Of a DNA stretch of 64,000 nt, positions 1-64,000 are shown one piece after another. The DNA comes from Polyangium sp. 15x6 (lineage in GTDB: Bacteria; Myxococcota_A; Polyangia; Polyangiales; Polyangiaceae): assembly GCF_029960785.1 (NCBI RefSeq), contig NZ_JASBQE010000046.1, positions 1-64,000 on the forward strand. Direction: 5' to 3'. The notes under the pieces are model-generated. The model had not been told where the DNA came from, did not search any database, and was given only the letters and a program-made list of their open reading frames with translations. A program made the translations under genes and the position numbers. Each line of letters opens with the position of its first letter. Position 1 is the first letter of the stretch.

Positions 1-1
1 C

Positions 2-637
2 GGGCCGGGCGGCGGCGGCCCGGGCGGCGGCGGCCCGGGCGGGGCGGGCGGCGCGAGCAGTTCGAGCTCCAGTGCGAGCAGCTCCTCCAGCGCGAGCAGC
101 TCGAGCTCCAGCGCGAGCAGCTCCTCCAGCGCGAGCAGCTCGTCCAGCAGCTCCAGCTCCTCGGGCGCGGGCGGCGCGCCGCCGGCCGGATTGCACGTTC
201 AGTACAAGGCGTCAGATACCAACGCGACGAACGCCGAGATCAAGCCTCATTTCAACGTCGTGAACGGCAGCGACGTCTCCGTGCCGCTCGCCGAGCTCAC
301 GATCCGGTACTACTACACGCTGGAGCCGAACGGCTCGCAGACCGAGGTATTTCACTGCGATTATGCGTTCGTCGGGTGTGGGAAGGTGTCGGGCGCGTTC
401 ATGACGACCTCGGGCGCGAACGCCGACCATTATCTCGAGGTGTCGTTCAGCGGCGCCGACGTCCTCGCGCCGGGCGGGCAGAGCGGCGAGATCCAGGCTC
501 GCTACAACAAGATGGATTACGCGAGCTACGACGAGACGAACGATTACTCGTTCGATCCGACGAAGACCGCGTTCGCCGACTGGGACAAGGTCACGCTCTA
601 CCACAATGGCACGCTCGTCTGGGGGGTGGAGCCGTGA
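2..637 (+). CDS. CBM3 cellulose-binding protein, 5' end outside the window
   Basis: This is the C-terminal part of a gene that begins before the window; the frame is open from base 2. It reads first as a Gly/Pro-rich tract, then about 45 residues of almost pure Ser with scattered Ala, a typical flexible linker of extracellular cellulases. From about base 188 comes a family 3 carbohydrate-binding module: it opens with LHVQYKA, has the conserved IKPHFNVVN and LTIRYYYT strands, the SGEIQAR segment and the terminal YSFDPT...W. The domain runs to the stop, so no catalytic domain follows. It should bind crystalline cellulose outside the cell. It overlaps the next gene by 4 bases (GTGA), so the two are probably translated together. 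A paralogue of the module lies at 44459-45163. The TTG at 191 is not the true start, because the linker reads in-frame through it. Confidence 0.85.
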   Translation, partial: GPGGGGPGGGGPGGAGGASSSSSSASSSSSASSSSSSASSSSSASSSSSSSSSSGAGGAPPAGLHVQYKASDTNATNAEIKPHFNVVNGSDVSVPLAELTIRYYYTLEPNGSQTEVFHCDYAFVGCGKVSGAFMTTSGANADHYLEVSFSGADVLAPGGQSGEIQARYNKMDYASYDETNDYSFDPTKTAFADWDKVTLYHNGTLVWGVEP

Positions 638-1701
638 GTCGATACGCGTGGGTCCTCGGCGCGTGCGGGCTTCTTTTCCTGAGCGCAGCGGGGTGTGATC
701 CCGGGAGCGCCCAGAGCCAGAGCCCACCGGCCACCATCGATCCCCGGGACACGGGCTCGGACGACGATGTCGGCTCGGGAGACATGGGCCCCACGCCGGT
801 CGAGCTCCATGGGCAGCTCGAGGTGGTCGGCACGGAGCTTCGTGATCAAAATGGCGACCGCATGCAGCTCAAGGGCCCGAGCAGCATGTGGCTGAACTGG
901 GAGAACGAAGGGTTCGCGCAGAACCTCGAGGCTCTACGCTGGATGCGGAACAACTGGCGCGCGACCGTGATCCGCGCCGCCATGGGCGTCGAGCCGGACG
1001 GGGCGTACCTGACGAACCCCGACAAGGCACGGAGCCAGGTCGAGCAGATCGTCGACAATGCGATCGCCGCGGGCGTGTACGTGATCATCGATTGGCACGA
1101 TCACAACGCCCATCAGCACAAAGATCAAGCAGCGCAGTTCTTCAGCGAGATGGCCACGAAATACGGCGACAAACCCAACGTGATCTACGAGCCGTTCAAC
1201 GAGCCTCTGGATCTCGATTGGCAGGGCACGCTGAAGCCGTATCACGAGGCCGTGATCGCGGCGATCCGCGCGAAGGATCCGGACAACGTGATCGTGCTCG
1301 GCACGCCGAACTGGTCGCAGGACGTGGACCGCGCCGCAGAGTCACCGGTGGCCGGGACGAACCTCCTTTACACGTTGCATTTCTACGCGTGTACGCACAC
1401 CGATTGGCTGCGCGGCAAGGCCGACGGGGCCCGCGCCAAAGGTTTGCCCCTGCTCGTGACGGAGTGGGGGGCCACGCACGCCGACGGCGGGACCGACGGG
1501 CAAGTCTGTCTGGACGCGGCTCGCCTCTGGCACGAGTGGATGAACACGCACGGGATCGGCTGGACCGCCTGGAAGCTCGACAACTGCGGGCAGGACTCGA
1601 GCTGTATTCTCGCGCCCAATGCCCCCGTCACGGGCGGGTGGACGAGCACGTTCCTGAAGGGACACGGCGTGTTCGTCCGGGCGCGTATGCAGGACGAGTG
1701 A
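634..1701 (+). CDS. GH5 family endoglucanase-like lipoprotein
   Basis: 355 aa from GTG at 634, which overlaps the stop of the CBM3 gene. This start places a lipoprotein signal (hydrophobic stretch ending LSAAGC, Cys21) at the N-terminus; longer in-frame starts run through the CBM3 gene. After an acidic spacer comes a (beta/alpha)8 glycoside hydrolase family 5 domain. Visible marks are the WHDHN segment, YEPFNEP with the acid/base Glu190, and VTEWG with the nucleophile Glu277. The family cuts beta-1,4-glucans (cellulose, sometimes mannan or xyloglucan); the exact substrate cannot be read here. It carries no binding module of its own, which fits co-production with the CBM3 partner. The gene ends 6 bp from a convergent histidine kinase gene. 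Confidence 0.88.
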   Translation: MSRYAWVLGACGLLFLSAAGCDPGSAQSQSPPATIDPRDTGSDDDVGSGDMGPTPVELHGQLEVVGTELRDQNGDRMQLKGPSSMWLNWENEGFAQNLEALRWMRNNWRATVIRAAMGVEPDGAYLTNPDKARSQVEQIVDNAIAAGVYVIIDWHDHNAHQHKDQAAQFFSEMATKYGDKPNVIYEPFNEPLDLDWQGTLKPYHEAVIAAIRAKDPDNVIVLGTPNWSQDVDRAAESPVAGTNLLYTLHFYACTHTDWLRGKADGARAKGLPLLVTEWGATHADGGTDGQVCLDAARLWHEWMNTHGIGWTAWKLDNCGQDSSCILAPNAPVTGGWTSTFLKGHGVFVRARMQDE

Positions 1702-1707
1702 CCCGTC

Positions 1708-4143
1708 TCAGGCGGCCCGAGACAGCCCTTCCCGGGGCTCCGCTCCCTCGACGGGGAGCGTGAAAAAGAACGTGGTCCCTTTGTCGATCGCGCTCTCGAC
1801 CCAGACCTTGCCGCCGTGCGCGGCGACGAAGCCCTGCACGATGGCGAGCCCGAGGCCGCTTCCCTTGTAGCCCGACCTGGTGCTCCGCCAATACGGCTGG
1901 AAGAGATGGCCGATTTCGTTCGCCGGGATGCCTCGCCCCGTGTCCGAGACCGAGAACGCGACCTCCTTGCCGCGCGCCTCGGCCTGAAGGACGATCGATC
2001 CGCCCGGGTCGGTGACCTGGATGGCGTTGCTGATGAGGTTGGCGAAGACCTGCATCACCCGGTCGCGGTCGCAATGGACCCGGGGGAGCTCGGCCGCGAT
2101 CTCGCTGCGGAGCGATACCCCCTTCTCGCGCGCCCGATCATGAAATCCGGCCATGGCTTCGGTCGCGAGCCGATACGGATGTTCGGGCGCCGGTACGACG
2201 GTGACGTGTCCGGTCTCGATGCTCGATACATCCATGATGTCGGATATCATTCGCGCCATCTGCTGCGCCGCACGCGAGATGATGTCCGCCGGCTTGCGAA
2301 AACACGCATACACCTCGTCGGAGGCCGCGCGTAACGTCAAAAACTGTACCGCACCCATGATGCTGGCGAGGGGGTTTCGCAGGTCGTGCGATACGATGGC
2401 AAGGACCTGGTCTCTCGCCCCGATGGCGGCCTTGAGCTCGGTGACGTCCATGCTCACGCCGACGAGGTGGGCCCTGTGCCCGGTCCGCAAAAGGTGGACG
2501 CCCGTCCGCAACCAGGATACCCGACCGTCGCGCCGGAGGAAGCGGTGATCGAAGGGGGCGGGGCTCTCCTCGTCCTGGCATCGCCGGAAATGGGACAAGA
2601 GCGCGTCGAGATCCTCCTGCGGGACGCGCGCGGCCCAGAACTTCGGCGAACGTTTCCATTCCTCGGCGGTGAAGCCCGTCGCAGTGGCCGCGCGGCTGCT
2701 CACGAAGGAGAAGGCGAGCGAATTGGGATCCGCCTCCCACACGACGACGTGATCGAGGTTGTTGATGAGGTCGAGATAACGGATGCGTTCGAAATCGATC
2801 TCGGTGATGAGCCGCTCGCGCTCCTCCTCGGCGCGCTTGCGGTCCGTGATGTCGACGAGCGCCGCGACGGCCGCGACGATGCGCCCGGCGGAGTCACGAA
2901 TGGGCGCGCCCGTATTCAAGATGAAGCCGTAGGTGCCGTCGCCGCGCAGGATCCTGAGCTCCTGCCGGACCGTCTCGCCGTTCAGGATGGCGCGCGCGAG
3001 CGCCCATTCCTTGGGGTTCAGAGGCCGACCATTCACGAGGTGGAAGCCCCGCCAGGTCCGATACTCCTCGATGTTGCTCGATGGCTCGAACGGGCGGCGC
3101 CAGATCTCGGCCACCTGCCGATTGCCCATGATCATCCTGCCGGAGGGCGCCTCGGCGAGGACGACGCCGGCCGGCATCTGCTCGACGACGGCCGCGAGCC
3201 GGGCGCGCTCCACCTCGAGCCTTTCACGGAGCATGCTTTGAGAAATCGCGGTCGTGGCGCGACCGGCGAGGGCGCCGAACAGATGTTTGTCCTGCTCGGA
3301 GAATTCAGAGGTGCTCCGGGAGCCCATGTGCGCGACGCCGAGGACGCGAGCTCCATCGACGAGAGGAACCCCATAGAGAGCTTTCACGCCCTTCGCGCGG
3401 AGGATCGGACTCTTGACGAGCGGGTCCTCCGAAGCGTTCCGAAGGAAGATCGGGCGCTGCTCCGTGGCAATCGTCCCCGCGAATCCCTCGCCGACCTTCA
3501 AAGAGAACCCTTGCGAGACCTCCTCCTCGAGACCCACGGCCGCTCGAACGCGCAAGATGTCGTCCTCACACAGGAGGATCACGGCGGTGTCGACGGAAGC
3601 CGTGGCGCCGAGGAACACGCCGAGGAGCCGCTGCAAAAGCTCGTTCAGGCTCCGGGCTTCGAGGGACGCGGTGGAGATTCGGTCGAGGGCCTCGAGCGTG
3701 CGCCTACTCGCGCGGGTATAACGATCGACCGAGGTCGCGACGGCCGTGTCGATGGCCCAGTTCAGGACCGAAAGGGCCTCGGGGTACTCGACCAGGAGCT
3801 GTTTCTGCAAGAAATGCTTCGTGATCGTGGCCCGGAGCGCGGCGTATTCGGCGACGACTTCGCCGAGATCGAAGCCGGCTTCCAGGCGATCGCGGGCATG
3901 GCTCTCGGCCGCCTCCTCTAGCGGCTCTGGGGGCCGGCCCGCCGCCATCTGGTCGACCATCTCGGCGATGCGCTCGAGGAGCTCGGGCACATGGTCCATC
4001 AAGACCGGGCGCGCGAGGGAACGAGCGACGGGGAGCTTTCGGACGGCCTGCTCCCATTTCGCTAGGATCTCCGGCTCCAGGTCCCGCAAGAGCTCCGACA
4101 GGCTCGGCCCGCGGGGTGCGCCTCTGGAATCTTGCGTGCTCAT
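1708..4143 (-). CDS. Sensor histidine kinase: RsbRD_N, GAF, 2 PAS, HisKA, HATPase
   Basis: 811 aa, no membrane segment, so a cytoplasmic sensor. Residues 12-145 resemble the N-terminal domain of RsbT co-antagonists (RsbRD_N: LLRDLEPEILAKWEQ, then helical). GAF covers about 155-300, PAS domains about 310-435 (ending in a DITDRK PAC motif) and 455-570. HisKA follows with the phospho-acceptor His586 in SHDLRNPL, then an HATPase domain with an N-box (NLISNAI), G1 (DTGRGIP) and G2 (GSGLGLAI). It ends without a receiver domain, and no response-regulator gene is adjacent, so its partner is unknown. The gene is divergent from the hybrid kinase at 4346; the 202-bp gap presumably holds both promoters. 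The ATG at 4143 leaves a full RsbRD_N domain. The signal sensed by GAF and PAS cannot be deduced. Confidence 0.9.
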   Translation of the reverse strand: MSTQDSRGAPRGPSLSELLRDLEPEILAKWEQAVRKLPVARSLARPVLMDHVPELLERIAEMVDQMAAGRPPEPLEEAAESHARDRLEAGFDLGEVVAEYAALRATITKHFLQKQLLVEYPEALSVLNWAIDTAVATSVDRYTRASRRTLEALDRISTASLEARSLNELLQRLLGVFLGATASVDTAVILLCEDDILRVRAAVGLEEEVSQGFSLKVGEGFAGTIATEQRPIFLRNASEDPLVKSPILRAKGVKALYGVPLVDGARVLGVAHMGSRSTSEFSEQDKHLFGALAGRATTAISQSMLRERLEVERARLAAVVEQMPAGVVLAEAPSGRMIMGNRQVAEIWRRPFEPSSNIEEYRTWRGFHLVNGRPLNPKEWALARAILNGETVRQELRILRGDGTYGFILNTGAPIRDSAGRIVAAVAALVDITDRKRAEEERERLITEIDFERIRYLDLINNLDHVVVWEADPNSLAFSFVSSRAATATGFTAEEWKRSPKFWAARVPQEDLDALLSHFRRCQDEESPAPFDHRFLRRDGRVSWLRTGVHLLRTGHRAHLVGVSMDVTELKAAIGARDQVLAIVSHDLRNPLASIMGAVQFLTLRAASDEVYACFRKPADIISRAAQQMARMISDIMDVSSIETGHVTVVPAPEHPYRLATEAMAGFHDRAREKGVSLRSEIAAELPRVHCDRDRVMQVFANLISNAIQVTDPGGSIVLQAEARGKEVAFSVSDTGRGIPANEIGHLFQPYWRSTRSGYKGSGLGLAIVQGFVAAHGGKVWVESAIDKGTTFFFTLPVEGAEPREGLSRAA

Positions 4144-4345
4144 CGGTCTCCGTCGCCAGCGGCAGGCGCGTGCGGCACAGCTCGCGTTTCACCGTTGCAA
4201 CGAACGAGCCAGCGATCAGGCGAGAAACCAGCCTGCGCGGCCAGCCAAACCTCTGCGTCGTGCGCGGGGATGGAGGAGCGAGCTCGTGATCTTCTCCGAC
4301 AACCCTTCTCGCCTCCGGGGCTGTGGGCTAGAACCGCCCGGCGCC

Positions 4346-7300
4346 ATGCCATTCGATCCCACCAACTTCGATCGCCACCCGGACGGCGTCATGCGGCTTC
4401 GCGTCGTGCGCGACGAGGCCGGCGCGCCCAGCGATTTCGAATGGTCATACCTGAATGCCGCGGCATCCCGGGCGCTTTCGCGGAGCGACCTCGTCGGCAA
4501 GACGATAGGTCGAGAGATCCCGATATTTCTGGAGAATGGGCTTTATGCTGCCCTCGAAGCCACGAACCGCTCCGGCGAGCCGTGCAGCTTCGACCTTCCT
4601 TCGTTCACCCTCACGGGGCTGAAGGATGGCGACGGCGTGTTCGTGTTTCTTCAGCGAAAGGACGAGATACGGGCCGACGAGCTCGAGCTCGCGGATCTCG
4701 CCGATAGAAAGCGTCTGGAGCAGGAGCGCGAGGAGCTGCTCGCGCGGCTCGATGCGCTGATCACGCACGCGCCGGTTGCAATCGTGGCATTCGACCGCGA
4801 GCTGCGGATCGTCTCGCTCAACGAGGAGGCAGCGCTCGACGGGAGGACCATCGACAGCCACCTCGGCAGGACCCTCGGCGAGCTGCGGCCAGCGTGGGCC
4901 GAGCGGGTCGAGCCGCTGCTTCGGCAGGTCCGCGACGCCGGGGAAGCCATTCGCGGCGTGGAGTTCCGCGGGCCGGGCAGCGCTCCGAACGAGGAGCGCC
5001 ACTGGGTGATGAACTACTATGCGATCCGCGACCGCCGCGGCGAGGTGCGCGGCGTCGGCGTCGTATCCCTGGACATCACGGCCCAGAAGCGGGTCGAGAA
5101 TCAATTGCGGGAGAGCGAGGAGCGCTTCCAGCAATTCATGCGCAATTGCCCGGCATCGGCTTACATCAAGGACGCCGAGTTGCGGTACGTCTGGGTGAAC
5201 GCCTACCTCGAACGGAGGCTCGACCGCCCTCTCGCGCAATGGATCGGGGAGACGGACGCCGACTTCTTCCCGCCGGAGGAGGCCGCGCGCGTCGGCGAGA
5301 ATGATCGCGCCGTGCTCACCAGCGGCGCCGTGGCCCGTATCGTGGAGACCGTGACGGTGGCGGGGCGGCCTGCACATTACCTCTCCTACAAGTTCCCGAT
5401 GCACGATAGCCATGGCCGCGCGATGCTCGCCGGGATGTCGGTGAACATCACCGATCAGGTGGAAGCACAGGAGCGCGTTCGGCGGCTCAATGCGGAGCTC
5501 GAGGCGAAGGCGGGCGAGTTGCAGACGGTGCTCGACCTCGTCCCGATTGCGATTTTCATGGCGCATGATCCGAACTGCCTTCGCGTCACCGGCAATCGTG
5601 CTGCCGCCGAGCTCATCGACGCGAGAGGGCGGGCAAACCTTTCCTTGACGGCGGAGTCCGAAGAGCGTCGCACGCCTCAAAGGCTCCTGCACGAAGGGCG
5701 CGAGCTCGGGCCGATGGAGATGCCCATGCGGCGAGCCGCGCGGGGCCACCCGGTCCGTGGCGAAGAATACGATATCGTATTCGAGGATGGCCGCAGAAAG
5801 CATATCTTCGGGTATGCGTCGCCGCTCTACGACGCCGAGCACAACATCCGGGGGAGCATCGCGGCGTTTCTGGACATCACCGATCGCAAGTTCACCGAAG
5901 CCAATCTCGAACGACGCACGCGGCGGCTCCAGCTTCTCTGGGAGGCGGCCCGCATCTTGATGACCGTTCACGACGTGGATGCGATGGTTCGCGCGCTTTT
6001 CGAGAAGATCCGCGCCGATCTCGGGCTCGACCTCTACGAGACCTGCATGGTCGAGCCCGGAGCTCCGCGCTTGCGCCTCGTATCGAGCGCCGGGATCCCG
6101 CCCGAAGCCGTCGAGGCGCTGGCGCCCTCCGGCTTCGGCGCATTTATTTGCGGCGAGGTCGCGGAGCGCTCGGAGCCCATCGTCCTGACCGACGTGCAGC
6201 GCTCGACCGATGCAAGGGCAGATTCGCTTCGCGAGCACGGCGTACAGGCGTACGTCTGCAATCCGCTCATGGCCGGTGGGCGGCTCGTCGGGACGTTGTC
6301 GTTCGGCAGTTGCAGCAAGCGTGCATTCACGCAGGACGAGGTGGAGTTTCTCGAGACCATCACGCAGTACGTCGCCGTCGCGGGCGAGCGGCTGCGGCTC
6401 ATCGAGCAGCTCCGCGAGGCGGATCGACGAAAAGACACGTTCATCGCGACGCTCGCCCACGAGCTACGCAATCCGCTCGCCCCCATCCGGAACGCGGTGC
6501 AGCTCCTGAAAGCGAAAGGCCCGCCCGATCCGAAGCTCGTCTGGTGTCGGAACGTGATCGACAGGCAGGTCCATCACATGACCCGATTGCTCGAAGACCT
6601 GCTGGACGTCTCGCGTATCTCCCGCGGGAAGCTCGAATTGCGAAGGGAGCGCGCCGCGCTGACCTCCGTCATCGATGTCGCCGTCGAGACGAGCCGGCCG
6701 GTGATCGAAGCCGGGCGGCATCAGCTCACGGTGAGCCTTCCGGCGGGCTCGATCTGCGTCGACGGGGATCCCGTGCGGCTCGCCCAGATCTTCTCGAATT
6801 TGCTCAACAACGCGGCGAAATACACGCCCGAGGGAGGCAAGATCTCGCTTTCCGTCGAGCGTCGAGAGGCGATGGTGGTCGTGGCGGTCAGGGACAACGG
6901 CATCGGCATCACGAGCGACATGCTGCCGAGGGTGTTCGACATCTTCGCGCAGGCGGCGCCTGCGCTCGAGCGGGCGCAGGGGGGGCTCGGCATTGGTTTG
7001 TCGCTCGTGAAGGGGCTCGTGGAGCTGCACGGGGGAAAGGTATCGGTGCGGAGCGATGGACCGAATGGCGGGAGCGAGTTCCGTGTCGAGCTCCCGACCG
7101 TCGGATTGCCGCAGGGCAGCGAGTCCCACGAGGACGCCACGTCCATGCTCGGGGTGAAGCATCGCGTGCTCGTGGTCGACGACAATGTCGACAATGCCGA
7201 TAGCCTCGCCGCGCTGCTGGAGATCATGGGCAGCGAGGTGAGGACCGCCTACGACGGCGAGCAAGCGCTCCGGGTCGCCGAGTCGTTCAAGCCGACCGTG

Positions 7301-7519
7301 ATGCTGCTCGACATCGGAATGCCGCGGATGAACGGCTATGAGGTCTGCCGTAGGCTCCGCGAGCAGGCGTGGGGGCGCGCCGTTTTCCTCATTGCAATGA
7401 CCGGCTGGGGACAGGCCGAGGACCGTCGTCAGACCCAAGAGGCGGGCTTCGACTACCATCTCGTCAAGCCGGTGGACAATACCGCGCTGATGAAGCTCCT
7501 GGCGGAGCGCAGCCCGTAG
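4346..7519 (+). CDS. Hybrid sensor histidine kinase with multiple PAS, GAF and receiver domains
   Basis: 1057 aa from ATG 4346. The frame is open further upstream, but PAS-like sequence begins only here. Order: PAS-like domains at about 15-105, 130-250, 255-370 and 385-515 (several end in a PAC motif such as SLDITAQKR), GAF at about 540-690, HisKA with His705 in AHELRNPL, HATPase with NLLNNAAKYTPEGG, DNGIGI and GIGLSLV, and a C-terminal receiver (about 943-1055) with acceptor Asp989 in LLDIGMP and an acidic DD pair in VVDDN. No membrane segments: a soluble sensor able to pass phosphate internally from His to Asp. No HPt protein or DNA-binding regulator is nearby, so the output is unknown. It ends 15 bp from a convergent PAS-STAS gene. 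Confidence 0.92.
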   Translation: MPFDPTNFDRHPDGVMRLRVVRDEAGAPSDFEWSYLNAAASRALSRSDLVGKTIGREIPIFLENGLYAALEATNRSGEPCSFDLPSFTLTGLKDGDGVFVFLQRKDEIRADELELADLADRKRLEQEREELLARLDALITHAPVAIVAFDRELRIVSLNEEAALDGRTIDSHLGRTLGELRPAWAERVEPLLRQVRDAGEAIRGVEFRGPGSAPNEERHWVMNYYAIRDRRGEVRGVGVVSLDITAQKRVENQLRESEERFQQFMRNCPASAYIKDAELRYVWVNAYLERRLDRPLAQWIGETDADFFPPEEAARVGENDRAVLTSGAVARIVETVTVAGRPAHYLSYKFPMHDSHGRAMLAGMSVNITDQVEAQERVRRLNAELEAKAGELQTVLDLVPIAIFMAHDPNCLRVTGNRAAAELIDARGRANLSLTAESEERRTPQRLLHEGRELGPMEMPMRRAARGHPVRGEEYDIVFEDGRRKHIFGYASPLYDAEHNIRGSIAAFLDITDRKFTEANLERRTRRLQLLWEAARILMTVHDVDAMVRALFEKIRADLGLDLYETCMVEPGAPRLRLVSSAGIPPEAVEALAPSGFGAFICGEVAERSEPIVLTDVQRSTDARADSLREHGVQAYVCNPLMAGGRLVGTLSFGSCSKRAFTQDEVEFLETITQYVAVAGERLRLIEQLREADRRKDTFIATLAHELRNPLAPIRNAVQLLKAKGPPDPKLVWCRNVIDRQVHHMTRLLEDLLDVSRISRGKLELRRERAALTSVIDVAVETSRPVIEAGRHQLTVSLPAGSICVDGDPVRLAQIFSNLLNNAAKYTPEGGKISLSVERREAMVVVAVRDNGIGITSDMLPRVFDIFAQAAPALERAQGGLGIGLSLVKGLVELHGGKVSVRSDGPNGGSEFRVELPTVGLPQGSESHEDATSMLGVKHRVLVVDDNVDNADSLAALLEIMGSEVRTAYDGEQALRVAESFKPTVMLLDIGMPRMNGYEVCRRLREQAWGRAVFLIAMTGWGQAEDRRQTQEAGFDYHLVKPVDNTALMKLLAERSP

Positions 7520-7534
7520 GGAAGGGGAGCGCTT

Positions 7535-8476
7535 CTATCGCCGTACCAGGGCGCAGCGCAATCCTTCCTGCAGGGTCGCGAAGGTGCACACATTCTCGAA
7601 ACCGAGGTCGTCCTCCACCAGCGTGCGCGCCGTTCGCGTGGAGATGCCGACGACCATGCATTGCGCACCCAGCAATTCGGCCGCGCGCACCGCGTCCCGC
7701 AGATAACGCGCCGCGTTCGCATCGAGGACGGGCACGCCCGTGACGTCGAGGATGACCTTCTCCGCGCTCGCCTCCACGATCGACCGGAGCAGGACCTCGA
7801 GGATTCGCGCGCCGCGCGCCGCGTCGATGCGGCCGATCAGCGGCACGGCGAGGATGCCCTTCCAGATCCGGAGCACGGGCGTGGACAACGCGGCGATCGC
7901 CTGCTGCTGCTCCTCGCTCACACGAAGCTGCTCCGCGAGCTCCGCGGTGCGCGCGGTCACGGCGGCCTCGAGCTGCTCCTTCTGCTGCCGCAGCTCCTCC
8001 TCCGAATGCTTGAGCTCGCCGACGTCGAAATGGAGCTGTATCACCTCGCATACATCGCCGTTCGCTCCCTGGACCGGGAGGAGCGCCGAGGCGACCCAGC
8101 GAACATTCCCCTGTTCGACAGCTTCGTTCTGGCGCGGATCATACCGGATGGTGGGCAACCGCGCAGCCTTTCCTTCCAGGAACGCCTGCTCGATGAGATG
8201 CATGAACCCCTGCGCGGCGATCTGGGGGTCCTGGAGCAGCCTGTAATCGGCGGTTTGCTCGAGACGTGTGTGCCAGAGCTGCTCCCAGCCCGCGTTTACC
8301 TCCTTGGTGCGGCTCTCGAGATCGTAGACTTGCAGGCTGACGACGCCGCCGTCGAACAGGGCCTGGTAACGCCGCGCCGGGATTTCCAGCTCGGCAATGC
8401 GCCGCCGCAGCGCCGCGTTCTCGCGCGCGAGGTCCTCGTGCGCCTGTTCGGCGTCAATCGATTGTCGTGGATTCAT
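7535..8476 (-). CDS. PAS-coiled coil-STAS protein (RsbR-like)
   Basis: 313 aa from ATG 8476. The open frame extends to 8611, but the extra 45 residues look unrelated and the coiled-coil start MNPRQSIDAEQ is more natural. A PAS-type domain spans about 35-155, a coiled coil 155-195 and a STAS domain 198-310 (VILDVTGVPVLDA... AELLGAQCMVVGIS). The layout matches RsbR-type stressosome proteins, where an N-terminal sensor controls a C-terminal STAS domain that scaffolds or sequesters switch-kinase partners. In B. subtilis RsbRA the segment VVDT carries phospho-Thr171; here it reads VLDA (Ala253), while the Thr near RsbRA Thr205 is kept (ARTLV). No RsbS or RsbT homologue is adjacent. It lies between the hybrid kinase (convergent) and a Ser/Thr kinase gene (same strand). 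Confidence 0.82.
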   Translation of the reverse strand: MNPRQSIDAEQAHEDLARENAALRRRIAELEIPARRYQALFDGGVVSLQVYDLESRTKEVNAGWEQLWHTRLEQTADYRLLQDPQIAAQGFMHLIEQAFLEGKAARLPTIRYDPRQNEAVEQGNVRWVASALLPVQGANGDVCEVIQLHFDVGELKHSEEELRQQKEQLEAAVTARTAELAEQLRVSEEQQQAIAALSTPVLRIWKGILAVPLIGRIDAARGARILEVLLRSIVEASAEKVILDVTGVPVLDANAARYLRDAVRAAELLGAQCMVVGISTRTARTLVEDDLGFENVCTFATLQEGLRCALVRR

Positions 8477-8680
8477 TGTCCGGCATTCACGACGGCCAGG
8501 TGGCCGTGCCCGCATCACGAGGAATGACGATGCGAGCGCTGGACGGATTTTACGTACACCAACGGGTACAGCGCAAGCGGAAAAAACAGTGGCATTCACC
8601 CGGCTCAGCACGCCCAGAAGGCGGCCCGTGCGAGGACCCCCAGCTTGGGTTCTCGTAATGGCGAGAGGATGGCCAATCGA

Positions 8681-11600
8681 TCACCGCCGAATGCGAGCCA
8701 CCCATGCCTCGACGTCCGCGGCGGCGGCCTCCGCCCTCGGCCCGGCCGCGAGATATCCCGCCCGAGCCTCGTCCGCGAGCACGACCGCGCGCTGCCGGTC
8801 CTCCCCGGCCGCCACGAGCGCATGCGCGAGGGAATACCGTGCGTCCGCCAGCTTGGTCGGGTCGCCCGGATGACGCAGGAGCAAAGCGACCGCGCGCTCG
8901 AGCAGCGGAATGGCTCGTTTCGGCGCGTGACGCTCGATATGGATGTCCGCGAGTGGGACGAGCGCGTCCGCGAGCGAAGGGTGCTCCTTCCCGAGCCGCG
9001 CCTCGTTGATGGCGAGGGAGCGCTCGACGAGCGGCTCGGCTGCATCGAGGCGGCCGACCGCGCCATAGATCCTGCCCAGCATGTCGAGCGTGCTCGCGAC
9101 GAGCGGATGCTCGGGCCCGAGCGCCTTCTCACGAATCTCGAGCGCGCGGCGCAGGAGCGAGAGCGCCTCCTCGTGGTCCCCTTCGTCGTGACGCACGATG
9201 GCAATGAAGACCAGCGTGCTGGCGACGACGGCGTGGCCCGCGCCGAGGATTTTTTCACGTATCGCGAGCGAGCGACGGTAATGGTCGAGCGCCTCCTGTT
9301 TGCGCCCCAGCATGTGCAGGGCACGCCCCATGGCTTCGAGGCAGCTTGCCGCTTGCTCGGAGTCCTCGCCGCGCTTCTGGCGCTCCCCCTCGTAGGCCTG
9401 CTGGAAGAGGGGCAGCGCCGCGGCGTGGTTGCCTCGGACGGTGAGGGTCCTGGCCAGATCGAAGAGCGCCGTCAATCGCACCGGGTGCTCGGGCGGCAAG
9501 CTTCGCTCGCTGCTCTCGACGATGGCTCGGCTCTCGGCCTCGGCCTCGGCCAGCGCGCCACTCTCCAGGTGGACGAGGACGAGCGCCCGGCGCGCGCGCA
9601 GCGCCGACGGATGGTCTTTGCCGAGCGTATTCGACAAGGTGGCGATCGCTCGATCGACGGAGGCTCGGGCTTCGGCGAGCTTGCCCTGATAGCGTTGCGC
9701 GCTCCCGAGCCCTTGCAGCGAGGCCGCGAGGAGCTCCGGATCGTGGGGCGCGAATCGCTCGACCTGCTCGACGGCGTGCCGGCAATCCGCCTCGATCTGC
9801 GGCGCATCGGCGAGCGCATTGCCTCGCGTGCAGATCCGCACGGACAGCCGCGCGAGGAGCTCCGGATTGGCCCCGCGTCTGCGAAGCGACGCCCGCGCAT
9901 ACTCCAGAGCACGCGCGGCCTCGTCGACCCGGCGCACGTCGAAGGCCAGAATGCCGAACAGATCGACCCAGGCGCTCGCCACGATCTCGTCATGGTGGCT
10001 CGAAATCGCCGCGTGGGCCGCCGCGTGATAGTCCACCTCGGCTTCGCGATCCTTGCCGAGGAGGTCGCGAAAGCGCGCGCGCAGGTAGAGCGCCTCCGCT
10101 TCCAGCGGCCCATAACGTGTCTCGGCGGCGCGCTGGACCAGAGGATCGACCCGCGAGAGCCCGTCCTGGTAACGACCCACGGCGAGCTCCGCGCGCGCGC
10201 GGGAGAGATCTCCCGTGACCCGGTCGATCGCCTCCTGCGCCGCCGGATCCGCCGGACGCGGATCCATCGAGGAGAGCGATTCCAGGTTTTCGCAATCGCT
10301 GACGGGCGCGAGCTCGGAGACCGCATGCGCGCTCTCGTCGACCACGGCGACGTCGGCCTGCGCGAGCGCCTGGGTGAGCGCGCCGAGATCCGCGAGCCGC
10401 CGCTCGAGGCATACCATGCGCCGGCCGAGCTGCTCTTCCGTCTGCTCGCCGCGTACCCGCGTCGCCTCGCAGGCTTGTGTATGCGCGTCCGCCCATTCCG
10501 TCGCTCGCCGGTCGAGGTGCGCCGCGATCTGGTCGAAGGCGCCCGCCGCATAGGGCAGCCCGGTCGCGAGGAACGCTTCGCGGACGGCGGCACGCCCGGA
10601 CGCGTCCCACACGCCCTCGAGCCTCCTCGACGCCCCACGACAAGGCGGCTCCGCGGAAGGCCCCATCGACGCACGGACGACCCCGCCCGCGACGACCGCC
10701 GCGAGCAGGGGGACGACCCACATCGCAATCCGCCGGCGGAGCGCGCGCCGATCCCGCTCGAGGATGGCGAGCAGATCCACGAGCGAGGCATGCCGGGCTT
10801 CGGGCTTCACGGACAAACCACGCCGGAGGGCCTCGTTCAGCCAGGCAGGGATATCGGCCGCGTGCGGGGCGTGGATGTCTCCGCGCTGAATGGCGTCGAG
10901 GATCTCGGCCGGTGTATCGCCGCGGAAGGGGCGTGCGCCGTGGAGAGCCTCGTGGAGGGCGACACAAAAGCTGAATTGGTCCGCGCGCGCGTCGGCGCGT
11001 CGGCCCTGATGTTGCTCGGGCGCCATGTAGGCGGGGGTGCCGGCGATGACGGTCTGCACCGCCTCCGCCTCCGCGCCCGAGCTCGATGCTTTCGTGCCCC
11101 GGGGAAGCCCGTCCCGCGCGAGGCCGAAATCGAGCACCCGAACTCTGCCATCGCGCCCGACCACCACGTTCGCGGGCTTGAAGTCACGGTGCACGATCCC
11201 CATCGCGTGCGCGGCGGCGAGCCCCCGGCCCGCCTGGAGGAACACCGGGAGGAGCTCGTGCAAGGGGCGACGGCGCTCCGCGAGCCACGCGGCGAGCGTA
11301 GGCCCCTCGACGAACTCCATCACGATGAAGACGTTTCCGTCGGTCACCCCCACGTCGTGGATCGAGACCACGTTCGGATGAGCGAGGCGCGCCAGCGTCT
11401 GCGCCTCGGAGAGCAGGCGCGCTCGGGTCGGCTCGCTCCCTTCCCCTCGGTTCTCGGCGCGGAGCACCTTCAATGCCACCCGCCGGTTCAGCTCCGGGTC
11501 GTAGGCGGCATACACGACGCCCATACCACCGGCGCCCACCCGGGAGAGCACGACGTAGCGGCTGACGGCGCTTCCAGGCTGAAGCGGAGCCTCGGCGCCG

Positions 11601-11824
11601 GGGGGACACGTGCCCATGACCGTCGTGGCTTCGCCCCTGGGACGAGCGGCGAGCTCCGGCGTCGCGCCGCTCTCCCGTGACGTGTGGAGGGGCTGTCCCA
11701 CCACGGCGAGCAGCTCCTGGCACGCGGGGCATTCGTCCACGTGGTGCTCGGTCCGCGCGGCCATCTCGGGGGCGAGGTGGCCGCCGAGGAGCGCGTTCAG
11801 CGTGTTCTCACCCGGGCAATCCAT
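8681..11824 (-). CDS. Ser/Thr protein kinase with N-terminal zinc-finger-like motif, TM helix and TPR tail
   Basis: 1047 aa from ATG 11824; a longer frame upstream would overlap the divergent sigma-factor gene and reads as low-complexity sequence. Residues 1-45 hold a His28-x3-Cys32-x2-Cys35 motif, as in zinc-containing anti-sigma (zf-HC2) domains. A Hanks kinase domain follows: Gly loop GAGGMG (97-102), Lys119, HRDFKPAN (212-219) with catalytic Asp214, DFG (232-234) and APE. A membrane helix at about 366-384 separates it from a roughly 660-residue TPR region, probably extracytoplasmic, with kinesin-light-chain-like repeats near the C-terminus (ALEIREKALGPEHPLVAS). It is divergent from the gmx1 sigma factor with 100 bp between starts, suggesting that the kinase or its zinc motif controls that sigma factor; this is an inference. 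Confidence 0.9.
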   Translation of the reverse strand: MDCPGENTLNALLGGHLAPEMAARTEHHVDECPACQELLAVVGQPLHTSRESGATPELAARPRGEATTVMGTCPPGAEAPLQPGSAVSRYVVLSRVGAGGMGVVYAAYDPELNRRVALKVLRAENRGEGSEPTRARLLSEAQTLARLAHPNVVSIHDVGVTDGNVFIVMEFVEGPTLAAWLAERRRPLHELLPVFLQAGRGLAAAHAMGIVHRDFKPANVVVGRDGRVRVLDFGLARDGLPRGTKASSSGAEAEAVQTVIAGTPAYMAPEQHQGRRADARADQFSFCVALHEALHGARPFRGDTPAEILDAIQRGDIHAPHAADIPAWLNEALRRGLSVKPEARHASLVDLLAILERDRRALRRRIAMWVVPLLAAVVAGGVVRASMGPSAEPPCRGASRRLEGVWDASGRAAVREAFLATGLPYAAGAFDQIAAHLDRRATEWADAHTQACEATRVRGEQTEEQLGRRMVCLERRLADLGALTQALAQADVAVVDESAHAVSELAPVSDCENLESLSSMDPRPADPAAQEAIDRVTGDLSRARAELAVGRYQDGLSRVDPLVQRAAETRYGPLEAEALYLRARFRDLLGKDREAEVDYHAAAHAAISSHHDEIVASAWVDLFGILAFDVRRVDEAARALEYARASLRRRGANPELLARLSVRICTRGNALADAPQIEADCRHAVEQVERFAPHDPELLAASLQGLGSAQRYQGKLAEARASVDRAIATLSNTLGKDHPSALRARRALVLVHLESGALAEAEAESRAIVESSERSLPPEHPVRLTALFDLARTLTVRGNHAAALPLFQQAYEGERQKRGEDSEQAASCLEAMGRALHMLGRKQEALDHYRRSLAIREKILGAGHAVVASTLVFIAIVRHDEGDHEEALSLLRRALEIREKALGPEHPLVASTLDMLGRIYGAVGRLDAAEPLVERSLAINEARLGKEHPSLADALVPLADIHIERHAPKRAIPLLERAVALLLRHPGDPTKLADARYSLAHALVAAGEDRQRAVVLADEARAGYLAAGPRAEAAAADVEAWVARIRR

Positions 11825-11924
11825 GCGGAGACAGGGCACGTTATCGTGCGCGTCTTCCGCGGGCAAGGGCGCCACGGCGCGCCTCTTGGCAGGAGCCGCT
11901 CCCGTGATGCTACCATGCGTGCAC

Positions 11925-12824
11925 ATGGGAGACGGCACGGCTCTGGCTCGCTGCTTCTCGACTGCGTGGAGAGCCGCGCGGCCGGATGCTCCCGCGGATT
12001 GGCTCGATCTGGACGCGGCCTCGCTCGAGGCGGCGCTCGCCTCCCTCCTCGCCGCGGCGCGCGCGTGCTTCCCCGACGTGAAAATCGAGCCCGACGTATT
12101 CATTCCCTACCTCGCGGCGAGGGTGGACACGGACGCGCCATTGATTCGCGCGCTGTCGCCCCGCGCGGGCGCGGATCTGTACCTCGCCTGCGCTTGCGCC
12201 CGCGGCGACGCGACGGCCATCGCGACGTTCGACAAGACCTTGCTGCGCGACGTCACGGCTGCGCTCGCCCGTATCGACCTCGGGAGCACCACGCTGGAGG
12301 ACCTCCGGGACCGTATCCGGCATCGTATCCTGGTCGGCGAGGGCGGTTCGCTCCCCCGGATCGCCGAATACGCGGGCCGGGGGGATCTGCGCGGCTGGCT
12401 CCGTGTCGTCGCCGTCCGCGAGGCGCTCGGCCTTTTGCGCAAACAGAAGCGTGAAGAGCGCGCCCACCTCGAGCTCGCCCAGATCGACCCCGCGTCGGGT
12501 GATCCCGAGCTCGCCCGGATCGAGCGACTTTACCACGAGGAGTTCCAGAGCGCGTTCCGGGAAGCGCTGGCCTCGCTGTCGCCGCGCGAGCGCAACCTGC
12601 TCCGCCAGCACTACCAGCAGGGCCTCGGCATCGATGAGCTCGGTGTGCTCTACGACATCCACCGCGCGACGGCCGCCCGCTGGGTCGCCCGCGCCCGCGA
12701 GCGCCTCGCCTCCGGCACGCGGCAGCGCATGCGCGAGCGCCTTCAGGTCGAGCGCGGCGAGCTGGACGACATTCTCCGCCTCATCCAGAGCCGGCTCGAG
12801 ATCACCTTGCGGTCGCAGGGCTAG
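11925..12824 (+). CDS. Sigma-70 family RNA polymerase sigma factor, Myxococcales gmx1 type
   Basis: 299 aa from ATG 11925; GTG 11904 and ATG 11907 are in-frame alternatives that would add 6-7 residues. The protein resembles the Myxococcales-specific sigma family (TIGR03001, gmx1). It has an N-terminal helical part (about 1-95), a sigma-2-like region with TFDKTLLRDV and, after a linker, RGWLRVVAVREAL, and a sigma-4-like C-terminus with SPRERNLLRQHY followed by a helix-turn-helix in GIDELGVLYDIHRATAARW. It should recruit RNA polymerase to an unknown set of promoters. Its divergent neighbour is a kinase with an anti-sigma-like zinc motif. The Cys-rich lipoprotein 131 bp downstream may be a target or simply a neighbour. 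Confidence 0.85.
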   Translation: MGDGTALARCFSTAWRAARPDAPADWLDLDAASLEAALASLLAAARACFPDVKIEPDVFIPYLAARVDTDAPLIRALSPRAGADLYLACACARGDATAIATFDKTLLRDVTAALARIDLGSTTLEDLRDRIRHRILVGEGGSLPRIAEYAGRGDLRGWLRVVAVREALGLLRKQKREERAHLELAQIDPASGDPELARIERLYHEEFQSAFREALASLSPRERNLLRQHYQQGLGIDELGVLYDIHRATAARWVARARERLASGTRQRMRERLQVERGELDDILRLIQSRLEITLRSQG

Positions 12825-12954
12825 GGGGCGAGGGGGCGACGTCGACGTCTCGAAAAAAAATGCGACTTCGGGGCGCGCCGAGCATCCCCCGGATGCTGGG
12901 CCTGCGCCTGAAGGCGCGCCGTCAGACAGCATGCTGACGTCCGGAGTTGTGAAA

Positions 12955-13752
12955 ATGAACACCAAAGCCTTCTCCCTTCTGCTCGCTTTGTCTCTCTCGC
13001 TGGCTGCGTGCAGCAACGTGCGACAAACGACGCCCCTCGCCTACGCGGGCGACGATGGGCGATCCACGGTGGCGTCGCTCGAGGGAGCCATTCAAAAGCG
13101 AGGCTATCGCCCCGTCTGCAAAGATCGCGAGTTCTGCAAGTTTCAGTACGGCCAGGAGGTCTGGGTCCATTTCAAGACGGGATCCGACAAGGTGGTGATG
13201 GCCGTCGACGTGGTCGATGGCAAGAAGATGCCCGCAGACAAGCGAAAAGCGCTGACGGACGAGGCGACGGCCGTCGGGGAGGCGATCTGGCGCGAGGCGA
13301 GCGCGGAGGCGATCGAGCGCGAAAAGGTCGCAGCCGAAAAGGCGAAGGCCGAGGCCGCGGCGCGCGCCGAGGCGGAGCGGAGGGAAGAGGAGCGCAAGAC
13401 GGCCGAGGCCAAGGCCTCCGGGAACGGGGGTTCGAGCGGCGGCGGGCTCGGCGGATTCCTCGGCGCGGCCGCCGACGTCCTCGGGGGCATCCAGGTCAAC
13501 ACGGGGCCCGGGCAGGGCAATGGCTCGGGAGGCGGGCAGGGCAATGCCTCGGCGCATTGCTGCGTGAACGGCTCCTATTACCAGTGCCCCTCGGCCGCGG
13601 CCGTGAACAAATGCGCCGGCGAGTCCGCCGCGTGCCTCTCGCGCTGCATGTCGAGCAGCGACATGAGCTGCGGCGAGCGCTGCATGAAGGAGCACCCGCC
13701 GGATCCCTCCGATTGCCAGAGGCAGTCCGACAAAGACGGCCAGTGCAGGTGA
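12955..13752 (+). CDS. Lipoprotein with coiled coil and Cys-rich C-terminus
   Basis: 265 aa from ATG 12955, preceded by GGAG at 12941; ATG 12931 is in-frame but would add residues before the signal peptide. The signal peptide ends LSLAAC (Cys19), a lipobox. Residues 20-110 form a small domain with a CKDREFCKFQYGQEVW segment. An Ala/Glu/Lys-rich coiled coil follows (about 115-160), then a Gly-rich stretch, then about 65 residues with a dense cluster of cysteines (CC, C, C, C, C, C, C, C, C, C). The last part probably forms a disulfide-rich knot outside the cytoplasm. I do not recognise the family. Copy A of the inverted-repeat element begins 43 bp after the stop. Confidence 0.75.
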   Translation: MNTKAFSLLLALSLSLAACSNVRQTTPLAYAGDDGRSTVASLEGAIQKRGYRPVCKDREFCKFQYGQEVWVHFKTGSDKVVMAVDVVDGKKMPADKRKALTDEATAVGEAIWREASAEAIEREKVAAEKAKAEAAARAEAERREEERKTAEAKASGNGGSSGGGLGGFLGAAADVLGGIQVNTGPGQGNGSGGGQGNASAHCCVNGSYYQCPSAAAVNKCAGESAACLSRCMSSSDMSCGERCMKEHPPDPSDCQRQSDKDGQCR

Positions 13753-13795
13753 ATCCAGCCCGGGTCTGAGCACGGATCTCGTCTTGGGGCCGCCG

Positions 13796-14098
13796 CGCCG
13801 GGGCGCTGCCCCGGACCCCGCGGGGGCTGTTCGCCCCTCGACCCGAACCAGCGCAAGCGCTGGACCTCAGGTGGAAGAACTGCGCGATGCGCAGTTCTTC
13901 CAACGGGCCCGTTGGAAGACCAGGGACGACGTTGCCCGTCGAAAGGTCAGCGCGGCTGTCTTGGTTGGCAGGGGTCGTTCCTCGGCCTGTTCGATGAACT
14001 GCGCATCGCGCAGTTCATCGACCCCGGGTCCAGCGCTTGCGCTGGTCCGGGTCCAGGGGTGGACAACCCCTGGTGGGGCCTGGGGCAACGCCCCAGCG
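13796..14098. repeat. Inverted-repeat element, copy A (303 bp, 106-bp imperfect terminal inverted repeats)
   Basis: Bases 13796-13901 match the reverse complement of 13992-14098 along their whole length with scattered mismatches, leaving a unique centre of about 90 bp. Inside each arm are nested perfect hairpins: 13873-13901 (13-bp stem, loop GAT), 13992-14020, and short GC stems such as 13848-13863. A second copy in the same orientation lies at 60902-61206. No frame inside looks like a protein. It resembles a MITE-like or structured intergenic repeat; no transposase is present. It occupies most of the 443-bp gap between the Cys-rich lipoprotein and the ATPase regulator; the rest of that gap shows nothing else clear. 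Confidence 0.85.
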
Positions 14099-14195
14099 AA
14101 ACGGCTCCCAGATGAAACCAATCCGCCGACGCCGCGCCGTGACCACGAGCCACGCGCCGCCCGCCCGCTCGCGTCCCCGAGCGGGCCGGGTGAAC

Positions 14196-16967
14196 ATGGC
14201 GGCCGAGGCGCGGTTCACGATGCTGGATGCCATGAAATCGAGGGCGCCCACGAACGTGTACGAGAGCCCGTCCTCGTTCGTCGGCCGCGCCCTGGATCTC
14301 GCGACGATCCTCGCTCGGTTCGACGAGGGCGCGCGGCTCGTCACGATCGTCGCGCCCGGGGGGATGGGGAAGACACGCGTGGCCACGCGGTTCGCGACGC
14401 TCCACGGCGCGGCGTACGCGGCGCATGGAGGCGGCGTCTGGTTTTGCGACCTGACGGACGCCGGCGACGTGGCGGCGATGTGCCGCGCCGTGGCGTCGGT
14501 CCTCGGCGTGGCGCTCGAACGGACGACGGAGGAGAGTGCCGTGGTGGCGGCGCTGGGGCAGGCGATCGCTCGGAAGAACCGCGTGCTCCTGGTCCTCGAC
14601 AACGTGGAGCACATCGCGACCGCGGCCGCCGGGGTGGTGGCTGCTTGGATGAAGGTCGCGCCGCACGCGCGCATCCTGGTCACGTCGCGCGCCGTGCTCG
14701 GCATCGCGGGCGAGCACCTCGTGCCGCTGGAGCCGCTCCGCGTGCCGGAGCCTGGCGCGAGTCGCGAGGAGCTCTTCGCGACGGAAGGCGTGGTGCTGTT
14801 TTTGAGCCGCGCGCGGGAAGTGCGGCCAGATTTCGAGGTCGGGCCGGGCGAGCTCGCGGCGCTCGGGGACGTCGTGCGCGCGACGGACGGGATCCCGCTC
14901 GCGATCGAGCTCTGCGCGGCGCGCGTGAGGCTCCTCGGGCTCGGACAGATCCGGAGCCGCCTCGCCGAGCCGCTGGATTTCCTGGTCCGACGCGAGGATC
15001 GCGGGCGGCATTCGTCCATGCGGCGCGCGATCCTGGACTCGCTCGTGCAGCTCGACGAGACCGAGCGCGCGTGCTTCGCGGCGTCGTCGGTGTTTCGCGG
15101 GGGTTTTACGGTGGAGGCGGCGGAGAGCGTGCTCGCCCGGCCGGGCGCGGACGTCCTCACGGTACTGGATGGGCTCGTCGCGCGCTCGCTCGTACGGATG
15201 CGCGCGGAGGGCGACGAGACGCGCTTTTCGCTCTTCGAAGCGATCCGCGAGCTCGCCGCGGAGGAGCTCTCGAAACGGCCGGGAGAGCTCGATCGCGCCG
15301 CGAGTCGGCACACCCGCTGGTTCGCGCGGTTCGGCCGCGCGCTCGCCGGGGAAGCGGCCTTCGGCGGCGCCGCGCGGGAGAAGCTCGGCCGCGAGATGGA
15401 CAACATGGTGGCGGCGCACGCGCGTGCGCTCGTCGACGCCGAGCGTGCGCCCGACGGGGACGGCGCCGAGCTCGCGCTCGGGCTCGCGCTCGCGCTCGAA
15501 CCGGTCGTCGTGCCGCGAGGTCTGTTCGAGCTCCGGCTCGTGCTGCTCGATCGAGCGATCACGGCTGCGCAGGCGACTGTATCCGGGACGAACCTCCCGG
15601 ATTTCGCGGCCGCCCTCGTCGCGCGGGGCGTCGCTCGGCGCGAGCTCGGCGACCCGAAGGCCGCGGGCTCGGATCTGGAAGCCGGCCTTGCGCTCGCTCG
15701 CGCGCGCGGCGATGCGGCGCTCGAGGCGCTCGCATGCATGCACCTCGGGGAGATCGTCGAGACGCTCGGCCGTACGGTCGAGGCGCGTGCGCACTTCGCG
15801 CGAGGGCTCGCGTGCCTCGGGGGCGCGACGGCCGGCCGATCTCGGCGCGCGCGTGAGGCCGAGATCCGGGCGTGCCTCGGGCATGCACTCCGACGCGAGG
15901 GCGAGCTCGCGGCGGCCGAACGCGAGGCGAAGCGCGCGCTCGCGCTGTACCGCGAGGCCGATTGCGAGGATCGGCTGCCGAGGGTGCTCTACGAGACGGG
16001 GGTCATCGCCCTCTTTCGGGAGAGCTACGCCGAGGCGAGCGCGTGTTTCGACGAGGCGCTCGTGATCGTGCGGCGCATCGGCGACATGCATGCCGAGGGC
16101 GCGCTCCTGAGCGCGCAGGGCATCCTCTTCCAGGAACGGGGCAAGCTCGACGAGGCGCTCGCTTGCCATGCGCGCGCGGTGCGGTTGTTTCACGAGATCG
16201 GCAGCCGTCATCGCGAGGGCAGCGCGCTCTACTACCTCGGCGGGGCGTTCCTCGAGCGAGGCTCGCCGGGCGAAGCGACGAAGCTCCTCGGGCGCTCGTT
16301 CGAGCTGATGGGCGTGGCCGGTTTCCAGCGGTACGAGGCGTTGATCGCCGGGTGCCTCGCGTCGGTGTGGTCCGACGAAGGGGATCCCGAAGCCTCCGCG
16401 CAGTGGCTCGCGAAGGCGCGCTGTGCGGCCGCCGCGTGCGAGAGCGAGCCGGCGCTGCAGGCGACGCTCGCGATCCACGAAGCTCACGTCGCGCTGGCCA
16501 AGGCGAGCGAGCCCGAGCGAACGCGGCTCCTCGAGAAGGCGCGCGCGCTCGCGCTCGGGCGCTCCAACGACGACGTGCGCTTCGCGCTGCGGATCCTCCT
16601 CGCGGCCGGCCGGCATGGACTCGCGGCGCCCGCGGAGGCGCTGGTCATCTCCGACGACGGGGCGCGGTTCCGGCTTCCGGGCGCCCGCGCGTCCGTGGAC
16701 CTGTCGCGCCGCGCGCCGCTGCGCCGCATCCTGCTCGCCCTCGCGAAGCTACGGGCCTCCGCGCCGGGCCAAACGTTGCCTCTCGACGAGATCGTCCGTG
16801 CCGGCTGGCCCGGCGAGCGGATTGGCGCGGACGCCGCGGCGAACCGCGTGCGCGTGGCGCTCGCGACGCTGCGCAAGCTCGGTCTCCGCGAGGTCCTGAT
16901 GACGGGGCAGGGCGGATACCTCCTCGACCCCGCGACGGCCGTCTACATCCCGTCACGAGGCGCTTGA
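14196..16967 (+). CDS. NB-ATPase/TPR regulator with C-terminal winged-helix-like domain
   Basis: 923 aa from ATG 14196; ATGs at 14112, 14220 and 14232 are in-frame, and the first conserved segment (SSFVGR) starts around residue 26. A STAND-type ATPase comes first: P-loop GGMGKT (55-60), Walker B LLVLDN with Asp135, then RILVTSR and a GIPLAIELCAAR helix typical of LuxR/AfsR-like ATPases. A long helical region (about 420-800) contains TPR units (for example ALACHARAVRLFHEIG). The last 90 residues look like an OmpR/SARP-type winged helix (DEIVRAGWPGE...ANRVRVALATLRKLG...GYLLD). In AfsR/SARP proteins this domain is at the N-terminus; here it is at the C-terminus. Probably a ligand- or protein-gated transcription regulator. 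Target unknown. Confidence 0.82.
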   Translation: MAAEARFTMLDAMKSRAPTNVYESPSSFVGRALDLATILARFDEGARLVTIVAPGGMGKTRVATRFATLHGAAYAAHGGGVWFCDLTDAGDVAAMCRAVASVLGVALERTTEESAVVAALGQAIARKNRVLLVLDNVEHIATAAAGVVAAWMKVAPHARILVTSRAVLGIAGEHLVPLEPLRVPEPGASREELFATEGVVLFLSRAREVRPDFEVGPGELAALGDVVRATDGIPLAIELCAARVRLLGLGQIRSRLAEPLDFLVRREDRGRHSSMRRAILDSLVQLDETERACFAASSVFRGGFTVEAAESVLARPGADVLTVLDGLVARSLVRMRAEGDETRFSLFEAIRELAAEELSKRPGELDRAASRHTRWFARFGRALAGEAAFGGAAREKLGREMDNMVAAHARALVDAERAPDGDGAELALGLALALEPVVVPRGLFELRLVLLDRAITAAQATVSGTNLPDFAAALVARGVARRELGDPKAAGSDLEAGLALARARGDAALEALACMHLGEIVETLGRTVEARAHFARGLACLGGATAGRSRRAREAEIRACLGHALRREGELAAAEREAKRALALYREADCEDRLPRVLYETGVIALFRESYAEASACFDEALVIVRRIGDMHAEGALLSAQGILFQERGKLDEALACHARAVRLFHEIGSRHREGSALYYLGGAFLERGSPGEATKLLGRSFELMGVAGFQRYEALIAGCLASVWSDEGDPEASAQWLAKARCAAAACESEPALQATLAIHEAHVALAKASEPERTRLLEKARALALGRSNDDVRFALRILLAAGRHGLAAPAEALVISDDGARFRLPGARASVDLSRRAPLRRILLALAKLRASAPGQTLPLDEIVRAGWPGERIGADAAANRVRVALATLRKLGLREVLMTGQGGYLLDPATAVYIPSRGA

Positions 16968-17204
16968 CGGGCTGCGCGGGCGGGCACGCTCCTCGCGCGG
17001 CGAAGCGCCATGCCGCAGGCGCGGCGAGGCGCCCGCGCGTGATTCGCATTCCGTAGGAGAGGCGCGATCCGCGCCATCCCAGCGAGATTTGGGCCTGAAC
17101 GGACAGTCGGAGCGTCGCTTGCCGGCGGCGTGTTCAGCTTCGATGTTCGCATTTACCCCCGTTCGCGCGAGCCCACGGAGCCGAGCGCTACGCTCCAACG
17201 GCGC

Positions 17205-18227
17205 ATGATCACATCCAATGCCTTGCGGCGCGGGTTTTTCGGGGGCGTCACCGCTGCGCTCCTGCACTCCGCGCTCGCATCTTCCCCCGTGGCAGCCGAC
17301 GAGGACCCGAAGGCACGGGCGCAGAAGCTGTTTTTCGAGGGACTCGCGGACATCGAGGCGGGTCACAAGCAGGCGGGGTGTACCAAGCTCCGCGAGAGCC
17401 TTTCTTTGTTCGCGACGCCCAACACGCTGTTCAACGTGGCGCGCTGCGACGAGGACGAAGGGCGGATTGCGGCGGCGCTGGAATACTGGCAGCGGGGACT
17501 TTCGCTGATCGACGCCAAGGATCCGCGGGCGAAGGTCGCGAAGGCGCGAATCGACGCGCTCGACACGCGGGTCCCGCGGCTGCGGGTGCTATCGCCGGAG
17601 GGGCAGGTCAGCGGCGCCATTTCGCTCGACGGCAAGGATCTCGGGCCGAGCAAGCTCGAAGCGCCGCTGCGCGTGGAGCCGGGCAAGCACGTGATCGTGG
17701 TGCGCGCGCCGGGGCGGGAGGACAAGCGCTACGAGGTCGATCTCGCCGAGAAGGAGCGGACGGAGGTGGTCGCCGAGCCGGGGCCGGAGGTGGTCCCCGT
17801 CGACGTGCCCAAGCCCCCGCCATCGACGAACAGCAGCGCGCAGGTCCCGCCACCTTCGCCGACGCCGGCGAGCGGACGGAGGACGGCGGGGTTCGTCGTG
17901 GGCGGGGTCGGCCTTTTGGGAATCGTGGCGGCGGGGATCACCGGGGGCATGCTCGTCGCGCGTGACGCGCAGATCATGAACGATTGCGACGAGAATGGTG
18001 TCTGCGTGAAAGGGAGTGATGGCTACGCGCTGTCTCAGGCGAGCGGGCCGCTCCTCGTGGGGAACGCCGTGGCGTGGGGGGTGGGAATCGCGGGAATCGG
18101 AGCGGGGCTCGCGCTCGTGCTCACGGCGCCGTCGGGAAAGGCGGGCGAGGCGCGGGGTCGGGAGGCTTCGATCGCGCCGCTCGCCGTGCAGGGCGGCGGA
18201 GGCTTGCGCATTTCGGGGAGGTTCTGA
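17205..18227 (+). CDS. TPR/PEGA-like exported membrane protein
   Basis: 340 aa from ATG 17205 (ATG 17130 would add 25 residues before the signal sequence). A signal peptide (to about residue 30, ASSPVAADED) leads into TPR-like helices (ARAQKLFFEGLADIEAG, LRESLSLFATPNTLFNVARC, AALEYWQRG). A beta-rich stretch follows that looks like a PEGA-type domain (AISLDGKDLG...VEPGKHVIVVRAPG), then a Pro-rich linker and two hydrophobic helices near the C-terminus (GFVVGGVGLLGIVAAG and NAVAWGVGIAGIGAGLAL). This layout is common in myxobacteria, but its role is unknown. It is translationally coupled to the next lipoprotein gene (TGATG overlap). The protein at 43386-44450 has the same plan. Confidence 0.8.
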   Translation: MITSNALRRGFFGGVTAALLHSALASSPVAADEDPKARAQKLFFEGLADIEAGHKQAGCTKLRESLSLFATPNTLFNVARCDEDEGRIAAALEYWQRGLSLIDAKDPRAKVAKARIDALDTRVPRLRVLSPEGQVSGAISLDGKDLGPSKLEAPLRVEPGKHVIVVRAPGREDKRYEVDLAEKERTEVVAEPGPEVVPVDVPKPPPSTNSSAQVPPPSPTPASGRRTAGFVVGGVGLLGIVAAGITGGMLVARDAQIMNDCDENGVCVKGSDGYALSQASGPLLVGNAVAWGVGIAGIGAGLALVLTAPSGKAGEARGREASIAPLAVQGGGGLRISGRF

Positions 18228-19885
18228 TGCGGTTCATCTCGGCGTTCGCGATGGCCGCGGGCCTCGTCGCGCTCGGCGGCTGCGCGCTGATGTACGATTA
18301 CAGTGATTTCCACGAGGAGGACACGCCCGGGGAAGGGGGAGCCGGGGGCGACGGGGGAACCGGCGGCACCGGCGGCACTGCGGGCTCCGGCCCGTGCGAG
18401 CCGAATGTGACGGAGAGCTGTTTCACCGGACCTCCGGCCGCGCAGAATGTGAGGCCCTGCCAGGCAGGAACCCGAACGTGCCTCGACAACGGCACCTGGG
18501 GGACTTGCGTGGGCGAGGTTCTGCCCGGCGTCGAGCTCTGCCGTACGGACAATAGCGAGAGCTGCAATGCCGTCCCTTGTCCGGAGGCCATGTGGAGCCG
18601 GCGGTATGGGGACGACAAGGATCAGGAGGTGCTCGCGGCCGCCGTCGACGGGGCCGGGAACGTCCTCCTGGCCGGGCGCTATCAAGGCGTCCTCGCGCTC
18701 GACACGAGGGGCATGATCAAGCTCGGTCCGTCCAATGAGGTCACGACGGACGACGCCTTCGTGGCCATGTTCTCGTCGGACGGGAATCCAGCCTGGATTT
18801 GGGGGGTCAAGCTTGGACAGCAGCCCAGGCGAGCGATCGCGGCGGCGTCGGGGGAGAAAAACGAGGCGGTCTTCGCTGGGTATTACACCACGAGCCAGGG
18901 GGACCGGGACGCCTTCCTGGCTTGGGGTTCCGGAGCTGGGGTGAACGTCGTGCCGCTCAACGCGGCTGGGGACGAAGAGCCCGTGGCGGTGGCCGTCGAC
19001 CATCTAGGTTTTGCCTACCTCGTCGGCACGGTCCGAGGGATGGGGACATTGCCCTGCAATGGAGCGGCGAACGCCGACTTCAACGCCGGCGACGAGGATC
19101 TCTTCGTCCTGAGCTACAATCTCGCCCTCAGCCAGTGCAGGTGGGCCCACGTTTTTCCGGGTGGAATCCACAAGCCTCGCGCCATGGCCGTCGACGCTGC
19201 GGGGAACGTGTACGTGACGGGCAGCTACACCGGCACGATGAACATCCCCGGGGTGATGGTCCCCGACGCCGGCGCGAAGGCCCGTGCGTTCGTCCTGAAG
19301 CTCGACGGCAAGCCGGACGTGCAATGGATTCGCACGTTCGGCGAGGCAGGTGGCGACGCGGAGGGCGCCGCGATTGCGGTGGACGCCTCCAGCATCGCCG
19401 GCAAGGTATTCGTGACCGGCACGATGAGCGGTACGGTCGTCTTCGGCGACCAGACCTTCATGACAAATGGCAAGGACACGTTCGTCCTCGCGCTCGACAA
19501 GACGAGCGGCGATCCCAAGTGGAGCACGCAGCTCGCGGGGAATCAGGATGAGCACGGGACCGGCCTCGCGCTCACGGCGGACGGCGACGCCCTGGTCGCG
19601 GGCCATTTCTCCGGGACGATGCAGGTCCCTACCGGCGCCGAGCTCACGAGCACCGACAACAACGTTTTTCTGATCCGGCTCTCCCCGGAGGGCGCACCCT
19701 CCTGGGCCCATCGATTCGGCGGCACGGGTGAACCCCTCATGCCCCGTTCGGTCCGCGTGGCGACCGGGCCTTCCGGAGCGGTCCTGGCAGGTGGTTGGAT
19801 CACCCCGCTCGATTTCCCGCCCAAGGGAGCCCTGTCTCCCTACGGCGGACTCGACGTTTTCCTTACCTGGTTTCCAATACCTTGA
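18227..19885 (+). CDS. Beta-propeller-like lipoprotein with Gly-rich spacer
   Basis: 552 aa; the ATG shares one base with the stop of the upstream TPR gene. The signal ends LVALGGC (Cys19). A Gly/Thr spacer, then a Cys-rich segment (PCEPNVTESC ... CQAGTRTC ... GTC ... LCRTDNSESC) precede about 400 residues of repeats of the form AVDAAGNVYVTGSYTG / LDGKPDVQWIRTFG. These are SBBP/NHL-like blades expected to fold as a beta-propeller. The protein should sit on the outer face of a membrane, tethered by lipid. Function unknown; propellers of this kind often bind proteins or glycans. Its stop codon touches the stop of the convergent TetR gene directly (TGATCA at 19883-19888). Confidence 0.82.
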   Translation: MRFISAFAMAAGLVALGGCALMYDYSDFHEEDTPGEGGAGGDGGTGGTGGTAGSGPCEPNVTESCFTGPPAAQNVRPCQAGTRTCLDNGTWGTCVGEVLPGVELCRTDNSESCNAVPCPEAMWSRRYGDDKDQEVLAAAVDGAGNVLLAGRYQGVLALDTRGMIKLGPSNEVTTDDAFVAMFSSDGNPAWIWGVKLGQQPRRAIAAASGEKNEAVFAGYYTTSQGDRDAFLAWGSGAGVNVVPLNAAGDEEPVAVAVDHLGFAYLVGTVRGMGTLPCNGAANADFNAGDEDLFVLSYNLALSQCRWAHVFPGGIHKPRAMAVDAAGNVYVTGSYTGTMNIPGVMVPDAGAKARAFVLKLDGKPDVQWIRTFGEAGGDAEGAAIAVDASSIAGKVFVTGTMSGTVVFGDQTFMTNGKDTFVLALDKTSGDPKWSTQLAGNQDEHGTGLALTADGDALVAGHFSGTMQVPTGAELTSTDNNVFLIRLSPEGAPSWAHRFGGTGEPLMPRSVRVATGPSGAVLAGGWITPLDFPPKGALSPYGGLDVFLTWFPIP

Positions 19886-20554
19886 TCAGCCGGGCGTCTC
19901 GGGCGCGGCGTGCTCTTTGGCGTGCCGCTCGCGCAGGCGCCCGATGTAGCCGAGGATCAGGTCGGTGATGTCCGCGGTGAGCCGGAGGTCTCGCAGCTCG
20001 TCGGGCCGCTGGGTCAGGGCGTCCATGAGCAGGGTGCGGACGAGGAGGACGAGGCGCGCGGCAGCCCGGGCGGCTTCGTCCGCGGGAAGCTCGGGCGCGA
20101 CGCGGTGGACGAGCTCCCGGGCGCGATCGTCGAGCATTTGCCACGCCTCGTCGCTCGCGTCGAGATCGCCGAACCGCAGCACCTGCAAGGCGATCACCTG
20201 CCATCGATCGAGGTCGACGGTGTGCGCGGCGACGAGGCCCGTGGCGAAGCGACGCACCATTTCTTCGGGACACGTGGCGCAGAATGCATCACGCATCTTC
20301 TCGTCGACGCGCGCGAGCATCTCTCTCACGTGGGAGTCGATCAGCGCACGAACAATGGCGTCGCGATTGGGAAAATACTGGTAAAGCGAACCGACGCTCG
20401 CCCCTGCGATCTCGGCCACGCGGCGAGTCGTCAATGCCTCTTCGCGGCCGTGCTTCAAGATGCGGACCGCAGCCTCGATCACCGCGCTGACGAGCGCCTG
20501 CGAGCGGCGCTGTTGCGGTACCTTTCTCGGTGAAACGGCGGATCGATCCGGCAT
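19886..20554 (-). CDS. TetR/AcrR family transcriptional regulator
   Basis: 222 aa from ATG 20554; a GTG three codons upstream (20563) is possible. The N-terminal helix-turn-helix is clear (LTTRRVAEIAGASVGSLYQYFPNRDAIVRALI) and the C-terminal helical ligand domain is of usual length. Such proteins bind a palindromic operator as dimers and release on binding a small molecule. The putative promoter at 20567-20595 sits so close that the ATG would be at or near the transcript 5' end, and a 16-bp imperfect palindrome lies between its -35 and -10, suggesting autorepression. There is no obvious efflux or enzyme partner: upstream on the same strand is a lipoprotein, and downstream a convergent lipoprotein. 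Confidence 0.88.
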   Translation of the reverse strand: MPDRSAVSPRKVPQQRRSQALVSAVIEAAVRILKHGREEALTTRRVAEIAGASVGSLYQYFPNRDAIVRALIDSHVREMLARVDEKMRDAFCATCPEEMVRRFATGLVAAHTVDLDRWQVIALQVLRFGDLDASDEAWQMLDDRARELVHRVAPELPADEAARAAARLVLLVRTLLMDALTQRPDELRDLRLTADITDLILGYIGRLRERHAKEHAAPETPG

Positions 20555-20566
20555 CGGGCTCACGAA

Positions 20567-20595
20567 ACGCTATCGCGCACGGTACGGTGCGTCAA
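20567..20595 (-). promoter_or_regulatory. Putative TetR-gene promoter with palindrome in the spacer
   Basis: Read on the minus strand: TTGACG at 20595-20590, 17 bases, then TAGCGT at 20572-20567. The spacer overlaps the imperfect palindrome CGCACCGTACCGTGCG (20591-20576), a plausible TetR-type operator. Found by eye only. Confidence 0.4.
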
Positions 20596-20610
20596 GTTGT
20601 AGAGACGCTC

Positions 20611-21252
20611 TCAGGGTGACTGCCCGATCGGCACCACGACCACGCCGTTCGGCGCCGGCAGCTCGAAATTCATCGTCACCTCGTACGAGGGGGTGCCCGC
20701 CTGCGCGTCCATGTCGGAGGCATACACCGGCACGCGGATCCGATATCGCCCCGCCCGAGCCACGTGGGGTTCGTGGCAGGAGCACCCCTTGGCGCTCGTT
20801 CCAAACGTATATCGCGTTCCCGACCAGGTATCCGTGGATTGCGCGCCGACATCGACCGGCACGCTGGCCATCAGACATGCTCCGCAGGTGAGGCAATCGT
20901 CGGTGCTGCTGCACGGCTGGGTGCACATGGCGTGGGTGGACACCGCTGCATAGCCGTACTCGCACGATTCAATCGTATACTGGAGGAAGCAATCCTCCCG
21001 CAGGAAGGCCGGGAATGCCCCGTTGTTCTCGAACTGGAACGTCACCTCGTACGGCCCGGGATCCGACGCCGGGGTCTCGACCGCGCACTCCGGCGGGATC
21101 ACGCCTCCCTCGCCGCCGCTGCCCCCCGTCCCGCCGCCCGTGCCCCCGCCGCCACCGGCGCCGCCGGACCCGTCCTGGTTCACCGTGCTCCCGCACGCCG
21201 CCGAAAGCACGAGCCCCAGCGCCATTGCACCACGCATCCACCACGATATCAT
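20611..21252 (-). CDS. Lipoprotein with Gly-rich spacer and Cys-rich middle
   Basis: 213 aa from ATG 21252, chosen because a strong AGGAGG lies 6 bases upstream and the signal peptide (MISWWMRGAMALGLVLSAAC, Cys20) begins there. After Cys20 there is a tract of Gly/Thr/Ser of about 35 residues, then a beta-rich domain (PYEVTFQFENNGAFPAFLRE) with a Cys-rich insert (CTQPCSSTDDCLTCGACL, CSCHEP). It looks like an extracellular domain held off the membrane by a flexible linker. I do not recognise the family. 56 bp separate its stop from the TetR start, so the two may share transcripts besides the TetR promoter. Confidence 0.75.
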   Translation of the reverse strand: MISWWMRGAMALGLVLSAACGSTVNQDGSGGAGGGGGTGGGTGGSGGEGGVIPPECAVETPASDPGPYEVTFQFENNGAFPAFLREDCFLQYTIESCEYGYAAVSTHAMCTQPCSSTDDCLTCGACLMASVPVDVGAQSTDTWSGTRYTFGTSAKGCSCHEPHVARAGRYRIRVPVYASDMDAQAGTPSYEVTMNFELPAPNGVVVVPIGQSP

Positions 21253-21414
21253 GTTGCGCCTCCTTGGACCGAGGACGGGCATGGGCTCGACCTCTCGGGC
21301 GCTGCATGGCAATCTCGGCGCCCAGCACGAAACCCCGAGGATCTCGTCGCGCCGACGCGGACTGCCAGGTCAAACGGCGCCGGGATTGTGCCAGCCTGAG
21401 CCGTTTTTGCGTCG

Positions 21415-24400
21415 TCACCCCGGGCGCGCGTGCCCTTCCTGCGGGCCTTCGAGCGGGAGCGCCACCGTGAACGTTGAACCCTGTCCGACCTCGCTCTCCA
21501 TCCAGATTCGTCCGCCGTGCCGTTCGACGATGTCGCGGCTGATGTAGAGACCGAGCCCGAGCCCGCCATACGCCGTGATGGGCGCGTTCCGGGCGCGGAA
21601 GTAACGCTCGAAGAGCATCCCTTGCTGTTCTTTCGGGATCCCGATGCCGGGATCGGTGACGGACAAGAGGGCCTGGCTGTCGCGCTTCGCCAATGCGACA
21701 CGAATCGTCCCGCCGGAAGGTGAATATTTGACCGCGTTGTCGAGGAGGTTGGCGATCACCTGTGCGAGGCGGCTCCGATCCCCGATCACGACGAGGTCGT
21801 CGAAGGGCTCGACCATCACGATCGCGTGCTTTTGCAAGCTTATGGCCGCATTCGCCACCGCCTCGCGCGCGAGGTCGGCGAGCGAGACTTGCTCGGCCCG
21901 GATCGTGAGCCGCCCCTCCGCGATGCGCGAGACGTCGAGCAGATCATTCGTGAGCGCCGTCAGCCGGCCGACCTGGGCGAGCGCCCGGACAATCGGCTCC
22001 TTGTCCACGGGCAGCCCGTCGCGGAGGCGGCGAGCTATCTGCTCGAGGCGTAACGTGAGCGTGGCGAGCGGCGTCTTGAGCTCGTGGGAGGCGATGGAAA
22101 GGAAATCGTCCCGCACGCGGATCGCTTCCTGCGCTTCCTGGTAGAGCTTCGCGCGCACCACCTCGGCGCGTTTCTGCTCGGTCAGATCGACGACGACGAC
22201 GCCCACGCCGAGGAGTTCTCCCCGCGCGGTCCTGACAGGATAATAACTCGCGAGCCAGTGCCGGTCGTGATCGGGCGTCGCCGGGACCCGGGCCGATATC
22301 TCCACGCCGACCAGCGGCTCTCCCGTATCGAGGACGCTGCGAATGTAACGTTCGACCCGGGGGGCGAGCTCCGGGATCGCCTGGCGGGGCGTCAGTCCGA
22401 CCTCGGCCTCCGGCGAACGCCGATGGATGCTCACCGCGAGGGCCCGGTTGCTACGGACGTATCGCATTTCCTTGTCGAGGAACGCGAGCCCCACGGGGGC
22501 GGTCGTGAACAACGTGTCGAGCAACGCGAGCGACTCTTCCTTGCGGCGCAGGGCTTCCTGCGCTTCGCCATAAAGCTGCGTGTTCTCCAGCGCCGTCGCG
22601 CACCTCCGACCGAGCTCCTCGACGAGGGCCTGATCCTCCGGCGAAACATGGGCGTCGAGCGATTTCACGCCGATCGCGAGCACGCCGAGCGTGCGCCCCT
22701 TGACCTTCAATGGCACGAGCAGCCGAGGCGTGGCGCCGAGGGCGCGCAAGAGCGCGAGGTGCGCCTCGTCGCGCGCGGCGGCGCGGAGCGCCTCGTCGGG
22801 GATGTCGGGCGCGAGGAGGGGCTCGCCCGACCGCAATACCTCGGTGAAGCCGAGCGGATCGTCAGGGCTCGGCAGATAATGCCGGAGGAGGGGACACAGG
22901 CTCTCGGCGATCGTCGGGCTCTCGTGCGTCGCCGCAATCGTCGGTCGGCCGTTCGCGAGGGCGCCCTCGGGCAGGACGATCGCACACCACCGGCCGAGCG
23001 CCGGGACCGCGAGCTCCACGACCGCCGCGAGCGTCGGCTCGACGTCGAGCGACGCCGCCGCGAGTTTGCGGCTCGCCTCGGCGAGGAGTGCCATGCGACC
23101 ATGCGCGCGCTCCGCCTCGGCCCGCAAGCGGCGCTCCTCGACCAGCAATCGATCGCGCTCCGCCTCGGCGCGAAAGCGCCGCGTCACGTCGCGGAAGCTC
23201 CACACCCTGCCGATGACCTCCCGGCCGAGCCGTTGCGGGCGCGAATAACGCTCGAAGAGGCGCCCATCCTTGAACGCTACGACATCGTAACTCTCCTCGT
23301 CGGGGGACTCGTAGAGCCACCGCACCTTCGCGTGGTACGCGGCCGGATCGGCGATCTGATCGAGGACGAAGGCCAATGCCTGCTCGTCGCTCCGCGCCTC
23401 GAGGACATGCAATGGAAGCCGCCACATCTCCACGAACCGCTGGTTGTACGTGTTGATGGCCGACCCGTCCGACGCGGTGACGAGGATCCCATCCGCGGTC
23501 GAGTCGAGGGTCGTGCGCAGGAGCGAGATCGTCCTCTCGAGCTCCGCTTGCACGAGCTTCCCCTCGGTGATGTCGACCATCACCCCGCGCAGCCTGGCGG
23601 GACGGCCATTCTCGAGCACCACGCGGACATAGTCCCGCAGCCATACCACCCGGCCGCCTTTGGCGATCATTCTGTACTCGAATCGATGCGGCTCCCCTCG
23701 GGCCGTCGCGTCCTTGCAGAGAGCCAGGCACCAATGGCGATCGTCCGGGTGGATGTGGTCCACCCAGAAACTCGGCTCCTCGATCCACCGCGCTACGGGA
23801 TACCCGAGGACCTGCTCGGCGTGCGCGCTCACGTAGCTGAAGCGGAACGTGTCGGCGTCGACCTCCCACACGATACCGTCGACGTTGTCGATGATGTCCT
23901 CGATGCGACTCAACCGGGCCGCGTGCCGGACGCTGAGAGGCTCCCCGGCCGCGTGCACGGCCTGCTTGCCGTCCGGCGCGCCGTCCTGGCCCGTCGCCGG
24001 CTCCTGCCCGGGAGCGGCGAGCCCCACGAAGGCGAGCGCCACGAGCGCCCCTTCGGTCTCCGCCTGCACGGCGTGTACGTGGCCCGAAAGCGGGACGAAC
24101 TGCCCGCCGGCGGTGATGACACGGTAATCGACCGGGCGGCTTTGGCCGGTCGCTGCCACGGCGCGGCATACGTCGCGGAGGTGCCCCTGATCCTCGTGGT
24201 GAACGCGGGAAAGGACGCTTCCCGGCGGCGGAACGTCGCTCCTCGTGAGGCCGAGCAGCGTGCGGGCCTTTCGGTTCAGGAAGGAGAGCGACAGGTCGGT
24301 CACGTCGGCGAGCCAAACGATGGCACCGAGGCTGTCGAGGAGCGAAAGACCGCTCCCATTTCTCCCGAGCATCTCGCGCAACGTGCTCCCCGCCACCTGC

Positions 24401-24429
24401 GCGTCCAAGTCGCTCGCTTTATCGTGCAC
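21415..24429 (-). CDS. PAS/GAF sensor histidine kinase
   Basis: 1004 aa from GTG 24429, chosen because GAGGGAAGG lies just upstream; an ATG at 24597 would add 56 unstructured residues. PAS-type domains occupy about 25-150, 170-300, 300-420 and 630-755 (LPLHVLEARSDEQ, PAC-like GVMVDITEGK, VVVVDLTEQK), with a GAF domain at about 455-615 (RLLVPLKVKGRTLGVLAIGV). HisKA has His782 in ASHELKTPLA. HATPase shows NLLDNAVKYSPSGG, DPGIGIP and GGLGLGLYIS. No transmembrane segment and no receiver. It should autophosphorylate in response to a cytoplasmic signal, but no partner regulator is encoded nearby. The kinase core closely resembles bacteriophytochrome-like and orphan myxobacterial kinases. Confidence 0.9.
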   Translation of the reverse strand: MHDKASDLDAQVAGSTLREMLGRNGSGLSLLDSLGAIVWLADVTDLSLSFLNRKARTLLGLTRSDVPPPGSVLSRVHHEDQGHLRDVCRAVAATGQSRPVDYRVITAGGQFVPLSGHVHAVQAETEGALVALAFVGLAAPGQEPATGQDGAPDGKQAVHAAGEPLSVRHAARLSRIEDIIDNVDGIVWEVDADTFRFSYVSAHAEQVLGYPVARWIEEPSFWVDHIHPDDRHWCLALCKDATARGEPHRFEYRMIAKGGRVVWLRDYVRVVLENGRPARLRGVMVDITEGKLVQAELERTISLLRTTLDSTADGILVTASDGSAINTYNQRFVEMWRLPLHVLEARSDEQALAFVLDQIADPAAYHAKVRWLYESPDEESYDVVAFKDGRLFERYSRPQRLGREVIGRVWSFRDVTRRFRAEAERDRLLVEERRLRAEAERAHGRMALLAEASRKLAAASLDVEPTLAAVVELAVPALGRWCAIVLPEGALANGRPTIAATHESPTIAESLCPLLRHYLPSPDDPLGFTEVLRSGEPLLAPDIPDEALRAAARDEAHLALLRALGATPRLLVPLKVKGRTLGVLAIGVKSLDAHVSPEDQALVEELGRRCATALENTQLYGEAQEALRRKEESLALLDTLFTTAPVGLAFLDKEMRYVRSNRALAVSIHRRSPEAEVGLTPRQAIPELAPRVERYIRSVLDTGEPLVGVEISARVPATPDHDRHWLASYYPVRTARGELLGVGVVVVDLTEQKRAEVVRAKLYQEAQEAIRVRDDFLSIASHELKTPLATLTLRLEQIARRLRDGLPVDKEPIVRALAQVGRLTALTNDLLDVSRIAEGRLTIRAEQVSLADLAREAVANAAISLQKHAIVMVEPFDDLVVIGDRSRLAQVIANLLDNAVKYSPSGGTIRVALAKRDSQALLSVTDPGIGIPKEQQGMLFERYFRARNAPITAYGGLGLGLYISRDIVERHGGRIWMESEVGQGSTFTVALPLEGPQEGHARPG

Positions 24430-24681
24430 GCCGTCAATCCTTCCCTCGGAGCGGTCCAACGACTGTTCTACATACCCGATACATACCCGACGGCGGGAGT
24501 ACTTACAAAGCGGCGCGAACGGGCTCGGGTGGCGAGCGGGAGCTGCCGCGGTCTGTCCTGCCGATCTTGCCCCGGCAAGCTGACTATCCCCGCTCATCCA
24601 GGGTCGTCGGGCACAGGATTGTCAGGAACATCGGAAGCCGTCCGGCGGGGTCGAGGTCGGCCTTTCGGTCGCGTTTCGGTT

Positions 24682-26336
24682 CTAAGCGGCGTCTTGCTCC
24701 CAGGCGGCAGAAAGGGCGAGGATGCGCGCGTTTTCGGCGACGTCCTCGAGGAAGCTCCTGCGGAGCTCCGCGTCCTGGACCTTGGCCGCGCGCGAGAGCA
24801 AAAGGTCGCGGGTCTCGAGCAGCACGGTCCGCGCTCGGGCGTGATGGCCCGTCGCGTGCAGCGCTTCGGCGTGGGCGAGGCGCAGGGACAATTGATAAGG
24901 TCCGCCGCTATGCCCGCCGCTCGCGTCGCGCCGCGCCGCCGCGTCCTCGGTGAGGCGGAGTGCCTCGTCCGCGCGCTGCTGCTGGAGGAGGATGGCCGCG
25001 AGCCTCGCCTCCGCCGCCGCGCGCCAGGGCGTGGTGCCCGAGAGAATTTCGGCGGCCGCGCGCGCCTCGCGCTCGGCCGCGCCGAGATCCCCGGAGCGCA
25101 GGAGAATGGAGGCCAGCGTCGCTCGGACGATGCCCAGATCCACTTCCCCCATACCCCACGCGGGGTTGCGTCTCCGACCCTCTGGAGCATGTCGCGCGCT
25201 TCCTGGTCCACGCGCGCGTAGGCCCCGAGGTCCAGGTAGCCCACGGCGACAAACAGGCGGGCCCATGCCCCGTGCTGCCGTGCACCGGCCTCCTCGTAGC
25301 TCGCCAGGGCGACTCTTGCAGCCCCCAGGGTTCCCCAGACATCACCCTCGAGTTGAAGCGTCGCGCTTCGAGCCTCGTACAGCCTTCCCCGAACCTCGGG
25401 ATCGTGCGCCGCGATGGTGCTGCCGAGCTGCTCCATGCGCGCCACGCAGAGCTCGGCCAGGTCACGCCTGCCTTGATGGCTCAGGTTTTCACAGGCGAAT
25501 CCGAGGGCATACACGAGCGTCCGCACGCTCTCCGGGTCCGGCTACGCCCCTCGGCCACCGCCCGGATCCGTTCTTCCAGGAAAAACGGATGCCTCGCGGC
25601 GCGCTCGACGACCTGCGCAACCGTCCGAGGATCGGCCGCATCCCGGAGCGCACTTCGAGCGAGCTCCTCGGCTGCCCATGGGGTCAGCTCGCCCAGGCGA
25701 ATCTCGGACAAACCACGCTCGACCCATAGCTTGGGAAATACGTCGTGCACCTCGGGCCGACCAAAGGCTGCCACGAGGAGCGGCTTGCCTGCGAGATCCC
25801 GCAATGCTGCGTCGACGAGCCTCACGGAGGGAAGATCGCCCCAATGCAAGTCATCGAGGACGAGTAACACCGGCTGCGCACCACACTCGGCGATGAACTG
25901 CCAAAAGGAAGATTGAATCCGATCGGCCATGAGGCGCGCGTCGAGGCGCGCGGCGTGGAGCTTCGCGCTCTCGTCGTCGGGGAAGGGCGTGCCCGTCATT
26001 TCGCCGAGAAACCCGGCCACGTGATGGACCTCGGGTTCGGCCTCGTGACGCGCAACCCGCTGGGAAAACCGCCAGCATCGAGCCGTCCGCCAGCCATTCG
26101 ATTCGTGCGCCAAACGGCTCGGCGGCCGATTCCAAAACCTCTCGGATATCGCTGGGCTCCTGGTCATGGAGCACCTTGATGGCCACCGGCCCGCCGGAAA
26201 GCCGGTCGTGCGCCTGGAATACCGAGCCCATTCCCCCCGAGCCGGCGACCCGCTCGATCACGAATCGATCGTCGATGACGTCCCCCGCCCGCATATGCCA
26301 CCCCGATGTGGGAAAATCTAAGGTCACGTACGGCAT
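24682..26336 (-). pseudogene. Decayed Ser/Thr kinase-ATPase-TPR gene
   Basis: Remnants of one protein occur in order on this strand but in different frames. 26336-26066: kinase N-terminus (DRFVIERVAGSGGMGSVF, VAIKVL), which after VLHDQ jumps to a cyclase-like stretch (EWLADGSMLAVF). 26065-25550: the second half of an AAA ATPase (Walker B VLLVLDDLHW; AARHPFFLEE). 25545-25165: TPR-like helices (ALGFACENLSHQGRRDLAELC). 25160-24682: a further frame with the C-terminal TPRs up to a TAG stop. The kinase HRD and DFG motifs and the ATPase P-loop are absent, so internal deletions as well as frameshifts must have occurred. Intact myxobacterial relatives of this plan are usually over 1000 aa (recalled family knowledge); about 550 codons remain. 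No function is expected. Confidence 0.8.
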
Positions 26337-26595
26337 TTGCTTAGAAAATCGGAGCGTCGGCCGTTTGACGGCCAGCGACTGAGCGGGCCAGCTCCAGAGG
26401 GAGATCGTGTGGCCTTGGCGACAGGACTGCCTGAAGGGCAGCGCCTGGCATACCGCAGCGTATGGCAAGGATTCTTACCACGGGTGTGGGCTGTTTCACG
26501 GTTCGTCGAGGTTTCTGGGGCAAGCGCGCGTTTTGTGCTGGCTTGGCAACGAGACTTGTGGTCGTTTTATTGTCACGGAGGGTTCATTCGTAGCG

Positions 26596-27507
26596 ATGGA
26601 CAGGCACCCCTCTCAATCCGTGGTCACCCCCGACACCGATGTCGAGTCGTTGCGACAACAAATTGCGGATCTGGAGAAGCAGCTCGAAGCTCGAACCAGC
26701 GAAGTCGCGGCGGCCCGGGAGGATGCGCTTCGTTACCGTCGCTATTTCGATTATGCTCAGATCGGAATGACGGTGACCTCGCTCGAGACCGGCTGGGTGG
26801 AGTTCAATCAGCAGCTGTGCGAACAGCTGGGCTACGCCCCGGAAGAGCTGAAGACCACGAATTGGGTATCTCTCACGCACCCCGATGACGTTTCCCTCGA
26901 CAAGGAGCTGTTCGACAAGCTCGTCCGAGGCGAGATTCAGCGATACAGCCTCGACAAACGTTTCGTGCGCAAAGACGGCAGCATCATGTATGGGAACATT
27001 CTCATTCAGGGTGTTTACCGTCCCGACGGCTCGTTCGACCACATCTTCGGCTTCCTGCACGACATCACCGACCGCTGGGAGGGCGAACAGGAGCGTCTGG
27101 GGCTCAAGCAGGAGATCATCGACGCACAGAAGCAGGCGCTGCGCGAGCTGTCGACCCCGCTGATCCCCGTCGCCGAGAGCATCATCGTCATGCCGCTCGT
27201 GGGCACGATCGACAGCGTGCGCGCGCAGGCCGTGCTCGAGGCATTGCTCGATGGCGTCACCCGATATCAGGCGAGAATGACCATCCTCGACATCACGGGC
27301 GTTCAGGTCATGGATGGCGAGGTCACGAGCGCGCTCGTGAAAGCCGCCCAGGCCGTGAAGCTGTTGGGCGCGCAGGCGATCCTGACGGGAATCCAGCCGC
27401 GCATTGCCAAGACGCTGGTGGAGCTCGATGCCGAGCTGAGCACCGTCAAGACCCTCAGCACCGTCCGAGAAGGGATCTCCTATGCCCTGGGGAGGTTGAA
27501 GCGATGA
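26596..27507 (+). CDS. PAS-STAS regulator (RsbR-like)
   Basis: 303 aa from ATG 26596, with GGAGGG about 12 bases upstream. A coiled coil (15-45) is followed by a PAS domain (45-160: FDYAQIGMTVTSLE, WVSLTHPDDV, FGFLHDITDRW), a linker helix and a STAS domain (185-300: ILDITGVQVMDGEV, LLGAQAILTGIQPRIAKTLVEL). As with the protein at 7535, the residue matching RsbRA Thr171 is not Thr (Gly241 in VMDG), whereas Thr273 matches the second site. The stop overlaps the start of the next gene (ATGA), so the two products are made together and may bind each other. It may transmit a PAS-sensed signal through protein contact rather than by phosphorylation. Confidence 0.85.
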   Translation: MDRHPSQSVVTPDTDVESLRQQIADLEKQLEARTSEVAAAREDALRYRRYFDYAQIGMTVTSLETGWVEFNQQLCEQLGYAPEELKTTNWVSLTHPDDVSLDKELFDKLVRGEIQRYSLDKRFVRKDGSIMYGNILIQGVYRPDGSFDHIFGFLHDITDRWEGEQERLGLKQEIIDAQKQALRELSTPLIPVAESIIVMPLVGTIDSVRAQAVLEALLDGVTRYQARMTILDITGVQVMDGEVTSALVKAAQAVKLLGAQAILTGIQPRIAKTLVELDAELSTVKTLSTVREGISYALGRLKR

Positions 27508-28691
27508 CGACGTTTCACGGGCTGGATGAATGGTTGGACTATTCGACGGCAAGCTGGCGGGCGGCGGGTGGCCATGCCGCCCTCGACCCGCGGCTCATCC
27601 CCCGGAACCCGACGTCCTACAACAGCGAAACCTACCGTTATCTCGCCGTGCGGTATAGGCACCTGTTCCTCGACCTTTATGAGGCCGTTCGGACCGACGG
27701 GACCCTGATCCGCGAGCAGCCCGAACACTTCGCGAAGCAGTGGGCGGCACATTACGACCCGATCACGATCTGGAAACAGGTTTGTCCGCTCTTCGTGTTT
27801 GGTCAGGCGCTCGGCGGACTCGACGCGCGTCATCGAGACCTCGCCCGTGCATACACGCTCGGGTACGGCATTCCGGTGATGGCCATCGATCGGATGATGG
27901 ACGCGCTGCCTGGGGCGCCCTCCACGAAACACACGTGGCTCTTCGTCCTGGCATCCTATGCGCTCGGGCTCGAGCAGCTCCGAAAGGTCGATGCGAAAGC
28001 AGCCGTCGAAGGCTGCTTCCTTCGCCATACCCAGGAAATGTATCACTTCTTCTGGGGAGAGGAACGAGAGCGTTATCGGTTGCCCGACGCGGTCTCCACG
28101 GCCACGCTGAACGAGTATCTCGAGGGCCACAGCCGCCTCCTTTCCTCCATCTTCTTTCCTGTGACGATCGAGTGGGCTTTCTTGCTCGCCGAGGGAGCGC
28201 TGCCGTCCGAGTTTGCCCCGGCGCTCGTTGCTTTACGGCGAATGCGCCAACTCAACGACGAGGTCGTCGACGCGGACGAGGACATTCGCTACGGGATCGT
28301 CACGTTTCCCTATTTGCATGGTATGGCTTCGCCTCATGGCGCCGAGCTCGCCCAGAATGTCCTCGCGACCTGGCAGCTCGATCACGACGAGCCCGATTCG
28401 CCGAAGATGGCCGCGCTCACTGCGGAGCGCCGCCGCCTCCTGCAGGAGGCCGGGAGCTTGGGGGCGGCCGCGCAATCTTCGATGCAGTTCTTGCGAACGG
28501 TCATGCAGGCTGTCATGAGCCGTTTCCCGGCCGAGACCGCGTTCGACGTCACCCTGCTGGTCAATCAACGGGTGTCGCACCTGTTCAGGTTGGAGGAGCA
28601 CGGGTGGCAGGAAATCACCGGCGTGTACCAGCCGGAGCCGTTCTCGAAATCGAGCGAATCGGCCGTTTCCTTGCACGTCCCCTGGACGTGA
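27504..28691 (+). CDS. Probable class I isoprenoid-synthase-fold protein
   Basis: 395 aa from ATG 27504, overlapping the STAS gene by 4 bases. The sequence is largely helical. Two acidic clusters lie where polyprenyl or terpene synthases carry Mg-diphosphate motifs: DRMMD (129-133) and NDEVVDADED (251-260), the latter in a QLNDEVVDADEDIRYGIVTFPYL context similar to the second Asp-rich region and following helix of polyprenyl synthetases. I therefore suggest a divergent isoprenoid synthase or a catalytically altered relative. No other terpenoid genes lie nearby. The product cannot be predicted. The coupled PAS-STAS protein suggests control by protein interaction. It ends 20 bp before a convergent MFS gene. 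Confidence 0.55.
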   Translation: MTTFHGLDEWLDYSTASWRAAGGHAALDPRLIPRNPTSYNSETYRYLAVRYRHLFLDLYEAVRTDGTLIREQPEHFAKQWAAHYDPITIWKQVCPLFVFGQALGGLDARHRDLARAYTLGYGIPVMAIDRMMDALPGAPSTKHTWLFVLASYALGLEQLRKVDAKAAVEGCFLRHTQEMYHFFWGEERERYRLPDAVSTATLNEYLEGHSRLLSSIFFPVTIEWAFLLAEGALPSEFAPALVALRRMRQLNDEVVDADEDIRYGIVTFPYLHGMASPHGAELAQNVLATWQLDHDEPDSPKMAALTAERRRLLQEAGSLGAAAQSSMQFLRTVMQAVMSRFPAETAFDVTLLVNQRVSHLFRLEEHGWQEITGVYQPEPFSKSSESAVSLHVPWT

Positions 28692-28711
28692 GCACGTCGA
28701 TTTCGGCGGGA

Positions 28712-30094
28712 TCAGCGCGCTTCTGCGGAGGGCACGGGCGTCGGGAGACGGCCGGGGAGGAGAAGCGCGCAGCCGAGGGTCACGACCAGCGATACGCAGA
28801 AAATCACGATCGAAGTCGCATGCTCGTGCCTGGCGATTTCGGGGACCTTGCTCTCCGTGAGGACCAGGCCGAGCACGGTCAAGCCGGCGATGCCGCCGAG
28901 GTAGCGCATGGTGGACGTGAGGCCCGCCGCCATTCCGCTTTTTTCTCGGGGCACGTCGTTCATCGACGAGGCCTGCGACGGCGCCGACGTCAGGCCGAGG
29001 CCCGCGCCGAGCAAGCCGAGCGCGGGCACCGCGTCCGTCACGGCATGGAAGGGGAGGAGCACGAGCAGCGTCATTCCACCGAGCGCGAGCGCAGAGCCGG
29101 CGAGCGCCACGGCGCGCGCGCCGAACCGCTCGGACGCTCGCCCTGCGACGGGGGAAGCGACGATCATCATGGCCATCATCGTGACCAGCGTATTGCCGAC
29201 GTCGCGTGGCCCGGCGCCGAAGAGCCGCCCCGCCACCTGCGGCAGCTCGAACAGCATCGAATACATGGCGAAGTTCTGGATCGCAATGAGCAAGCTCCCC
29301 GCGATGAACGTCCGGCGCCGGAATAGCGAGAAATCGATGATGGGATCCGCTGCGCGCCGCTCCCACAAGGCGAAGGGGACAAACCCGAGGACGCCGAACG
29401 CGGCCGCCCATCGGAGGTCCTTGTTTTCGAGGCCGATCACGAGCCCGAGAAGCGAGGCCCCGAGCAGCACGGAGCCGAGCACGTCGAAGCGCGGTCGCGC
29501 CACGGCGGGCTCGTTCGGTCGCGCCGCGGCGGACGCGCCGAGGTGCAAGACCGCGGCGGATACGACCAGGACCGGGACGTTCGCGAGGAAAATGGAGGTC
29601 CACCCGAAATGCGTGACGAGCAGCGCACCGATCTTCGGCCCGAGGCCCGCCGAGAGGCCCAGAAGGGCGCCCAGCGCGCCGAATGCGCGTCCTCGCACCT
29701 CCGCCGGGAGCTCCGTGCGGAGCAAGGCAAACGCGCTCGGGGCGAGGATCGCGCCGCCCGCGGCCATGAGAATGCGCGCGGCCGTGAGCCCCGGGAGCCG
29801 GGGCCAGACGTAGGCGAGCGCGGCGCCGAGCGCGAAGAGGACCTGGCCCAGCGCGATCGCCCGCCGATACCCGAGCCGATCGCCGAGCTTGCCGCCGGGG
29901 CTTTGCAGGACGATGTTCGTGAGCAGATAACTCGACACGAGCCCCTGCCGGAGGACGCTCGATTCGGCGCCGAGGTCGCGCGACATCTCGGGCAATGCGA
30001 CGGCCACCATCGTGGAATTGAGCGGCGCGAGCGAGGCCGATAGCGCGATCGCGACGAGCAGCCGCGCGGGGATGCGGGGGCGGGACTCAGCCAC
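28712..30094 (-). CDS. MFS drug exporter (DHA2-like)
   Basis: 460 aa from GTG 30094, which lies 8 bases inside the end of the upstream gene; upstream residues in this frame are not membrane-like. Multiple hydrophobic helices (12-14) fill the protein, with motif A-like GKLGDRLGYRRAIALG between helices 2 and 3, an ARILMAAGGAILAPSAFALL helix, and a motif C-like GPKIGALL segment, as in EmrB/QacA proton-driven exporters. It is the last gene of the operon with the split Rph-like pair, under the divergent TetR at 32835. The operon would combine chemical inactivation with export of a toxic compound. The substrate is unknown. Confidence 0.87.
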   Translation of the reverse strand: MAESRPRIPARLLVAIALSASLAPLNSTMVAVALPEMSRDLGAESSVLRQGLVSSYLLTNIVLQSPGGKLGDRLGYRRAIALGQVLFALGAALAYVWPRLPGLTAARILMAAGGAILAPSAFALLRTELPAEVRGRAFGALGALLGLSAGLGPKIGALLVTHFGWTSIFLANVPVLVVSAAVLHLGASAAARPNEPAVARPRFDVLGSVLLGASLLGLVIGLENKDLRWAAAFGVLGFVPFALWERRAADPIIDFSLFRRRTFIAGSLLIAIQNFAMYSMLFELPQVAGRLFGAGPRDVGNTLVTMMAMMIVASPVAGRASERFGARAVALAGSALALGGMTLLVLLPFHAVTDAVPALGLLGAGLGLTSAPSQASSMNDVPREKSGMAAGLTSTMRYLGGIAGLTVLGLVLTESKVPEIARHEHATSIVIFCVSLVVTLGCALLLPGRLPTPVPSAEAR

Positions 30095-30893
30095 GGGTGA
30101 TCGCTCTCCTCTGGAGCAGATACAGGCGATCCTCGGCGAACGCCCATTCCAGATCCTGCGTCCCGCCGAAGGCCGCTTCACACGTCGAGGCCAGCGCGTC
30201 GAGCGCCGCGAGGCGCGCGTCGTCGAGGCAATACGCGGAGACCTTGTGCGCGGGGACGGGGACCTCGGCCGTGCCGCCTTCCTCGCTCCACAGGATCGCG
30301 CAGTCCTTCTCGCCCGGCCTCTTTTCGAGGACGCGCCCTCCGCGGGCCACGCGATAATGGTCCGGCGTGACGATCCCCGCGACGACCGCCTCGCCGAGGC
30401 CCCACGTCGCCTCGATGACGCGCTCGTCGGCGCCCGTCGTCGGGTGGCGAGTGAAGAGCACGCCCGCGCAATCGGCGTGGACGAGCCTCTGCACGACGAC
30501 GCCCATGCGAGGCTCCGCCGGGAGCCCGAGCTTGCGTCGATAAGCGAGCGCCGACGCCGTCCGCGCCGAGCCGTGCACGGTCGCGAGCGCGTCGAGCAAC
30601 TGGCGGACGCTCCGCACGTTCAAGACCGTCGCATGTTGCCCTGCGAAACTCGCCGCGTCGCCGTCCTCGCCGATCCCGGAGGACCGCACCGCCACGGGCC
30701 CGGCGAGCGTCGCGAATGCGTCGAAGAGCCGGCCGCGCAGCGCTTCGTCCCCCGCGACCACGCGATCCACGCATTCGGACGAGAGCGCGAACGCCGGCGG
30801 CACGGGCAGGCCGCTTCGATGCGCATGCCCGAGCTGCGCGGCTTTTCCGCCGAACTCGGCCTCCGGGAGGTGTTCGTCGAGCGCCGTGATCAC
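30087..30893 (-). CDS. ATP-grasp (PEP synthase N-domain) protein of a split Rph-like pair
   Basis: 268 aa from GTG 30893, which overlaps the stop of the upstream gene by 4 bases. It is a stand-alone PPDK_N/PEP-synthase ATP-binding domain: FGGKAAQLGHAHRSGLPVPPAFAL at the start, VAVRSSG, VVVQRLV, AGVLFTRHP and WGLGEAVVAGIVTPDHYRV. In full-length enzymes such as PEP synthase and rifampin phosphotransferase (Rph), this domain phosphorylates the swivelling His of a C-terminal domain. Here that His domain is on the separate upstream protein (30890-32665), so gene order is inverted relative to the fused enzymes. At 268 aa it lacks the usual linker and phospho-acceptor domains. It overlaps the downstream MFS gene by 8 bases. 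Confidence 0.83.
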   Translation of the reverse strand: MITALDEHLPEAEFGGKAAQLGHAHRSGLPVPPAFALSSECVDRVVAGDEALRGRLFDAFATLAGPVAVRSSGIGEDGDAASFAGQHATVLNVRSVRQLLDALATVHGSARTASALAYRRKLGLPAEPRMGVVVQRLVHADCAGVLFTRHPTTGADERVIEATWGLGEAVVAGIVTPDHYRVARGGRVLEKRPGEKDCAILWSEEGGTAEVPVPAHKVSAYCLDDARLAALDALASTCEAAFGGTQDLEWAFAEDRLYLLQRRAITRG

Positions 30894-32665
30894 AACGCCA
30901 CCTCCGCCACGAACGAGGGCGCCGCGGCCAGGATCGTCACTTCGCCGGTCGCGCCGTCCACGCGCACGCGCGCGCCGTCGGGGATCGTCGCCGTCGCCTC
31001 CTTCGTGCCGACGATACCGGGAATGCCATACTCGCGGGCCACGATGGCCGCGTGGGAGAGCTGCCCGCCTCGATCCGTCACGATCGCGCCGAGCAGCGGG
31101 AGCACGACGTTGAAATAAGCCGACGTCGACCGCGTCACGAGCACGTCGCCTTTCTGGATTCGCCCGAAATCCGCGGGATCGAGGACGACACGCGCCGTTC
31201 CTTCGTACACACCCGCGTTGATGGTGAGCCCTTTGACGCGCGCGGCAGAGCTCTCGGTCTCGGACGGTTTTCCCACGTCCGCATGGTCCGCGGTCATGTC
31301 GGCCATGAGCATGTTCATGGCCTTCATCGCGCGGCGCGCTGCGGCTGGGAACACGTCGAGGGGCGGTGGCTCGCCGGGCGGCGCATTCAACCACGGAGGC
31401 GCGTGTTCGAGCGTCATCGTCGCTCGATAGAGAGCGCGCTTCGCGATTTCCGCCGCGGCGGGGCCCGTTCGGCCTTCGAGGAGCGCGAACATCTCGTCGA
31501 GCGTGAGGTCCGCGGCGTGCTCGAGATCCTCGACCTTCCCGGCGGAGGCGAGCCGGCGCCCCACCTCGAGCACGGCCCTCCGCGCGAGGCCCGTCCCCCA
31601 GCTATCGGCGTAAATGCCTCGCTCGTCGCGCAGCCGATTCACGAGCCGCGCCTCGCCGAGCAGCTCGTCGAATTGCGTCCGGTGCGCGGCCGGCACACGC
31701 GCGCGGATCTCGCGCTCCTTTTCATCGCGCGCGGTGAGCGCGTCTTTCCCCCGATCCTCCTCGGCCGCCGCTCGAAGGGCCCGGACGAGCATGTCCGGCA
31801 GCTCGCCCGCCGTCTTGTCCGAGATATCGTATCCGATCGATCGGAACCGCACGAGATCCAGATACCCGCGCGCCGCCGCCCCGACCTCTCCCGGCATCGC
31901 CATGAGCGCATCGAGCACGCCCTGCGCGTGGCCCTGCCGTGCGAGCACCGCGCGGCCCTCCTCGCTCGCGCGGAGCGCCTTCGCCAGCGCTTCGAGTTCG
32001 TCAATCGCGATCCCCCGGGCGAGCGGCGACGTTCCTCGCAAAAGCGAGAGCGCCTCTCCCGTGCTCACGCCCGTCCATTCGCAGACGTGCGCGAGGTAAT
32101 CCCCCGTCGGCAGGATGACCGTGAAGTTGTACAGGTGGTGGAGCGTGATCATCTCCGACATGTGCGCCCGCGCGCGCTCGACGTGCTTGCGAAGCGCCTG
32201 GAGATCGAGCGTCGCCGGATCGATCGCCTGGAGGGCCAGGTGCTTCTCGACGGCGCGCGGTTTGTCGACCCGATCCCAGTGCTGGAGATCCGTGCGCCAG
32301 AGTTTCGATTCGAATACACGCTCGCATCGCTCGAAGCGCGCACGAATTTCGGGATGCAGGCGGAAGAGGAGCCACATGACGGGCTTCGGCGGCGGCCCGC
32401 TGCCCAGACGCGAGGCCAGGCCTGCAGGAAGGCCGAGCGGCATCATCTGGGCGTAGGCGAAGCCATTCACCATGGACATGGTCATCCCTTTCATGGGAAG
32501 CCCGTATCGCTCCATTCCCTTCGCGAACCCCACCGGTAGGCCCCTCGTCAGCGCGTCCGCGCCGAACCGAGAACCAGGGCGCGTGAAATGTGACTTTTCG
32601 ATCTCCCAGGGGCCGGGCCCGGGCGGCTCGAACCTGATATCGGCGAACATCGGATGGACCTTCAT
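30890..32665 (-). CDS. PEP-utilising swivelling-His protein of a split Rph-like pair
   Basis: 591 aa from ATG 32665, with GAGG 8 bases upstream; GTG 32674 is an alternative. The last 90 residues are a phosphohistidine swivelling domain: DVLVTRSTSAYFNVVLPLLGAIVTDRG (read in parts), then GGQLSHAAIVARE with the acceptor His, and YGIPGIVGT. The first 480 residues are helical and resemble the substrate-binding middle part of Rph-type enzymes (FTRPGSRFG, HHLYNFTVILPTGDYLA). No ATP-grasp domain is present; it is supplied by the downstream gene through a GTGA overlap. Together they could transfer a phosphate from ATP onto a small molecule, perhaps an antibiotic. Alternatively it is a PEP-synthase relative with another role. 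Confidence 0.8.
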   Translation of the reverse strand: MKVHPMFADIRFEPPGPGPWEIEKSHFTRPGSRFGADALTRGLPVGFAKGMERYGLPMKGMTMSMVNGFAYAQMMPLGLPAGLASRLGSGPPPKPVMWLLFRLHPEIRARFERCERVFESKLWRTDLQHWDRVDKPRAVEKHLALQAIDPATLDLQALRKHVERARAHMSEMITLHHLYNFTVILPTGDYLAHVCEWTGVSTGEALSLLRGTSPLARGIAIDELEALAKALRASEEGRAVLARQGHAQGVLDALMAMPGEVGAAARGYLDLVRFRSIGYDISDKTAGELPDMLVRALRAAAEEDRGKDALTARDEKEREIRARVPAAHRTQFDELLGEARLVNRLRDERGIYADSWGTGLARRAVLEVGRRLASAGKVEDLEHAADLTLDEMFALLEGRTGPAAAEIAKRALYRATMTLEHAPPWLNAPPGEPPPLDVFPAAARRAMKAMNMLMADMTADHADVGKPSETESSAARVKGLTINAGVYEGTARVVLDPADFGRIQKGDVLVTRSTSAYFNVVLPLLGAIVTDRGGQLSHAAIVAREYGIPGIVGTKEATATIPDGARVRVDGATGEVTILAAAPSFVAEVAL

Positions 32666-32749
32666 TGCCTTCACCTCGTCCTGATGGTGACGATCTCGTT
32701 ACGAACGCGTGACGGTTCCGAGGCTAGGGGCTCCGCGTCCGGCCGTCCA

Positions 32750-32788
32750 GTACTCTCTGACCATCTGGGAAAGTTGGTCATCGAGTAC
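32750..32788. promoter_or_regulatory. Inverted repeat, candidate TetR operator
   Basis: Arms GTACTCTCTGACCA (32750-32763) and TGGTCATCGAGTAC (32775-32788) are complementary at 12 of 14 positions and flank 11 bases. It lies between the divergent Rph-like operon and the TetR gene, upstream of the proposed TetR-gene promoter, so a TetR dimer here could act on both directions. Seen by eye. Confidence 0.55.
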
Positions 32789-32797
32789 CGGCGAGTG

Positions 32798-32826
32798 TTG
32801 GTTCTCGATCGGAGACCGCTTAGAGT
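32798..32826 (+). promoter_or_regulatory. Putative promoter of the TetR gene
   Basis: TTGGTT (32798-32803), 17 bases, TAGAGT (32821-32826). Transcription would start around 32833, next to the ATG at 32835, implying a leaderless or nearly leaderless mRNA. The match to the sigma-70 consensus is only moderate. Confidence 0.35.
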
Positions 32827-32834
32827 ACGGCACG

Positions 32835-33536
32835 ATGGCAGCGTGCGATGACGAACAGCAGCGAGTGCGCGGCGAGCGGATCCTCGCGGAAGCCCAGGCG
32901 CTTCTCCTCGGTTGGGGCTACAAGCGGGTCACGATCGACGACATCGCGCGCCGTGCTCGTGTAGGGAAAGGCACCATCTACCTGCACTGGAAATCGAAAG
33001 AGGCGCTCTTCATGGAGCTGCTGCGCCGTGAGATGGCTTCCATCCTGGCCGCGCAGCTCGACGACATGCGAGCGGATCCGAGGACGGTGCTGCCGCACCG
33101 GATGCTTCGTTCGATGTTCCTGCTCCACGCGGGGCGCCCGCTCGCCAGGGCCATTTTCGGAGAGGACACCGATATTCTGGGGGCGCTCACGCCGGACCGA
33201 TCGACGCCGTCCTTGGCCCGCGTCCTCGGCCTCGCGGACCTGCTCCATCGGATGTTGCAGGCCTTCAGGGAACACGGGCTGATGCGCGTGGATCGCTCGC
33301 TCGCCGACCAGGCGCATGCCATCGAGGCCATCCTGGCAGGCTCCTTCCTGCTCACGAAGCTGCCGCCGCACGAGGCGCCCACGCTGGAGCGGCAGGCGGA
33401 CATCCTGGCCGCCACGATACGAGACGGATTCGAGAGGCCCGAGCCGCCGAATTGCGCAGCCGTCGAAGCGGCGGCGCTGCGACTCGGCGTGATGCTCGAC
33501 GAGATGCGCGCGGACCTGCTCGGCGGGAGACCTTAG
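32835..33536 (+). CDS. TetR/AcrR family regulator of the Rph-like/MFS operon
   Basis: 233 aa from ATG 32835; there is no Shine-Dalgarno before it, consistent with a leaderless start. The helix-turn-helix is clear: YKRVTIDDIARRARVGKGTIYLHWKSKEALFMELL. The C-terminal ligand domain is helical and of normal length, ending in DEMRADLLGGRP. It is transcribed away from the split Rph-like pair and exporter, with the long inverted repeat 32750-32788 between them. That is the usual layout for a local repressor released by the drug its operon handles. The ligand is unknown. Confidence 0.9.
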   Translation: MAACDDEQQRVRGERILAEAQALLLGWGYKRVTIDDIARRARVGKGTIYLHWKSKEALFMELLRREMASILAAQLDDMRADPRTVLPHRMLRSMFLLHAGRPLARAIFGEDTDILGALTPDRSTPSLARVLGLADLLHRMLQAFREHGLMRVDRSLADQAHAIEAILAGSFLLTKLPPHEAPTLERQADILAATIRDGFERPEPPNCAAVEAAALRLGVMLDEMRADLLGGRP

Positions 33537-33614
33537 ACGTCGCGAGAGAATTTTTTTCCGCGCGACCGATGAGTTGTCGGCGCGGACCCGGTCTACGTGG
33601 ACAAGGAGACCACG

Positions 33615-34409
33615 ATGACGACGGGTACGCGCAAGACGCACGATTTTTGCTGGATCAACCTGATGACCCCGGAGGCCGAACGCGCGCGCGCGTTCTTCGG
33701 CGCGCTGTTCGGCTGGACGTACGGCGAGATGCCGGGCGTCCCCGGCGGTCAGCTCATCCTTGTCGGAGGGCGCACGGCCGGCGCGCTCATGGATCTTTCG
33801 GCGCCGCACCAGCCGCAAGGCATGCCGCCGGTCATCGGCGTCATGGTGAAGGTCGAGAGCGCCGACGCCGCCGTCGCGAAGGTCGCCTCGCTCGGCGGGC
33901 GCGCCGAGCCGGCGTTCGATGTGCTCGAAAACGGCAGGATGGCCATGTGCACGGACCCGAACGGCGCCGTCTTCGCCGTGTGGCAGCCGAAGAAGGAGCC
34001 CGGCATGGACGTCGACAGCCACGCGCACGGCGCGCCGAGCTGGTTCGAGACGATCACGAGCGACGTCGGCCGAGCGGCGGCGTTTTACGCGGCGCTCTTC
34101 GGCTGGACGCTGGAGGAGCAATGTCCGGTGCCCGGCATGACGTACACGCTCTTCAAGCTCGAAGGTGTCCCCGTCGCCGGCGCGATGCAGGCCCTGCCGC
34201 ACGTGGGGGACGTCCCGCCGCACTGGGGCATGTCCTTCGCGGTCACCAATGCCGACGAGACGGCGCGGCGCGGCGTGGAGCTCGGCGCGTCGCTCTGCAT
34301 TCCGGTGCAGGAGCTCTCCGGGGTCGGGCGCTTTGCAATGCTCAAATCGCCGCAAGGTGTACCGTTCCACATCGTCGAATGGGCGCCTCCCGCCGAGGAC
34401 GCCAGGTAG
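33615..34409 (+). CDS. Two-domain VOC (glyoxalase/bleomycin resistance fold) protein
   Basis: 264 aa from ATG 33615, with AAGGAG 8 bases upstream (GTG 33597 is an alternative). Two tandem VOC modules of about 125 residues are visible. The first runs from FCWINLMTPEAERARAFFGALFGW to PNGAVFAVWQPK, the second from SWFETITSDVGRAAAFYAALFGWTLE to PQGVPFHIVEW. Such tandem proteins are often annotated as hydroxylases or glyoxalase-like resistance proteins; few have known substrates. Conserved metal residues cannot be assigned with certainty. It follows the TetR gene by 78 bp on the same strand but has its own ribosome site. Its stop is 60 bp from the convergent NmrA-type gene. Confidence 0.85.
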   Translation: MTTGTRKTHDFCWINLMTPEAERARAFFGALFGWTYGEMPGVPGGQLILVGGRTAGALMDLSAPHQPQGMPPVIGVMVKVESADAAVAKVASLGGRAEPAFDVLENGRMAMCTDPNGAVFAVWQPKKEPGMDVDSHAHGAPSWFETITSDVGRAAAFYAALFGWTLEEQCPVPGMTYTLFKLEGVPVAGAMQALPHVGDVPPHWGMSFAVTNADETARRGVELGASLCIPVQELSGVGRFAMLKSPQGVPFHIVEWAPPAEDAR

Positions 34410-34469
34410 CTCCGCTCCTGAAGGAAGCCCTCGGGGGCCTCGCTGGTGGTCAGCCGCAGCCGGTTCGGC

Positions 34470-35318
34470 CTACTGGAACGCCTTCCCATGGCTCTTCAGC
34501 CAATCGTCGAAGGTCCGCGCCTCGCGCCCGAGGAGCTCTTCGACCGTATTCGTGATGTCCGCCCCGAGCCCGGCCTTGACCATGGCGTGCGCCTCGAGGA
34601 TGGCGCGGATGAATACCTCGGGCAAACCCGCCTTCACCATTCCCTCGCGAGCTGCGTCCTCGGTCACGTCGACGAACGCGACGGGCTTCCCGATCGCCGC
34701 GCCGATCTTCGCCACCTGCTCGGCCGTGCTCAGCGCCTCCGGCCCGGTGAGCATGTACGATTTCCCTTCGTGCCCAGGTGAAAGCAAGACCTTCACGGCG
34801 ACCGCGGCGATATCGCGCGGATCGATCGGCGCCGCCTTCCCGTCGCCCGTGGGTTGGAAAACCGCGCCGCGGCTCTTGATCGAGCCGGCCCAGTTGAGGG
34901 CGTTCGACGCGAAGGCTCCCGGCTGGAGGATCGTCCAGGCGAGCCCCGATGCCTTGATCTTCGCCTCGGCGTCGATGTGCCAGCGGCCGAGCTGACTCTC
35001 GGGCGCCTGAATGACGGTCGATGACGAGATCATCACGATGTGCGTGACGCCTCCTTTCTTCGCCGCTTCCACCACGTTGCCTGCGAGCGTCGCCAGGTCG
35101 GCCCCCGTGAAGAGCACGAATGCCTTGTCCACGCCCGCGAACGCGGCGTCGAGCGTCTCGGGTTTCGCGAGATCGCCCTTCACGACCTCGACCTTCCGGC
35201 CGAGATCGCCGAGCTTGGCCGGGTCGCGCACGAGCGCGCGGACCTTCTGGCCCGCCTCGACGAGCTGCTCGAGCACTGCGCTGCCAACGTTCCCTGTCGC
35301 TCCGGTCACGAGAATCAT
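34470..35318 (-). CDS. NmrA/SDR-type NAD(P)-binding protein
   Basis: 282 aa from ATG 35318, preceded by AAGGGGA. The Rossmann motif TGATGNVG is at residues 5-12, followed by VRALVRDPAKL and a VKGDLAKPETLDAAFAGVDKAFV segment typical of atypical short-chain dehydrogenases of the NmrA/QOR2 group (quinone reductase or redox sensor). The SSSTVIQAPESQLGRWH region precedes a ILQPGAF motif. There is no YxxxK catalytic pair of classical SDRs. It probably binds NADPH and either reduces a quinone-like substrate or acts as a redox sensor. It stands alone, divergent from a small lipoprotein. Confidence 0.87.
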   Translation of the reverse strand: MILVTGATGNVGSAVLEQLVEAGQKVRALVRDPAKLGDLGRKVEVVKGDLAKPETLDAAFAGVDKAFVLFTGADLATLAGNVVEAAKKGGVTHIVMISSSTVIQAPESQLGRWHIDAEAKIKASGLAWTILQPGAFASNALNWAGSIKSRGAVFQPTGDGKAAPIDPRDIAAVAVKVLLSPGHEGKSYMLTGPEALSTAEQVAKIGAAIGKPVAFVDVTEDAAREGMVKAGLPEVFIRAILEAHAMVKAGLGADITNTVEELLGREARTFDDWLKSHGKAFQ

Positions 35319-35522
35319 CGCCCGTTCCCCTTCCTGCGCCCTCGCTAGCACTGCTTTTTTTCTCCCCTGGACCCGCCTCCAACCCGCCGGAAGATTTCCA
35401 TTCGCTTGGCGGACGATCGCAGAGCGGCCCTCGGGGAGCCCGGCCGAGCCCCTCCGTCGCGGGCACGGATCCGCGCAAAAAAGCACTTGTGTACGGTTGC
35501 CCTCTGGGCCATCTCTCGGATC

Positions 35523-35912
35523 ATGCAGCGCATCTTTCTGACGGCGGCGGCGCTCCTGGTGATGAACGGGTGCGGTAACGAGTGCAGTTTCAGGAAACAA
35601 TGCAATGGCAACGTCCTGGAGATCTGCGGCGAGGGGCCGGATCAGGTCGTCAACCGGAAGGTGCACGACACGCCTTGCGAAGCGCCCAACGAAATCTGCG
35701 TCGAGCCCACGGAGGACGAGGCTTACTGCGCGCGCGCGCCGCAAGCCTCGTGTGACGACACGTTCGACGAGTCGTGCGACGGGACGGTCCGGGTGACCTG
35801 CCGCCCGAAGCTCATTGCGCCCGAGGGAGTCCCCCGCTTCGTGGTGGCGGTCGACTGCGCGGACTCGGCCAAGACGTGCGTCGATGATGGCACGACGACA
35901 CGCTGCCAGTAA
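35523..35912 (+). CDS. Small Cys-rich lipoprotein with internal duplication
   Basis: 129 aa from ATG 35523. The signal ends ALLVMNGC (Cys17). The mature part carries 13 further cysteines and seems to contain two related halves: QCNGNVLEIC ... TPCEAPNEICVEPTEDEAYC and SCDGTVRVTC ... VDCADSAKTCVDDGTTTRC. Each half has a C-x-G-x4-C start and a C-x5-C-x(8-9)-C end, suggesting a duplicated disulfide module. The family is not recognised, but similar Cys patterns are frequent in myxobacterial surface lipoproteins. It is followed 51 bp later by a metal-exporter operon; any link is speculative. Confidence 0.72.
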   Translation: MQRIFLTAAALLVMNGCGNECSFRKQCNGNVLEICGEGPDQVVNRKVHDTPCEAPNEICVEPTEDEAYCARAPQASCDDTFDESCDGTVRVTCRPKLIAPEGVPRFVVAVDCADSAKTCVDDGTTTRCQ

Positions 35913-35963
35913 GGCATGACTTGACCCGGAGCCCGTCCCGCGCTGGGATGCAGGGGACCCACG

Positions 35964-37034
35964 ATGGCAACCCCTTCCTCCCTGCCTGCCGTGCTCTTCG
36001 CGCTCGCCGCGAACACGCTCGTGACGCTCCTCAAGTTCGTGGCCTTTTTCCTGTCCGGCTCGGGCGCGATGCTCTCCGAGGCCATCCACAGCGCCGCGGA
36101 CACGGGCAACCAGCTCTTGCTCTTCATCGGGCTGAAGCGCGGCTCGCGGCAAGGGGACGAAGAATTCCCTTATGGATACGGCGGCGAGCGCTTCGTGTTC
36201 GGCTTGCTCTCGGCCGCCGGCATCTTCTTCATCGGCTGCGGCGTCACCGTGTATCACGGCATCGAGGGGCTACGTCATCCGCACGCGACCTCGGTCAACG
36301 TGGTGACGTTCGTCGTCCTCGGCCTCTCGTTCCTCATCGAAGGAAGCGCGCTCGTCTTCGCCGCGCGGAGCATCGCCACGCAGCGCGGGAGCATGCCTTT
36401 CCTCCGGTATGTGCGCGAGAAAGCGGATCCGGCGTCGGTGGCCATCCTGCTCGAGGACGGCGCCGCCGTGCTGGGCCTGCTCCTCGCGGCGATCGGCATC
36501 GTGGCGTCGTATTACACGGGCAGCCCGGTCTGGGACGCGATCGCCTCCATCCTCGTCGGCTTGCTCCTCGGGTACGTCGCGATTCACCTCGTCACCCAGA
36601 ATCGTGAATTGCTGATCGGGATGGCCGTGCCCGACGGCGTGGAGGAGGCGTTCGTCCGGGTGCTACGCGAGCGGCCGAGTGTCCGCGGCGTGCGGGACGT
36701 GAAGAGCCGGCGGATCACGCCGGAGATCTACAAGCTCAAAGCCGAGGTCACGTTCGACGCTGCTTTCCTCGCGGCCCGGCTCGATCAGGCGCTGCCCGCG
36801 CAGCCCGGCGCGCTCTCGGGCGCGGAGCGCGAGAGGACGCTCCGGGTCGTGGCGGATGGTGCGCTCCGCGCCATCAGCAAGGAGATCGACGATATCGAGG
36901 TGGCCGTACGCGCCGTCATTCCGGAGGCGAGGCACATCGACATCGAGGTGGACCATCACATCGAGGAGCGGCTCGTCGATTCGATGCGCGAGCGAGCCTT
37001 GCCTGGAGCGACGAGCGCCGAGCTGGCGAGCTGA
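35964..37034 (+). CDS. Cation diffusion facilitator, SLC30A9-like
   Basis: 356 aa from ATG 35964. Six hydrophobic helices occupy the first 220 residues, then a cytoplasmic domain. TM2 has the CDF metal motif His42-x3-Asp46 (SEAIHSAAD). In TM5, where classical zinc CDFs have HxxxD, the sequence is LEDGAAVLG (Glu164-Asp165), as in the SLC30A9-like branch. The C-terminal part (REERPSV-type region to DIEVDHHIEERL) is longer than in YiiP-like proteins. It should move Zn or a related divalent ion, probably against protons, across the inner membrane. It is 11 bp upstream of a CadD-like gene, forming a likely metal-export operon. Confidence 0.87.
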   Translation: MATPSSLPAVLFALAANTLVTLLKFVAFFLSGSGAMLSEAIHSAADTGNQLLLFIGLKRGSRQGDEEFPYGYGGERFVFGLLSAAGIFFIGCGVTVYHGIEGLRHPHATSVNVVTFVVLGLSFLIEGSALVFAARSIATQRGSMPFLRYVREKADPASVAILLEDGAAVLGLLLAAIGIVASYYTGSPVWDAIASILVGLLLGYVAIHLVTQNRELLIGMAVPDGVEEAFVRVLRERPSVRGVRDVKSRRITPEIYKLKAEVTFDAAFLAARLDQALPAQPGALSGAERERTLRVVADGALRAISKEIDDIEVAVRAVIPEARHIDIEVDHHIEERLVDSMRERALPGATSAELAS

Positions 37035-37045
37035 TCGGCTCCCCC

Positions 37046-37648
37046 ATGGGTGACGTACTCTCGGCGCTGGGCGTGGCCGTCGTCGTCTTCGTTTCCACGA
37101 ACGTCGACGATCTCTTGCTGCTCGCGGCATTTTTCTCGGATCCGAGCTACGAGCCGCGGCACGTCGTCGCCGGCCAGTTTCTGGGCATCGCCGCCCTCGT
37201 TGCGGTGAGCGCCGCGTGCGCGCTCTTCGCGCTCGTCGTGCCCGAGGGCTTCATCGGGCTGCTCGGGCTCCTGCCGCTCGGGCTCGGCCTTCGTGGCCTG
37301 TGGGCCCTCTGGCGGGGCCAGGAAGACGCGGCTGCCTCGGAGCCCGAGCCGCGCCCCGGGATGGGGCGTTCCAAGGTGCTCGCCGTCGCCGGCGTCACGG
37401 TGGCGAATGGCGGGGACAACCTGGGCGTGTACATTCCCCTCTTTTCGAGCGCCCCGAAGCTCGTCCCGCTTTACGTGGGCGTGTTCGTGGTGATGACCGG
37501 GGTCTTTTGCGCCGTCGGCCATCAGCTCGTCCACAACGCGCTCCTGGGACATCGTATCCGACGCTGGGGCCGCGTGGCGTTGCCGTTCGTCCTGGTCGCG
37601 CTCGGGCTCTTGATCTTGTCCCGTTCGCTCGTGCTCGTCCGCGGGTGA
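37046..37648 (+). CDS. CadD-like cadmium/heavy-metal resistance transporter
   Basis: 200 aa from ATG 37046, 11 bp after the CDF gene. It has five to six predicted membrane helices. The family marks are the duplicated acidic motifs STNVDDLLLLAAFF in the first helix and VANGGDNLGVYIPLF in the fourth, as in CadD and other LysE-superfamily cadmium exporters. It probably exports cadmium or another soft metal. Pairing with a CDF protein supports a metal role. No metal-sensing regulator (ArsR or MerR type) is adjacent, so how expression is controlled is unclear. Confidence 0.85.
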   Translation: MGDVLSALGVAVVVFVSTNVDDLLLLAAFFSDPSYEPRHVVAGQFLGIAALVAVSAACALFALVVPEGFIGLLGLLPLGLGLRGLWALWRGQEDAAASEPEPRPGMGRSKVLAVAGVTVANGGDNLGVYIPLFSSAPKLVPLYVGVFVVMTGVFCAVGHQLVHNALLGHRIRRWGRVALPFVLVALGLLILSRSLVLVRG

Positions 37649-37712
37649 AGTCATGCCCCTTGTGCCGCTCTCGGGCAGCCCGATACGGTGGGATGCCTCG
37701 GAGGTACACGCC

Positions 37713-38105
37713 ATGACCGACATCATCTTCCCCGAACGAGCAAAAGAAGAGCTCCTCGCGCTCATGCACCAGTGGACGGCGGCCGTGGGCGCCAAGGACG
37801 CGGGGTATTTCGATCGGCACGTCGACGACAGCTGGGCGTACATCGATTCCACCGGCGCTCAACGCGGCAAAAAGGATTACTGGATGCTCATCCAGGACGT
37901 GACGTCGTATACCGAGGAGTTCCGGCGGTTCGACGTGCGCATCGTCGCCGAGCGCGTCGCGCTGATCACGGGGGTATACCTGGGGCGGGTGGAGCTGCGG
38001 GGTGGGGTGCGTCTGGAAAAACTCCTGGCGTTCAGCGCTGTATGGCAGCAGCGCGAGGGGGTCTGGAGAGCGCTCATGCATCACACGACGGACGCTCCAG
38101 GCTGA
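37713..38105 (+). CDS. NTF2-fold (SnoaL/DUF4440-like) protein
   Basis: 130 aa from ATG 37713, with GGAGG 9 bases upstream; ATG 37653 would add 20 residues with no support. The pattern (helical start EELLALMHQWTAAVGAKDAGYFDRHVDDSW, then strands FDVRIVAERVALITGVYLGRVEL and a terminal WRALMHHTTD) is that of the cone-shaped NTF2-like fold. Members include ketosteroid isomerase-like enzymes, SnoaL cyclases and many proteins of unknown role. The typical His-Asp pair cannot be assigned. It lies 64 bp after the CadD gene and 153 bp before an MFS exporter. Confidence 0.75.
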   Translation: MTDIIFPERAKEELLALMHQWTAAVGAKDAGYFDRHVDDSWAYIDSTGAQRGKKDYWMLIQDVTSYTEEFRRFDVRIVAERVALITGVYLGRVELRGGVRLEKLLAFSAVWQQREGVWRALMHHTTDAPG

Positions 38106-38258
38106 GCCCCATTCGGATGGGTCCGCCTTCTTCGCTTCCGCGCGGAGGCTGCTCGATGCGCTCGCAGGCCAGGAAAAACCAGCCTTGCGATGGGCGCCGG
38201 CCAGCGTTACGAGCCGCGTGCGGCGGCGCTGCTCCGGACATCGGAGGAGGGAAGAGGC

Positions 38259-39950
38259 ATGGCCCCCGAGCCGAAGGATTTCAACGCCGGGCGTGGCGGC
38301 GACGCGAACGGGCTGAGCGAGATTGCGGCCCGCTCCTCCCGGTCGATGCTCGTGCCGCTGGCGCTCGCGCAGTTCCTCGCGAGCTACGACGCCTCGAGCA
38401 TGAACGTCGCCATCAGCCGGATCACGGAGGACCTCGGGACGACGGTGACCGGTGTTCAGACGGTCATCACGCTCTTCACGTTGACCATGGCGGCGCTGAT
38501 GATCCCGGGGAGCAAGCTCAGCGATCTCTGGGGACGCAAGCGCTGCTTCAGGCTCGGGATAGCCATGTACGGCATAGGCGCGCTCGTCACGGCGCTCGCG
38601 CCCGCGCTGGCGGTCATGATCGCCGGCTTTTCGCTGCTGGAAGGAATCGGCTCGGCGCTCATGATTCCTCCGATTTACATCTTGATCACGGTCTCGTTCG
38701 CCGACCCGGTTTCGCGCGCGAAGGGGTTCGCGCTGGTCAGCGCCGCGGGAGGGCTCGGCTCGGCCAGCGGGCCGCTCATCGGCGGGTTCCTCACGACGAC
38801 GATCTCCTGGCGCGCCTCGTTCCTCGCCGAGGCATTGGTCACCCTCGTGATCCTCTACTCGAGTCGCCGGATCGTCGAGCCCAAAGCCGACGTTCCGAAA
38901 CGCGAGTTCGACCTCGTGGGCGCGGTGCTGTCCGCCGCCGGCCTCGCCCTCACCGTCGTCGGCATTCTCCAGGCCGGAACGTACGGCTGGCTCCGCGCTC
39001 GCAAGGATTTCGTGATCGGCGATGCCGTGGTCCTCGAGCGAGGAGACCTCTCGCCGGTCGTCCTGTTCACGACGATGGGCATCGCGCTGCTCGCGCTCTT
39101 CTTCTTGCATGTGCGGCGCCGGGAGCGCGCGGGCAGAGCACCGCTCCTGTCGACGAGGCTGTTCGAGAGCCGGACCGTGAATTTGGGGCTCGTCACGCAG
39201 AACGTGCAATGGTTCATGATGATCGGCACGTTCTTCGTCGTTTCCGTCTTCTTGCAGGTCAGCCGGGGGTACGACGCCATTCGAACCGGCGTCCTCGTGA
39301 CGCCCGCGACGCTCGGAATCCTGATTGCATCCACGCGAATGGAAAGGATGACACGAACGTACCCCCAGCGCTCGATCATTCGCGCTGGATTCGTGACGGC
39401 TCTTTCGGGCATCGCGCTCTTGCTCTTGCTCGTCGACGCTACATCCAGCGTCCTCACCTTCATCCCCGGGCTCTTTTTGATCGGGTTTGGCGCGGGTATC
39501 ATGCTCACGGCCTCGGTCAACATCGTGCAGTCGAGCGTACCGGACGAGGACCAGGCCGAGATCTCCGGCATCTCGCGCAGCGTATCGAATCTAGGTTCAT
39601 CGCTCGGCACCGCGATCGCAGGCGCGGTGCTGATCTCGGCCCTCCATGCCGGGATTGCCTCCCGCGTCGCCGAGAGCACGGTCCTGTCCGCAGGCGAGAA
39701 GCAGCGGCTGTCCGCAGCGCTCGAACACAGCGTCAGCGCCGTGAGCGACACGGTGGTCCGCGAGGCCCTGCAGGGCAAACCCCAGGCCGTCGTGGAGGAT
39801 GTGACGAGGATCAACGCAGAAGCCCGGGACCGAGCGATTGGCCTGGCATTGGCAGCGGTGGGCCTGTTCGGCTTGATTGGCCTCGCCGCAGCGATGTTTC
39901 TCCCGGCGAACGCCGGGTGCCCTCGGCCCGGGCATGCCTCGACGAAATGA
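38259..39950 (+). CDS. MFS exporter, DHA2 (EmrB/QacA) family
   Basis: 563 aa from ATG 38259, with GGAGGAGGGAAGAGG directly upstream. About 14 membrane helices are visible, the hallmark length of DHA2 transporters. Motif A is GSKLSDLWGRKRCFRLG. The SYDASSMNVAISRIT segment opens helix 1, and GLGSASGPLIGGFLTTTISWR resembles motif C. A charged insertion of about 70 residues between helices 13 and 14 (SAGEKQRLSAALEHS to INAEARDRA) is common in the QacA/EmrB group. It should export amphipathic drugs or a secondary metabolite. There is no adjacent regulator; an NTF2-fold gene lies upstream and a DUF1269 gene downstream, 47 bp away. Confidence 0.9.
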   Translation: MAPEPKDFNAGRGGDANGLSEIAARSSRSMLVPLALAQFLASYDASSMNVAISRITEDLGTTVTGVQTVITLFTLTMAALMIPGSKLSDLWGRKRCFRLGIAMYGIGALVTALAPALAVMIAGFSLLEGIGSALMIPPIYILITVSFADPVSRAKGFALVSAAGGLGSASGPLIGGFLTTTISWRASFLAEALVTLVILYSSRRIVEPKADVPKREFDLVGAVLSAAGLALTVVGILQAGTYGWLRARKDFVIGDAVVLERGDLSPVVLFTTMGIALLALFFLHVRRRERAGRAPLLSTRLFESRTVNLGLVTQNVQWFMMIGTFFVVSVFLQVSRGYDAIRTGVLVTPATLGILIASTRMERMTRTYPQRSIIRAGFVTALSGIALLLLLVDATSSVLTFIPGLFLIGFGAGIMLTASVNIVQSSVPDEDQAEISGISRSVSNLGSSLGTAIAGAVLISALHAGIASRVAESTVLSAGEKQRLSAALEHSVSAVSDTVVREALQGKPQAVVEDVTRINAEARDRAIGLALAAVGLFGLIGLAAAMFLPANAGCPRPGHASTK

Positions 39951-39997
39951 AGCTCCGGCACGGCCGTTGCTTGGGCGGACCTCGAAAGGAGCACGTC

Positions 39998-40495
39998 ATG
40001 AGTGATCTGGTCGTCATCGCATACCCGGACGAACACCGCGCGGCCGAAGTCATGCTGGCCATCGACCGAATGAGCAGCGAGAACCTCGTCGATCTCGAGG
40101 ACGCCTGCTATGTGACCAAGAATCCGGATGGAAAGGTCCGGCTCCACCAGAGCAAGGATCTCACGACCGCCGGCGCGCTGTCGGGCGGATTGTGGGGGAT
40201 GTTGATCGGCCTGTTTTTCCTCGCCCCCGTGTTCGGCCTGGCCGTCGGAGCGGCGACCGGAGCGCTCACGGGCAAAGCATCGGACTACGGGATCGACGAT
40301 GCTTTCATGAAGCGGCTCGCCGAGCAGATGAAACCAGGAAGCTCGGCGATCTTCACGCTCACCCGCAAGGTCACGGCCGACAAGGTCATCCCCGAGCTCG
40401 CCAAGTACGGCGGGACGGTCCTGCAAACCTCGCTCTCCAAGGACGCAGAAGAGAAGCTCGAGGCGGCGCTCGAGCAGGGCCAGAAGGCCGCATGA
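39998..40495 (+). CDS. DUF1269 membrane-associated protein
   Basis: 165 aa from ATG 39998, with AAAGGAG 8 bases upstream. The N-terminal ferredoxin-like fold (LVVIAYPDEHRAAEVMLAIDRM) is followed by a glycine-zipper helix hairpin (GALSGGLWGMLIGLFFLAPVFG, then AVGAATGALTGKASD in parts). The end has an AIFTLTRKVTADKVI strand and a coiled tail. This matches DUF1269 proteins, small stress-linked membrane proteins of unknown function in many proteobacteria. It follows the MFS exporter by 47 bp on the same strand and may share its transcript. It ends 30 bp from the convergent glycosidase gene. Confidence 0.85.
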   Translation: MSDLVVIAYPDEHRAAEVMLAIDRMSSENLVDLEDACYVTKNPDGKVRLHQSKDLTTAGALSGGLWGMLIGLFFLAPVFGLAVGAATGALTGKASDYGIDDAFMKRLAEQMKPGSSAIFTLTRKVTADKVIPELAKYGGTVLQTSLSKDAEEKLEAALEQGQKAA

Positions 40496-40525
40496 CCGCG
40501 CGCCGCCCCGGCGTGTAGGAATCCA

Positions 40526-42619
40526 TCAAGCTGCCTTCCGGAGCGCCTCCCTCTCGGCCAGCCAATCACGAAGCACGTCGATGCGCGTCCGAGCGTCCGG
40601 ACGCTCCGCGTGTACATCGGCAGGCTCCCATCGCCCCGGGACACGGCGAAGCGAGAGCGAAGCGATGCTGTCCGGCAGGAAGGGCGCCGATGTCAGCTCG
40701 TCGCCCTTCGGCTCGAGGCCCAAAAGCACGCGGATGGCGAGCAGGGGCGCTCCGGAGGCCCAGGCCTGCGGGCTCGACGCCGTGGGATACTCGACGGGGA
40801 AGCCGGTCCTTTGACGCTCGTACCCGGCGAAGACCTCGGGCAGGCGCCATCGGAAAAACCTCGCAGCGTCGAAGAGAGCCGCACAGATGCGGCCGGCTTC
40901 CTCGCGATAACCATGACGCGCCAGGCCCGCGGCGATGATGGCGTTGTCGTGGGGCCAGACCGTACCGTTGTGGTATTCGATGGGGTTGTACCCTGTTTCG
41001 CCGTCGGCCATGGTCCGGACACCCCAGCCGGAAAAGAGCGCCGGGCCCATGAGGTGGCGGACGATCGGCTCGACCTTGTCGTCCTCGACGATCCCGCTCC
41101 ACAAGAGATGTCCGATGTTCGAGGTGAGACTGTCGACCTTCCGCTTTCGCCCATCGAGCGCGAGCGCGAAGAAGCTTCGCTCCGGAATCCAGAAATCTCG
41201 ATTGAATCGCGCCTTGAGGTCGGCCGCCTCGCTCTCCAATCGCTCGGCGAGGGCTGCGTCGCGGAAGATCGATCGTGCGAGCCGCGCACACCGGATCTTG
41301 GCGTCGTACGCGTACCCCTGGAGCTCGCAGGTCGCGCGCGGCCCCTCTGCGAGCGTGCCGTCCGCGAACAGGATCGAGTTCCAGGAATCCTTCCAGCACT
41401 GGTTCTCGAGGCCGGTATCGGCCCTTCGCTCGTATTCGATGTACCCGTCTCCGTCGCGGTCGCCATACCGGTCGATCCAGTCGAGCGCGGCGCGCGCGAC
41501 CTTCTCCAGCCGGCGTACGAGCGCCGCGTCGCCGGTCCATCGCTCGTATTCGTCGAGCAGGATCAGGAAGAGCGGCGTCGCGTCGGCGGTGCCGTAATAG
41601 GGCGACTGCGGTCGCTCGCCGAAGACGGTGAGCTCCCCGAAGCGCAATTCGTGCAGGATCTTCCCCGGCTCCTCGTCGCGGAAATCGTCGCATTCGCGGC
41701 CCTGCCGCCCGCCGAGCACGACGAGCGAGGTCGCGGCGAGCTCGGGGATGAACGGTAGCGCTTGATAACTGGTGATCAGGCTGTCGCGGCCGAAGAGCGC
41801 CATGAACCAGGGCAACCCTGCGGCGGGAAGCGCGTATTGCGGGAAGATGTCGGGGTAGGGGTAGAAGCGAAGCGCCGCGAGGTCGACGATGCTCCGCATG
41901 TATACCTGCTGGATGATGGGGGGATCGCTGCTCACGAGCGGCACGCTGCCCAGCCATCGCGACATGTCTTCGCGCCGGTCTGGCCTGAGCCATTGCTGCG
42001 GCTTCGAAGGATCGACCTCCGTGACGTGGCCGGAGACCGGGCGTACGGACATGGTCGTCGTCCACGTGGATTTCGGTGGCATCGCGAGCTCGAAGACGAA
42101 GCCTTCGTCGCTCACCTCGGCGGGCTGGCTCGAGCCGATGAGGGTTTGCCGTACGAAGCCCTCCCGCCGGTAGCCGAGCAGGAGCTCGTTTCCCCGTACC
42201 TCGCGGTACAGCTCCCCCTTCTTGGCGAGCGCGTCCTTGACCTCGAACAGGTCGGCGAAATCGGCCGCGGCGTCGATGTGGAGCTTCATCTCGATCGGCT
42301 TCATGGAATGGTTGATGACCTCGATGTCCTCCCGGAAGCCTTCGCCTGCATGACGGCGCCGGATGATCGAGACATAGGGATTCTCATAGATGCTCCCTGT
42401 GCGAGGGAACAGGAAAAACTGGGCAAAGTAATACTCCACGCTGTCCGCCGTGAGCACGTCGGGGTGCTTTCCATCCACGCGTAGGATCCAGCGCGAGAGG
42501 TGGCGCGTGTCCTTGTAGAATAGCCCGTGCGGCTGATCCGGCGTGGCTTCGATGTCTCCCGTTCGACTGGACGTGACGAACGTCGATCCATCGAGGATGC
42601 TGATCATGATCTCGGCCAT
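40526..42619 (-). CDS. Glycogen-debranching-like amylo-alpha-1,6-glucosidase family protein
   Basis: 697 aa from ATG 42619, with AAGGGAG upstream. The N-terminal about 220 residues form a beta-rich GDE_N-type domain (FYKDTRHLSRWILRVDG, SMKPIEMKLHIDAAADFADLFEVK). The C-terminal part is an (alpha/alpha)6 barrel of the debranching or GH63-like type, with LPWFMALFGRDSLITSYQAL, DGDGYIEYERR, LENQCWKDSWNS and EYHNGTVWPHDNAIIAAGL. These are the usual active-site segments. It may act on short alpha-glucans or sucrose/trehalose-like compounds; the family is poorly characterised. It has no signal peptide, so it is cytoplasmic. It is monocistronic, with a 766-bp gap upstream. Confidence 0.87.
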   Translation of the reverse strand: MAEIMISILDGSTFVTSSRTGDIEATPDQPHGLFYKDTRHLSRWILRVDGKHPDVLTADSVEYYFAQFFLFPRTGSIYENPYVSIIRRRHAGEGFREDIEVINHSMKPIEMKLHIDAAADFADLFEVKDALAKKGELYREVRGNELLLGYRREGFVRQTLIGSSQPAEVSDEGFVFELAMPPKSTWTTTMSVRPVSGHVTEVDPSKPQQWLRPDRREDMSRWLGSVPLVSSDPPIIQQVYMRSIVDLAALRFYPYPDIFPQYALPAAGLPWFMALFGRDSLITSYQALPFIPELAATSLVVLGGRQGRECDDFRDEEPGKILHELRFGELTVFGERPQSPYYGTADATPLFLILLDEYERWTGDAALVRRLEKVARAALDWIDRYGDRDGDGYIEYERRADTGLENQCWKDSWNSILFADGTLAEGPRATCELQGYAYDAKIRCARLARSIFRDAALAERLESEAADLKARFNRDFWIPERSFFALALDGRKRKVDSLTSNIGHLLWSGIVEDDKVEPIVRHLMGPALFSGWGVRTMADGETGYNPIEYHNGTVWPHDNAIIAAGLARHGYREEAGRICAALFDAARFFRWRLPEVFAGYERQRTGFPVEYPTASSPQAWASGAPLLAIRVLLGLEPKGDELTSAPFLPDSIASLSLRRVPGRWEPADVHAERPDARTRIDVLRDWLAEREALRKAA

Positions 42620-43385
42620 GACGAACTCCCTTGGCGTTCCGGTTTTTCGCAGACGTACTTGATGCGCGTCGGCGAGCGCCGCAAGGCGCCATGATCCGGC
42701 GAAGGCGCTCTGACGGAGACGGGAGCAAACGCGGAAAGGAGAGCGAGGCGGGTTGTCCGACCAGACCTCGTCACGGCGGACTCGGGCGCGACCACGAGCG
42801 TGCTCGACGTGCGCAGGAGATTCGTAGGGTTACTCATTGCAACGGAGCGCCTGGGGCTCTCCTGCATGGATCATCGCCGAGGGATGACCCAAGAAGGGTA
42901 TTTCACGCTCGAGCGGCGACCGGGCAGGCGACATCTTGCTGGTAGACTCCACGACCTTCACCACGCTGCTCGGGGGTGACGAGAGCCTGGTGCATTTCTG
43001 GAGGCACCTCGCAACCAGGTGAAGCATCGTCGCAGGACGCGGCGGAGACCGGTCGCGCAGGCGAGCCGCATCTCGCGCACGACCTCCGGTACGCGCGCGC
43101 CGCGCCGCTCGGGGCCGAGGTCCACGCCGCCCCGCTCCCGCCTTCGCCACTGACGCCCCGCGCAACGTTCGCCGTTCGGTTAATCAAAATGTTTTACCAT
43201 CAATGCCGTCGCGACGGTCGAACCTTTCATGTACCGTACGTTCCGACGATGGGGTGTTGCGGGGAGACAGACGCGAAGCTGCGCGGGATCGCGGCCTCCG
43301 GGGAGCGGAACCATGCTCCGGCGAGGGCCTCGCGCCGCGGGGCCCGCCGTCACGACCCGCCACCGCTTCCAAGGGGGAGAGGTCA
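42620..43385. other. 766-bp gap between divergent genes, no convincing gene
   Basis: Open frames occur on both strands (for example 42830-43187 minus, 42976-43389 plus), but they are Arg/Pro/Ala-rich, lack ribosome sites and have no recognisable domains. It should contain the promoters of the debranching gene (minus) and of the operon starting at 43386. A short AT-rich pocket at 43172-43205, unusual for this DNA, is the most likely place for the latter. GGGGGAGAGG just before 43386 is its ribosome site. Confidence 0.5.
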
Positions 43386-44450
43386 ATGACCTGCAGCCGC
43401 AATCGCGTGTTCCCGTGCATCGTGGCCGCCCTGCTCGTGAGCGCTGGGGCGCCCGCGATCGCCGGGGAACGAGCGCAGGGCACGCCCTCCGCGCAGGACC
43501 TCTACGTGTCGGCGCAGAGGCTCTTCGATCGCGGCAACTTCGCCGAGGCGCTCGTCGGCTTTCGCCACGCTCATAACGCGTCGGGCAGCCCGAACGCGCG
43601 CATCATGATCGGCAATTGCCTCGTCGCCCTCGGGAGGACGGCCGAGGCCTACGAGGAGATGGCCGCGACGCTGCGCGAGGCCGGCAAGCGCGCGGAGACC
43701 GAGCCGAAATATGCACCGACACGCGACGCCGCCGCGAAGCATCTCGCGCTCCTCGAGTCGAAGGTGGGAAAGCTCGTCGTCGAGGTCGCGGATCCCGCGG
43801 GCGTCGAGGTGACGGTCAATGGATCACGCGTGCCGCCGGAAAAGCTTGGCGTCCCTTTCGCGGTGGACCCCGGGACGGTCGTCGTCGCGGCGACGCGCGC
43901 GGACGGGCACGCCGTGCGCCGGGAGCAGACCGTCGAGGCGGGCGCGAGTGAACGCGTTTCGCTGATGTTCCCGGAAACCGGGCCCAAGAAGGTCGAGGCG
44001 ACGGCGCCCGTGCGCGTGGAGGGCGCGAAGCCGCCGGGCAGCGACGAGCTTCGGACGGGCGGCGCGGTGCGGACGGCGGGGTTCGTCGTCGCGGGCATCG
44101 GCGTCGCGGGGATGGCGGTCTTCGGCGTCACGGGGCTCATGGCCCGGAGCCGGTTCGCGACGCTCGAAGAAGAGTGCCACGCGGCGCGCTGTACCGATCT
44201 GAAATACGCCGACGTCGTCGACAGCGGCATGGCGTTGACGACGGCCGCCAATACCGGCCTCGCCATCGGCGCGGCGGGGATCGTCGGTGGGGGGCTCATG
44301 ATCTTGCTCGGCGGGCCGCCCTTCGGTCGCCCTTCTGCGCGCTCGGTTCCTTTGGGCACGAACTTCGTGTCGCCCGAAAGCCCCGTCGTGGGCGCGGGTT
44401 TTACGGTGTCGCCGGGGGGCGCGGGCGTTCACTGCACGGTCGTTTTTTAG
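43386..44450 (+). CDS. TPR/PEGA-like exported membrane protein
   Basis: 354 aa from ATG 43386, with GGGGGAGAGG upstream. A signal peptide (to about 27, APAIAG) is followed by TPR helices (LYVSAQRLFDRGNFAEALVGFRHAH in parts, AYEEMAATLREAGKRA), a PEGA-like beta domain (KLVVEVADPAGVEVTVNG ... VDPGTVVVAATRADGH), a spacer and two C-terminal hydrophobic helices (GFVVAGIGVAGMAVFGVTGL and GLAIGAAGIVGGGLMILLG). It shares its plan with the protein at 17205. Here it heads an operon: 8 bp to the CBM3 lipoprotein, then 10 bp to a Ser/Thr kinase. A role in sensing or assembling surface components is possible, but not shown. Confidence 0.8.
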   Translation: MTCSRNRVFPCIVAALLVSAGAPAIAGERAQGTPSAQDLYVSAQRLFDRGNFAEALVGFRHAHNASGSPNARIMIGNCLVALGRTAEAYEEMAATLREAGKRAETEPKYAPTRDAAAKHLALLESKVGKLVVEVADPAGVEVTVNGSRVPPEKLGVPFAVDPGTVVVAATRADGHAVRREQTVEAGASERVSLMFPETGPKKVEATAPVRVEGAKPPGSDELRTGGAVRTAGFVVAGIGVAGMAVFGVTGLMARSRFATLEEECHAARCTDLKYADVVDSGMALTTAANTGLAIGAAGIVGGGLMILLGGPPFGRPSARSVPLGTNFVSPESPVVGAGFTVSPGGAGVHCTVVF

Positions 44451-44458
44451 GAGGGGGC

Positions 44459-45163
44459 ATGGATTCGATCCGTAGGCGTGGTCCCGCGTCGTCTCCCTCG
44501 CTCTTCGTCGTCGCCGTCGCCGCGGCCTTCGGCAGCGTCAGCGCGTGCAGCTTCGATTGGGAGGGGTACGATCCGCGGCTTGCGTCGAACAGCGAGGCCG
44601 GGGCGACGGGGCCCGGATCCGGCGGAGGTGGCGGAGCGGGGGGCGCGGGCATTGGAGGAATGGGCACCGGCGGAATGGGCGGTGGTGGAGGGGGCGCAGG
44701 CGGCGCACCCCCGACCGGCCTCCGCTTGCAGTACAAGAACGCCAATCCGAAGGTCGATGACATACAAATCCAGCCGCATTTCAAGATCGTGAACGAGACC
44801 CAGGAGAACGTGCCGCTGAGCGACCTCGAGATCCGCTACTGGTTCACGGGCGACGGCGGGATGAACTTCGTCTACGATTGCGATTTCGCCCAGTTCAACT
44901 GTATTCATACGTCGGGCACGTTCGTCCCGGCGTCCGGCATGAAAGCCGACATGTATGCCGAGATATCGTTCGCCGTCGGCGCCGGCGTGCTCGTCGCCGG
45001 CGCCGACAGCGGGGAGATCCAGGCGCGCTTGCACACGCAGAACTTCACGACCGTGAACCAGGCGGGGGATTACTCGTTCGATCCGACGAAGGTCTCCTTC
45101 ACCGACTGGACGAACGTCACACTCTATTCCAAGGGCGTCCTTGTCTGGGGAAACGAGCCTTGA
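44459..45163 (+). CDS. CBM3 cellulose-binding lipoprotein
   Basis: 234 aa from ATG 44459, preceded by GAGGGGG. The signal peptide ends GSVSAC (Cys30). About 50 residues of Gly/Met-rich linker lead to a family 3 carbohydrate-binding module (LRLQYKNANP, IQPHFKIVNE, LEIRYWFTGDG, SGEIQARLH, YSFDPTKVSFTDW). No catalytic domain is present. The module is a clear paralogue of the one at 188-637. As a lipid-anchored CBM it could hold cellulose fibres near the cell or act as a cellulose receptor. It is sandwiched in an operon between a TPR/PEGA-like protein and a transmembrane Ser/Thr kinase. Confidence 0.88.
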   Translation: MDSIRRRGPASSPSLFVVAVAAAFGSVSACSFDWEGYDPRLASNSEAGATGPGSGGGGGAGGAGIGGMGTGGMGGGGGGAGGAPPTGLRLQYKNANPKVDDIQIQPHFKIVNETQENVPLSDLEIRYWFTGDGGMNFVYDCDFAQFNCIHTSGTFVPASGMKADMYAEISFAVGAGVLVAGADSGEIQARLHTQNFTTVNQAGDYSFDPTKVSFTDWTNVTLYSKGVLVWGNEP

Positions 45164-45173
45164 GGAGCAGGCA

Positions 45174-46625
45174 ATGGAGCTGCGGGGAGGGCGATACGAG
45201 ATCCTGCATTTGATCGCATCGGGCGGAATGGCGACCGTGCACCTCGGGCGCGCGCTCGGCATGGGCGGCTTCGAGCGGCTCGTGGCGATCAAGACGATGC
45301 ACGCGCACCTCGCCGACGAGCCCGAGTTCGTCGCGATGTTCCTCGACGAGGCGCGCCTCGCCGCGCAGATCCGCCACCCGAACGTGGTCGGCACGATCGA
45401 CGTCCAGCAGGACGAGCGGGGCGTCTTCATCGTGATGGAGTACATCGAGGGGGCTTCCCTGCAGCAGCTCTTGCGCGCCCTCCACAAGCAGGGGGCCACG
45501 CTGCCGCTCGACATCGCGCTCCGCGTGTTTCTGGACATGCTCGCCGGGCTGCACGCCGCGCACGAGCTCTCGGACGTGCAGGGCAAACCCCTCCACCTCG
45601 TGCACCGCGACGTCTCGCCGCAGAATGTCCTCATCGGCGTGGACGGCGTCGCGAGAATCACGGATTTCGGCGTGGCGCGGGCCGAGGCGCGGATGTCGAC
45701 GACACACGGCTCGCAGCTCAAGGGCAAGATCGCGTATATGTCGCCCGAGCAGGCGGGGCGATTGCCGGTCGATCGGCGGACGGACGTCTACGCAGCCGCC
45801 GTCTTGCTCTGGGAGCTCATGTCGCTGAGGCGGCTCATCCGCGGCGACAGCGAGGCCGAGATGCTCGCGAAGGTCGTGGCGAGCGAGACGCCGTCCCCGC
45901 GCTCCGTGAACCCCGACGTGCCGGAGGCGCTCGACGCCGTGTGCATGCGCGGGCTCGAGAAGAATCCGGACGCGCGTCATGCCACGGCGGCCGATTTCGC
46001 CGAAGCCCTGGACGACGCCGTCCGGAGCATGGGAATGAAAATCGCGACGCCGCGCGCTGTCGCGTCGTTTGTCCGGGCCCAGGGGATCCACACGCCGCTC
46101 GTGGAATTGCGCTCGAAGAGCAGCGAGGAGGGCCAGGCCGCGCTCGTTCCGACGCGAATCGACAATCCTGGCTCCGGGCGCGCTCGGGCCTCGAGCACCT
46201 CCGACGTGAAATCGACGGCGAGCGCGTCGGCCGTCATCGTGCCCCCGGAGGAGAGCCGAGGCAGGCGCGTGCGGCCGGCGCCGCTCGCAATGGCGGTCGT
46301 CGCGGCGCTCGCGCTCGCCGCCGGCGCATTCTGGGGGCTTCGTCCTCCGCGGACGAACGAGGCCGCGCCGGCGGTGTCGTCGACACCGGCGCCGTCCATC
46401 GATCCTCCGGCGGTCGTGCCTTCGCCGAGCGCGGCGGCCGCGTCGGCACACGCGACGAGCGCCCCCGAGGCGCCCGCTCCTCGGGCGACGGAGTCCGCGC
46501 GGGCGGCGCCCGTCTCGTCGAAGGCGGGGAAGAATGCGGCGACGACGAAGCGTGATCCGAGCACGCCCGCGACGGCGACCGCGCGGGCTTCGGGCGGCCC
46601 GATGTATCGACCGCCGGAGCTTTAG
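45174..46625 (+). CDS. Transmembrane Ser/Thr protein kinase
   Basis: 483 aa from ATG 45174, preceded by GAGGAGCAGG. The kinase domain (about 5-285) has ASGGMATVHLG, Lys40 in VAIKTM, HRDVSPQN with catalytic Asp146 (the Ser in place of Lys after the Val is typical of a myxobacterial kinase branch), TDFGVA and MSPEQ. A juxtamembrane region rich in Ser/Ala follows, then one membrane helix (about 372-390, APLAMAVVAALALAAGAF) and a 90-residue Ala/Pro/Ser-rich outer tail without a recognisable sensor domain. It is third in an operon with a CBM3 lipoprotein, so a sensory protein in the same operon could supply the signal. This link is inferred. Confidence 0.9.
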   Translation: MELRGGRYEILHLIASGGMATVHLGRALGMGGFERLVAIKTMHAHLADEPEFVAMFLDEARLAAQIRHPNVVGTIDVQQDERGVFIVMEYIEGASLQQLLRALHKQGATLPLDIALRVFLDMLAGLHAAHELSDVQGKPLHLVHRDVSPQNVLIGVDGVARITDFGVARAEARMSTTHGSQLKGKIAYMSPEQAGRLPVDRRTDVYAAAVLLWELMSLRRLIRGDSEAEMLAKVVASETPSPRSVNPDVPEALDAVCMRGLEKNPDARHATAADFAEALDDAVRSMGMKIATPRAVASFVRAQGIHTPLVELRSKSSEEGQAALVPTRIDNPGSGRARASSTSDVKSTASASAVIVPPEESRGRRVRPAPLAMAVVAALALAAGAFWGLRPPRTNEAAPAVSSTPAPSIDPPAVVPSPSAAAASAHATSAPEAPAPRATESARAAPVSSKAGKNAATTKRDPSTPATATARASGGPMYRPPEL

Positions 46626-46874
46626 GGTTTTACAATCCCGCTTGCGCGTGGCTCCTCGCGGAGCGACAGCCGGGGAATTCCTTCCGTCGGCGTGCGCGGG
46701 GCACCGACGCGAATCCCGAGTTCCGTCGTCCCGGATGGCAATGCAAGGCGGCGGTGCCTCGGGCGGAACCGATTCGTTCCGGGCGGGGTTTCACCACGTC
46801 GCGGGCGGTCCCATGAACACGCCCGGGGGCCGACGGTTCGTGGGAACCATGCCTCCATCACAAGGAGAGAGGTC

Positions 46875-47219
46875 ATGTCCATCCATTCCATGTCTCGAAT
46901 GCTGAAGACCGGTTTTGGGCTCGCTCTGGTTGCGTCGTTCGCGCTGATGAGCGGCAGCGCGCTTTCGCATCCCAGCCGTGATGGGGCAGCCGTGGAAGAA
47001 GGGACCATCGGGGAAGCTGCATCCGCCATCGATACCGGGATCTTCCGCTGCACCCTGGGGAGCGGAAGCGTGATGGGGTCGCTTTTGGTCAGGCCGGACG
47101 AGACGTGCAGGCGATTCACGACGACGCTGGCCGGTGCCTCCAATCGGTACTGTCCGCAGGGGGCCTGCGTATCGTGTTATAGCCTCGCTCGGGATATCGG
47201 CTGTATTCTGGAAAACTGA
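46875..47219 (+). CDS. Small secreted protein with one six-cysteine motif
   Basis: 114 aa from ATG 46875, with AAGGAGAGAGG upstream. A Sec signal peptide (about 30 residues, ending SALS-HP) leads to a short acidic propeptide-like part (EEGTIGEAASAID) and a 60-residue domain: C-x18-C-x14-C-x4-C-x2-C-x8-C. The same spacing recurs twice in the next gene. It has no lipobox. I do not recognise the family; the strict Cys spacing suggests three disulfides or a metal site. It may act outside the cell. The 249-bp gap before it shows no gene. Confidence 0.78.
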   Translation: MSIHSMSRMLKTGFGLALVASFALMSGSALSHPSRDGAAVEEGTIGEAASAIDTGIFRCTLGSGSVMGSLLVRPDETCRRFTTTLAGASNRYCPQGACVSCYSLARDIGCILEN

Positions 47220-47254
47220 GGCCAGGTCATACGAGTTCGCTGGCGGCGTCGAGG

Positions 47255-47281
47255 AGGGGGGGACGCGAGGCGTCCCCCCTT
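47255..47281 (+). terminator. Strong GC hairpin after the six-Cys gene
   Basis: AGGGGGGGACGC pairs with GCGTCCCCCCTT around a GAG loop (10-12 bp stem). It lies 35 bp after the stop at 47219 and 78 bp before the next start. No run of T follows, so it could be a factor-assisted terminator or an mRNA-protecting stem. Confidence 0.4.
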
Positions 47282-47358
47282 CGGGACGAAAAAGCTGGAA
47301 CGTATCGCGGTTGTCGAGTCGATCGACGTTCAGCGCACGATCGACGATGGAGGCGACG

Positions 47359-47913
47359 ATGAGAATCACGCATCGCGCGAGGCGCGCCGTCGGGGCCGGG
47401 CTCGCGCTCATGGGCATGTTCACACTCGTGGGCGGGTGTACTGCGATGGATCCTGCAGGCGGGGCAGGGGAGCCCGACGAGGGAGCGATTGTCGAGGCGG
47501 AAGAGAGGATTACAACCGGGGTCTATCAATGCAGCATGGCGGGGGCACGGAGATCGTCCTTGGTCGCGAATGAGGACGGGACGTGTACCCGGTACAGTAC
47601 GCACATCGTGGGGGCGTCGGAGTTGTACTGTATCGGAAACTCCTGCCAGCCGTGCTGGCACGTCGGGCGAAAGCTCGGCTGCCACTCGGTGCGTACGGCC
47701 CGACTGCGGAATTATGTGACGAGTACACCCCGTACCTATCGTTGCACGCTGGCAGGGGGGACCATCGTCGGGGCGCTCGTGGTTCGGCCTGACGCGACAT
47801 GCTCGCGAATCCCGTCGTGGGTAGAGGACGCCAAGATGGATTTCTGCCTCGATGGGGTCTGTCCCTCGTGCTTCAGCCTGGGTCGTGACATCGACTGTCT
47901 GATGAGCAATTGA
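47359..47913 (+). CDS. Lipoprotein with two six-cysteine motifs
   Basis: 184 aa from ATG 47359, with GGAGG 5 bases upstream; ATG 47347 would add four residues. The signal ends TLVGGC (Cys27), a lipobox. After an acidic linker (EPDEGAIVEAEERI) come two copies of the motif found in 46875-47219: C-x17-C-x14-C-x4-C-x2-C-x8-C and C-x18-C-x14-C-x4-C-x2-C-x8-C. The second copy is closer to the single-copy protein (LVVRPD, FSLGRDIDC versus YSLARDIGC). This points to a gene duplication followed by internal duplication. The family is not recognised; function unknown. Confidence 0.78.
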   Translation: MRITHRARRAVGAGLALMGMFTLVGGCTAMDPAGGAGEPDEGAIVEAEERITTGVYQCSMAGARRSSLVANEDGTCTRYSTHIVGASELYCIGNSCQPCWHVGRKLGCHSVRTARLRNYVTSTPRTYRCTLAGGTIVGALVVRPDATCSRIPSWVEDAKMDFCLDGVCPSCFSLGRDIDCLMSN

Positions 47914-47968
47914 CGGCGAGGGGGATGGGAAACACCCAGGCACCTCTCCCTGATCGCGCGCAAGGCCG

Positions 47969-48508
47969 TTACGACCAGAATCTCCACCAGGGACGCCGGG
48001 CCTTCGTGCTCGTCGGCTGAATGCAGACGAACTCGCAGCCGAACTCGCGCGCGTGGATGTCCATCTGGTTCGCGAGTTCGACCACGACTTCCAGGCCGCG
48101 CACGAGAGGGCGGGTGATGACCTTGATCTGGAGCTGCCCGGCGTTTTCCTCCGAGACCTTGGCCTCCCAGTCCTCGTCACCTCCAAGCTCGGCGGCGAGC
48201 GACGTGGCCGACGCTCGATCGCTCGAGACGAAGAAAGCTTCGAATCGCCCCCGCGAGCCTTCCTGCACCCCATCGGCTGCCATCTTCGACCAGAGCGCCT
48301 CGGCGGCGCGGAGATGCGCCGCCCGCTTTTCGTCGGCCTTCTCTTGGTCCTCGATCTCTTGGAGGAGCAACCTTTTGGCATCCTCGCCGGAGATCGGCTC
48401 GCCGAGCGTGATGCCATGTGGCAGATCGGCGCTGTCCCGCTTTCCAGCTACGACCTCGGCCGCGATCTTCAGTACTTCTTCCTTCTGCGCGGTCGACGGG
48501 TTCCCCAT
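47969..48508 (-). CDS. RraB-like (ribonuclease E inhibitor domain) protein
   Basis: 179 aa from ATG 48508. The C-terminal half (about 90-165) looks like the RraB/DUF695 ferredoxin-like fold: GRFEAFFVSSDRASATSLAAEL, an acidic loop, QLQIKVITRPLV, then LEVVVELANQMDIHAREFGCEF. The first 85 residues are helical and charged (QKEEVLKIAAEVVAGK, LLLQEIEDQEKADEKRAA) and are not part of the RraB domain. RraB binds RNase E in E. coli and alters which mRNAs it cuts. Whether this protein does so is unproven. The 47-bp gap to the P450 stop and shared orientation make co-transcription possible. Confidence 0.6.
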   Translation of the reverse strand: MGNPSTAQKEEVLKIAAEVVAGKRDSADLPHGITLGEPISGEDAKRLLLQEIEDQEKADEKRAAHLRAAEALWSKMAADGVQEGSRGRFEAFFVSSDRASATSLAAELGGDEDWEAKVSEENAGQLQIKVITRPLVRGLEVVVELANQMDIHAREFGCEFVCIQPTSTKARRPWWRFWS

Positions 48509-48555
48509 CCGGAGGTGCCTCCAGCGGCGGCCTCATAGCACGACATCCGCTCCCG

Positions 48556-49752
48556 TCACCAGGTGACCGGGAACTCGTACATGCCGTACACGGTGGCGTC
48601 GTCCTTGAAGCTCAGCTCCTCCTCGGGCACGGCGGGGCGCAGCTCCGGGATCCGCCGGAACAGCGTATCGAGGACGATTTGCAGCTCGAGCCGGGCCAGG
48701 TTTTGACCGAGGCACTGGTGCGGGCCAAAGCCGAAGGCGAGGTGATTGCGGGCGCCACGTGCGACCTCGAGCTCGTCTCCGTTCGTGAAGACCTCCGGAT
48801 CACGATTGCCCATGTTGGCCAGCACGACGACGCCTTCCCCGGCCCGGATGAGCACACCACCGAGCTCCACGTCCTCGGTGGCGACCCGACCGATGCCGGC
48901 TTCTGCAATGGTGAAGTAACGCAAGAGCTCCTCGACGGCTGGCAGGGTCTTTTCGGGGTCTTGCCGAAGGACCGCCAGCTTTTCGGGATGCTTCAGCAGC
49001 ATCAGTGTGCTCAGCGAAATCATGTTCGCGGTCGTCTCGTGACCCGCGATCAAGAGGATGAAGGCCAGGTTGAGCATGGCCTCGTGATCGTAAGCCCCTT
49101 CTTCGCGCAGCTTGACGATCTGGCGGCCGAGCAAATCGTCGGTCGGATTTTGCTCCTTGTCGATCACCAGCTTGTTCAGATAACCCACGAGCTCGAAGAA
49201 CGCGCCCGCCTTCTCTTCCATGGACACCGTACGTCCCACCAGTTTCGCGGAGCGCGTCTGGAAAAACTCGTGATCCGCGTAAGGCACGCCGAGCAGCTCG
49301 CAAATCACGAGCGATGGCACCGGCAGGGACAACGCCTGCACCAGGTCGACCGGGCGCGGTCCGGCCAGCATGGCGTCGATGGACTGGTCCACGATTTGCT
49401 GAATGCGCGGCGCGAGCGCGGCCATCCGCTTGACGGAGAACTCACCCACCACGGCCCTTCGTGCGGACGCGTGCTCTTGCCCGTCCATATCGATCAGGAA
49501 CGGCTTGGCGCTCAGGGGCGGCGGCGTTTTTTCGGTCAGGTGGGGGAAGCCGGGATTGCGCCGGCTGGCGCTGAACCGTGGATCGGACAGGATCGTCCGA
49601 ATGTCCTCATGCCTGGTGACAGCCCAAGCCGTCGCGCCCGAGGGCAGCTCGACCTTGGCGATGGGCGCCTCTTTTCGGAGCTGTCGATGCTGCGCAGGCG
49701 GCGCGAAAGGGCAGGTCCGGGTGATGGCGAGCGGAATGGCATCGGCGATCAT
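48556..49752 (-). CDS. Cytochrome P450
   Basis: 398 aa from ATG 49752, with GAGGAGG 6 bases upstream. Marks: the I-helix oxygen-activation motif AGHETTAN, the ExxR pair in VEELLRYF, and the haem-binding loop FGFGPHQCLG with axial Cys347. Length and sequence resemble soluble bacterial CYP105/CYP107-like enzymes that hydroxylate macrolides, terpenes or xenobiotics. It needs a ferredoxin and a reductase, neither of which is adjacent. It is divergent from a TetR gene, with three operator-like sites between them. Likely an inducible detoxification or tailoring enzyme; the substrate is unknown. Confidence 0.93.
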   Translation of the reverse strand: MIADAIPLAITRTCPFAPPAQHRQLRKEAPIAKVELPSGATAWAVTRHEDIRTILSDPRFSASRRNPGFPHLTEKTPPPLSAKPFLIDMDGQEHASARRAVVGEFSVKRMAALAPRIQQIVDQSIDAMLAGPRPVDLVQALSLPVPSLVICELLGVPYADHEFFQTRSAKLVGRTVSMEEKAGAFFELVGYLNKLVIDKEQNPTDDLLGRQIVKLREEGAYDHEAMLNLAFILLIAGHETTANMISLSTLMLLKHPEKLAVLRQDPEKTLPAVEELLRYFTIAEAGIGRVATEDVELGGVLIRAGEGVVVLANMGNRDPEVFTNGDELEVARGARNHLAFGFGPHQCLGQNLARLELQIVLDTLFRRIPELRPAVPEEELSFKDDATVYGMYEFPVTW

Positions 49753-49778
49753 GGTTCCTCCTCGGTTCGGGCTCAACA

Positions 49779-49840
49779 CTAACCGATCGGTAAGTATATG
49801 GCAAGCCGATCGGTCAGGATGTGGCTTACCAAACGGTAAG
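49779..49840. promoter_or_regulatory. Three operator-like palindromes spaced 23 bp apart
   Basis: Sites: CTAACCGATCGGTAAG (49779-49794), CAAGCCGATCGGTCAG (49802-49817) and CTTACCAAACGGTAAG (49825-49840). Outer sites fit CTTACC-N4-GGTAAG; the middle one fits mainly on its right half. Centres are exactly 23 bp apart, about two helical turns, so the sites face the same side of the DNA. They lie between the P450 and TetR starts. Confidence 0.65.
49793..49798 (-). promoter_or_regulatory. -10-like element of the P450 gene
   Basis: TATACT on the minus strand, about 40 bases upstream of the P450 ATG and touching the first palindrome, so a bound repressor would cover it. No good -35 match is visible at the right distance. 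Confidence 0.35.
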
Positions 49841-49911
49841 TTCGACTGGCTGATCGGAAAGCATGCCGAACGGCGAGGGGCGGGGTACTGTCTCGGGTCC
49901 CAAGGAGGGCC

Positions 49912-50517
49912 ATGACTGCCGGCACCGCTGTCAACGACACGAGATCACGACTGCTCGCCACCGCGCTGAAGCTGTTCGGCGAACACGGGATGGAGGGCAC
50001 GTCGATGCAGATGATCGCCGACGATCTCGGCGTCACGAAGGCCGCCCTCTACTACCACTTCAAGTCCAAGGACGAGATCGCCGAGGCCGTGGTCGCGCCC
50101 GCTTTGCAGGAGATGGATCAGATCCTCGATGAAGCGCGCACGAAACGGAGCCGGGGCGCGCAGATCGATCACGCGCTCGCAGGGTTCGTCGACCTCATCG
50201 TCCGTGAGCGCACGCTGGTCGGCCTGTTCAACAGCGACCCCGGGCTTCAGCGTCTCATCAACCGGACGTTGCAGGCGCGGGACGAGGACCTCAAGACCAA
50301 ATTGAGAACGGTCTTCGCTGGTGCCGATGCGAGCCTCGCCGACGCGATCACCGTGCACGTCATGTCCGCGGGGCTCGCGATGGCCGGCGGCGCTCGCGAG
50401 TTCGCAGCGGTCGACGACGACTCCTTGCGCCAGCACCTGCTCGACGCGGGCAGGCGCCTGCTCGGCCGTCCTCGCCCCAAGCACCCAGGCAAAAGCCGGC
50501 TGGGTCTCCGCATCTGA
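49912..50517 (+). CDS. TetR/AcrR family regulator divergent from the P450
   Basis: 201 aa from ATG 49912, with AAGGAGGG immediately upstream. The helix-turn-helix is clear (MEGTSMQMIADDLGVTKAALYYHFKSKDEIAEAVV in parts). The C-terminal ligand-binding domain is helical, ending in a basic tail (RPRPKHPGKSRLG). The layout (divergent P450, 159-bp intergenic region with phased palindromes) suggests it represses both itself and the P450 until a ligand, perhaps the P450 substrate, is bound. The basic tail is longer than usual and may add DNA contacts. The next gene downstream is unrelated and starts 66 bp later. Confidence 0.92.
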   Translation: MTAGTAVNDTRSRLLATALKLFGEHGMEGTSMQMIADDLGVTKAALYYHFKSKDEIAEAVVAPALQEMDQILDEARTKRSRGAQIDHALAGFVDLIVRERTLVGLFNSDPGLQRLINRTLQARDEDLKTKLRTVFAGADASLADAITVHVMSAGLAMAGGAREFAAVDDDSLRQHLLDAGRRLLGRPRPKHPGKSRLGLRI

Positions 50518-50583
50518 CCTCATTGCGGGCTGCGCCGCGGTTGCATGGGCGAGGCCCCCTCGGGTAGATTCCGGTCCTTCCTC

Positions 50584-52071
50584 ATGAGAATGCGATCGCT
50601 GCCCAGGGTGCTGGTCACGCTCCCACTCGTCATTTCGTGCGGAGCGACGTCGGAGCCCGCACCGAGACGCGTCGCGGTAGCGCGTCCGGCCGAGACCACA
50701 CCGCAGCCTCGAACGTCGCCTTCGGCCCCCGCAACGCCTGCGGTGCCGCCTTCGCCTCCGCCGGACGTACCGCCACCCTCGCCAAAGCTCGCTCCTCCGG
50801 GGCATGTGACGCGCGTCGTCGGCGGCGACGACAGTGATCGCGCCTGCGCCATCTTCGAGAACGGCATGCTCCAGTGCTGGGGCGGGTCCAACGCCTCTGG
50901 CGAGCTCGGCCGTGGCCATACCCGTCACGAAACGACGCCGGCCTGGGTCCAGGGCATTCGCGACGTGAAAAAGCTCGTGCTCGGCCGTTCCGCCACCTGC
51001 GCCATCGTCGGGTCGGGAGACCTTTCTTGCTGGGGCACCGACCGTCTCCAGCAGGACTGGCATGGATACGTGACGATGCCCGCCCGGGTCCCGGGGCTCT
51101 CGAACGTCGTCGATGTCGCGGTGAGCGTCTGGCACGTGTGCGCCGTGGACGCCGCGGGAAGCGTATTTTGCTGGGGCAATAACCAGAGCGGGCAGCTCGG
51201 CCTGGGCGCGAGCGCGATCGGCACCGAAACGAAGCGGCCCACGCAGGTCCCTGGGATTCAGGATGCCGTGGGGGTGGCCGTATCGGACGACACCACCCTG
51301 GTCTGGACCCGCGGCGGCGACGTCCTCCGGTGGGGAAACGCGCGAGACCTGACGAAGCCTTCGGCCGCGCCGGACCCGCGCAAGGTCGAAGGGCTCTCCG
51401 GCGTCAAGCGTGTCCGCATGTCGCACCATCAGGCCTGCGCGTTGCTCGCGACGAGCGAGGTGCGGTGCTTCGGCAGCGATACACTCGTGTCTCTCGCGGC
51501 AGGCAAGGAGCACGACTACGGCCCGGAGCTCGCTCGGCGCGCGGCCAAGCTGAAGCTACCGCCCCGCAATCTGAGCTTCCCCGATGGACGAGGGATCTCT
51601 GGGGTCGTCGACGTCGCGTCGTTCAACCATGACGCCACGGCCTGGACCGAAAAGGGGGAGGTTTTCTCCTGGGGGAATGCGGAGCGCGGCACCGTGGGCC
51701 GGCCCCTCGGGACGAGAGGGTATTTACCGCCGACCCGGATCCAGGGGCTCTCGGACATCGTCGAGGTGGCTGGCAGCTTCAAGCACCGCTGCGCTCTCGA
51801 GAAACAAGGCAACGTCTACTGTTTCGGTGACGGCAAATCGGGGGGATTCGGGAGCGACGTGCAAAGGAGCTCGCCCTCGGGCGTGCTCGTCCCCGGATTG
51901 CCGAAGATCGTCCACATCGCGTCCAGCAGCTATTGCACGTTCGCGCTCGGCGAAGATCACTCCCTGTGGGGCTGGGGGAGTCTCTGGGGCAACGCATGCG
52001 GCATCGACGGTGGCGGAGAGAGAGTGACGAAGGCCCCGATGCGGGTGCCGCTCGAGCCGCCGAGCCCATGA
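50584..52071 (+). CDS. RCC1-repeat lipoprotein
   Basis: 495 aa from ATG 50584 (ATG 50590 is equally possible). The signal ends LPLVISC (Cys19). A Pro/Ala/Ser-rich spacer of about 65 residues leads to some seven RCC1-type repeats, seen as recurring CWG/CFG/SWG cores with GxxVxCWGxNxxGQLG patterns, such as VFCWGNNQSGQLGLG and VYCFGDGKSGGFG. This gives a seven-bladed beta-propeller. Extracytoplasmic RCC1-like propellers are abundant in myxobacteria, but their partners are mostly unknown. It ends 27 bp from a convergent beta-helix gene. Confidence 0.86.
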   Translation: MRMRSLPRVLVTLPLVISCGATSEPAPRRVAVARPAETTPQPRTSPSAPATPAVPPSPPPDVPPPSPKLAPPGHVTRVVGGDDSDRACAIFENGMLQCWGGSNASGELGRGHTRHETTPAWVQGIRDVKKLVLGRSATCAIVGSGDLSCWGTDRLQQDWHGYVTMPARVPGLSNVVDVAVSVWHVCAVDAAGSVFCWGNNQSGQLGLGASAIGTETKRPTQVPGIQDAVGVAVSDDTTLVWTRGGDVLRWGNARDLTKPSAAPDPRKVEGLSGVKRVRMSHHQACALLATSEVRCFGSDTLVSLAAGKEHDYGPELARRAAKLKLPPRNLSFPDGRGISGVVDVASFNHDATAWTEKGEVFSWGNAERGTVGRPLGTRGYLPPTRIQGLSDIVEVAGSFKHRCALEKQGNVYCFGDGKSGGFGSDVQRSSPSGVLVPGLPKIVHIASSSYCTFALGEDHSLWGWGSLWGNACGIDGGGERVTKAPMRVPLEPPSP

Positions 52072-52098
52072 GCCCTGCGCGGGCGCGAGCCGGGCGCC

Positions 52099-53166
52099 TC
52101 AGTTGTCTGGACAAGCGCTGTTCGGGATGTTGAAGCCGCACCTCGTTCCCAGGCTCTGGTTGTTCACCACGTCCGACGAGAAGACATTCGAGTGCACCCG
52201 CGTCTCGGTCGCCGACCCCGTGATGTACACGCCGTTGTAGCCATTGCTTTCGAAGCGGTTGTTCTCGACCATGGTCGCGTAGGAGCCGAGCATCATGGCG
52301 CCGACGAGGCTCCCCTCGAAGCGGTTGCCCGAGAAGAGGTGATCGTTGTTCCACGCGCCCGGGCCGTCCGAGGGGCCGAAGACCTTGACGCTGTAGAACG
52401 TGGCGAGGCCCAGCGTGCTGTCGCGGACGCGCCAGTGATTGGCACCCCTGTGGAGCATCATGTTGAAGGCGTTCCCGTAGAACGTCGACTTGTCGACGAG
52501 CACCGAATACGCGTCCTTGCCGAAGAGGCCCACCGCGAAGCCCGAGACGCGGACGTTCTCGAGCCGAACGATATTGCCCCCCGACACGTTGATGCCCGAG
52601 TTCCAGGTGCCGCCGCTCCCGCGGACGATCCACAGGTCGCGGATGACATTTTCGGAGACACCACTCGGGAGCACCGGCTCGACGCTGAGCGCAGGCGCAT
52701 GGTCGGGCAGATTCCAGAAGGCGAGCACGCCCTGGCCGGCGGGACCGACGCCCGCCAGCGTGAAGCGGGCCGGGATCTGGATGGGCTCGTAAACGTCGCA
52801 CTCCTCGTCGACGATGAGGGTCGCATTCGCGTGCTCGCTGTTCTTCACCTCCTTGAGGAAGCAGGGGAGGTTTTCACAGCCAATCTCGCTCAGGAAGTAA
52901 AATCGATCCTTGAAGAGGCCCGAAAGCCCCCCGGGGGGGATGCCCGGGCAGCTCGTGATGTCGTCGACGAACGTGGACATCGCGTCCGCATCGAAGCCCG
53001 CCAGCATCTGCGCGTTCGTTGGAGGGGCGGTCTGCGCGTGTGCGATGCCCTCGACGAGGTCATCGGACCATCGATAGGCAGCCGATGCCACGACGGAAGC
53101 GCATGCGACGAGCACGGCGGCGCGCACGGCGATGGGACGAGTGAAGATGCGGAACGTGGTGCTCAT
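52099..53166 (-). CDS. Exported right-handed beta-helix protein
   Basis: 355 aa from ATG 53166 (ATG 53175 is three codons upstream). A hydrophobic N-terminal region (RAAVLVACASVVASA) serves as signal or anchor. The centre has regularly spaced strands with Asn/Gly turns (NVIRDLWIVRGSGG, NIVRLENVRVSGFAVGLFGK, VLVDKSTFYGNAFNMMLHRG, HLFSGNRFEGSL, MVENNRFESNGYNGVYITG). This is typical of pectate-lyase-like parallel beta-helices (PbH1 repeats). Such folds often bind or cleave polysaccharides, and no catalytic residues can be assigned. Four Cys in the N-terminal part (TSCPG, IGCENLPC, EECDV) may pair. It is divergent from the kinase operon. Confidence 0.82.
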   Translation of the reverse strand: MSTTFRIFTRPIAVRAAVLVACASVVASAAYRWSDDLVEGIAHAQTAPPTNAQMLAGFDADAMSTFVDDITSCPGIPPGGLSGLFKDRFYFLSEIGCENLPCFLKEVKNSEHANATLIVDEECDVYEPIQIPARFTLAGVGPAGQGVLAFWNLPDHAPALSVEPVLPSGVSENVIRDLWIVRGSGGTWNSGINVSGGNIVRLENVRVSGFAVGLFGKDAYSVLVDKSTFYGNAFNMMLHRGANHWRVRDSTLGLATFYSVKVFGPSDGPGAWNNDHLFSGNRFEGSLVGAMMLGSYATMVENNRFESNGYNGVYITGSATETRVHSNVFSSDVVNNQSLGTRCGFNIPNSACPDN

Positions 53167-53525
53167 GATTGCCAATGCCTCGCGGTAAGGGTCGAAATCG
53201 TCTCGATCGGTCTTCGGTCGGTCCTCGGTCGGACAGCAATGACCATGCCGCGCGCATTTCCCCGCACGTCACGAGGAGAGAACGCCCATCTCCGACCCAA
53301 ACTGTTACGTCCGCGCTACGGTCGCCAACGGAGGTGTCATGGCGTCGTGTCAGTGTCACGCGCGCGTTACACCGACGAGCGCGCGCACGGCGTGATCGTC
53401 TCGACCCGCATGCATGAGAGGCTGAATCGGGCATGGTACGGGTGTTGCTTGGCGGAAGCGATCGTCTTGAAAGGCAGGGCATCGTGAAGGACGTCGGCGA
53501 CGAGGGGAGGAGCGAGGACCCTCCT
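53167..53525. other. 359-bp gap between divergent genes
   Basis: No gene is visible. It should hold the promoters for the beta-helix gene and the kinase operon. A short direct repeat of TCGGTC units occurs at about 53200-53232. Two in-frame alternative starts for the kinase (53433 ATG, 53484 GTG) lie in its last part, so the true gap may be shorter. Confidence 0.5.
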
Positions 53526-56500
53526 ATGGCCGCGACCGCGGAAGCTGCGGTCGTGGATCCCGGGGCGCCTCCTCGCGCCGCCGGGCCGGCGCTGCGAAAC
53601 ACGGTGAGCGATGATCGAAAGCACGCGGCGGCCCTCCCTGGGATGGCCGTGCTCGAGCGTGCTCCGCGGGACGAGATTCGGGAGCTGCCGCCTTCGATAT
53701 GGGAGAGGTTCGACGATCTCTCCCTCCTCGGTCGAGGCGGCATGGGCACGGTTTATCGCGGGTGGGACAAGCAGCTCGCGCGGGACGTGGCCCTCAAATT
53801 CGTCCACGGGCACGACGCGGCGCGCTTTCTGCGCGAGGCGCGGGCGCAGGCGCGGATCAATCATGACAATGTCTGCAAGATCTACGACGTGGGGTTTGCC
53901 GACGGGCAGCCCTACATCACGATGCAGCTCGTGCGCGGGGAGCCGCTCTCGTCGGCTTCTCGCGAGATGACGCTCGAGGAGAAGGTCAAGGTCATTCGCG
54001 AATCGGCCAGCGCGCTCCACGAGGCGCATCGGCTCGGCCTCGTGCACCGGGACGTCAAGCCGCAGAACATCCTCGTCGAGCGCACCGAAGATGGGCTCTT
54101 TCGGCCCTTCGTCATGGATTTCGGCCTGGCGCGTATCGTGGGGGAGCGCGGGGAGACCCTGACGGGCCAGGTCGCAGGAACCCCGGCGTACATGGCGCCC
54201 GAGCAGGCGCGCGGGGAGATTCGTTCGCTCGATCGGCGCACGGACGTGTATTCGCTGGGCGCCACGCTCTACGACATGCTCGCGGGTCGGCCGCCGTTCG
54301 TCGAGGAGCATCCATGGAAGGTCTTGATGCGGATCGCCACCGAGGACGCGCCTGCGCTTCGGAGCGTGTGTCCGCGTGTTCCTGCGGATCTCGAGACGAT
54401 CGTGATGAAATGCCTCGAGCGGGATCCGGGGCAGCGTTACGAATCCGCACGGGCGCTCGGGGAGGATTTGCAACGGTACCTCGATGGCGAGCCTGTGCTC
54501 GCCCGCAAGGCGTCGGTCGGTTATCGGCTGGTGAAGCTCGCTCGCAAGCACAGGGCCCTCGTCTCGCTCGTGGCGCTCGGGCTCGTCGTGGCTGCCGTGC
54601 TTCTGGGGTTCGCCCTTCGGGCACGGCGGCTCGCCGCGGAGGAGGCGCGGCTCGCGCAGGAGCTAGGCGAGGACGTGAAGGAGATGCAGCTCTTCATGCG
54701 GTATGCGTACTCGCTGCCGCTGCACGACGTCGAGCGAGAGCGGGCCGTGGTTCGCAAACGGCTCGCGGAGATCGAGGCAAGGATCTCGGTGACGGGGGCG
54801 ATCGGGCGAGGGGCCGGGCATTACGCGATCGGGCGAGGGCATCTGGCGCTGCAGGAGCCGGAGAAGGCGCTCGGGCATTTGAAAGAGGCGCAGGTTGCGG
54901 GGTACACGTCGCCGGAGCTCGAATATGCGCTCGGGCGGGCGATGGCGCATGTTTATCGCGAAGAGGTCGAGGGGCTGCGGAGGATCGAGGACAAGAAAGA
55001 GCGCGCTGAGCGCAAGGCGGAGCTCGACGCGACGTACAAGACCCCGGCGCTCGCGCATCTGCGCGCGGCGACGGGATCGAGGCTGGAGCACCCCGCGTAC
55101 GTCGAGGGGCTCATCGCGCTGGTCGAGGGGCGGCACGAGGACACGTTGCGGCTCGCAAAGCAGGCTGAGAGCGAGGCCCCGTGGTTCTACGAGGCGGTGG
55201 TGCTCGAGGCGGAGACGCGCTTCGCGATGGGGAGCGAGTTCAGGCACGACGCGGCATTCGATTACGAGAGGATGATGTCGCATTTCGGCCCCGCCATCGA
55301 GGCGTACCGGCGCGCCTCCGCCGTGGGCACGAGTGACCCGGCGGTGCACGAGGGGGCGTGCAACGTCTTCGTGCAGATCTTGAACGCGGCAGCATTGACC
55401 CGACGGAGCGTGCAGGAGCCCTTCGAGGAGGGCAAGAAGGTATGCGAGCAGGCGGTCGCCTCGGACCCGAGGCGGGGGTCGGCGCACGTCGCGCGGGCTT
55501 ACCTTCATCATCCCTGGACATGGGCCGTGTACTACACGAAAACCGATCGGGTTTCGCTCTGGCGTGATCAAGTCGACATGGCGGAAAATGCCGCCCGGAT
55601 GGCAAACGAAGACCCGGTTGCGCATTGGCTCGTGGGGGCTGCGTGGCACGTGTACGGAATTGCGTTATATCATGCCAATCTGGACGCGGACGGCGCATTC
55701 GAGCGATCCGAGGCCGGGTGTCTCGAGTCGCTCCGTCTCAGCCCCACCTTCGCGTTGCCGAACAACGATCTCGTGCGCGTGTACATCATGCGCGCGCACC
55801 TCGCCGAAATTCGCGGCGCGGATACGTTCGCGTTCATCGATCGTGCGCGTGCGGCGGTGGTGCGCGCGCGGTCGAAGGCACCAGATTTCAAACCGGTACG
55901 ACAGTCTCAATGGGACCTGAACATTGATGAAATTTTACTCCGTCTCGAGCATGGCCAGGATCCGACATCCCTGATCGCATCGGCCAACCACGACTGCAAC
56001 GACCCCATCCTCCCTTTGGCCAAGGATGAGAAACCAGCGCACGCCAGATATTGCTACCTAATGGCCCTGTTCGATGTGGACTTCGCCCTGGCCAGCGGTC
56101 GCGATCCCCGCGCGTCGCTTGCTCGTGCGGCGGAGCTCGTCGAAGACCTGCACACACTCGAACTCCGAGAGGAGCTTTTCGTGCGCGCAGCGCAGGCTGC
56201 CCTGGCCCGCGGAGAGTCACCGGAGGCCGACGTCACCCGTGCGATCGAGGCGATTCTCAGCGACAGCGCAACGACCGGGATGAGCCGGTTCGCTTCCATG
56301 AACCTCGGCCTCATGCAACTCACGCTCCTTCGATGGGCCATGATCCAGGGCACTGTGAACGCCCGGATGTTCGAGGAGCCCCTGGAGAGCCTCGCGCCCA
56401 TCTCGGGCCCGAAGCACGTCGATCCGCAGCCCTTCCAGCTCGCCGCCGCGGTCCACGAGCGCCGCGCCGCCTGGCTGCTCGGCCAACGAAAGGACCCCTC

Positions 56501-56765
56501 GGAGGCGCTCGCGAAAGGGTTTGGCATGATCGACGAGGCATTCCGCCGAAACCCGCGCATGCCCCGGGCCTTCGCCACGCGCGGCGATCTGCACCTCGTC
56601 GAGGCGCGCGCCGCGAAGGATCCCAAGATCCGCGAAGAAGCCGCGCGGCGCGCCAAGGAATCCTTTGACGCGGCCCTCGCCGGCAACAAATTCCTCGCCC
56701 GCGAGACCGAGGCCTCTCGCAGGGAGGTCGACCGGATGCTCGAAGCAGAAGACTCCTCGAAATGA
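53526..56765 (+). CDS. Ser/Thr protein kinase with large TPR-like region
   Basis: 1079 aa from ATG 53526, with GAGG 9 bases upstream; GTG 53484 (AAGGCAGG before it) and ATG 53433 are possible starts. The kinase domain begins near residue 60: GRGGMGTVYRG, Lys91, HRDVKPQN (174-181), DFG (198-200) and APE. One membrane helix (345-364, ALVSLVALGLVVAAVLLGFAL) separates it from about 700 residues of helical, TPR-like repeats expected outside the cytoplasm (for example YALGRAMAHVYREEVEGL). It is followed 25 bp later by a TonB-dependent receptor and then a lipoprotein, so the kinase may belong to an uptake or surface-sensing operon. Confidence 0.9.
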   Translation: MAATAEAAVVDPGAPPRAAGPALRNTVSDDRKHAAALPGMAVLERAPRDEIRELPPSIWERFDDLSLLGRGGMGTVYRGWDKQLARDVALKFVHGHDAARFLREARAQARINHDNVCKIYDVGFADGQPYITMQLVRGEPLSSASREMTLEEKVKVIRESASALHEAHRLGLVHRDVKPQNILVERTEDGLFRPFVMDFGLARIVGERGETLTGQVAGTPAYMAPEQARGEIRSLDRRTDVYSLGATLYDMLAGRPPFVEEHPWKVLMRIATEDAPALRSVCPRVPADLETIVMKCLERDPGQRYESARALGEDLQRYLDGEPVLARKASVGYRLVKLARKHRALVSLVALGLVVAAVLLGFALRARRLAAEEARLAQELGEDVKEMQLFMRYAYSLPLHDVERERAVVRKRLAEIEARISVTGAIGRGAGHYAIGRGHLALQEPEKALGHLKEAQVAGYTSPELEYALGRAMAHVYREEVEGLRRIEDKKERAERKAELDATYKTPALAHLRAATGSRLEHPAYVEGLIALVEGRHEDTLRLAKQAESEAPWFYEAVVLEAETRFAMGSEFRHDAAFDYERMMSHFGPAIEAYRRASAVGTSDPAVHEGACNVFVQILNAAALTRRSVQEPFEEGKKVCEQAVASDPRRGSAHVARAYLHHPWTWAVYYTKTDRVSLWRDQVDMAENAARMANEDPVAHWLVGAAWHVYGIALYHANLDADGAFERSEAGCLESLRLSPTFALPNNDLVRVYIMRAHLAEIRGADTFAFIDRARAAVVRARSKAPDFKPVRQSQWDLNIDEILLRLEHGQDPTSLIASANHDCNDPILPLAKDEKPAHARYCYLMALFDVDFALASGRDPRASLARAAELVEDLHTLELREELFVRAAQAALARGESPEADVTRAIEAILSDSATTGMSRFASMNLGLMQLTLLRWAMIQGTVNARMFEEPLESLAPISGPKHVDPQPFQLAAAVHERRAAWLLGQRKDPSEALAKGFGMIDEAFRRNPRMPRAFATRGDLHLVEARAAKDPKIREEAARRAKESFDAALAGNKFLARETEASRREVDRMLEAEDSSK

Positions 56766-56790
56766 CGTGGACCAAGAATAGAGGATTGAC

Positions 56791-59700
56791 ATGCGCTTGA
56801 TCTCCAGAGCCACACGATGCTTTCTCATGGGAGCGACCTGCGTCGGGCTGCTCGTCGCGCCTCCTGCCTTCGCCGCCGGAGACGCGGTCTTGACCGGGAC
56901 CATCCGCGACGCGTCGACCAAAAAGCCGCTCGCGAACGTCGTCGTCACCGTGACCTCCCCCGCGCTGCAGGGCGAGCAGACCGTCGTGACCGACGCGGCC
57001 GGCAACTATCGCGTCCCTCAGCTCCCACCGGGCGAATACACGATTCGGCTCGATGGGGATCGGCACAAGCCCTTCTCTCGCGGCGGGATCACGCTCCGCA
57101 CGAGCAGCACGCTCCGCGCCAACCTGGAGCTCATGCCGGACGAGCTGCGAGAGGAGATCGAAGTCGTCGCCAAGGCCCCGACGGTCGACATCGGATCGAC
57201 GACGACGGGCTTGATCGTCGATTCGGATCTTTCGCATCGCCTCGCGGTGGCCCCCCCGGGAGGTCGTGCGTCCGCCGTGCGATCGTTCGAGAGCCTCGGA
57301 GCGCTCGCGCCCGGCGCGCAGCCGACCCCCATCGGCTTTAGCATCAACGGCTCGTCGGCCCCCGAAAACCGATTCCAGATCGACGGCGTCTCCGTGGGCA
57401 GCGCATCGGACGGCATCAACGATACGCCGCTTTCGCTCGAGTTCGTCAAGGAGGTCAACATCGCCACGGGTGGATACATGCCCGAGTACGGCCGGACGAC
57501 CGGCGGCGTGTTCGATGTCGTCACGAAGTCGGGTGGCAACGAGTTTCATGGGTCGGTCTTCGGCAGCTTCACGCCGGGCGCATTCGAGGGACAACGAAAG
57601 CCCGTGCGCGCGGCGGGCACCGTGGTCGCCGTCGACCAGAAGCTCGGCGCGATGCGTGATTTCGGTTTCGAGCTGGGCGGGCCCATCATGAAGGATCGCC
57701 TCTGGTTCTACGCGGGCTTGAACGTGGCCATGCAGGACCTCGATATCGTGCGCTCGCTCAATCGCTTGCGGTACGAGACGAACCCCGACGGCTCCTTGGT
57801 GCTGGACGCGAAGGGCAACCCCATCAGCCTCCGCGACGAGTACGGATTTCAGCTCACCTCGCCCATCGAAGGAGGCACGCGTCGATACATCGCTTCCAAG
57901 GAGACGCTGCAATACATCGGCAAGCTGACCTGGCTCATCAACCCCTCGCACACGTTGACGCTCTCCGTGTTCGGCTCGCCCACGTCGTCCGGCGGTGATG
58001 GGCGAATCTCGCTCAACGGGGTCACGGGCACGACCACGACGATCAACACGAGCTTGCTGGAAGGAGAATACGCGGCCTTCGGGAGGCAGGAAGAGCAGAG
58101 GATCAACACGGTCTCGCTCAAGCTCTCGTCGTCCTTCCTGAACAAGAAGCTGCTCCTCGACACGACGCTCGGATATCACCACGCTTATTCGAATCGCCTG
58201 CCGGTCGACGGGTCGGGAATCGGCAGCGGCCAGGGGCTCGATACCGTGCCCGGCATCTCGTGGACGCGGGGGACCCCGCACACCATCGCCGATTTCGAGA
58301 ATCTCCCGGCGGGGAGCGGCTGCGAGCCCAAGGGTTCGACGAAGGTCATCTATTGCCCCGTGCGCGCGTACCTGACCGGCGGACCCGGGAACGTCAACGA
58401 AAACATCACGAACCGCTTCCAGGGTCGAGCCGTCCTCACGTACCTCTTGAGCGCGCTCGGGCAACACGTCATCAAGGCGGGGATCGACCTCGAGGTGTCG
58501 AACAGCCTGTTCGCGCGAGCGAACACCGGAAACGTGTGGTTCTCGGAGACGTACGACGGCTCCGCCTGGCAGGTCTGGCGCATCGGAAACCTGACGAGCC
58601 CGGACAACGTGTACGTGCCGAGCTTGCAGTCTCCCACGACGCACTCCACCATCGTCGGCGGGTTCGTTCAGGATAGCTTCACGTTCCTGGACCGGGTCAC
58701 GGTGAATGCGGGGTTGCGGTACGACGCGCAGATGATGTCGAGCAGCGAGGGGGTGGGCATGGTGCTGCCCAACCAGTGGTCTCCGCGCGTCGGAGCCATT
58801 TACGACCCCACCGGTCAGGGCCGGTCGAAGATCTTCGCCAGCTACGCGCGTTATTACGAAAACGTGCCCCTCGGCCTGGCCGAGGGCTTGTTCGTTCAGC
58901 GGCCGTTCACCGTGTCCAATGTGTCGAAATCCGTGTGCGACCCGTCCGATCCCACCAAGGTCGAGGCCTGCCTGGACCCGAAGAACCGCCTCACGATCGG
59001 AACGCCGTTCTCGCCGAACCGGCAATGGGGTTTTTATTACGGCGATCGCGCGCCGGTGGATCCGGAGATCGAGGCGCAGTCGATGGACGAGATCTCGGCG
59101 GGCGGCGAGTACCAGGTCTTCGACGCTGCGCGCGTGGGCCTGAACTACACGCACCGGTCGCTCCATCGCGTCATCGAGAACATGAGCCGGGATGAAGGGA
59201 CGTCGTTCTTCGTTGGCAATCCCGGGCACGGCGCGGCCTCCGACTTCCCCGAGGCGCGACGTGATTACGATGCCTTGACGCTGTTCTTCCAGAAGTCGTT
59301 CTCCCAGGGGTGGCTCGCGCTCGCCAGCTACACGGCGTCCTTTCTCCGCGGGAACTATCCCGGGCTCGCCACGAGCAACTATCCGTCCCCGCACACGCTC
59401 TCGGACTTCGACCTGCTCTCGCTCCTGCCGAACCGCGATGGCCCGCTCCCCGGGGATCGGCGCCATACGGTCAAGGTCTACGGCGCCAAGGAATTCGCGC
59501 TCCCGAAGAACATCCGCATCAACGTCGGAATGAGCTACACGGGCACGTCGGGCGCCCCGCTCGATGTCCTCGGCGCTCATCCCTATTACGGTCGGGGCGC
59601 CGCATTCATCCTGCCGCGTGGTTCGGGTGGCAATCTGCCGTGGATCCACAGCATCGATTCGAACCTCGCCATCGGCTACAAGATCAGCAAGGACAGCACG

Positions 59701-59988
59701 CTCTCCGTGAACGTGGACGTGTTCAACTTGTTCAACTTCCAGGCCGAGACCGGCCGCGATCAATCCTTCACGTACGCAAACGTCCGGCCCATCGAGGGAG
59801 GAACGCAATCGGACCTGCCGGAGAAGGACGAGTCGGCATGCGCGACCGGCGCCGGTTGTCGGTACAAGCTCGTGAACTTCGCGGACGGCTCGCCCTTCGA
59901 TCCCGCCAACCGAAACCCCAACTACGGCAGCCCCACATCGTACCAGGCCCCGAGGACGATCCGCATGGGCGTCAGGTTGACCTTCTGA
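56791..59988 (+). CDS. TonB-dependent receptor (Oar-like) with carboxypeptidase-regulatory-like domain
   Basis: 1065 aa from ATG 56791. The signal peptide ends PAFAAG (about 29). Residues 30-115 form a CarboxypepD_reg-like domain (LTGTIRDASTKKPLANVVVTV, NYRVPQLPPGEYTIRL). A plug-like region with INGSSAPENRFQIDGVSV and YMPEYGRTTGGVFDVVTKSG follows, then a long beta-barrel ending in VRLTF with the C-terminal Phe typical of outer-membrane barrels. The plan is that of the Oar/SusC-like branch. It should import, or in the case of Oar help display or secrete, something across the outer membrane using TonB energy. It lies between a kinase gene and a lipoprotein gene, with gaps of 25 and 23 bp. Confidence 0.9.
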   Translation: MRLISRATRCFLMGATCVGLLVAPPAFAAGDAVLTGTIRDASTKKPLANVVVTVTSPALQGEQTVVTDAAGNYRVPQLPPGEYTIRLDGDRHKPFSRGGITLRTSSTLRANLELMPDELREEIEVVAKAPTVDIGSTTTGLIVDSDLSHRLAVAPPGGRASAVRSFESLGALAPGAQPTPIGFSINGSSAPENRFQIDGVSVGSASDGINDTPLSLEFVKEVNIATGGYMPEYGRTTGGVFDVVTKSGGNEFHGSVFGSFTPGAFEGQRKPVRAAGTVVAVDQKLGAMRDFGFELGGPIMKDRLWFYAGLNVAMQDLDIVRSLNRLRYETNPDGSLVLDAKGNPISLRDEYGFQLTSPIEGGTRRYIASKETLQYIGKLTWLINPSHTLTLSVFGSPTSSGGDGRISLNGVTGTTTTINTSLLEGEYAAFGRQEEQRINTVSLKLSSSFLNKKLLLDTTLGYHHAYSNRLPVDGSGIGSGQGLDTVPGISWTRGTPHTIADFENLPAGSGCEPKGSTKVIYCPVRAYLTGGPGNVNENITNRFQGRAVLTYLLSALGQHVIKAGIDLEVSNSLFARANTGNVWFSETYDGSAWQVWRIGNLTSPDNVYVPSLQSPTTHSTIVGGFVQDSFTFLDRVTVNAGLRYDAQMMSSSEGVGMVLPNQWSPRVGAIYDPTGQGRSKIFASYARYYENVPLGLAEGLFVQRPFTVSNVSKSVCDPSDPTKVEACLDPKNRLTIGTPFSPNRQWGFYYGDRAPVDPEIEAQSMDEISAGGEYQVFDAARVGLNYTHRSLHRVIENMSRDEGTSFFVGNPGHGAASDFPEARRDYDALTLFFQKSFSQGWLALASYTASFLRGNYPGLATSNYPSPHTLSDFDLLSLLPNRDGPLPGDRRHTVKVYGAKEFALPKNIRINVGMSYTGTSGAPLDVLGAHPYYGRGAAFILPRGSGGNLPWIHSIDSNLAIGYKISKDSTLSVNVDVFNLFNFQAETGRDQSFTYANVRPIEGGTQSDLPEKDESACATGAGCRYKLVNFADGSPFDPANRNPNYGSPTSYQAPRTIRMGVRLTF

Positions 59989-60011
59989 TCGCGTGAACGA
60001 GGAGACGAATC

Positions 60012-60881
60012 ATGAAACGCCACGATCACATCAAGTCGTTCGCCCTCGGGGCCTGTGCGCTCCTGTTCACGGCCGCATTCGGCACGTCATGCGAGCAGCC
60101 GCCAATCCTCTGCGAGGTCGCGAGCGGTGCCTATATCGTGAAGTACTTCCCGAAAGAAGCCGGCAACGATTGCCTCATGCTGCCAGGGGAAGAGGTAGGG
60201 ATGTCCGTGTACAACCCGCCGAAGGGAGATGACCGAGAAATCGATGCCCTCCGGGCAACGGTCGCGATCCAGGCAACCTCGATGGGCGTTCTGGCGGACA
60301 CCGCGAAGGCCACGGCGGAGGCGACGGATCCAGACCCGAACCACAAGCAATACTCGTTCGGCAATTACACGGCCCGGCCAGACGCGAACGATTTCTGCGC
60401 AGCATCGGACCTCTCCGTCGCCGAGCAGCACATCCCGGAGACGGCCTACGAGGACAAAGACGGGAACCCCGCAATCTACCCCGAGACGCGGCTCGCCTAC
60501 GAATGGCGCGACGTGCGGGTACACATGGCCTTCGCAACACCAGGCAACGCCGCGACAGGCGAAGTGACCATCACGCGAGAGAGCGAAGACCCCGCTACAG
60601 GCAATCGCGAGACCTGCACCACGACCTACATCGCGAGCGCCCTGTTCCCCTCCGTCGGTTGCGAAGCCGTAGACGCCGCAGGTCAAGCGACAGGAACGCC
60701 CGACGACACGCGCTGCTGCGCCAAGGCCAACCCAGACAAAGGAAGGCCCTTCGGCTCCGGCATCCACCCCGATTTCAAGGTAAAGTGTGACCCAACCCTG
60801 CTTCAGTGCGTGCTCGACTGGAAGCCAGGGGAATCCTTCCCGCCCCTCGGGGCGAATTCCTTTTGCGGCGACGGGAGCTGA
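60012..60881 (+). CDS. Lipoprotein downstream of the TonB-dependent receptor
   Basis: 289 aa from ATG 60012, with GAGGAGACG upstream. The signal ends AAFGTSC (Cys27). The mature protein has scattered Cys (ILCEV, NDCLM, DFCAA, ETCTT, VGCEA, RCCAK, KCDPTLLQC, SFCG), so several disulfides are likely. There is no recognisable domain. Its position 23 bp after an Oar-like receptor suggests a surface partner that may cap or assist the barrel, in the manner of SusD-type or other accessory lipoproteins, although no SusD similarity is visible. Copy B of the inverted-repeat element begins 20 bp after its stop. Confidence 0.75.
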   Translation: MKRHDHIKSFALGACALLFTAAFGTSCEQPPILCEVASGAYIVKYFPKEAGNDCLMLPGEEVGMSVYNPPKGDDREIDALRATVAIQATSMGVLADTAKATAEATDPDPNHKQYSFGNYTARPDANDFCAASDLSVAEQHIPETAYEDKDGNPAIYPETRLAYEWRDVRVHMAFATPGNAATGEVTITRESEDPATGNRETCTTTYIASALFPSVGCEAVDAAGQATGTPDDTRCCAKANPDKGRPFGSGIHPDFKVKCDPTLLQCVLDWKPGESFPPLGANSFCGDGS

Positions 60882-60901
60882 GTCTCTCATCGGGGGCGCC
60901 G

Positions 60902-61206
60902 CGCCGGGGCGCTGCCCCGGACCCCGCGGGGGCTATCCGCCCCTCGACCCGGACCAGGGCAAGCCCTGGACCTCAGGTGGAAGAACTGCGCTCCGCGCAG
61001 TTCTTCCAACGGGCCCGTTGGAAGACAGCGTTGCCAGTCGAAAGGGCAGCGCGGCTGTCTCGGCTGGCAGGATCGTCGCCGGTCTTGACCCGACTCGTTC
61101 GATGAACTGCGCATCGCGCAGTTCATCGACCCCGGGTCCAGCGCTTGCGCTGGTCCGGGTCCAGGGGCGGATAGCCCCTGGTGGGGCCTGGGGCAACGCC
61201 CCAGCG
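60902..61206. repeat. Inverted-repeat element, copy B (305 bp)
   Basis: Same plan and orientation as copy A at 13796-14098, with high identity in the arms and partly in the centre. The hairpin corresponding to 13873-13901 keeps its 13-bp stem while the loop changes from GAT to TCC. The small stem CCAGCGC/GCGCTGG of copy A reads CCAGGGC/GCCCTGG here, a paired change that keeps pairing. It fills nearly all of the 349-bp gap between a lipoprotein gene and the convergent histidine kinase gene; the flanks hold nothing else clear. Confidence 0.85.
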
Positions 61207-61230
61207 CAACGCCTTCCAGCTGAGACCCCG

Positions 61231-62460
61231 TCAATCGTCCTGATAACTCGGTATGCTCAACCAGAAGCGCGCGCCTTTGCCTGGGGGCGACTCGACGGAG
61301 AGATTGCCGCCGTGGGCCACGGCGATGCGCTGCGCGAGGTAGAGGCCCATGCCGAGACCGGTCGAGCCTTTGCCTGCGTAGAAGCGGTCGAAGATCCGTG
61401 GGAGGATTTCGGCGGGCACGCCTGGCCCCTCGTCCACCACTTCGACGCTGCCGATTTCGCCCTCGTCCAGACGTTTCTTGCTGACGGACATGACCACGGG
61501 GGCGCCTCGTGGTGAATGGCGGATGGCGTTGGATACGAGGTTCTCGAGGCATTGGCCCACGCGGGATGGATCGGCGCGGACGATGACCTCCTGGTCCAGC
61601 GTGGTGACGATGACCTCGTGCGTCGGCGTGGAGAGCGTGCGCGCGATGTCGGCGCATAACGAAGCGAGATCGACCGGCTGGAGGTCGAGGCGGAAGACGC
61701 CTTGGTCGAGCCGGGCCACGTCGAGGATGTTCGAGATCAGCCGCGCCAGCCGCCCGACCGCGTTCAGCGCTGCGTCGCTGTCGCGCACGTCCGCTGCGCG
61801 TTGCTCTTGCTCGGCGCGGCGCCGGAGGATGTGCAGGCGACCGCTGATTGGCGAGAGGAAATTGCGCAAATCGTGGGCGAGCACCGTCATGAGCTCCTCG
61901 GCCACTGCGCGACGCCCTTGCTCGACCGCGTTGTGCCCGATCTCCTGGATGAGCTCGGCGCGGTGGGCGATCGTCCCGACCCAGCGGCTGATCGACGCCA
62001 CGAACCGCTCATCGTCCTCGGTGAAGAAATCGACCTTCAACGAGGCGACCATCAGCACGCCGCGCACCTCGCCTCCGAGCTCGATCGGAACGCCCACCTT
62101 CGACTGGATCTTCAGCGTCTCGCGGATGCCCTTCAGCTCGTCCGGATCCTCCTGCAGCCGACCCGTCCGGAAGGGCGCCTTCGTCTCGAAGACTTGCACG
62201 ACGCGCCCGCCGTTCGCGATTTGCAGCACGTCGAGCCCCACCTTCCGCTGCAGGCTCGAGAGCGGCTGGTTGCTCGTGCCCATGGCGACGAGCGAGTGCT
62301 TCGCTGGATCGAGGAGGAACGCGTCCACCTTGTCGGCGTGCATTGCGTCGGCCACGGCGTCGCAGGCGAGCGCGAGCGCCGTCGGCAGGTCGGCTGATGG
62401 GATTTCGAGCAGGCGCTCGAGCGTGCGGAGCAAAAGCGCCTGATTGGGTTGCCCCGGCAT
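61231..62460 (-). CDS. GAF-domain sensor histidine kinase
   Basis: 409 aa from ATG 62460 (the frame is open further upstream but reads as Arg-rich noise). A GAF domain covers about 12-175 (LALACDAVADAMHADKVDAFLLD, GVPIELGGEVRGVLMVASL in parts). HisKA has His196 in LAHDLRNFLSP. HATPase shows NLVSNAIRHSPRG, DEGPGVP and GLGMGLYLAQ. Note DLRNFLSP in place of the more usual ELRNPL. No membrane segment and no receiver; a soluble orphan kinase. The gene upstream on the same strand (62529) is unknown, with 68 bp between them. Confidence 0.9.
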   Translation of the reverse strand: MPGQPNQALLLRTLERLLEIPSADLPTALALACDAVADAMHADKVDAFLLDPAKHSLVAMGTSNQPLSSLQRKVGLDVLQIANGGRVVQVFETKAPFRTGRLQEDPDELKGIRETLKIQSKVGVPIELGGEVRGVLMVASLKVDFFTEDDERFVASISRWVGTIAHRAELIQEIGHNAVEQGRRAVAEELMTVLAHDLRNFLSPISGRLHILRRRAEQEQRAADVRDSDAALNAVGRLARLISNILDVARLDQGVFRLDLQPVDLASLCADIARTLSTPTHEVIVTTLDQEVIVRADPSRVGQCLENLVSNAIRHSPRGAPVVMSVSKKRLDEGEIGSVEVVDEGPGVPAEILPRIFDRFYAGKGSTGLGMGLYLAQRIAVAHGGNLSVESPPGKGARFWLSIPSYQDD

Positions 62461-62528
62461 ACCGCGAACGTAGGTGCCTGGATCGTGTCTGCCAACACGG
62501 ACAGCCGGCCCGCTCCGGGGCAAAGCCG

Positions 62529-63293
62529 TCAGCCCGTCGGCGCCGCGGTCGTGCTCTCTTCGCCCTCGCTGCTCTTTGGCTTCACTCGCCTCGAGTTGAG
62601 CGCGGGCGCCCGTTCCTCCCAATCGTCCTCGTGGAAGTAATGGGCGACCACCTGAAGGCGCGCGTGGGCTCGCACGAGCAAGGTGGCGAAGCGATTCCGC
62701 AGATCCACGGCCTGGGTCGGGCCCGTCGAGAGTTTGGGCGGAGCGTCCGCGGGCCGCAGGGTCGCGACGAGCCATGAACCGACCTCGGCGGCCTCGTCGA
62801 TTTGCGCGACCGTCACGGGGTGCTTGCCGTTGATGGCGGCGGCGTGCTTGCGGAAGAGGGAGGCGAGGGACACGCAATCCTCGGCGCGATCGCGGACGCC
62901 GCGCCCGGCGGCGATGGCGTCGACCTCGGCCTGGGGGACGAGCCCGTTTTCGGCGAGGCCCTTGGCGACGGAAAGGAGCTTTCCGCGCAGGTCACGCGCG
63001 AGCGACAGCTTTGCCTGAACCTGCGATTCGCTCGGCGCTTCTTGCTCGGCGGCGAGCGCCGCGTACTTCGCGGCCAGGGCGAGCTCGGGCAGGGCGAGCA
63101 AGGAGGCGAGGTCGATCTTGGGCAAGTGCGTGGGAATCGCGGCCTGGTGGTCGTGGACGACCTTCATGCAGGTCTTGACGTTCACGAGCGCGAGATCGGG
63201 GTCGAGGCGATACGGGAGAATGGCGTCGACGGGCAGGGCTTTCGCCGCGAGGAGGAACTTGTCGTGGGCTTTCTGGAGATCGGGGTCGGCCAT
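62529..63293 (-). CDS. Hypothetical helical protein
   Basis: 254 aa from ATG 63293; no good ribosome site is visible. The sequence is largely alpha-helical with frequent Ala, Leu and Lys (KAHDKFLLAAKALP, LLALPELALAAKYAALAAEQ, ARDLRGKLLSVAKGLAENG, RFATLLVRAHARLQVVAHYFHED) and no membrane segment, signal peptide or cysteine cluster. The last 30 residues are charged and probably disordered. I do not recognise a family. Codon usage looks like its neighbours, and it may share a transcript with the histidine kinase downstream. Confidence 0.65.
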   Translation of the reverse strand: MADPDLQKAHDKFLLAAKALPVDAILPYRLDPDLALVNVKTCMKVVHDHQAAIPTHLPKIDLASLLALPELALAAKYAALAAEQEAPSESQVQAKLSLARDLRGKLLSVAKGLAENGLVPQAEVDAIAAGRGVRDRAEDCVSLASLFRKHAAAINGKHPVTVAQIDEAAEVGSWLVATLRPADAPPKLSTGPTQAVDLRNRFATLLVRAHARLQVVAHYFHEDDWEERAPALNSRRVKPKSSEGEESTTAAPTG

Positions 63294-63430
63294 GAGGAGG
63301 GCTCCGGCTGGATGTAGGGATGAAGGGTGGGGGACTGTACATGGATGTTCGTTGGGAGCACAAGGGCTCGGGGGAGGGAAGGCACGAACAGAACGGGATG
63401 GGGGAGGGGGACGGTGGAGGGAGGGGGGAG

Positions 63431-63604
63431 TGAAAGATGTTTTACAAATGTGGACGGTGGAAGGAAGGGTGAATGAAAGATGTTTTACAAATGTGGACGG
63501 TGGAGGGAGGGGGAGATGAAAGATGGTTTTCAGAGGGGGGACGGTGGAGGGAAGGGGAGATGTGAACCGGTTTTGCCGGAGGAGACGGTGAAGGGAAGGA
63601 AGAG
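63431..63604. repeat. Purine-rich 43-44 bp tandem repeat, four copies
   Basis: Units begin at 63431, 63474, 63517 and 63561. The core is TGAAAGATGTTTTACAAATG followed by TGGACGGTGGAGGGAGG; the first two units are nearly identical and the last two diverge. A related GA-rich tract precedes them from about 63370. The repeat lies in the 313-bp gap between 62529-63293 and the desaturase-like gene, and is nearly all purine on the plus strand apart from the ACAAATG core. No gene is visible here. Confidence 0.8.
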
Positions 63605-63606
63605 GC

Positions 63607-64000
63607 TCAAACCAGGGTCATCACGACGAACGGCGTGGCGACGAGCCGCAGCGCCTCGACGGGTTTCGCCCATGGGCGCCCCTCGATGAGGCCGCCGAGC
63701 CCGACGAGAGTGACGGCGGTCCACGCGATGAACGCGAGTTGCATCGTCCGCGGCCGGGGGTCCAGGTCGTTGTTGATGAGGAAGTATATCATCATCGCGA
63801 TCGTGAGCCCCGTCATCGCCATCAAATAAAGCGTCGTCCCGCGGCTGAGCTTCACGTCGTACTTGGGCCGATCGAGCCTGACCTGGGTGTCGGCCTTCGC
63901 CATGCTCTTCGGCCGCCAGTCGGGGGGCATGATCCAGACTCCAAGCTCATGCAGGGAGTCCGGTGTGCGCGACGCGCGTTCGATCGCATCGTCCAGCGGG
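63607..64000 (-). CDS. Probable sterol desaturase/fatty acid hydroxylase C-terminus, 5' end outside the window
   Basis: The frame is open to the right edge, so only the last about 130 residues are seen. The segment LGVWIMPPDWRPKSM followed by a basic linker and three hydrophobic helices (TTLYLMAMTGLTIAMMIYFLI, MQLAFIAWTAVTLVGLGGLI, ALRLVATPFVVMTLV) matches, from memory, the C-terminal extension of many bacterial sterol desaturase-family proteins (GPPGWRP motif, then membrane helices). The His-box catalytic part would lie outside the window. Thus a membrane di-iron hydroxylase is suggested with moderate confidence. ATG 63930 is internal to this frame and need not be the start. Confidence 0.55.
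   Translation of the reverse strand, partial: PLDDAIERASRTPDSLHELGVWIMPPDWRPKSMAKADTQVRLDRPKYDVKLSRGTTLYLMAMTGLTIAMMIYFLINNDLDPRPRTMQLAFIAWTAVTLVGLGGLIEGRPWAKPVEALRLVATPFVVMTLV

Follow-up and report, generated by a model that had tools for sequence, protein, structure and literature searches.

Two adjacent genes on the forward strand of the Polyangium sp. 15x6 window, by which we mean the whole 64,000-nucleotide stretch of DNA that was analysed, encode exported proteins that contain a domain with six cysteines, the first protein once and the second twice (Table 1). The original prediction of such a repeat in two neighbouring exported proteins was borne out: both open reading frames lie at the claimed coordinates, and the profile scores given below exceed those of shuffled sequences. 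A Shine-Dalgarno-like stretch was seen by eye ahead of the ATG of both genes. Scanning for promoters returned one weak promoter-like site at the gene pair, and a terminator scan with its built-in pattern found no terminator-like site there. The hairpin-bearing element between the two genes recurs as partial copies at no fewer than 26 other genomic sites, a lower bound given that 40 of 175 candidates were scored. It is perhaps a terminator or a REP-like element that is not specific to the six-cysteine family.

Table 1 Features of the six-cysteine gene pair, with positions counted from the first letter of the window
Feature	Coordinates	Strand	Description
Gene 1	46875..47219	+	114-aa exported protein with one six-cysteine domain; signal peptide without the lipobox cysteine of most relatives
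Domain copy w1	47025..47216	+	Profile match; AlphaFold mean pLDDT 92.8
Short intergenic element	47251..47336	none	Hairpin-bearing; partial copies elsewhere in the genome
GGAGG	47348..47352	+	Shine-Dalgarno-like; 6 bases ahead of the gene 2 ATG, by eye
Gene 2	47359..47913	+	184-aa exported protein, lipobox-like VGGC, two six-cysteine domains
Domain copy w2	47506..47694	+	Profile match
Domain copy w3	47725..47910	+	Profile match

Export of the two proteins, which had also been predicted, is supported by putative signal peptides and, for the gene 2 product, by the VGGC read by eye at the lipobox place. The gene 1 product reads MSGS where its nearest relative, from a second genus of the Polyangiaceae (genome G282), reads VNGC. 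This suggests that the gene 1 product may be released and not anchored.

In the congener Polyangium sp. y55x31, the orthologues of a kinase gene (45141-46625) and of the gene for an outer-membrane TonB-type protein (56791-59988) are adjacent. The 10 kb between them in the window (46626-56790), which include the six-cysteine pair, were therefore either inserted here or lost there. No peptidase domain was found in the 14 window genes scanned between 37 and 63 kb, a subset of the open reading frames in that region.

The six-cysteine domain

The gaps between successive cysteines are 18-14-4-2-8, 17-14-4-2-8 and 18-14-4-2-8 in the three window copies, and 13 of 64 columns are invariant across them. 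Using a profile built from 20 relatives encoded in tandem arrays (see below), with the window copies excluded, we searched 752 stop-to-stop segments of the window with at least 40 amino acids. Copies w1, w2 and w3 scored 43.0, 30.2 and 35.4 bits (i-Evalues 1.4e-12, 1.3e-8 and 3.2e-10), and the top score among 3000 shuffled copies with the same profile was 11.9 bits. This test is not wholly independent, because the window copies had served as seeds for the searches that first turned up the 20 members of the profile.

The family as assembled here comprises 27 domain copies, all of which were re-read letter for letter from their loci. The domain spans about 60-75 amino acids, and its six cysteines, invariant in 27 of 27 copies, most likely form three disulfides. 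The gap between the second and third cysteines is 14 in 26 copies and 12 in one, that between the fourth and fifth is 2 in every copy, and that between the fifth and sixth is 8 in 25 of 27. A leucine stands three residues past the fifth cysteine in 26 of 27 copies, and extra cysteines occur in one member only, a distant copy on contig C33 of the same genome. The spacings that define the family (C2-x14-C3, C4-x2-C5 and C5-x8-C6) are present in all three window copies. Thus, the predicted variation of a single residue in spacing holds for the window copies but not over all 27, where the first gap ranges from 17 to 22 and the third from 4 to 12; among homologues, spacing is kept from C2 to C3 and from C4 to C6, but not between C1 and C2 or C3 and C4. 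Two of the motifs first proposed around the cysteines also had to be amended. The R/E-D-x-T ahead of the second cysteine reads [PE]-D-x-T (PDET, EDGT and PDAT), and the [SV]-x-x-[RK]-[DL]-x ahead of the sixth reads, in register, [SH]-[LV]-x-R-[DK]-[IL]-[GD].

Searches for a known family returned nothing credible. A Pfam scan of the window proteins and 23 members (the G282 and C33 members lay outside it) gave a best E of 0.073; NCBIfam had no match for the 27 members or the window proteins, and PHROGs held nothing credible for the family. Among PDB sequences, the entry 2i75_A (E 1.9 and 0.93) was taken as a chance match, and no other was credible. No known protease-inhibitor family in Pfam or NCBIfam was matched, including the Kazal, Kunitz and ecotin models that we take to be present in these libraries. 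The six-cysteine family is not named in the titles of the literature searched. The expectation that this is no described domain is thus upheld, and, as far as these searches reach, the family is undescribed in the libraries and literature covered. A phage, plasmid or viral origin was considered and rejected: P0002 gave 13 pattern matches in IMG/VR, none of which was confirmed, and P0001 had no match in plasmids and phages.

The C4-x2-C5 motif, which reads CPDC in 15 of the 27 copies, could in principle belong to a metal-binding or redox domain, and its invariance is in keeping with such a role. However, the proteins are exported, the number of invariant cysteines is even, and the sole zinc-finger match, that at E 0.073, concerned one of the 23 members scanned. 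We regard a metal or redox function as highly improbable.

AlphaFold modelled w1 (from 12 rows) with a pLDDT of 92.8 and a pTM of 0.77, placing strands at 5-11, 16-22 and 27-31, a helix at 51-58 and a strand at 61-63. The model of an array member (pLDDT 88.0, pTM 0.70) has the first three strands and the helix as in w1, but differs in having two short strands ahead of the helix and no listed strand behind it. The domain is thus confidently predicted to be a small alpha/beta domain. Foldseek found no match at E <= 0.001 in the PDB for either model (best E 0.82 and 0.84), which does not prove a new fold, and none at this threshold in BFVD for the w1 model. The best VIA-align scores were low (Z 3.0 over 46 residues, rmsd 4.1; Z 2.5 over 53 residues, rmsd 3.7).

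Family range and gene duplication

The 27 domain copies are encoded by 25 genes in five genomes: 20 array genes, the two window genes (three domains), two genes of G282 (three domains) and the single C33 copy. In the window's own genome (13.4 Mb in 275 contigs), a second six-cysteine locus, on contig C245, is an array of six genes. Equivalent arrays of five, four and five genes occur in three congeners, namely Polyangium fumosum DSM 14668 (G003), which NCBI places in the Polyangiaceae of the Myxococcota, Polyangium sp. y55x31 (G004) and G005.

Among 108 Polyangiaceae genomes (up to 54 candidates scored in each), five carried the family: four of six Polyangium genomes and one of six from the second genus. 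In a sample of the phylum, with up to 15 candidates per genome scored, it was found in three of 377 genomes, all in the window's genus. Remote members may be missed, as the four surveys scored only some of the initial candidates of each genome (up to 64, 20, 54 and 15). Weak matches were counted as noise. In the survey with the first profile (E <= 0.1), 14 of the 18 genomes with matches had weak ones alone (best E 0.0048), and in the second survey seven genomes matched at E 0.001-0.009, four of them with an internal stop codon; some of these genomes may lie outside the later surveys. Within these samples, the six-cysteine family is narrowly spread and lineage-restricted.

Tandem duplication is evident in this domain family, and the proposal of gene duplication combined with internal duplication in the window pair is supported. 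In G282, a one-domain gene (L080 7666-8073) is likewise followed by a two-domain gene (L080 8215-8811); window gene 1 and its counterpart share 48% identity over 118 columns, and gene 2 and its counterpart 39% over 163 columns. Since this layout recurs in a second genus, the duplication is not recent; the layout is either older than the genus split or was transferred. The tree separates the 20 array members from the other seven with a support of 83/100 (a branch not starred), and the finer branches among the pair-type members are weak.

Tandem arrays and the linked protease

The commonest form of the family is a tandem array of four to six genes, mostly for putative lipoproteins. By eye, 19 of the 20 array proteins have a cysteine at the lipobox place behind a hydrophobic stretch (VNGC, VHGC, ANGC or VMAC). 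A stricter script pattern, which required L, V, I, F or M at -3, accepted 14 of the 20, and five more read ANGC; array protein a of the window's own genome has VYGF at this place and no cysteine. The lipoproteins would probably sit on the outer membrane.

In all four arrays, the last gene lies tail to tail with a protease gene, across gaps of 27, 27, 27 and 36 bases. The protease of the window's own genome matches the trypsin domain (PF00089, E 2.5e-21) and carries a lipobox-like cysteine, and the other three were assigned by 78-91% identity to it. By the standard motifs and residue numbering, all four retain the catalytic triad (His, Asp and Ser), together with an Asp in the position that confers a preference for Arg/Lys. 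A close orthologue of the protease (E <= 1e-30) was found in four of 106 Polyangiaceae genomes, the four array bearers, when at most 16 candidates per genome were scored. A looser search of 12 genomes in which all candidates were scored returned the same four, at 78-100% identity. The two Polyangium genomes without the six-cysteine family (G001 and G002) had no protease orthologue at E <= 1e-10. G282 has no close orthologue either; the best match there reaches 37% identity (E 1.1e-15) and is some 170 kb away from the six-cysteine pair, and the six neighbours of that pair that were scanned contain no peptidase. With 18-21 trypsin-domain loci in each of the four array genomes, a chance neighbourhood of array and protease is unlikely. 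The link was noticed after the fact.

The four arrays share one ancestry, and array and protease genes are convergent and do not form one operon. The shared block consists of the array, the protease and 0.3-0.4 kb beyond it, and occupies three chromosomal settings: the flanking DNA on both sides is common to G003 and G005, and the C245 and G004 blocks each differ in their flanks from all others. The G004 block lies between genes whose counterparts in the window's own genome are found at 60000-60868 of the window and on C216 from 69369, a site that here holds 8.5 kb of other DNA instead. Together, these comparisons show that the array form is repeatedly and physically linked to a trypsin-like protease, a predicted lipoprotein, whose catalytic residues are intact. 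The more informative context of the family, its tandem arrays next to a protease gene, is thus to be found beyond the window.

Several other features were noted around the arrays. A ~330-bp repeat, an imperfect palindrome with self-matches on both strands, is present at 60892-61219 and 13785-14115 of the window and at 813-1134, 2456-2782 and 11185-11520 of L046, with dozens of matches in Polyangium genomes among the matches listed. In the window's own genome, one of the copies directly adjoins the array-protease block on its right side, and may thus have helped the block to relocate. The other flank of the C245 array carries a papain-family protease gene (L046 4255-5955, minus strand), which in y55x31 has its DNA match on a different contig. 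For array groups a and e, the upstream stretch is alike between paralogues and species (L046, L047 and L049), suggesting a common leader or promoter region.

The array proteins could also be surface ligands or substrates for the linked protease, which would cut the linker so that the six-cysteine domain is shed from its lipid anchor as an active factor. Consistent with this, nine of the 20 array proteins have L-[QE]-[TS]-R directly ahead of the domain, and its Arg fits the predicted preference of the protease. However, the motif is missing from the other 11, a few of which have another Arg nearby, as well as from the window gene 1 product and both G282 proteins, and the gene 1 product appears by eye to be unanchored already. 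Shedding seems to us quite unlikely.

Evolutionary rates and possible function

Rates were estimated with the NG86 counting method for five orthologue groups of GC-rich genes in three species (G3, G5 and G0). For the pairs G3-G5, G3-G0 and G5-G0, the pooled dN/dS of the domain was 0.52, 0.82 and 1.42 (the last with a bootstrap range of 1.02-2.11), compared to 0.24, 0.30 and 0.29 for the linked protease. Pooled dN/dS therefore exceeds 1 in one of the three species pairs only, with a lower bound of 1.02. In the same order, domain dN was 0.108, 0.224 and 0.232 against 0.047, 0.056 and 0.042 for the protease, a 2.3- to 5.5-fold excess with all six cysteines kept, and domain dS was 0.208, 0.273 and 0.163 against 0.192, 0.189 and 0.147. 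The N-terminal parts of the six-cysteine proteins had a dN/dS of 0.62, 0.74 and 0.74. As a high GC content biases counting methods, the contrast between domain and protease carries more weight than the absolute values. Fast change combined with invariant cysteines suggests a constrained frame on which other sites change freely or diversify.

The family might instead consist of structural or adhesive coat proteins of the matrix, spore or fruiting-body surface; the variation would then reflect weak constraint outside the cysteine core, and the protease link would be incidental. For single orthologue groups, domain dN/dS fell between 0.3 and 1 in 18 of 24 pairs, which is compatible with relaxed constraint, and no partner gene is evident at the window pair. 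The remaining six pairs exceeded 1, and they include all five groups in the comparison of G5 with G0. This result, the array-protease block remaining intact in its three settings and the absence of the family from two of six Polyangium genomes, which speaks against an essential coat role, make a coat function rather unlikely in our view.

Polyangium belongs to a group of predatory and social bacteria, and fast-evolving lipoproteins are familiar from social myxobacteria in the SitA toxins of Myxococcus, in which an immunity gene stands beside each toxin gene. Lipoproteins encoded by tandem paralogues with fast amino-acid change could likewise serve in antagonism or kin recognition against prey or non-kin. 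In contrast to SitA, the six-cysteine proteins share a single scaffold in which every one of the six cysteines is retained, and they have no swapped toxin domains and no evident immunity partner; none was apparent between the array genes in the lists of open reading frames, where small ones are possible. We consider an antagonistic role improbable.

Our preferred reading, held tentatively and at somewhat less than even likelihood, is that the six-cysteine proteins are surface-tethered inhibitors or regulators of trypsin-like proteases. The domain would be a rigid, disulfide-stabilised scaffold whose variable loops bind other proteins, and the likeliest partners would be trypsin-like serine proteases, either the linked one, those of prey or rivals, or both. 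The window pair would represent a diverged branch that uses this scaffold with no such protease nearby. Fast-changing sites on a conserved cysteine scaffold are common among protease inhibitors, a suggestive but not a defining trait. Against inhibition, the window pair and the G282 pair have no peptidase among the neighbours scanned, and no conserved Arg or Lys stands out in the family alignment as a reactive-site residue. A fuller version of this proposal appears unlikely, if conceivable: the family would be a new class of surface-tethered bacterial protease inhibitors whose small disulfide fold is undescribed, carried on a relocating cassette with its own trypsin-like lipoprotein protease, tandem-duplicated and diversifying under selection by prey or rival proteases in Polyangium.

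Two known kinds of inhibitor offer a comparison. In the potato type II (Pot II) inhibitors of Solanaceae, as the cited account describes them, the cysteine frame is conserved, other sites change fast and duplication has occurred (PMC2259423). Cysteine-rich repeat domains, duplication of both genes and domains, a conserved cysteine scaffold and fast change elsewhere are common to both families, but Pot II inhibitors are plant proteins, and the six-cysteine proteins are bacterial lipoproteins without a Pfam inhibitor match, for which we infer inhibition (PMC2259423). Ecotin, in the account cited, is an exported bacterial inhibitor of serine proteases, a 16-kDa protein that dimerises (PMC9904509). 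The six-cysteine proteins resemble it as exported bacterial proteins proposed to meet extracellular serine proteases; unlike this 16-kDa dimer, they are mostly tandem and mostly lipid-anchored, and they have no sequence match to it (PMC9904509).

Venoms, plant defence and host-pathogen interfaces typically feature families of small, disulfide-rich proteins that diversify while their cysteine frame stays fixed. Should the protease link prove incidental, the six-cysteine family would still be a new domain family for the libraries. A lipid-anchored, arrayed bacterial case with a physical link to a surface protease would provide a compact, easily expressed scaffold, and would make it possible to test directly by what means such bacteria keep proteolysis outside the cell in check or withstand it.
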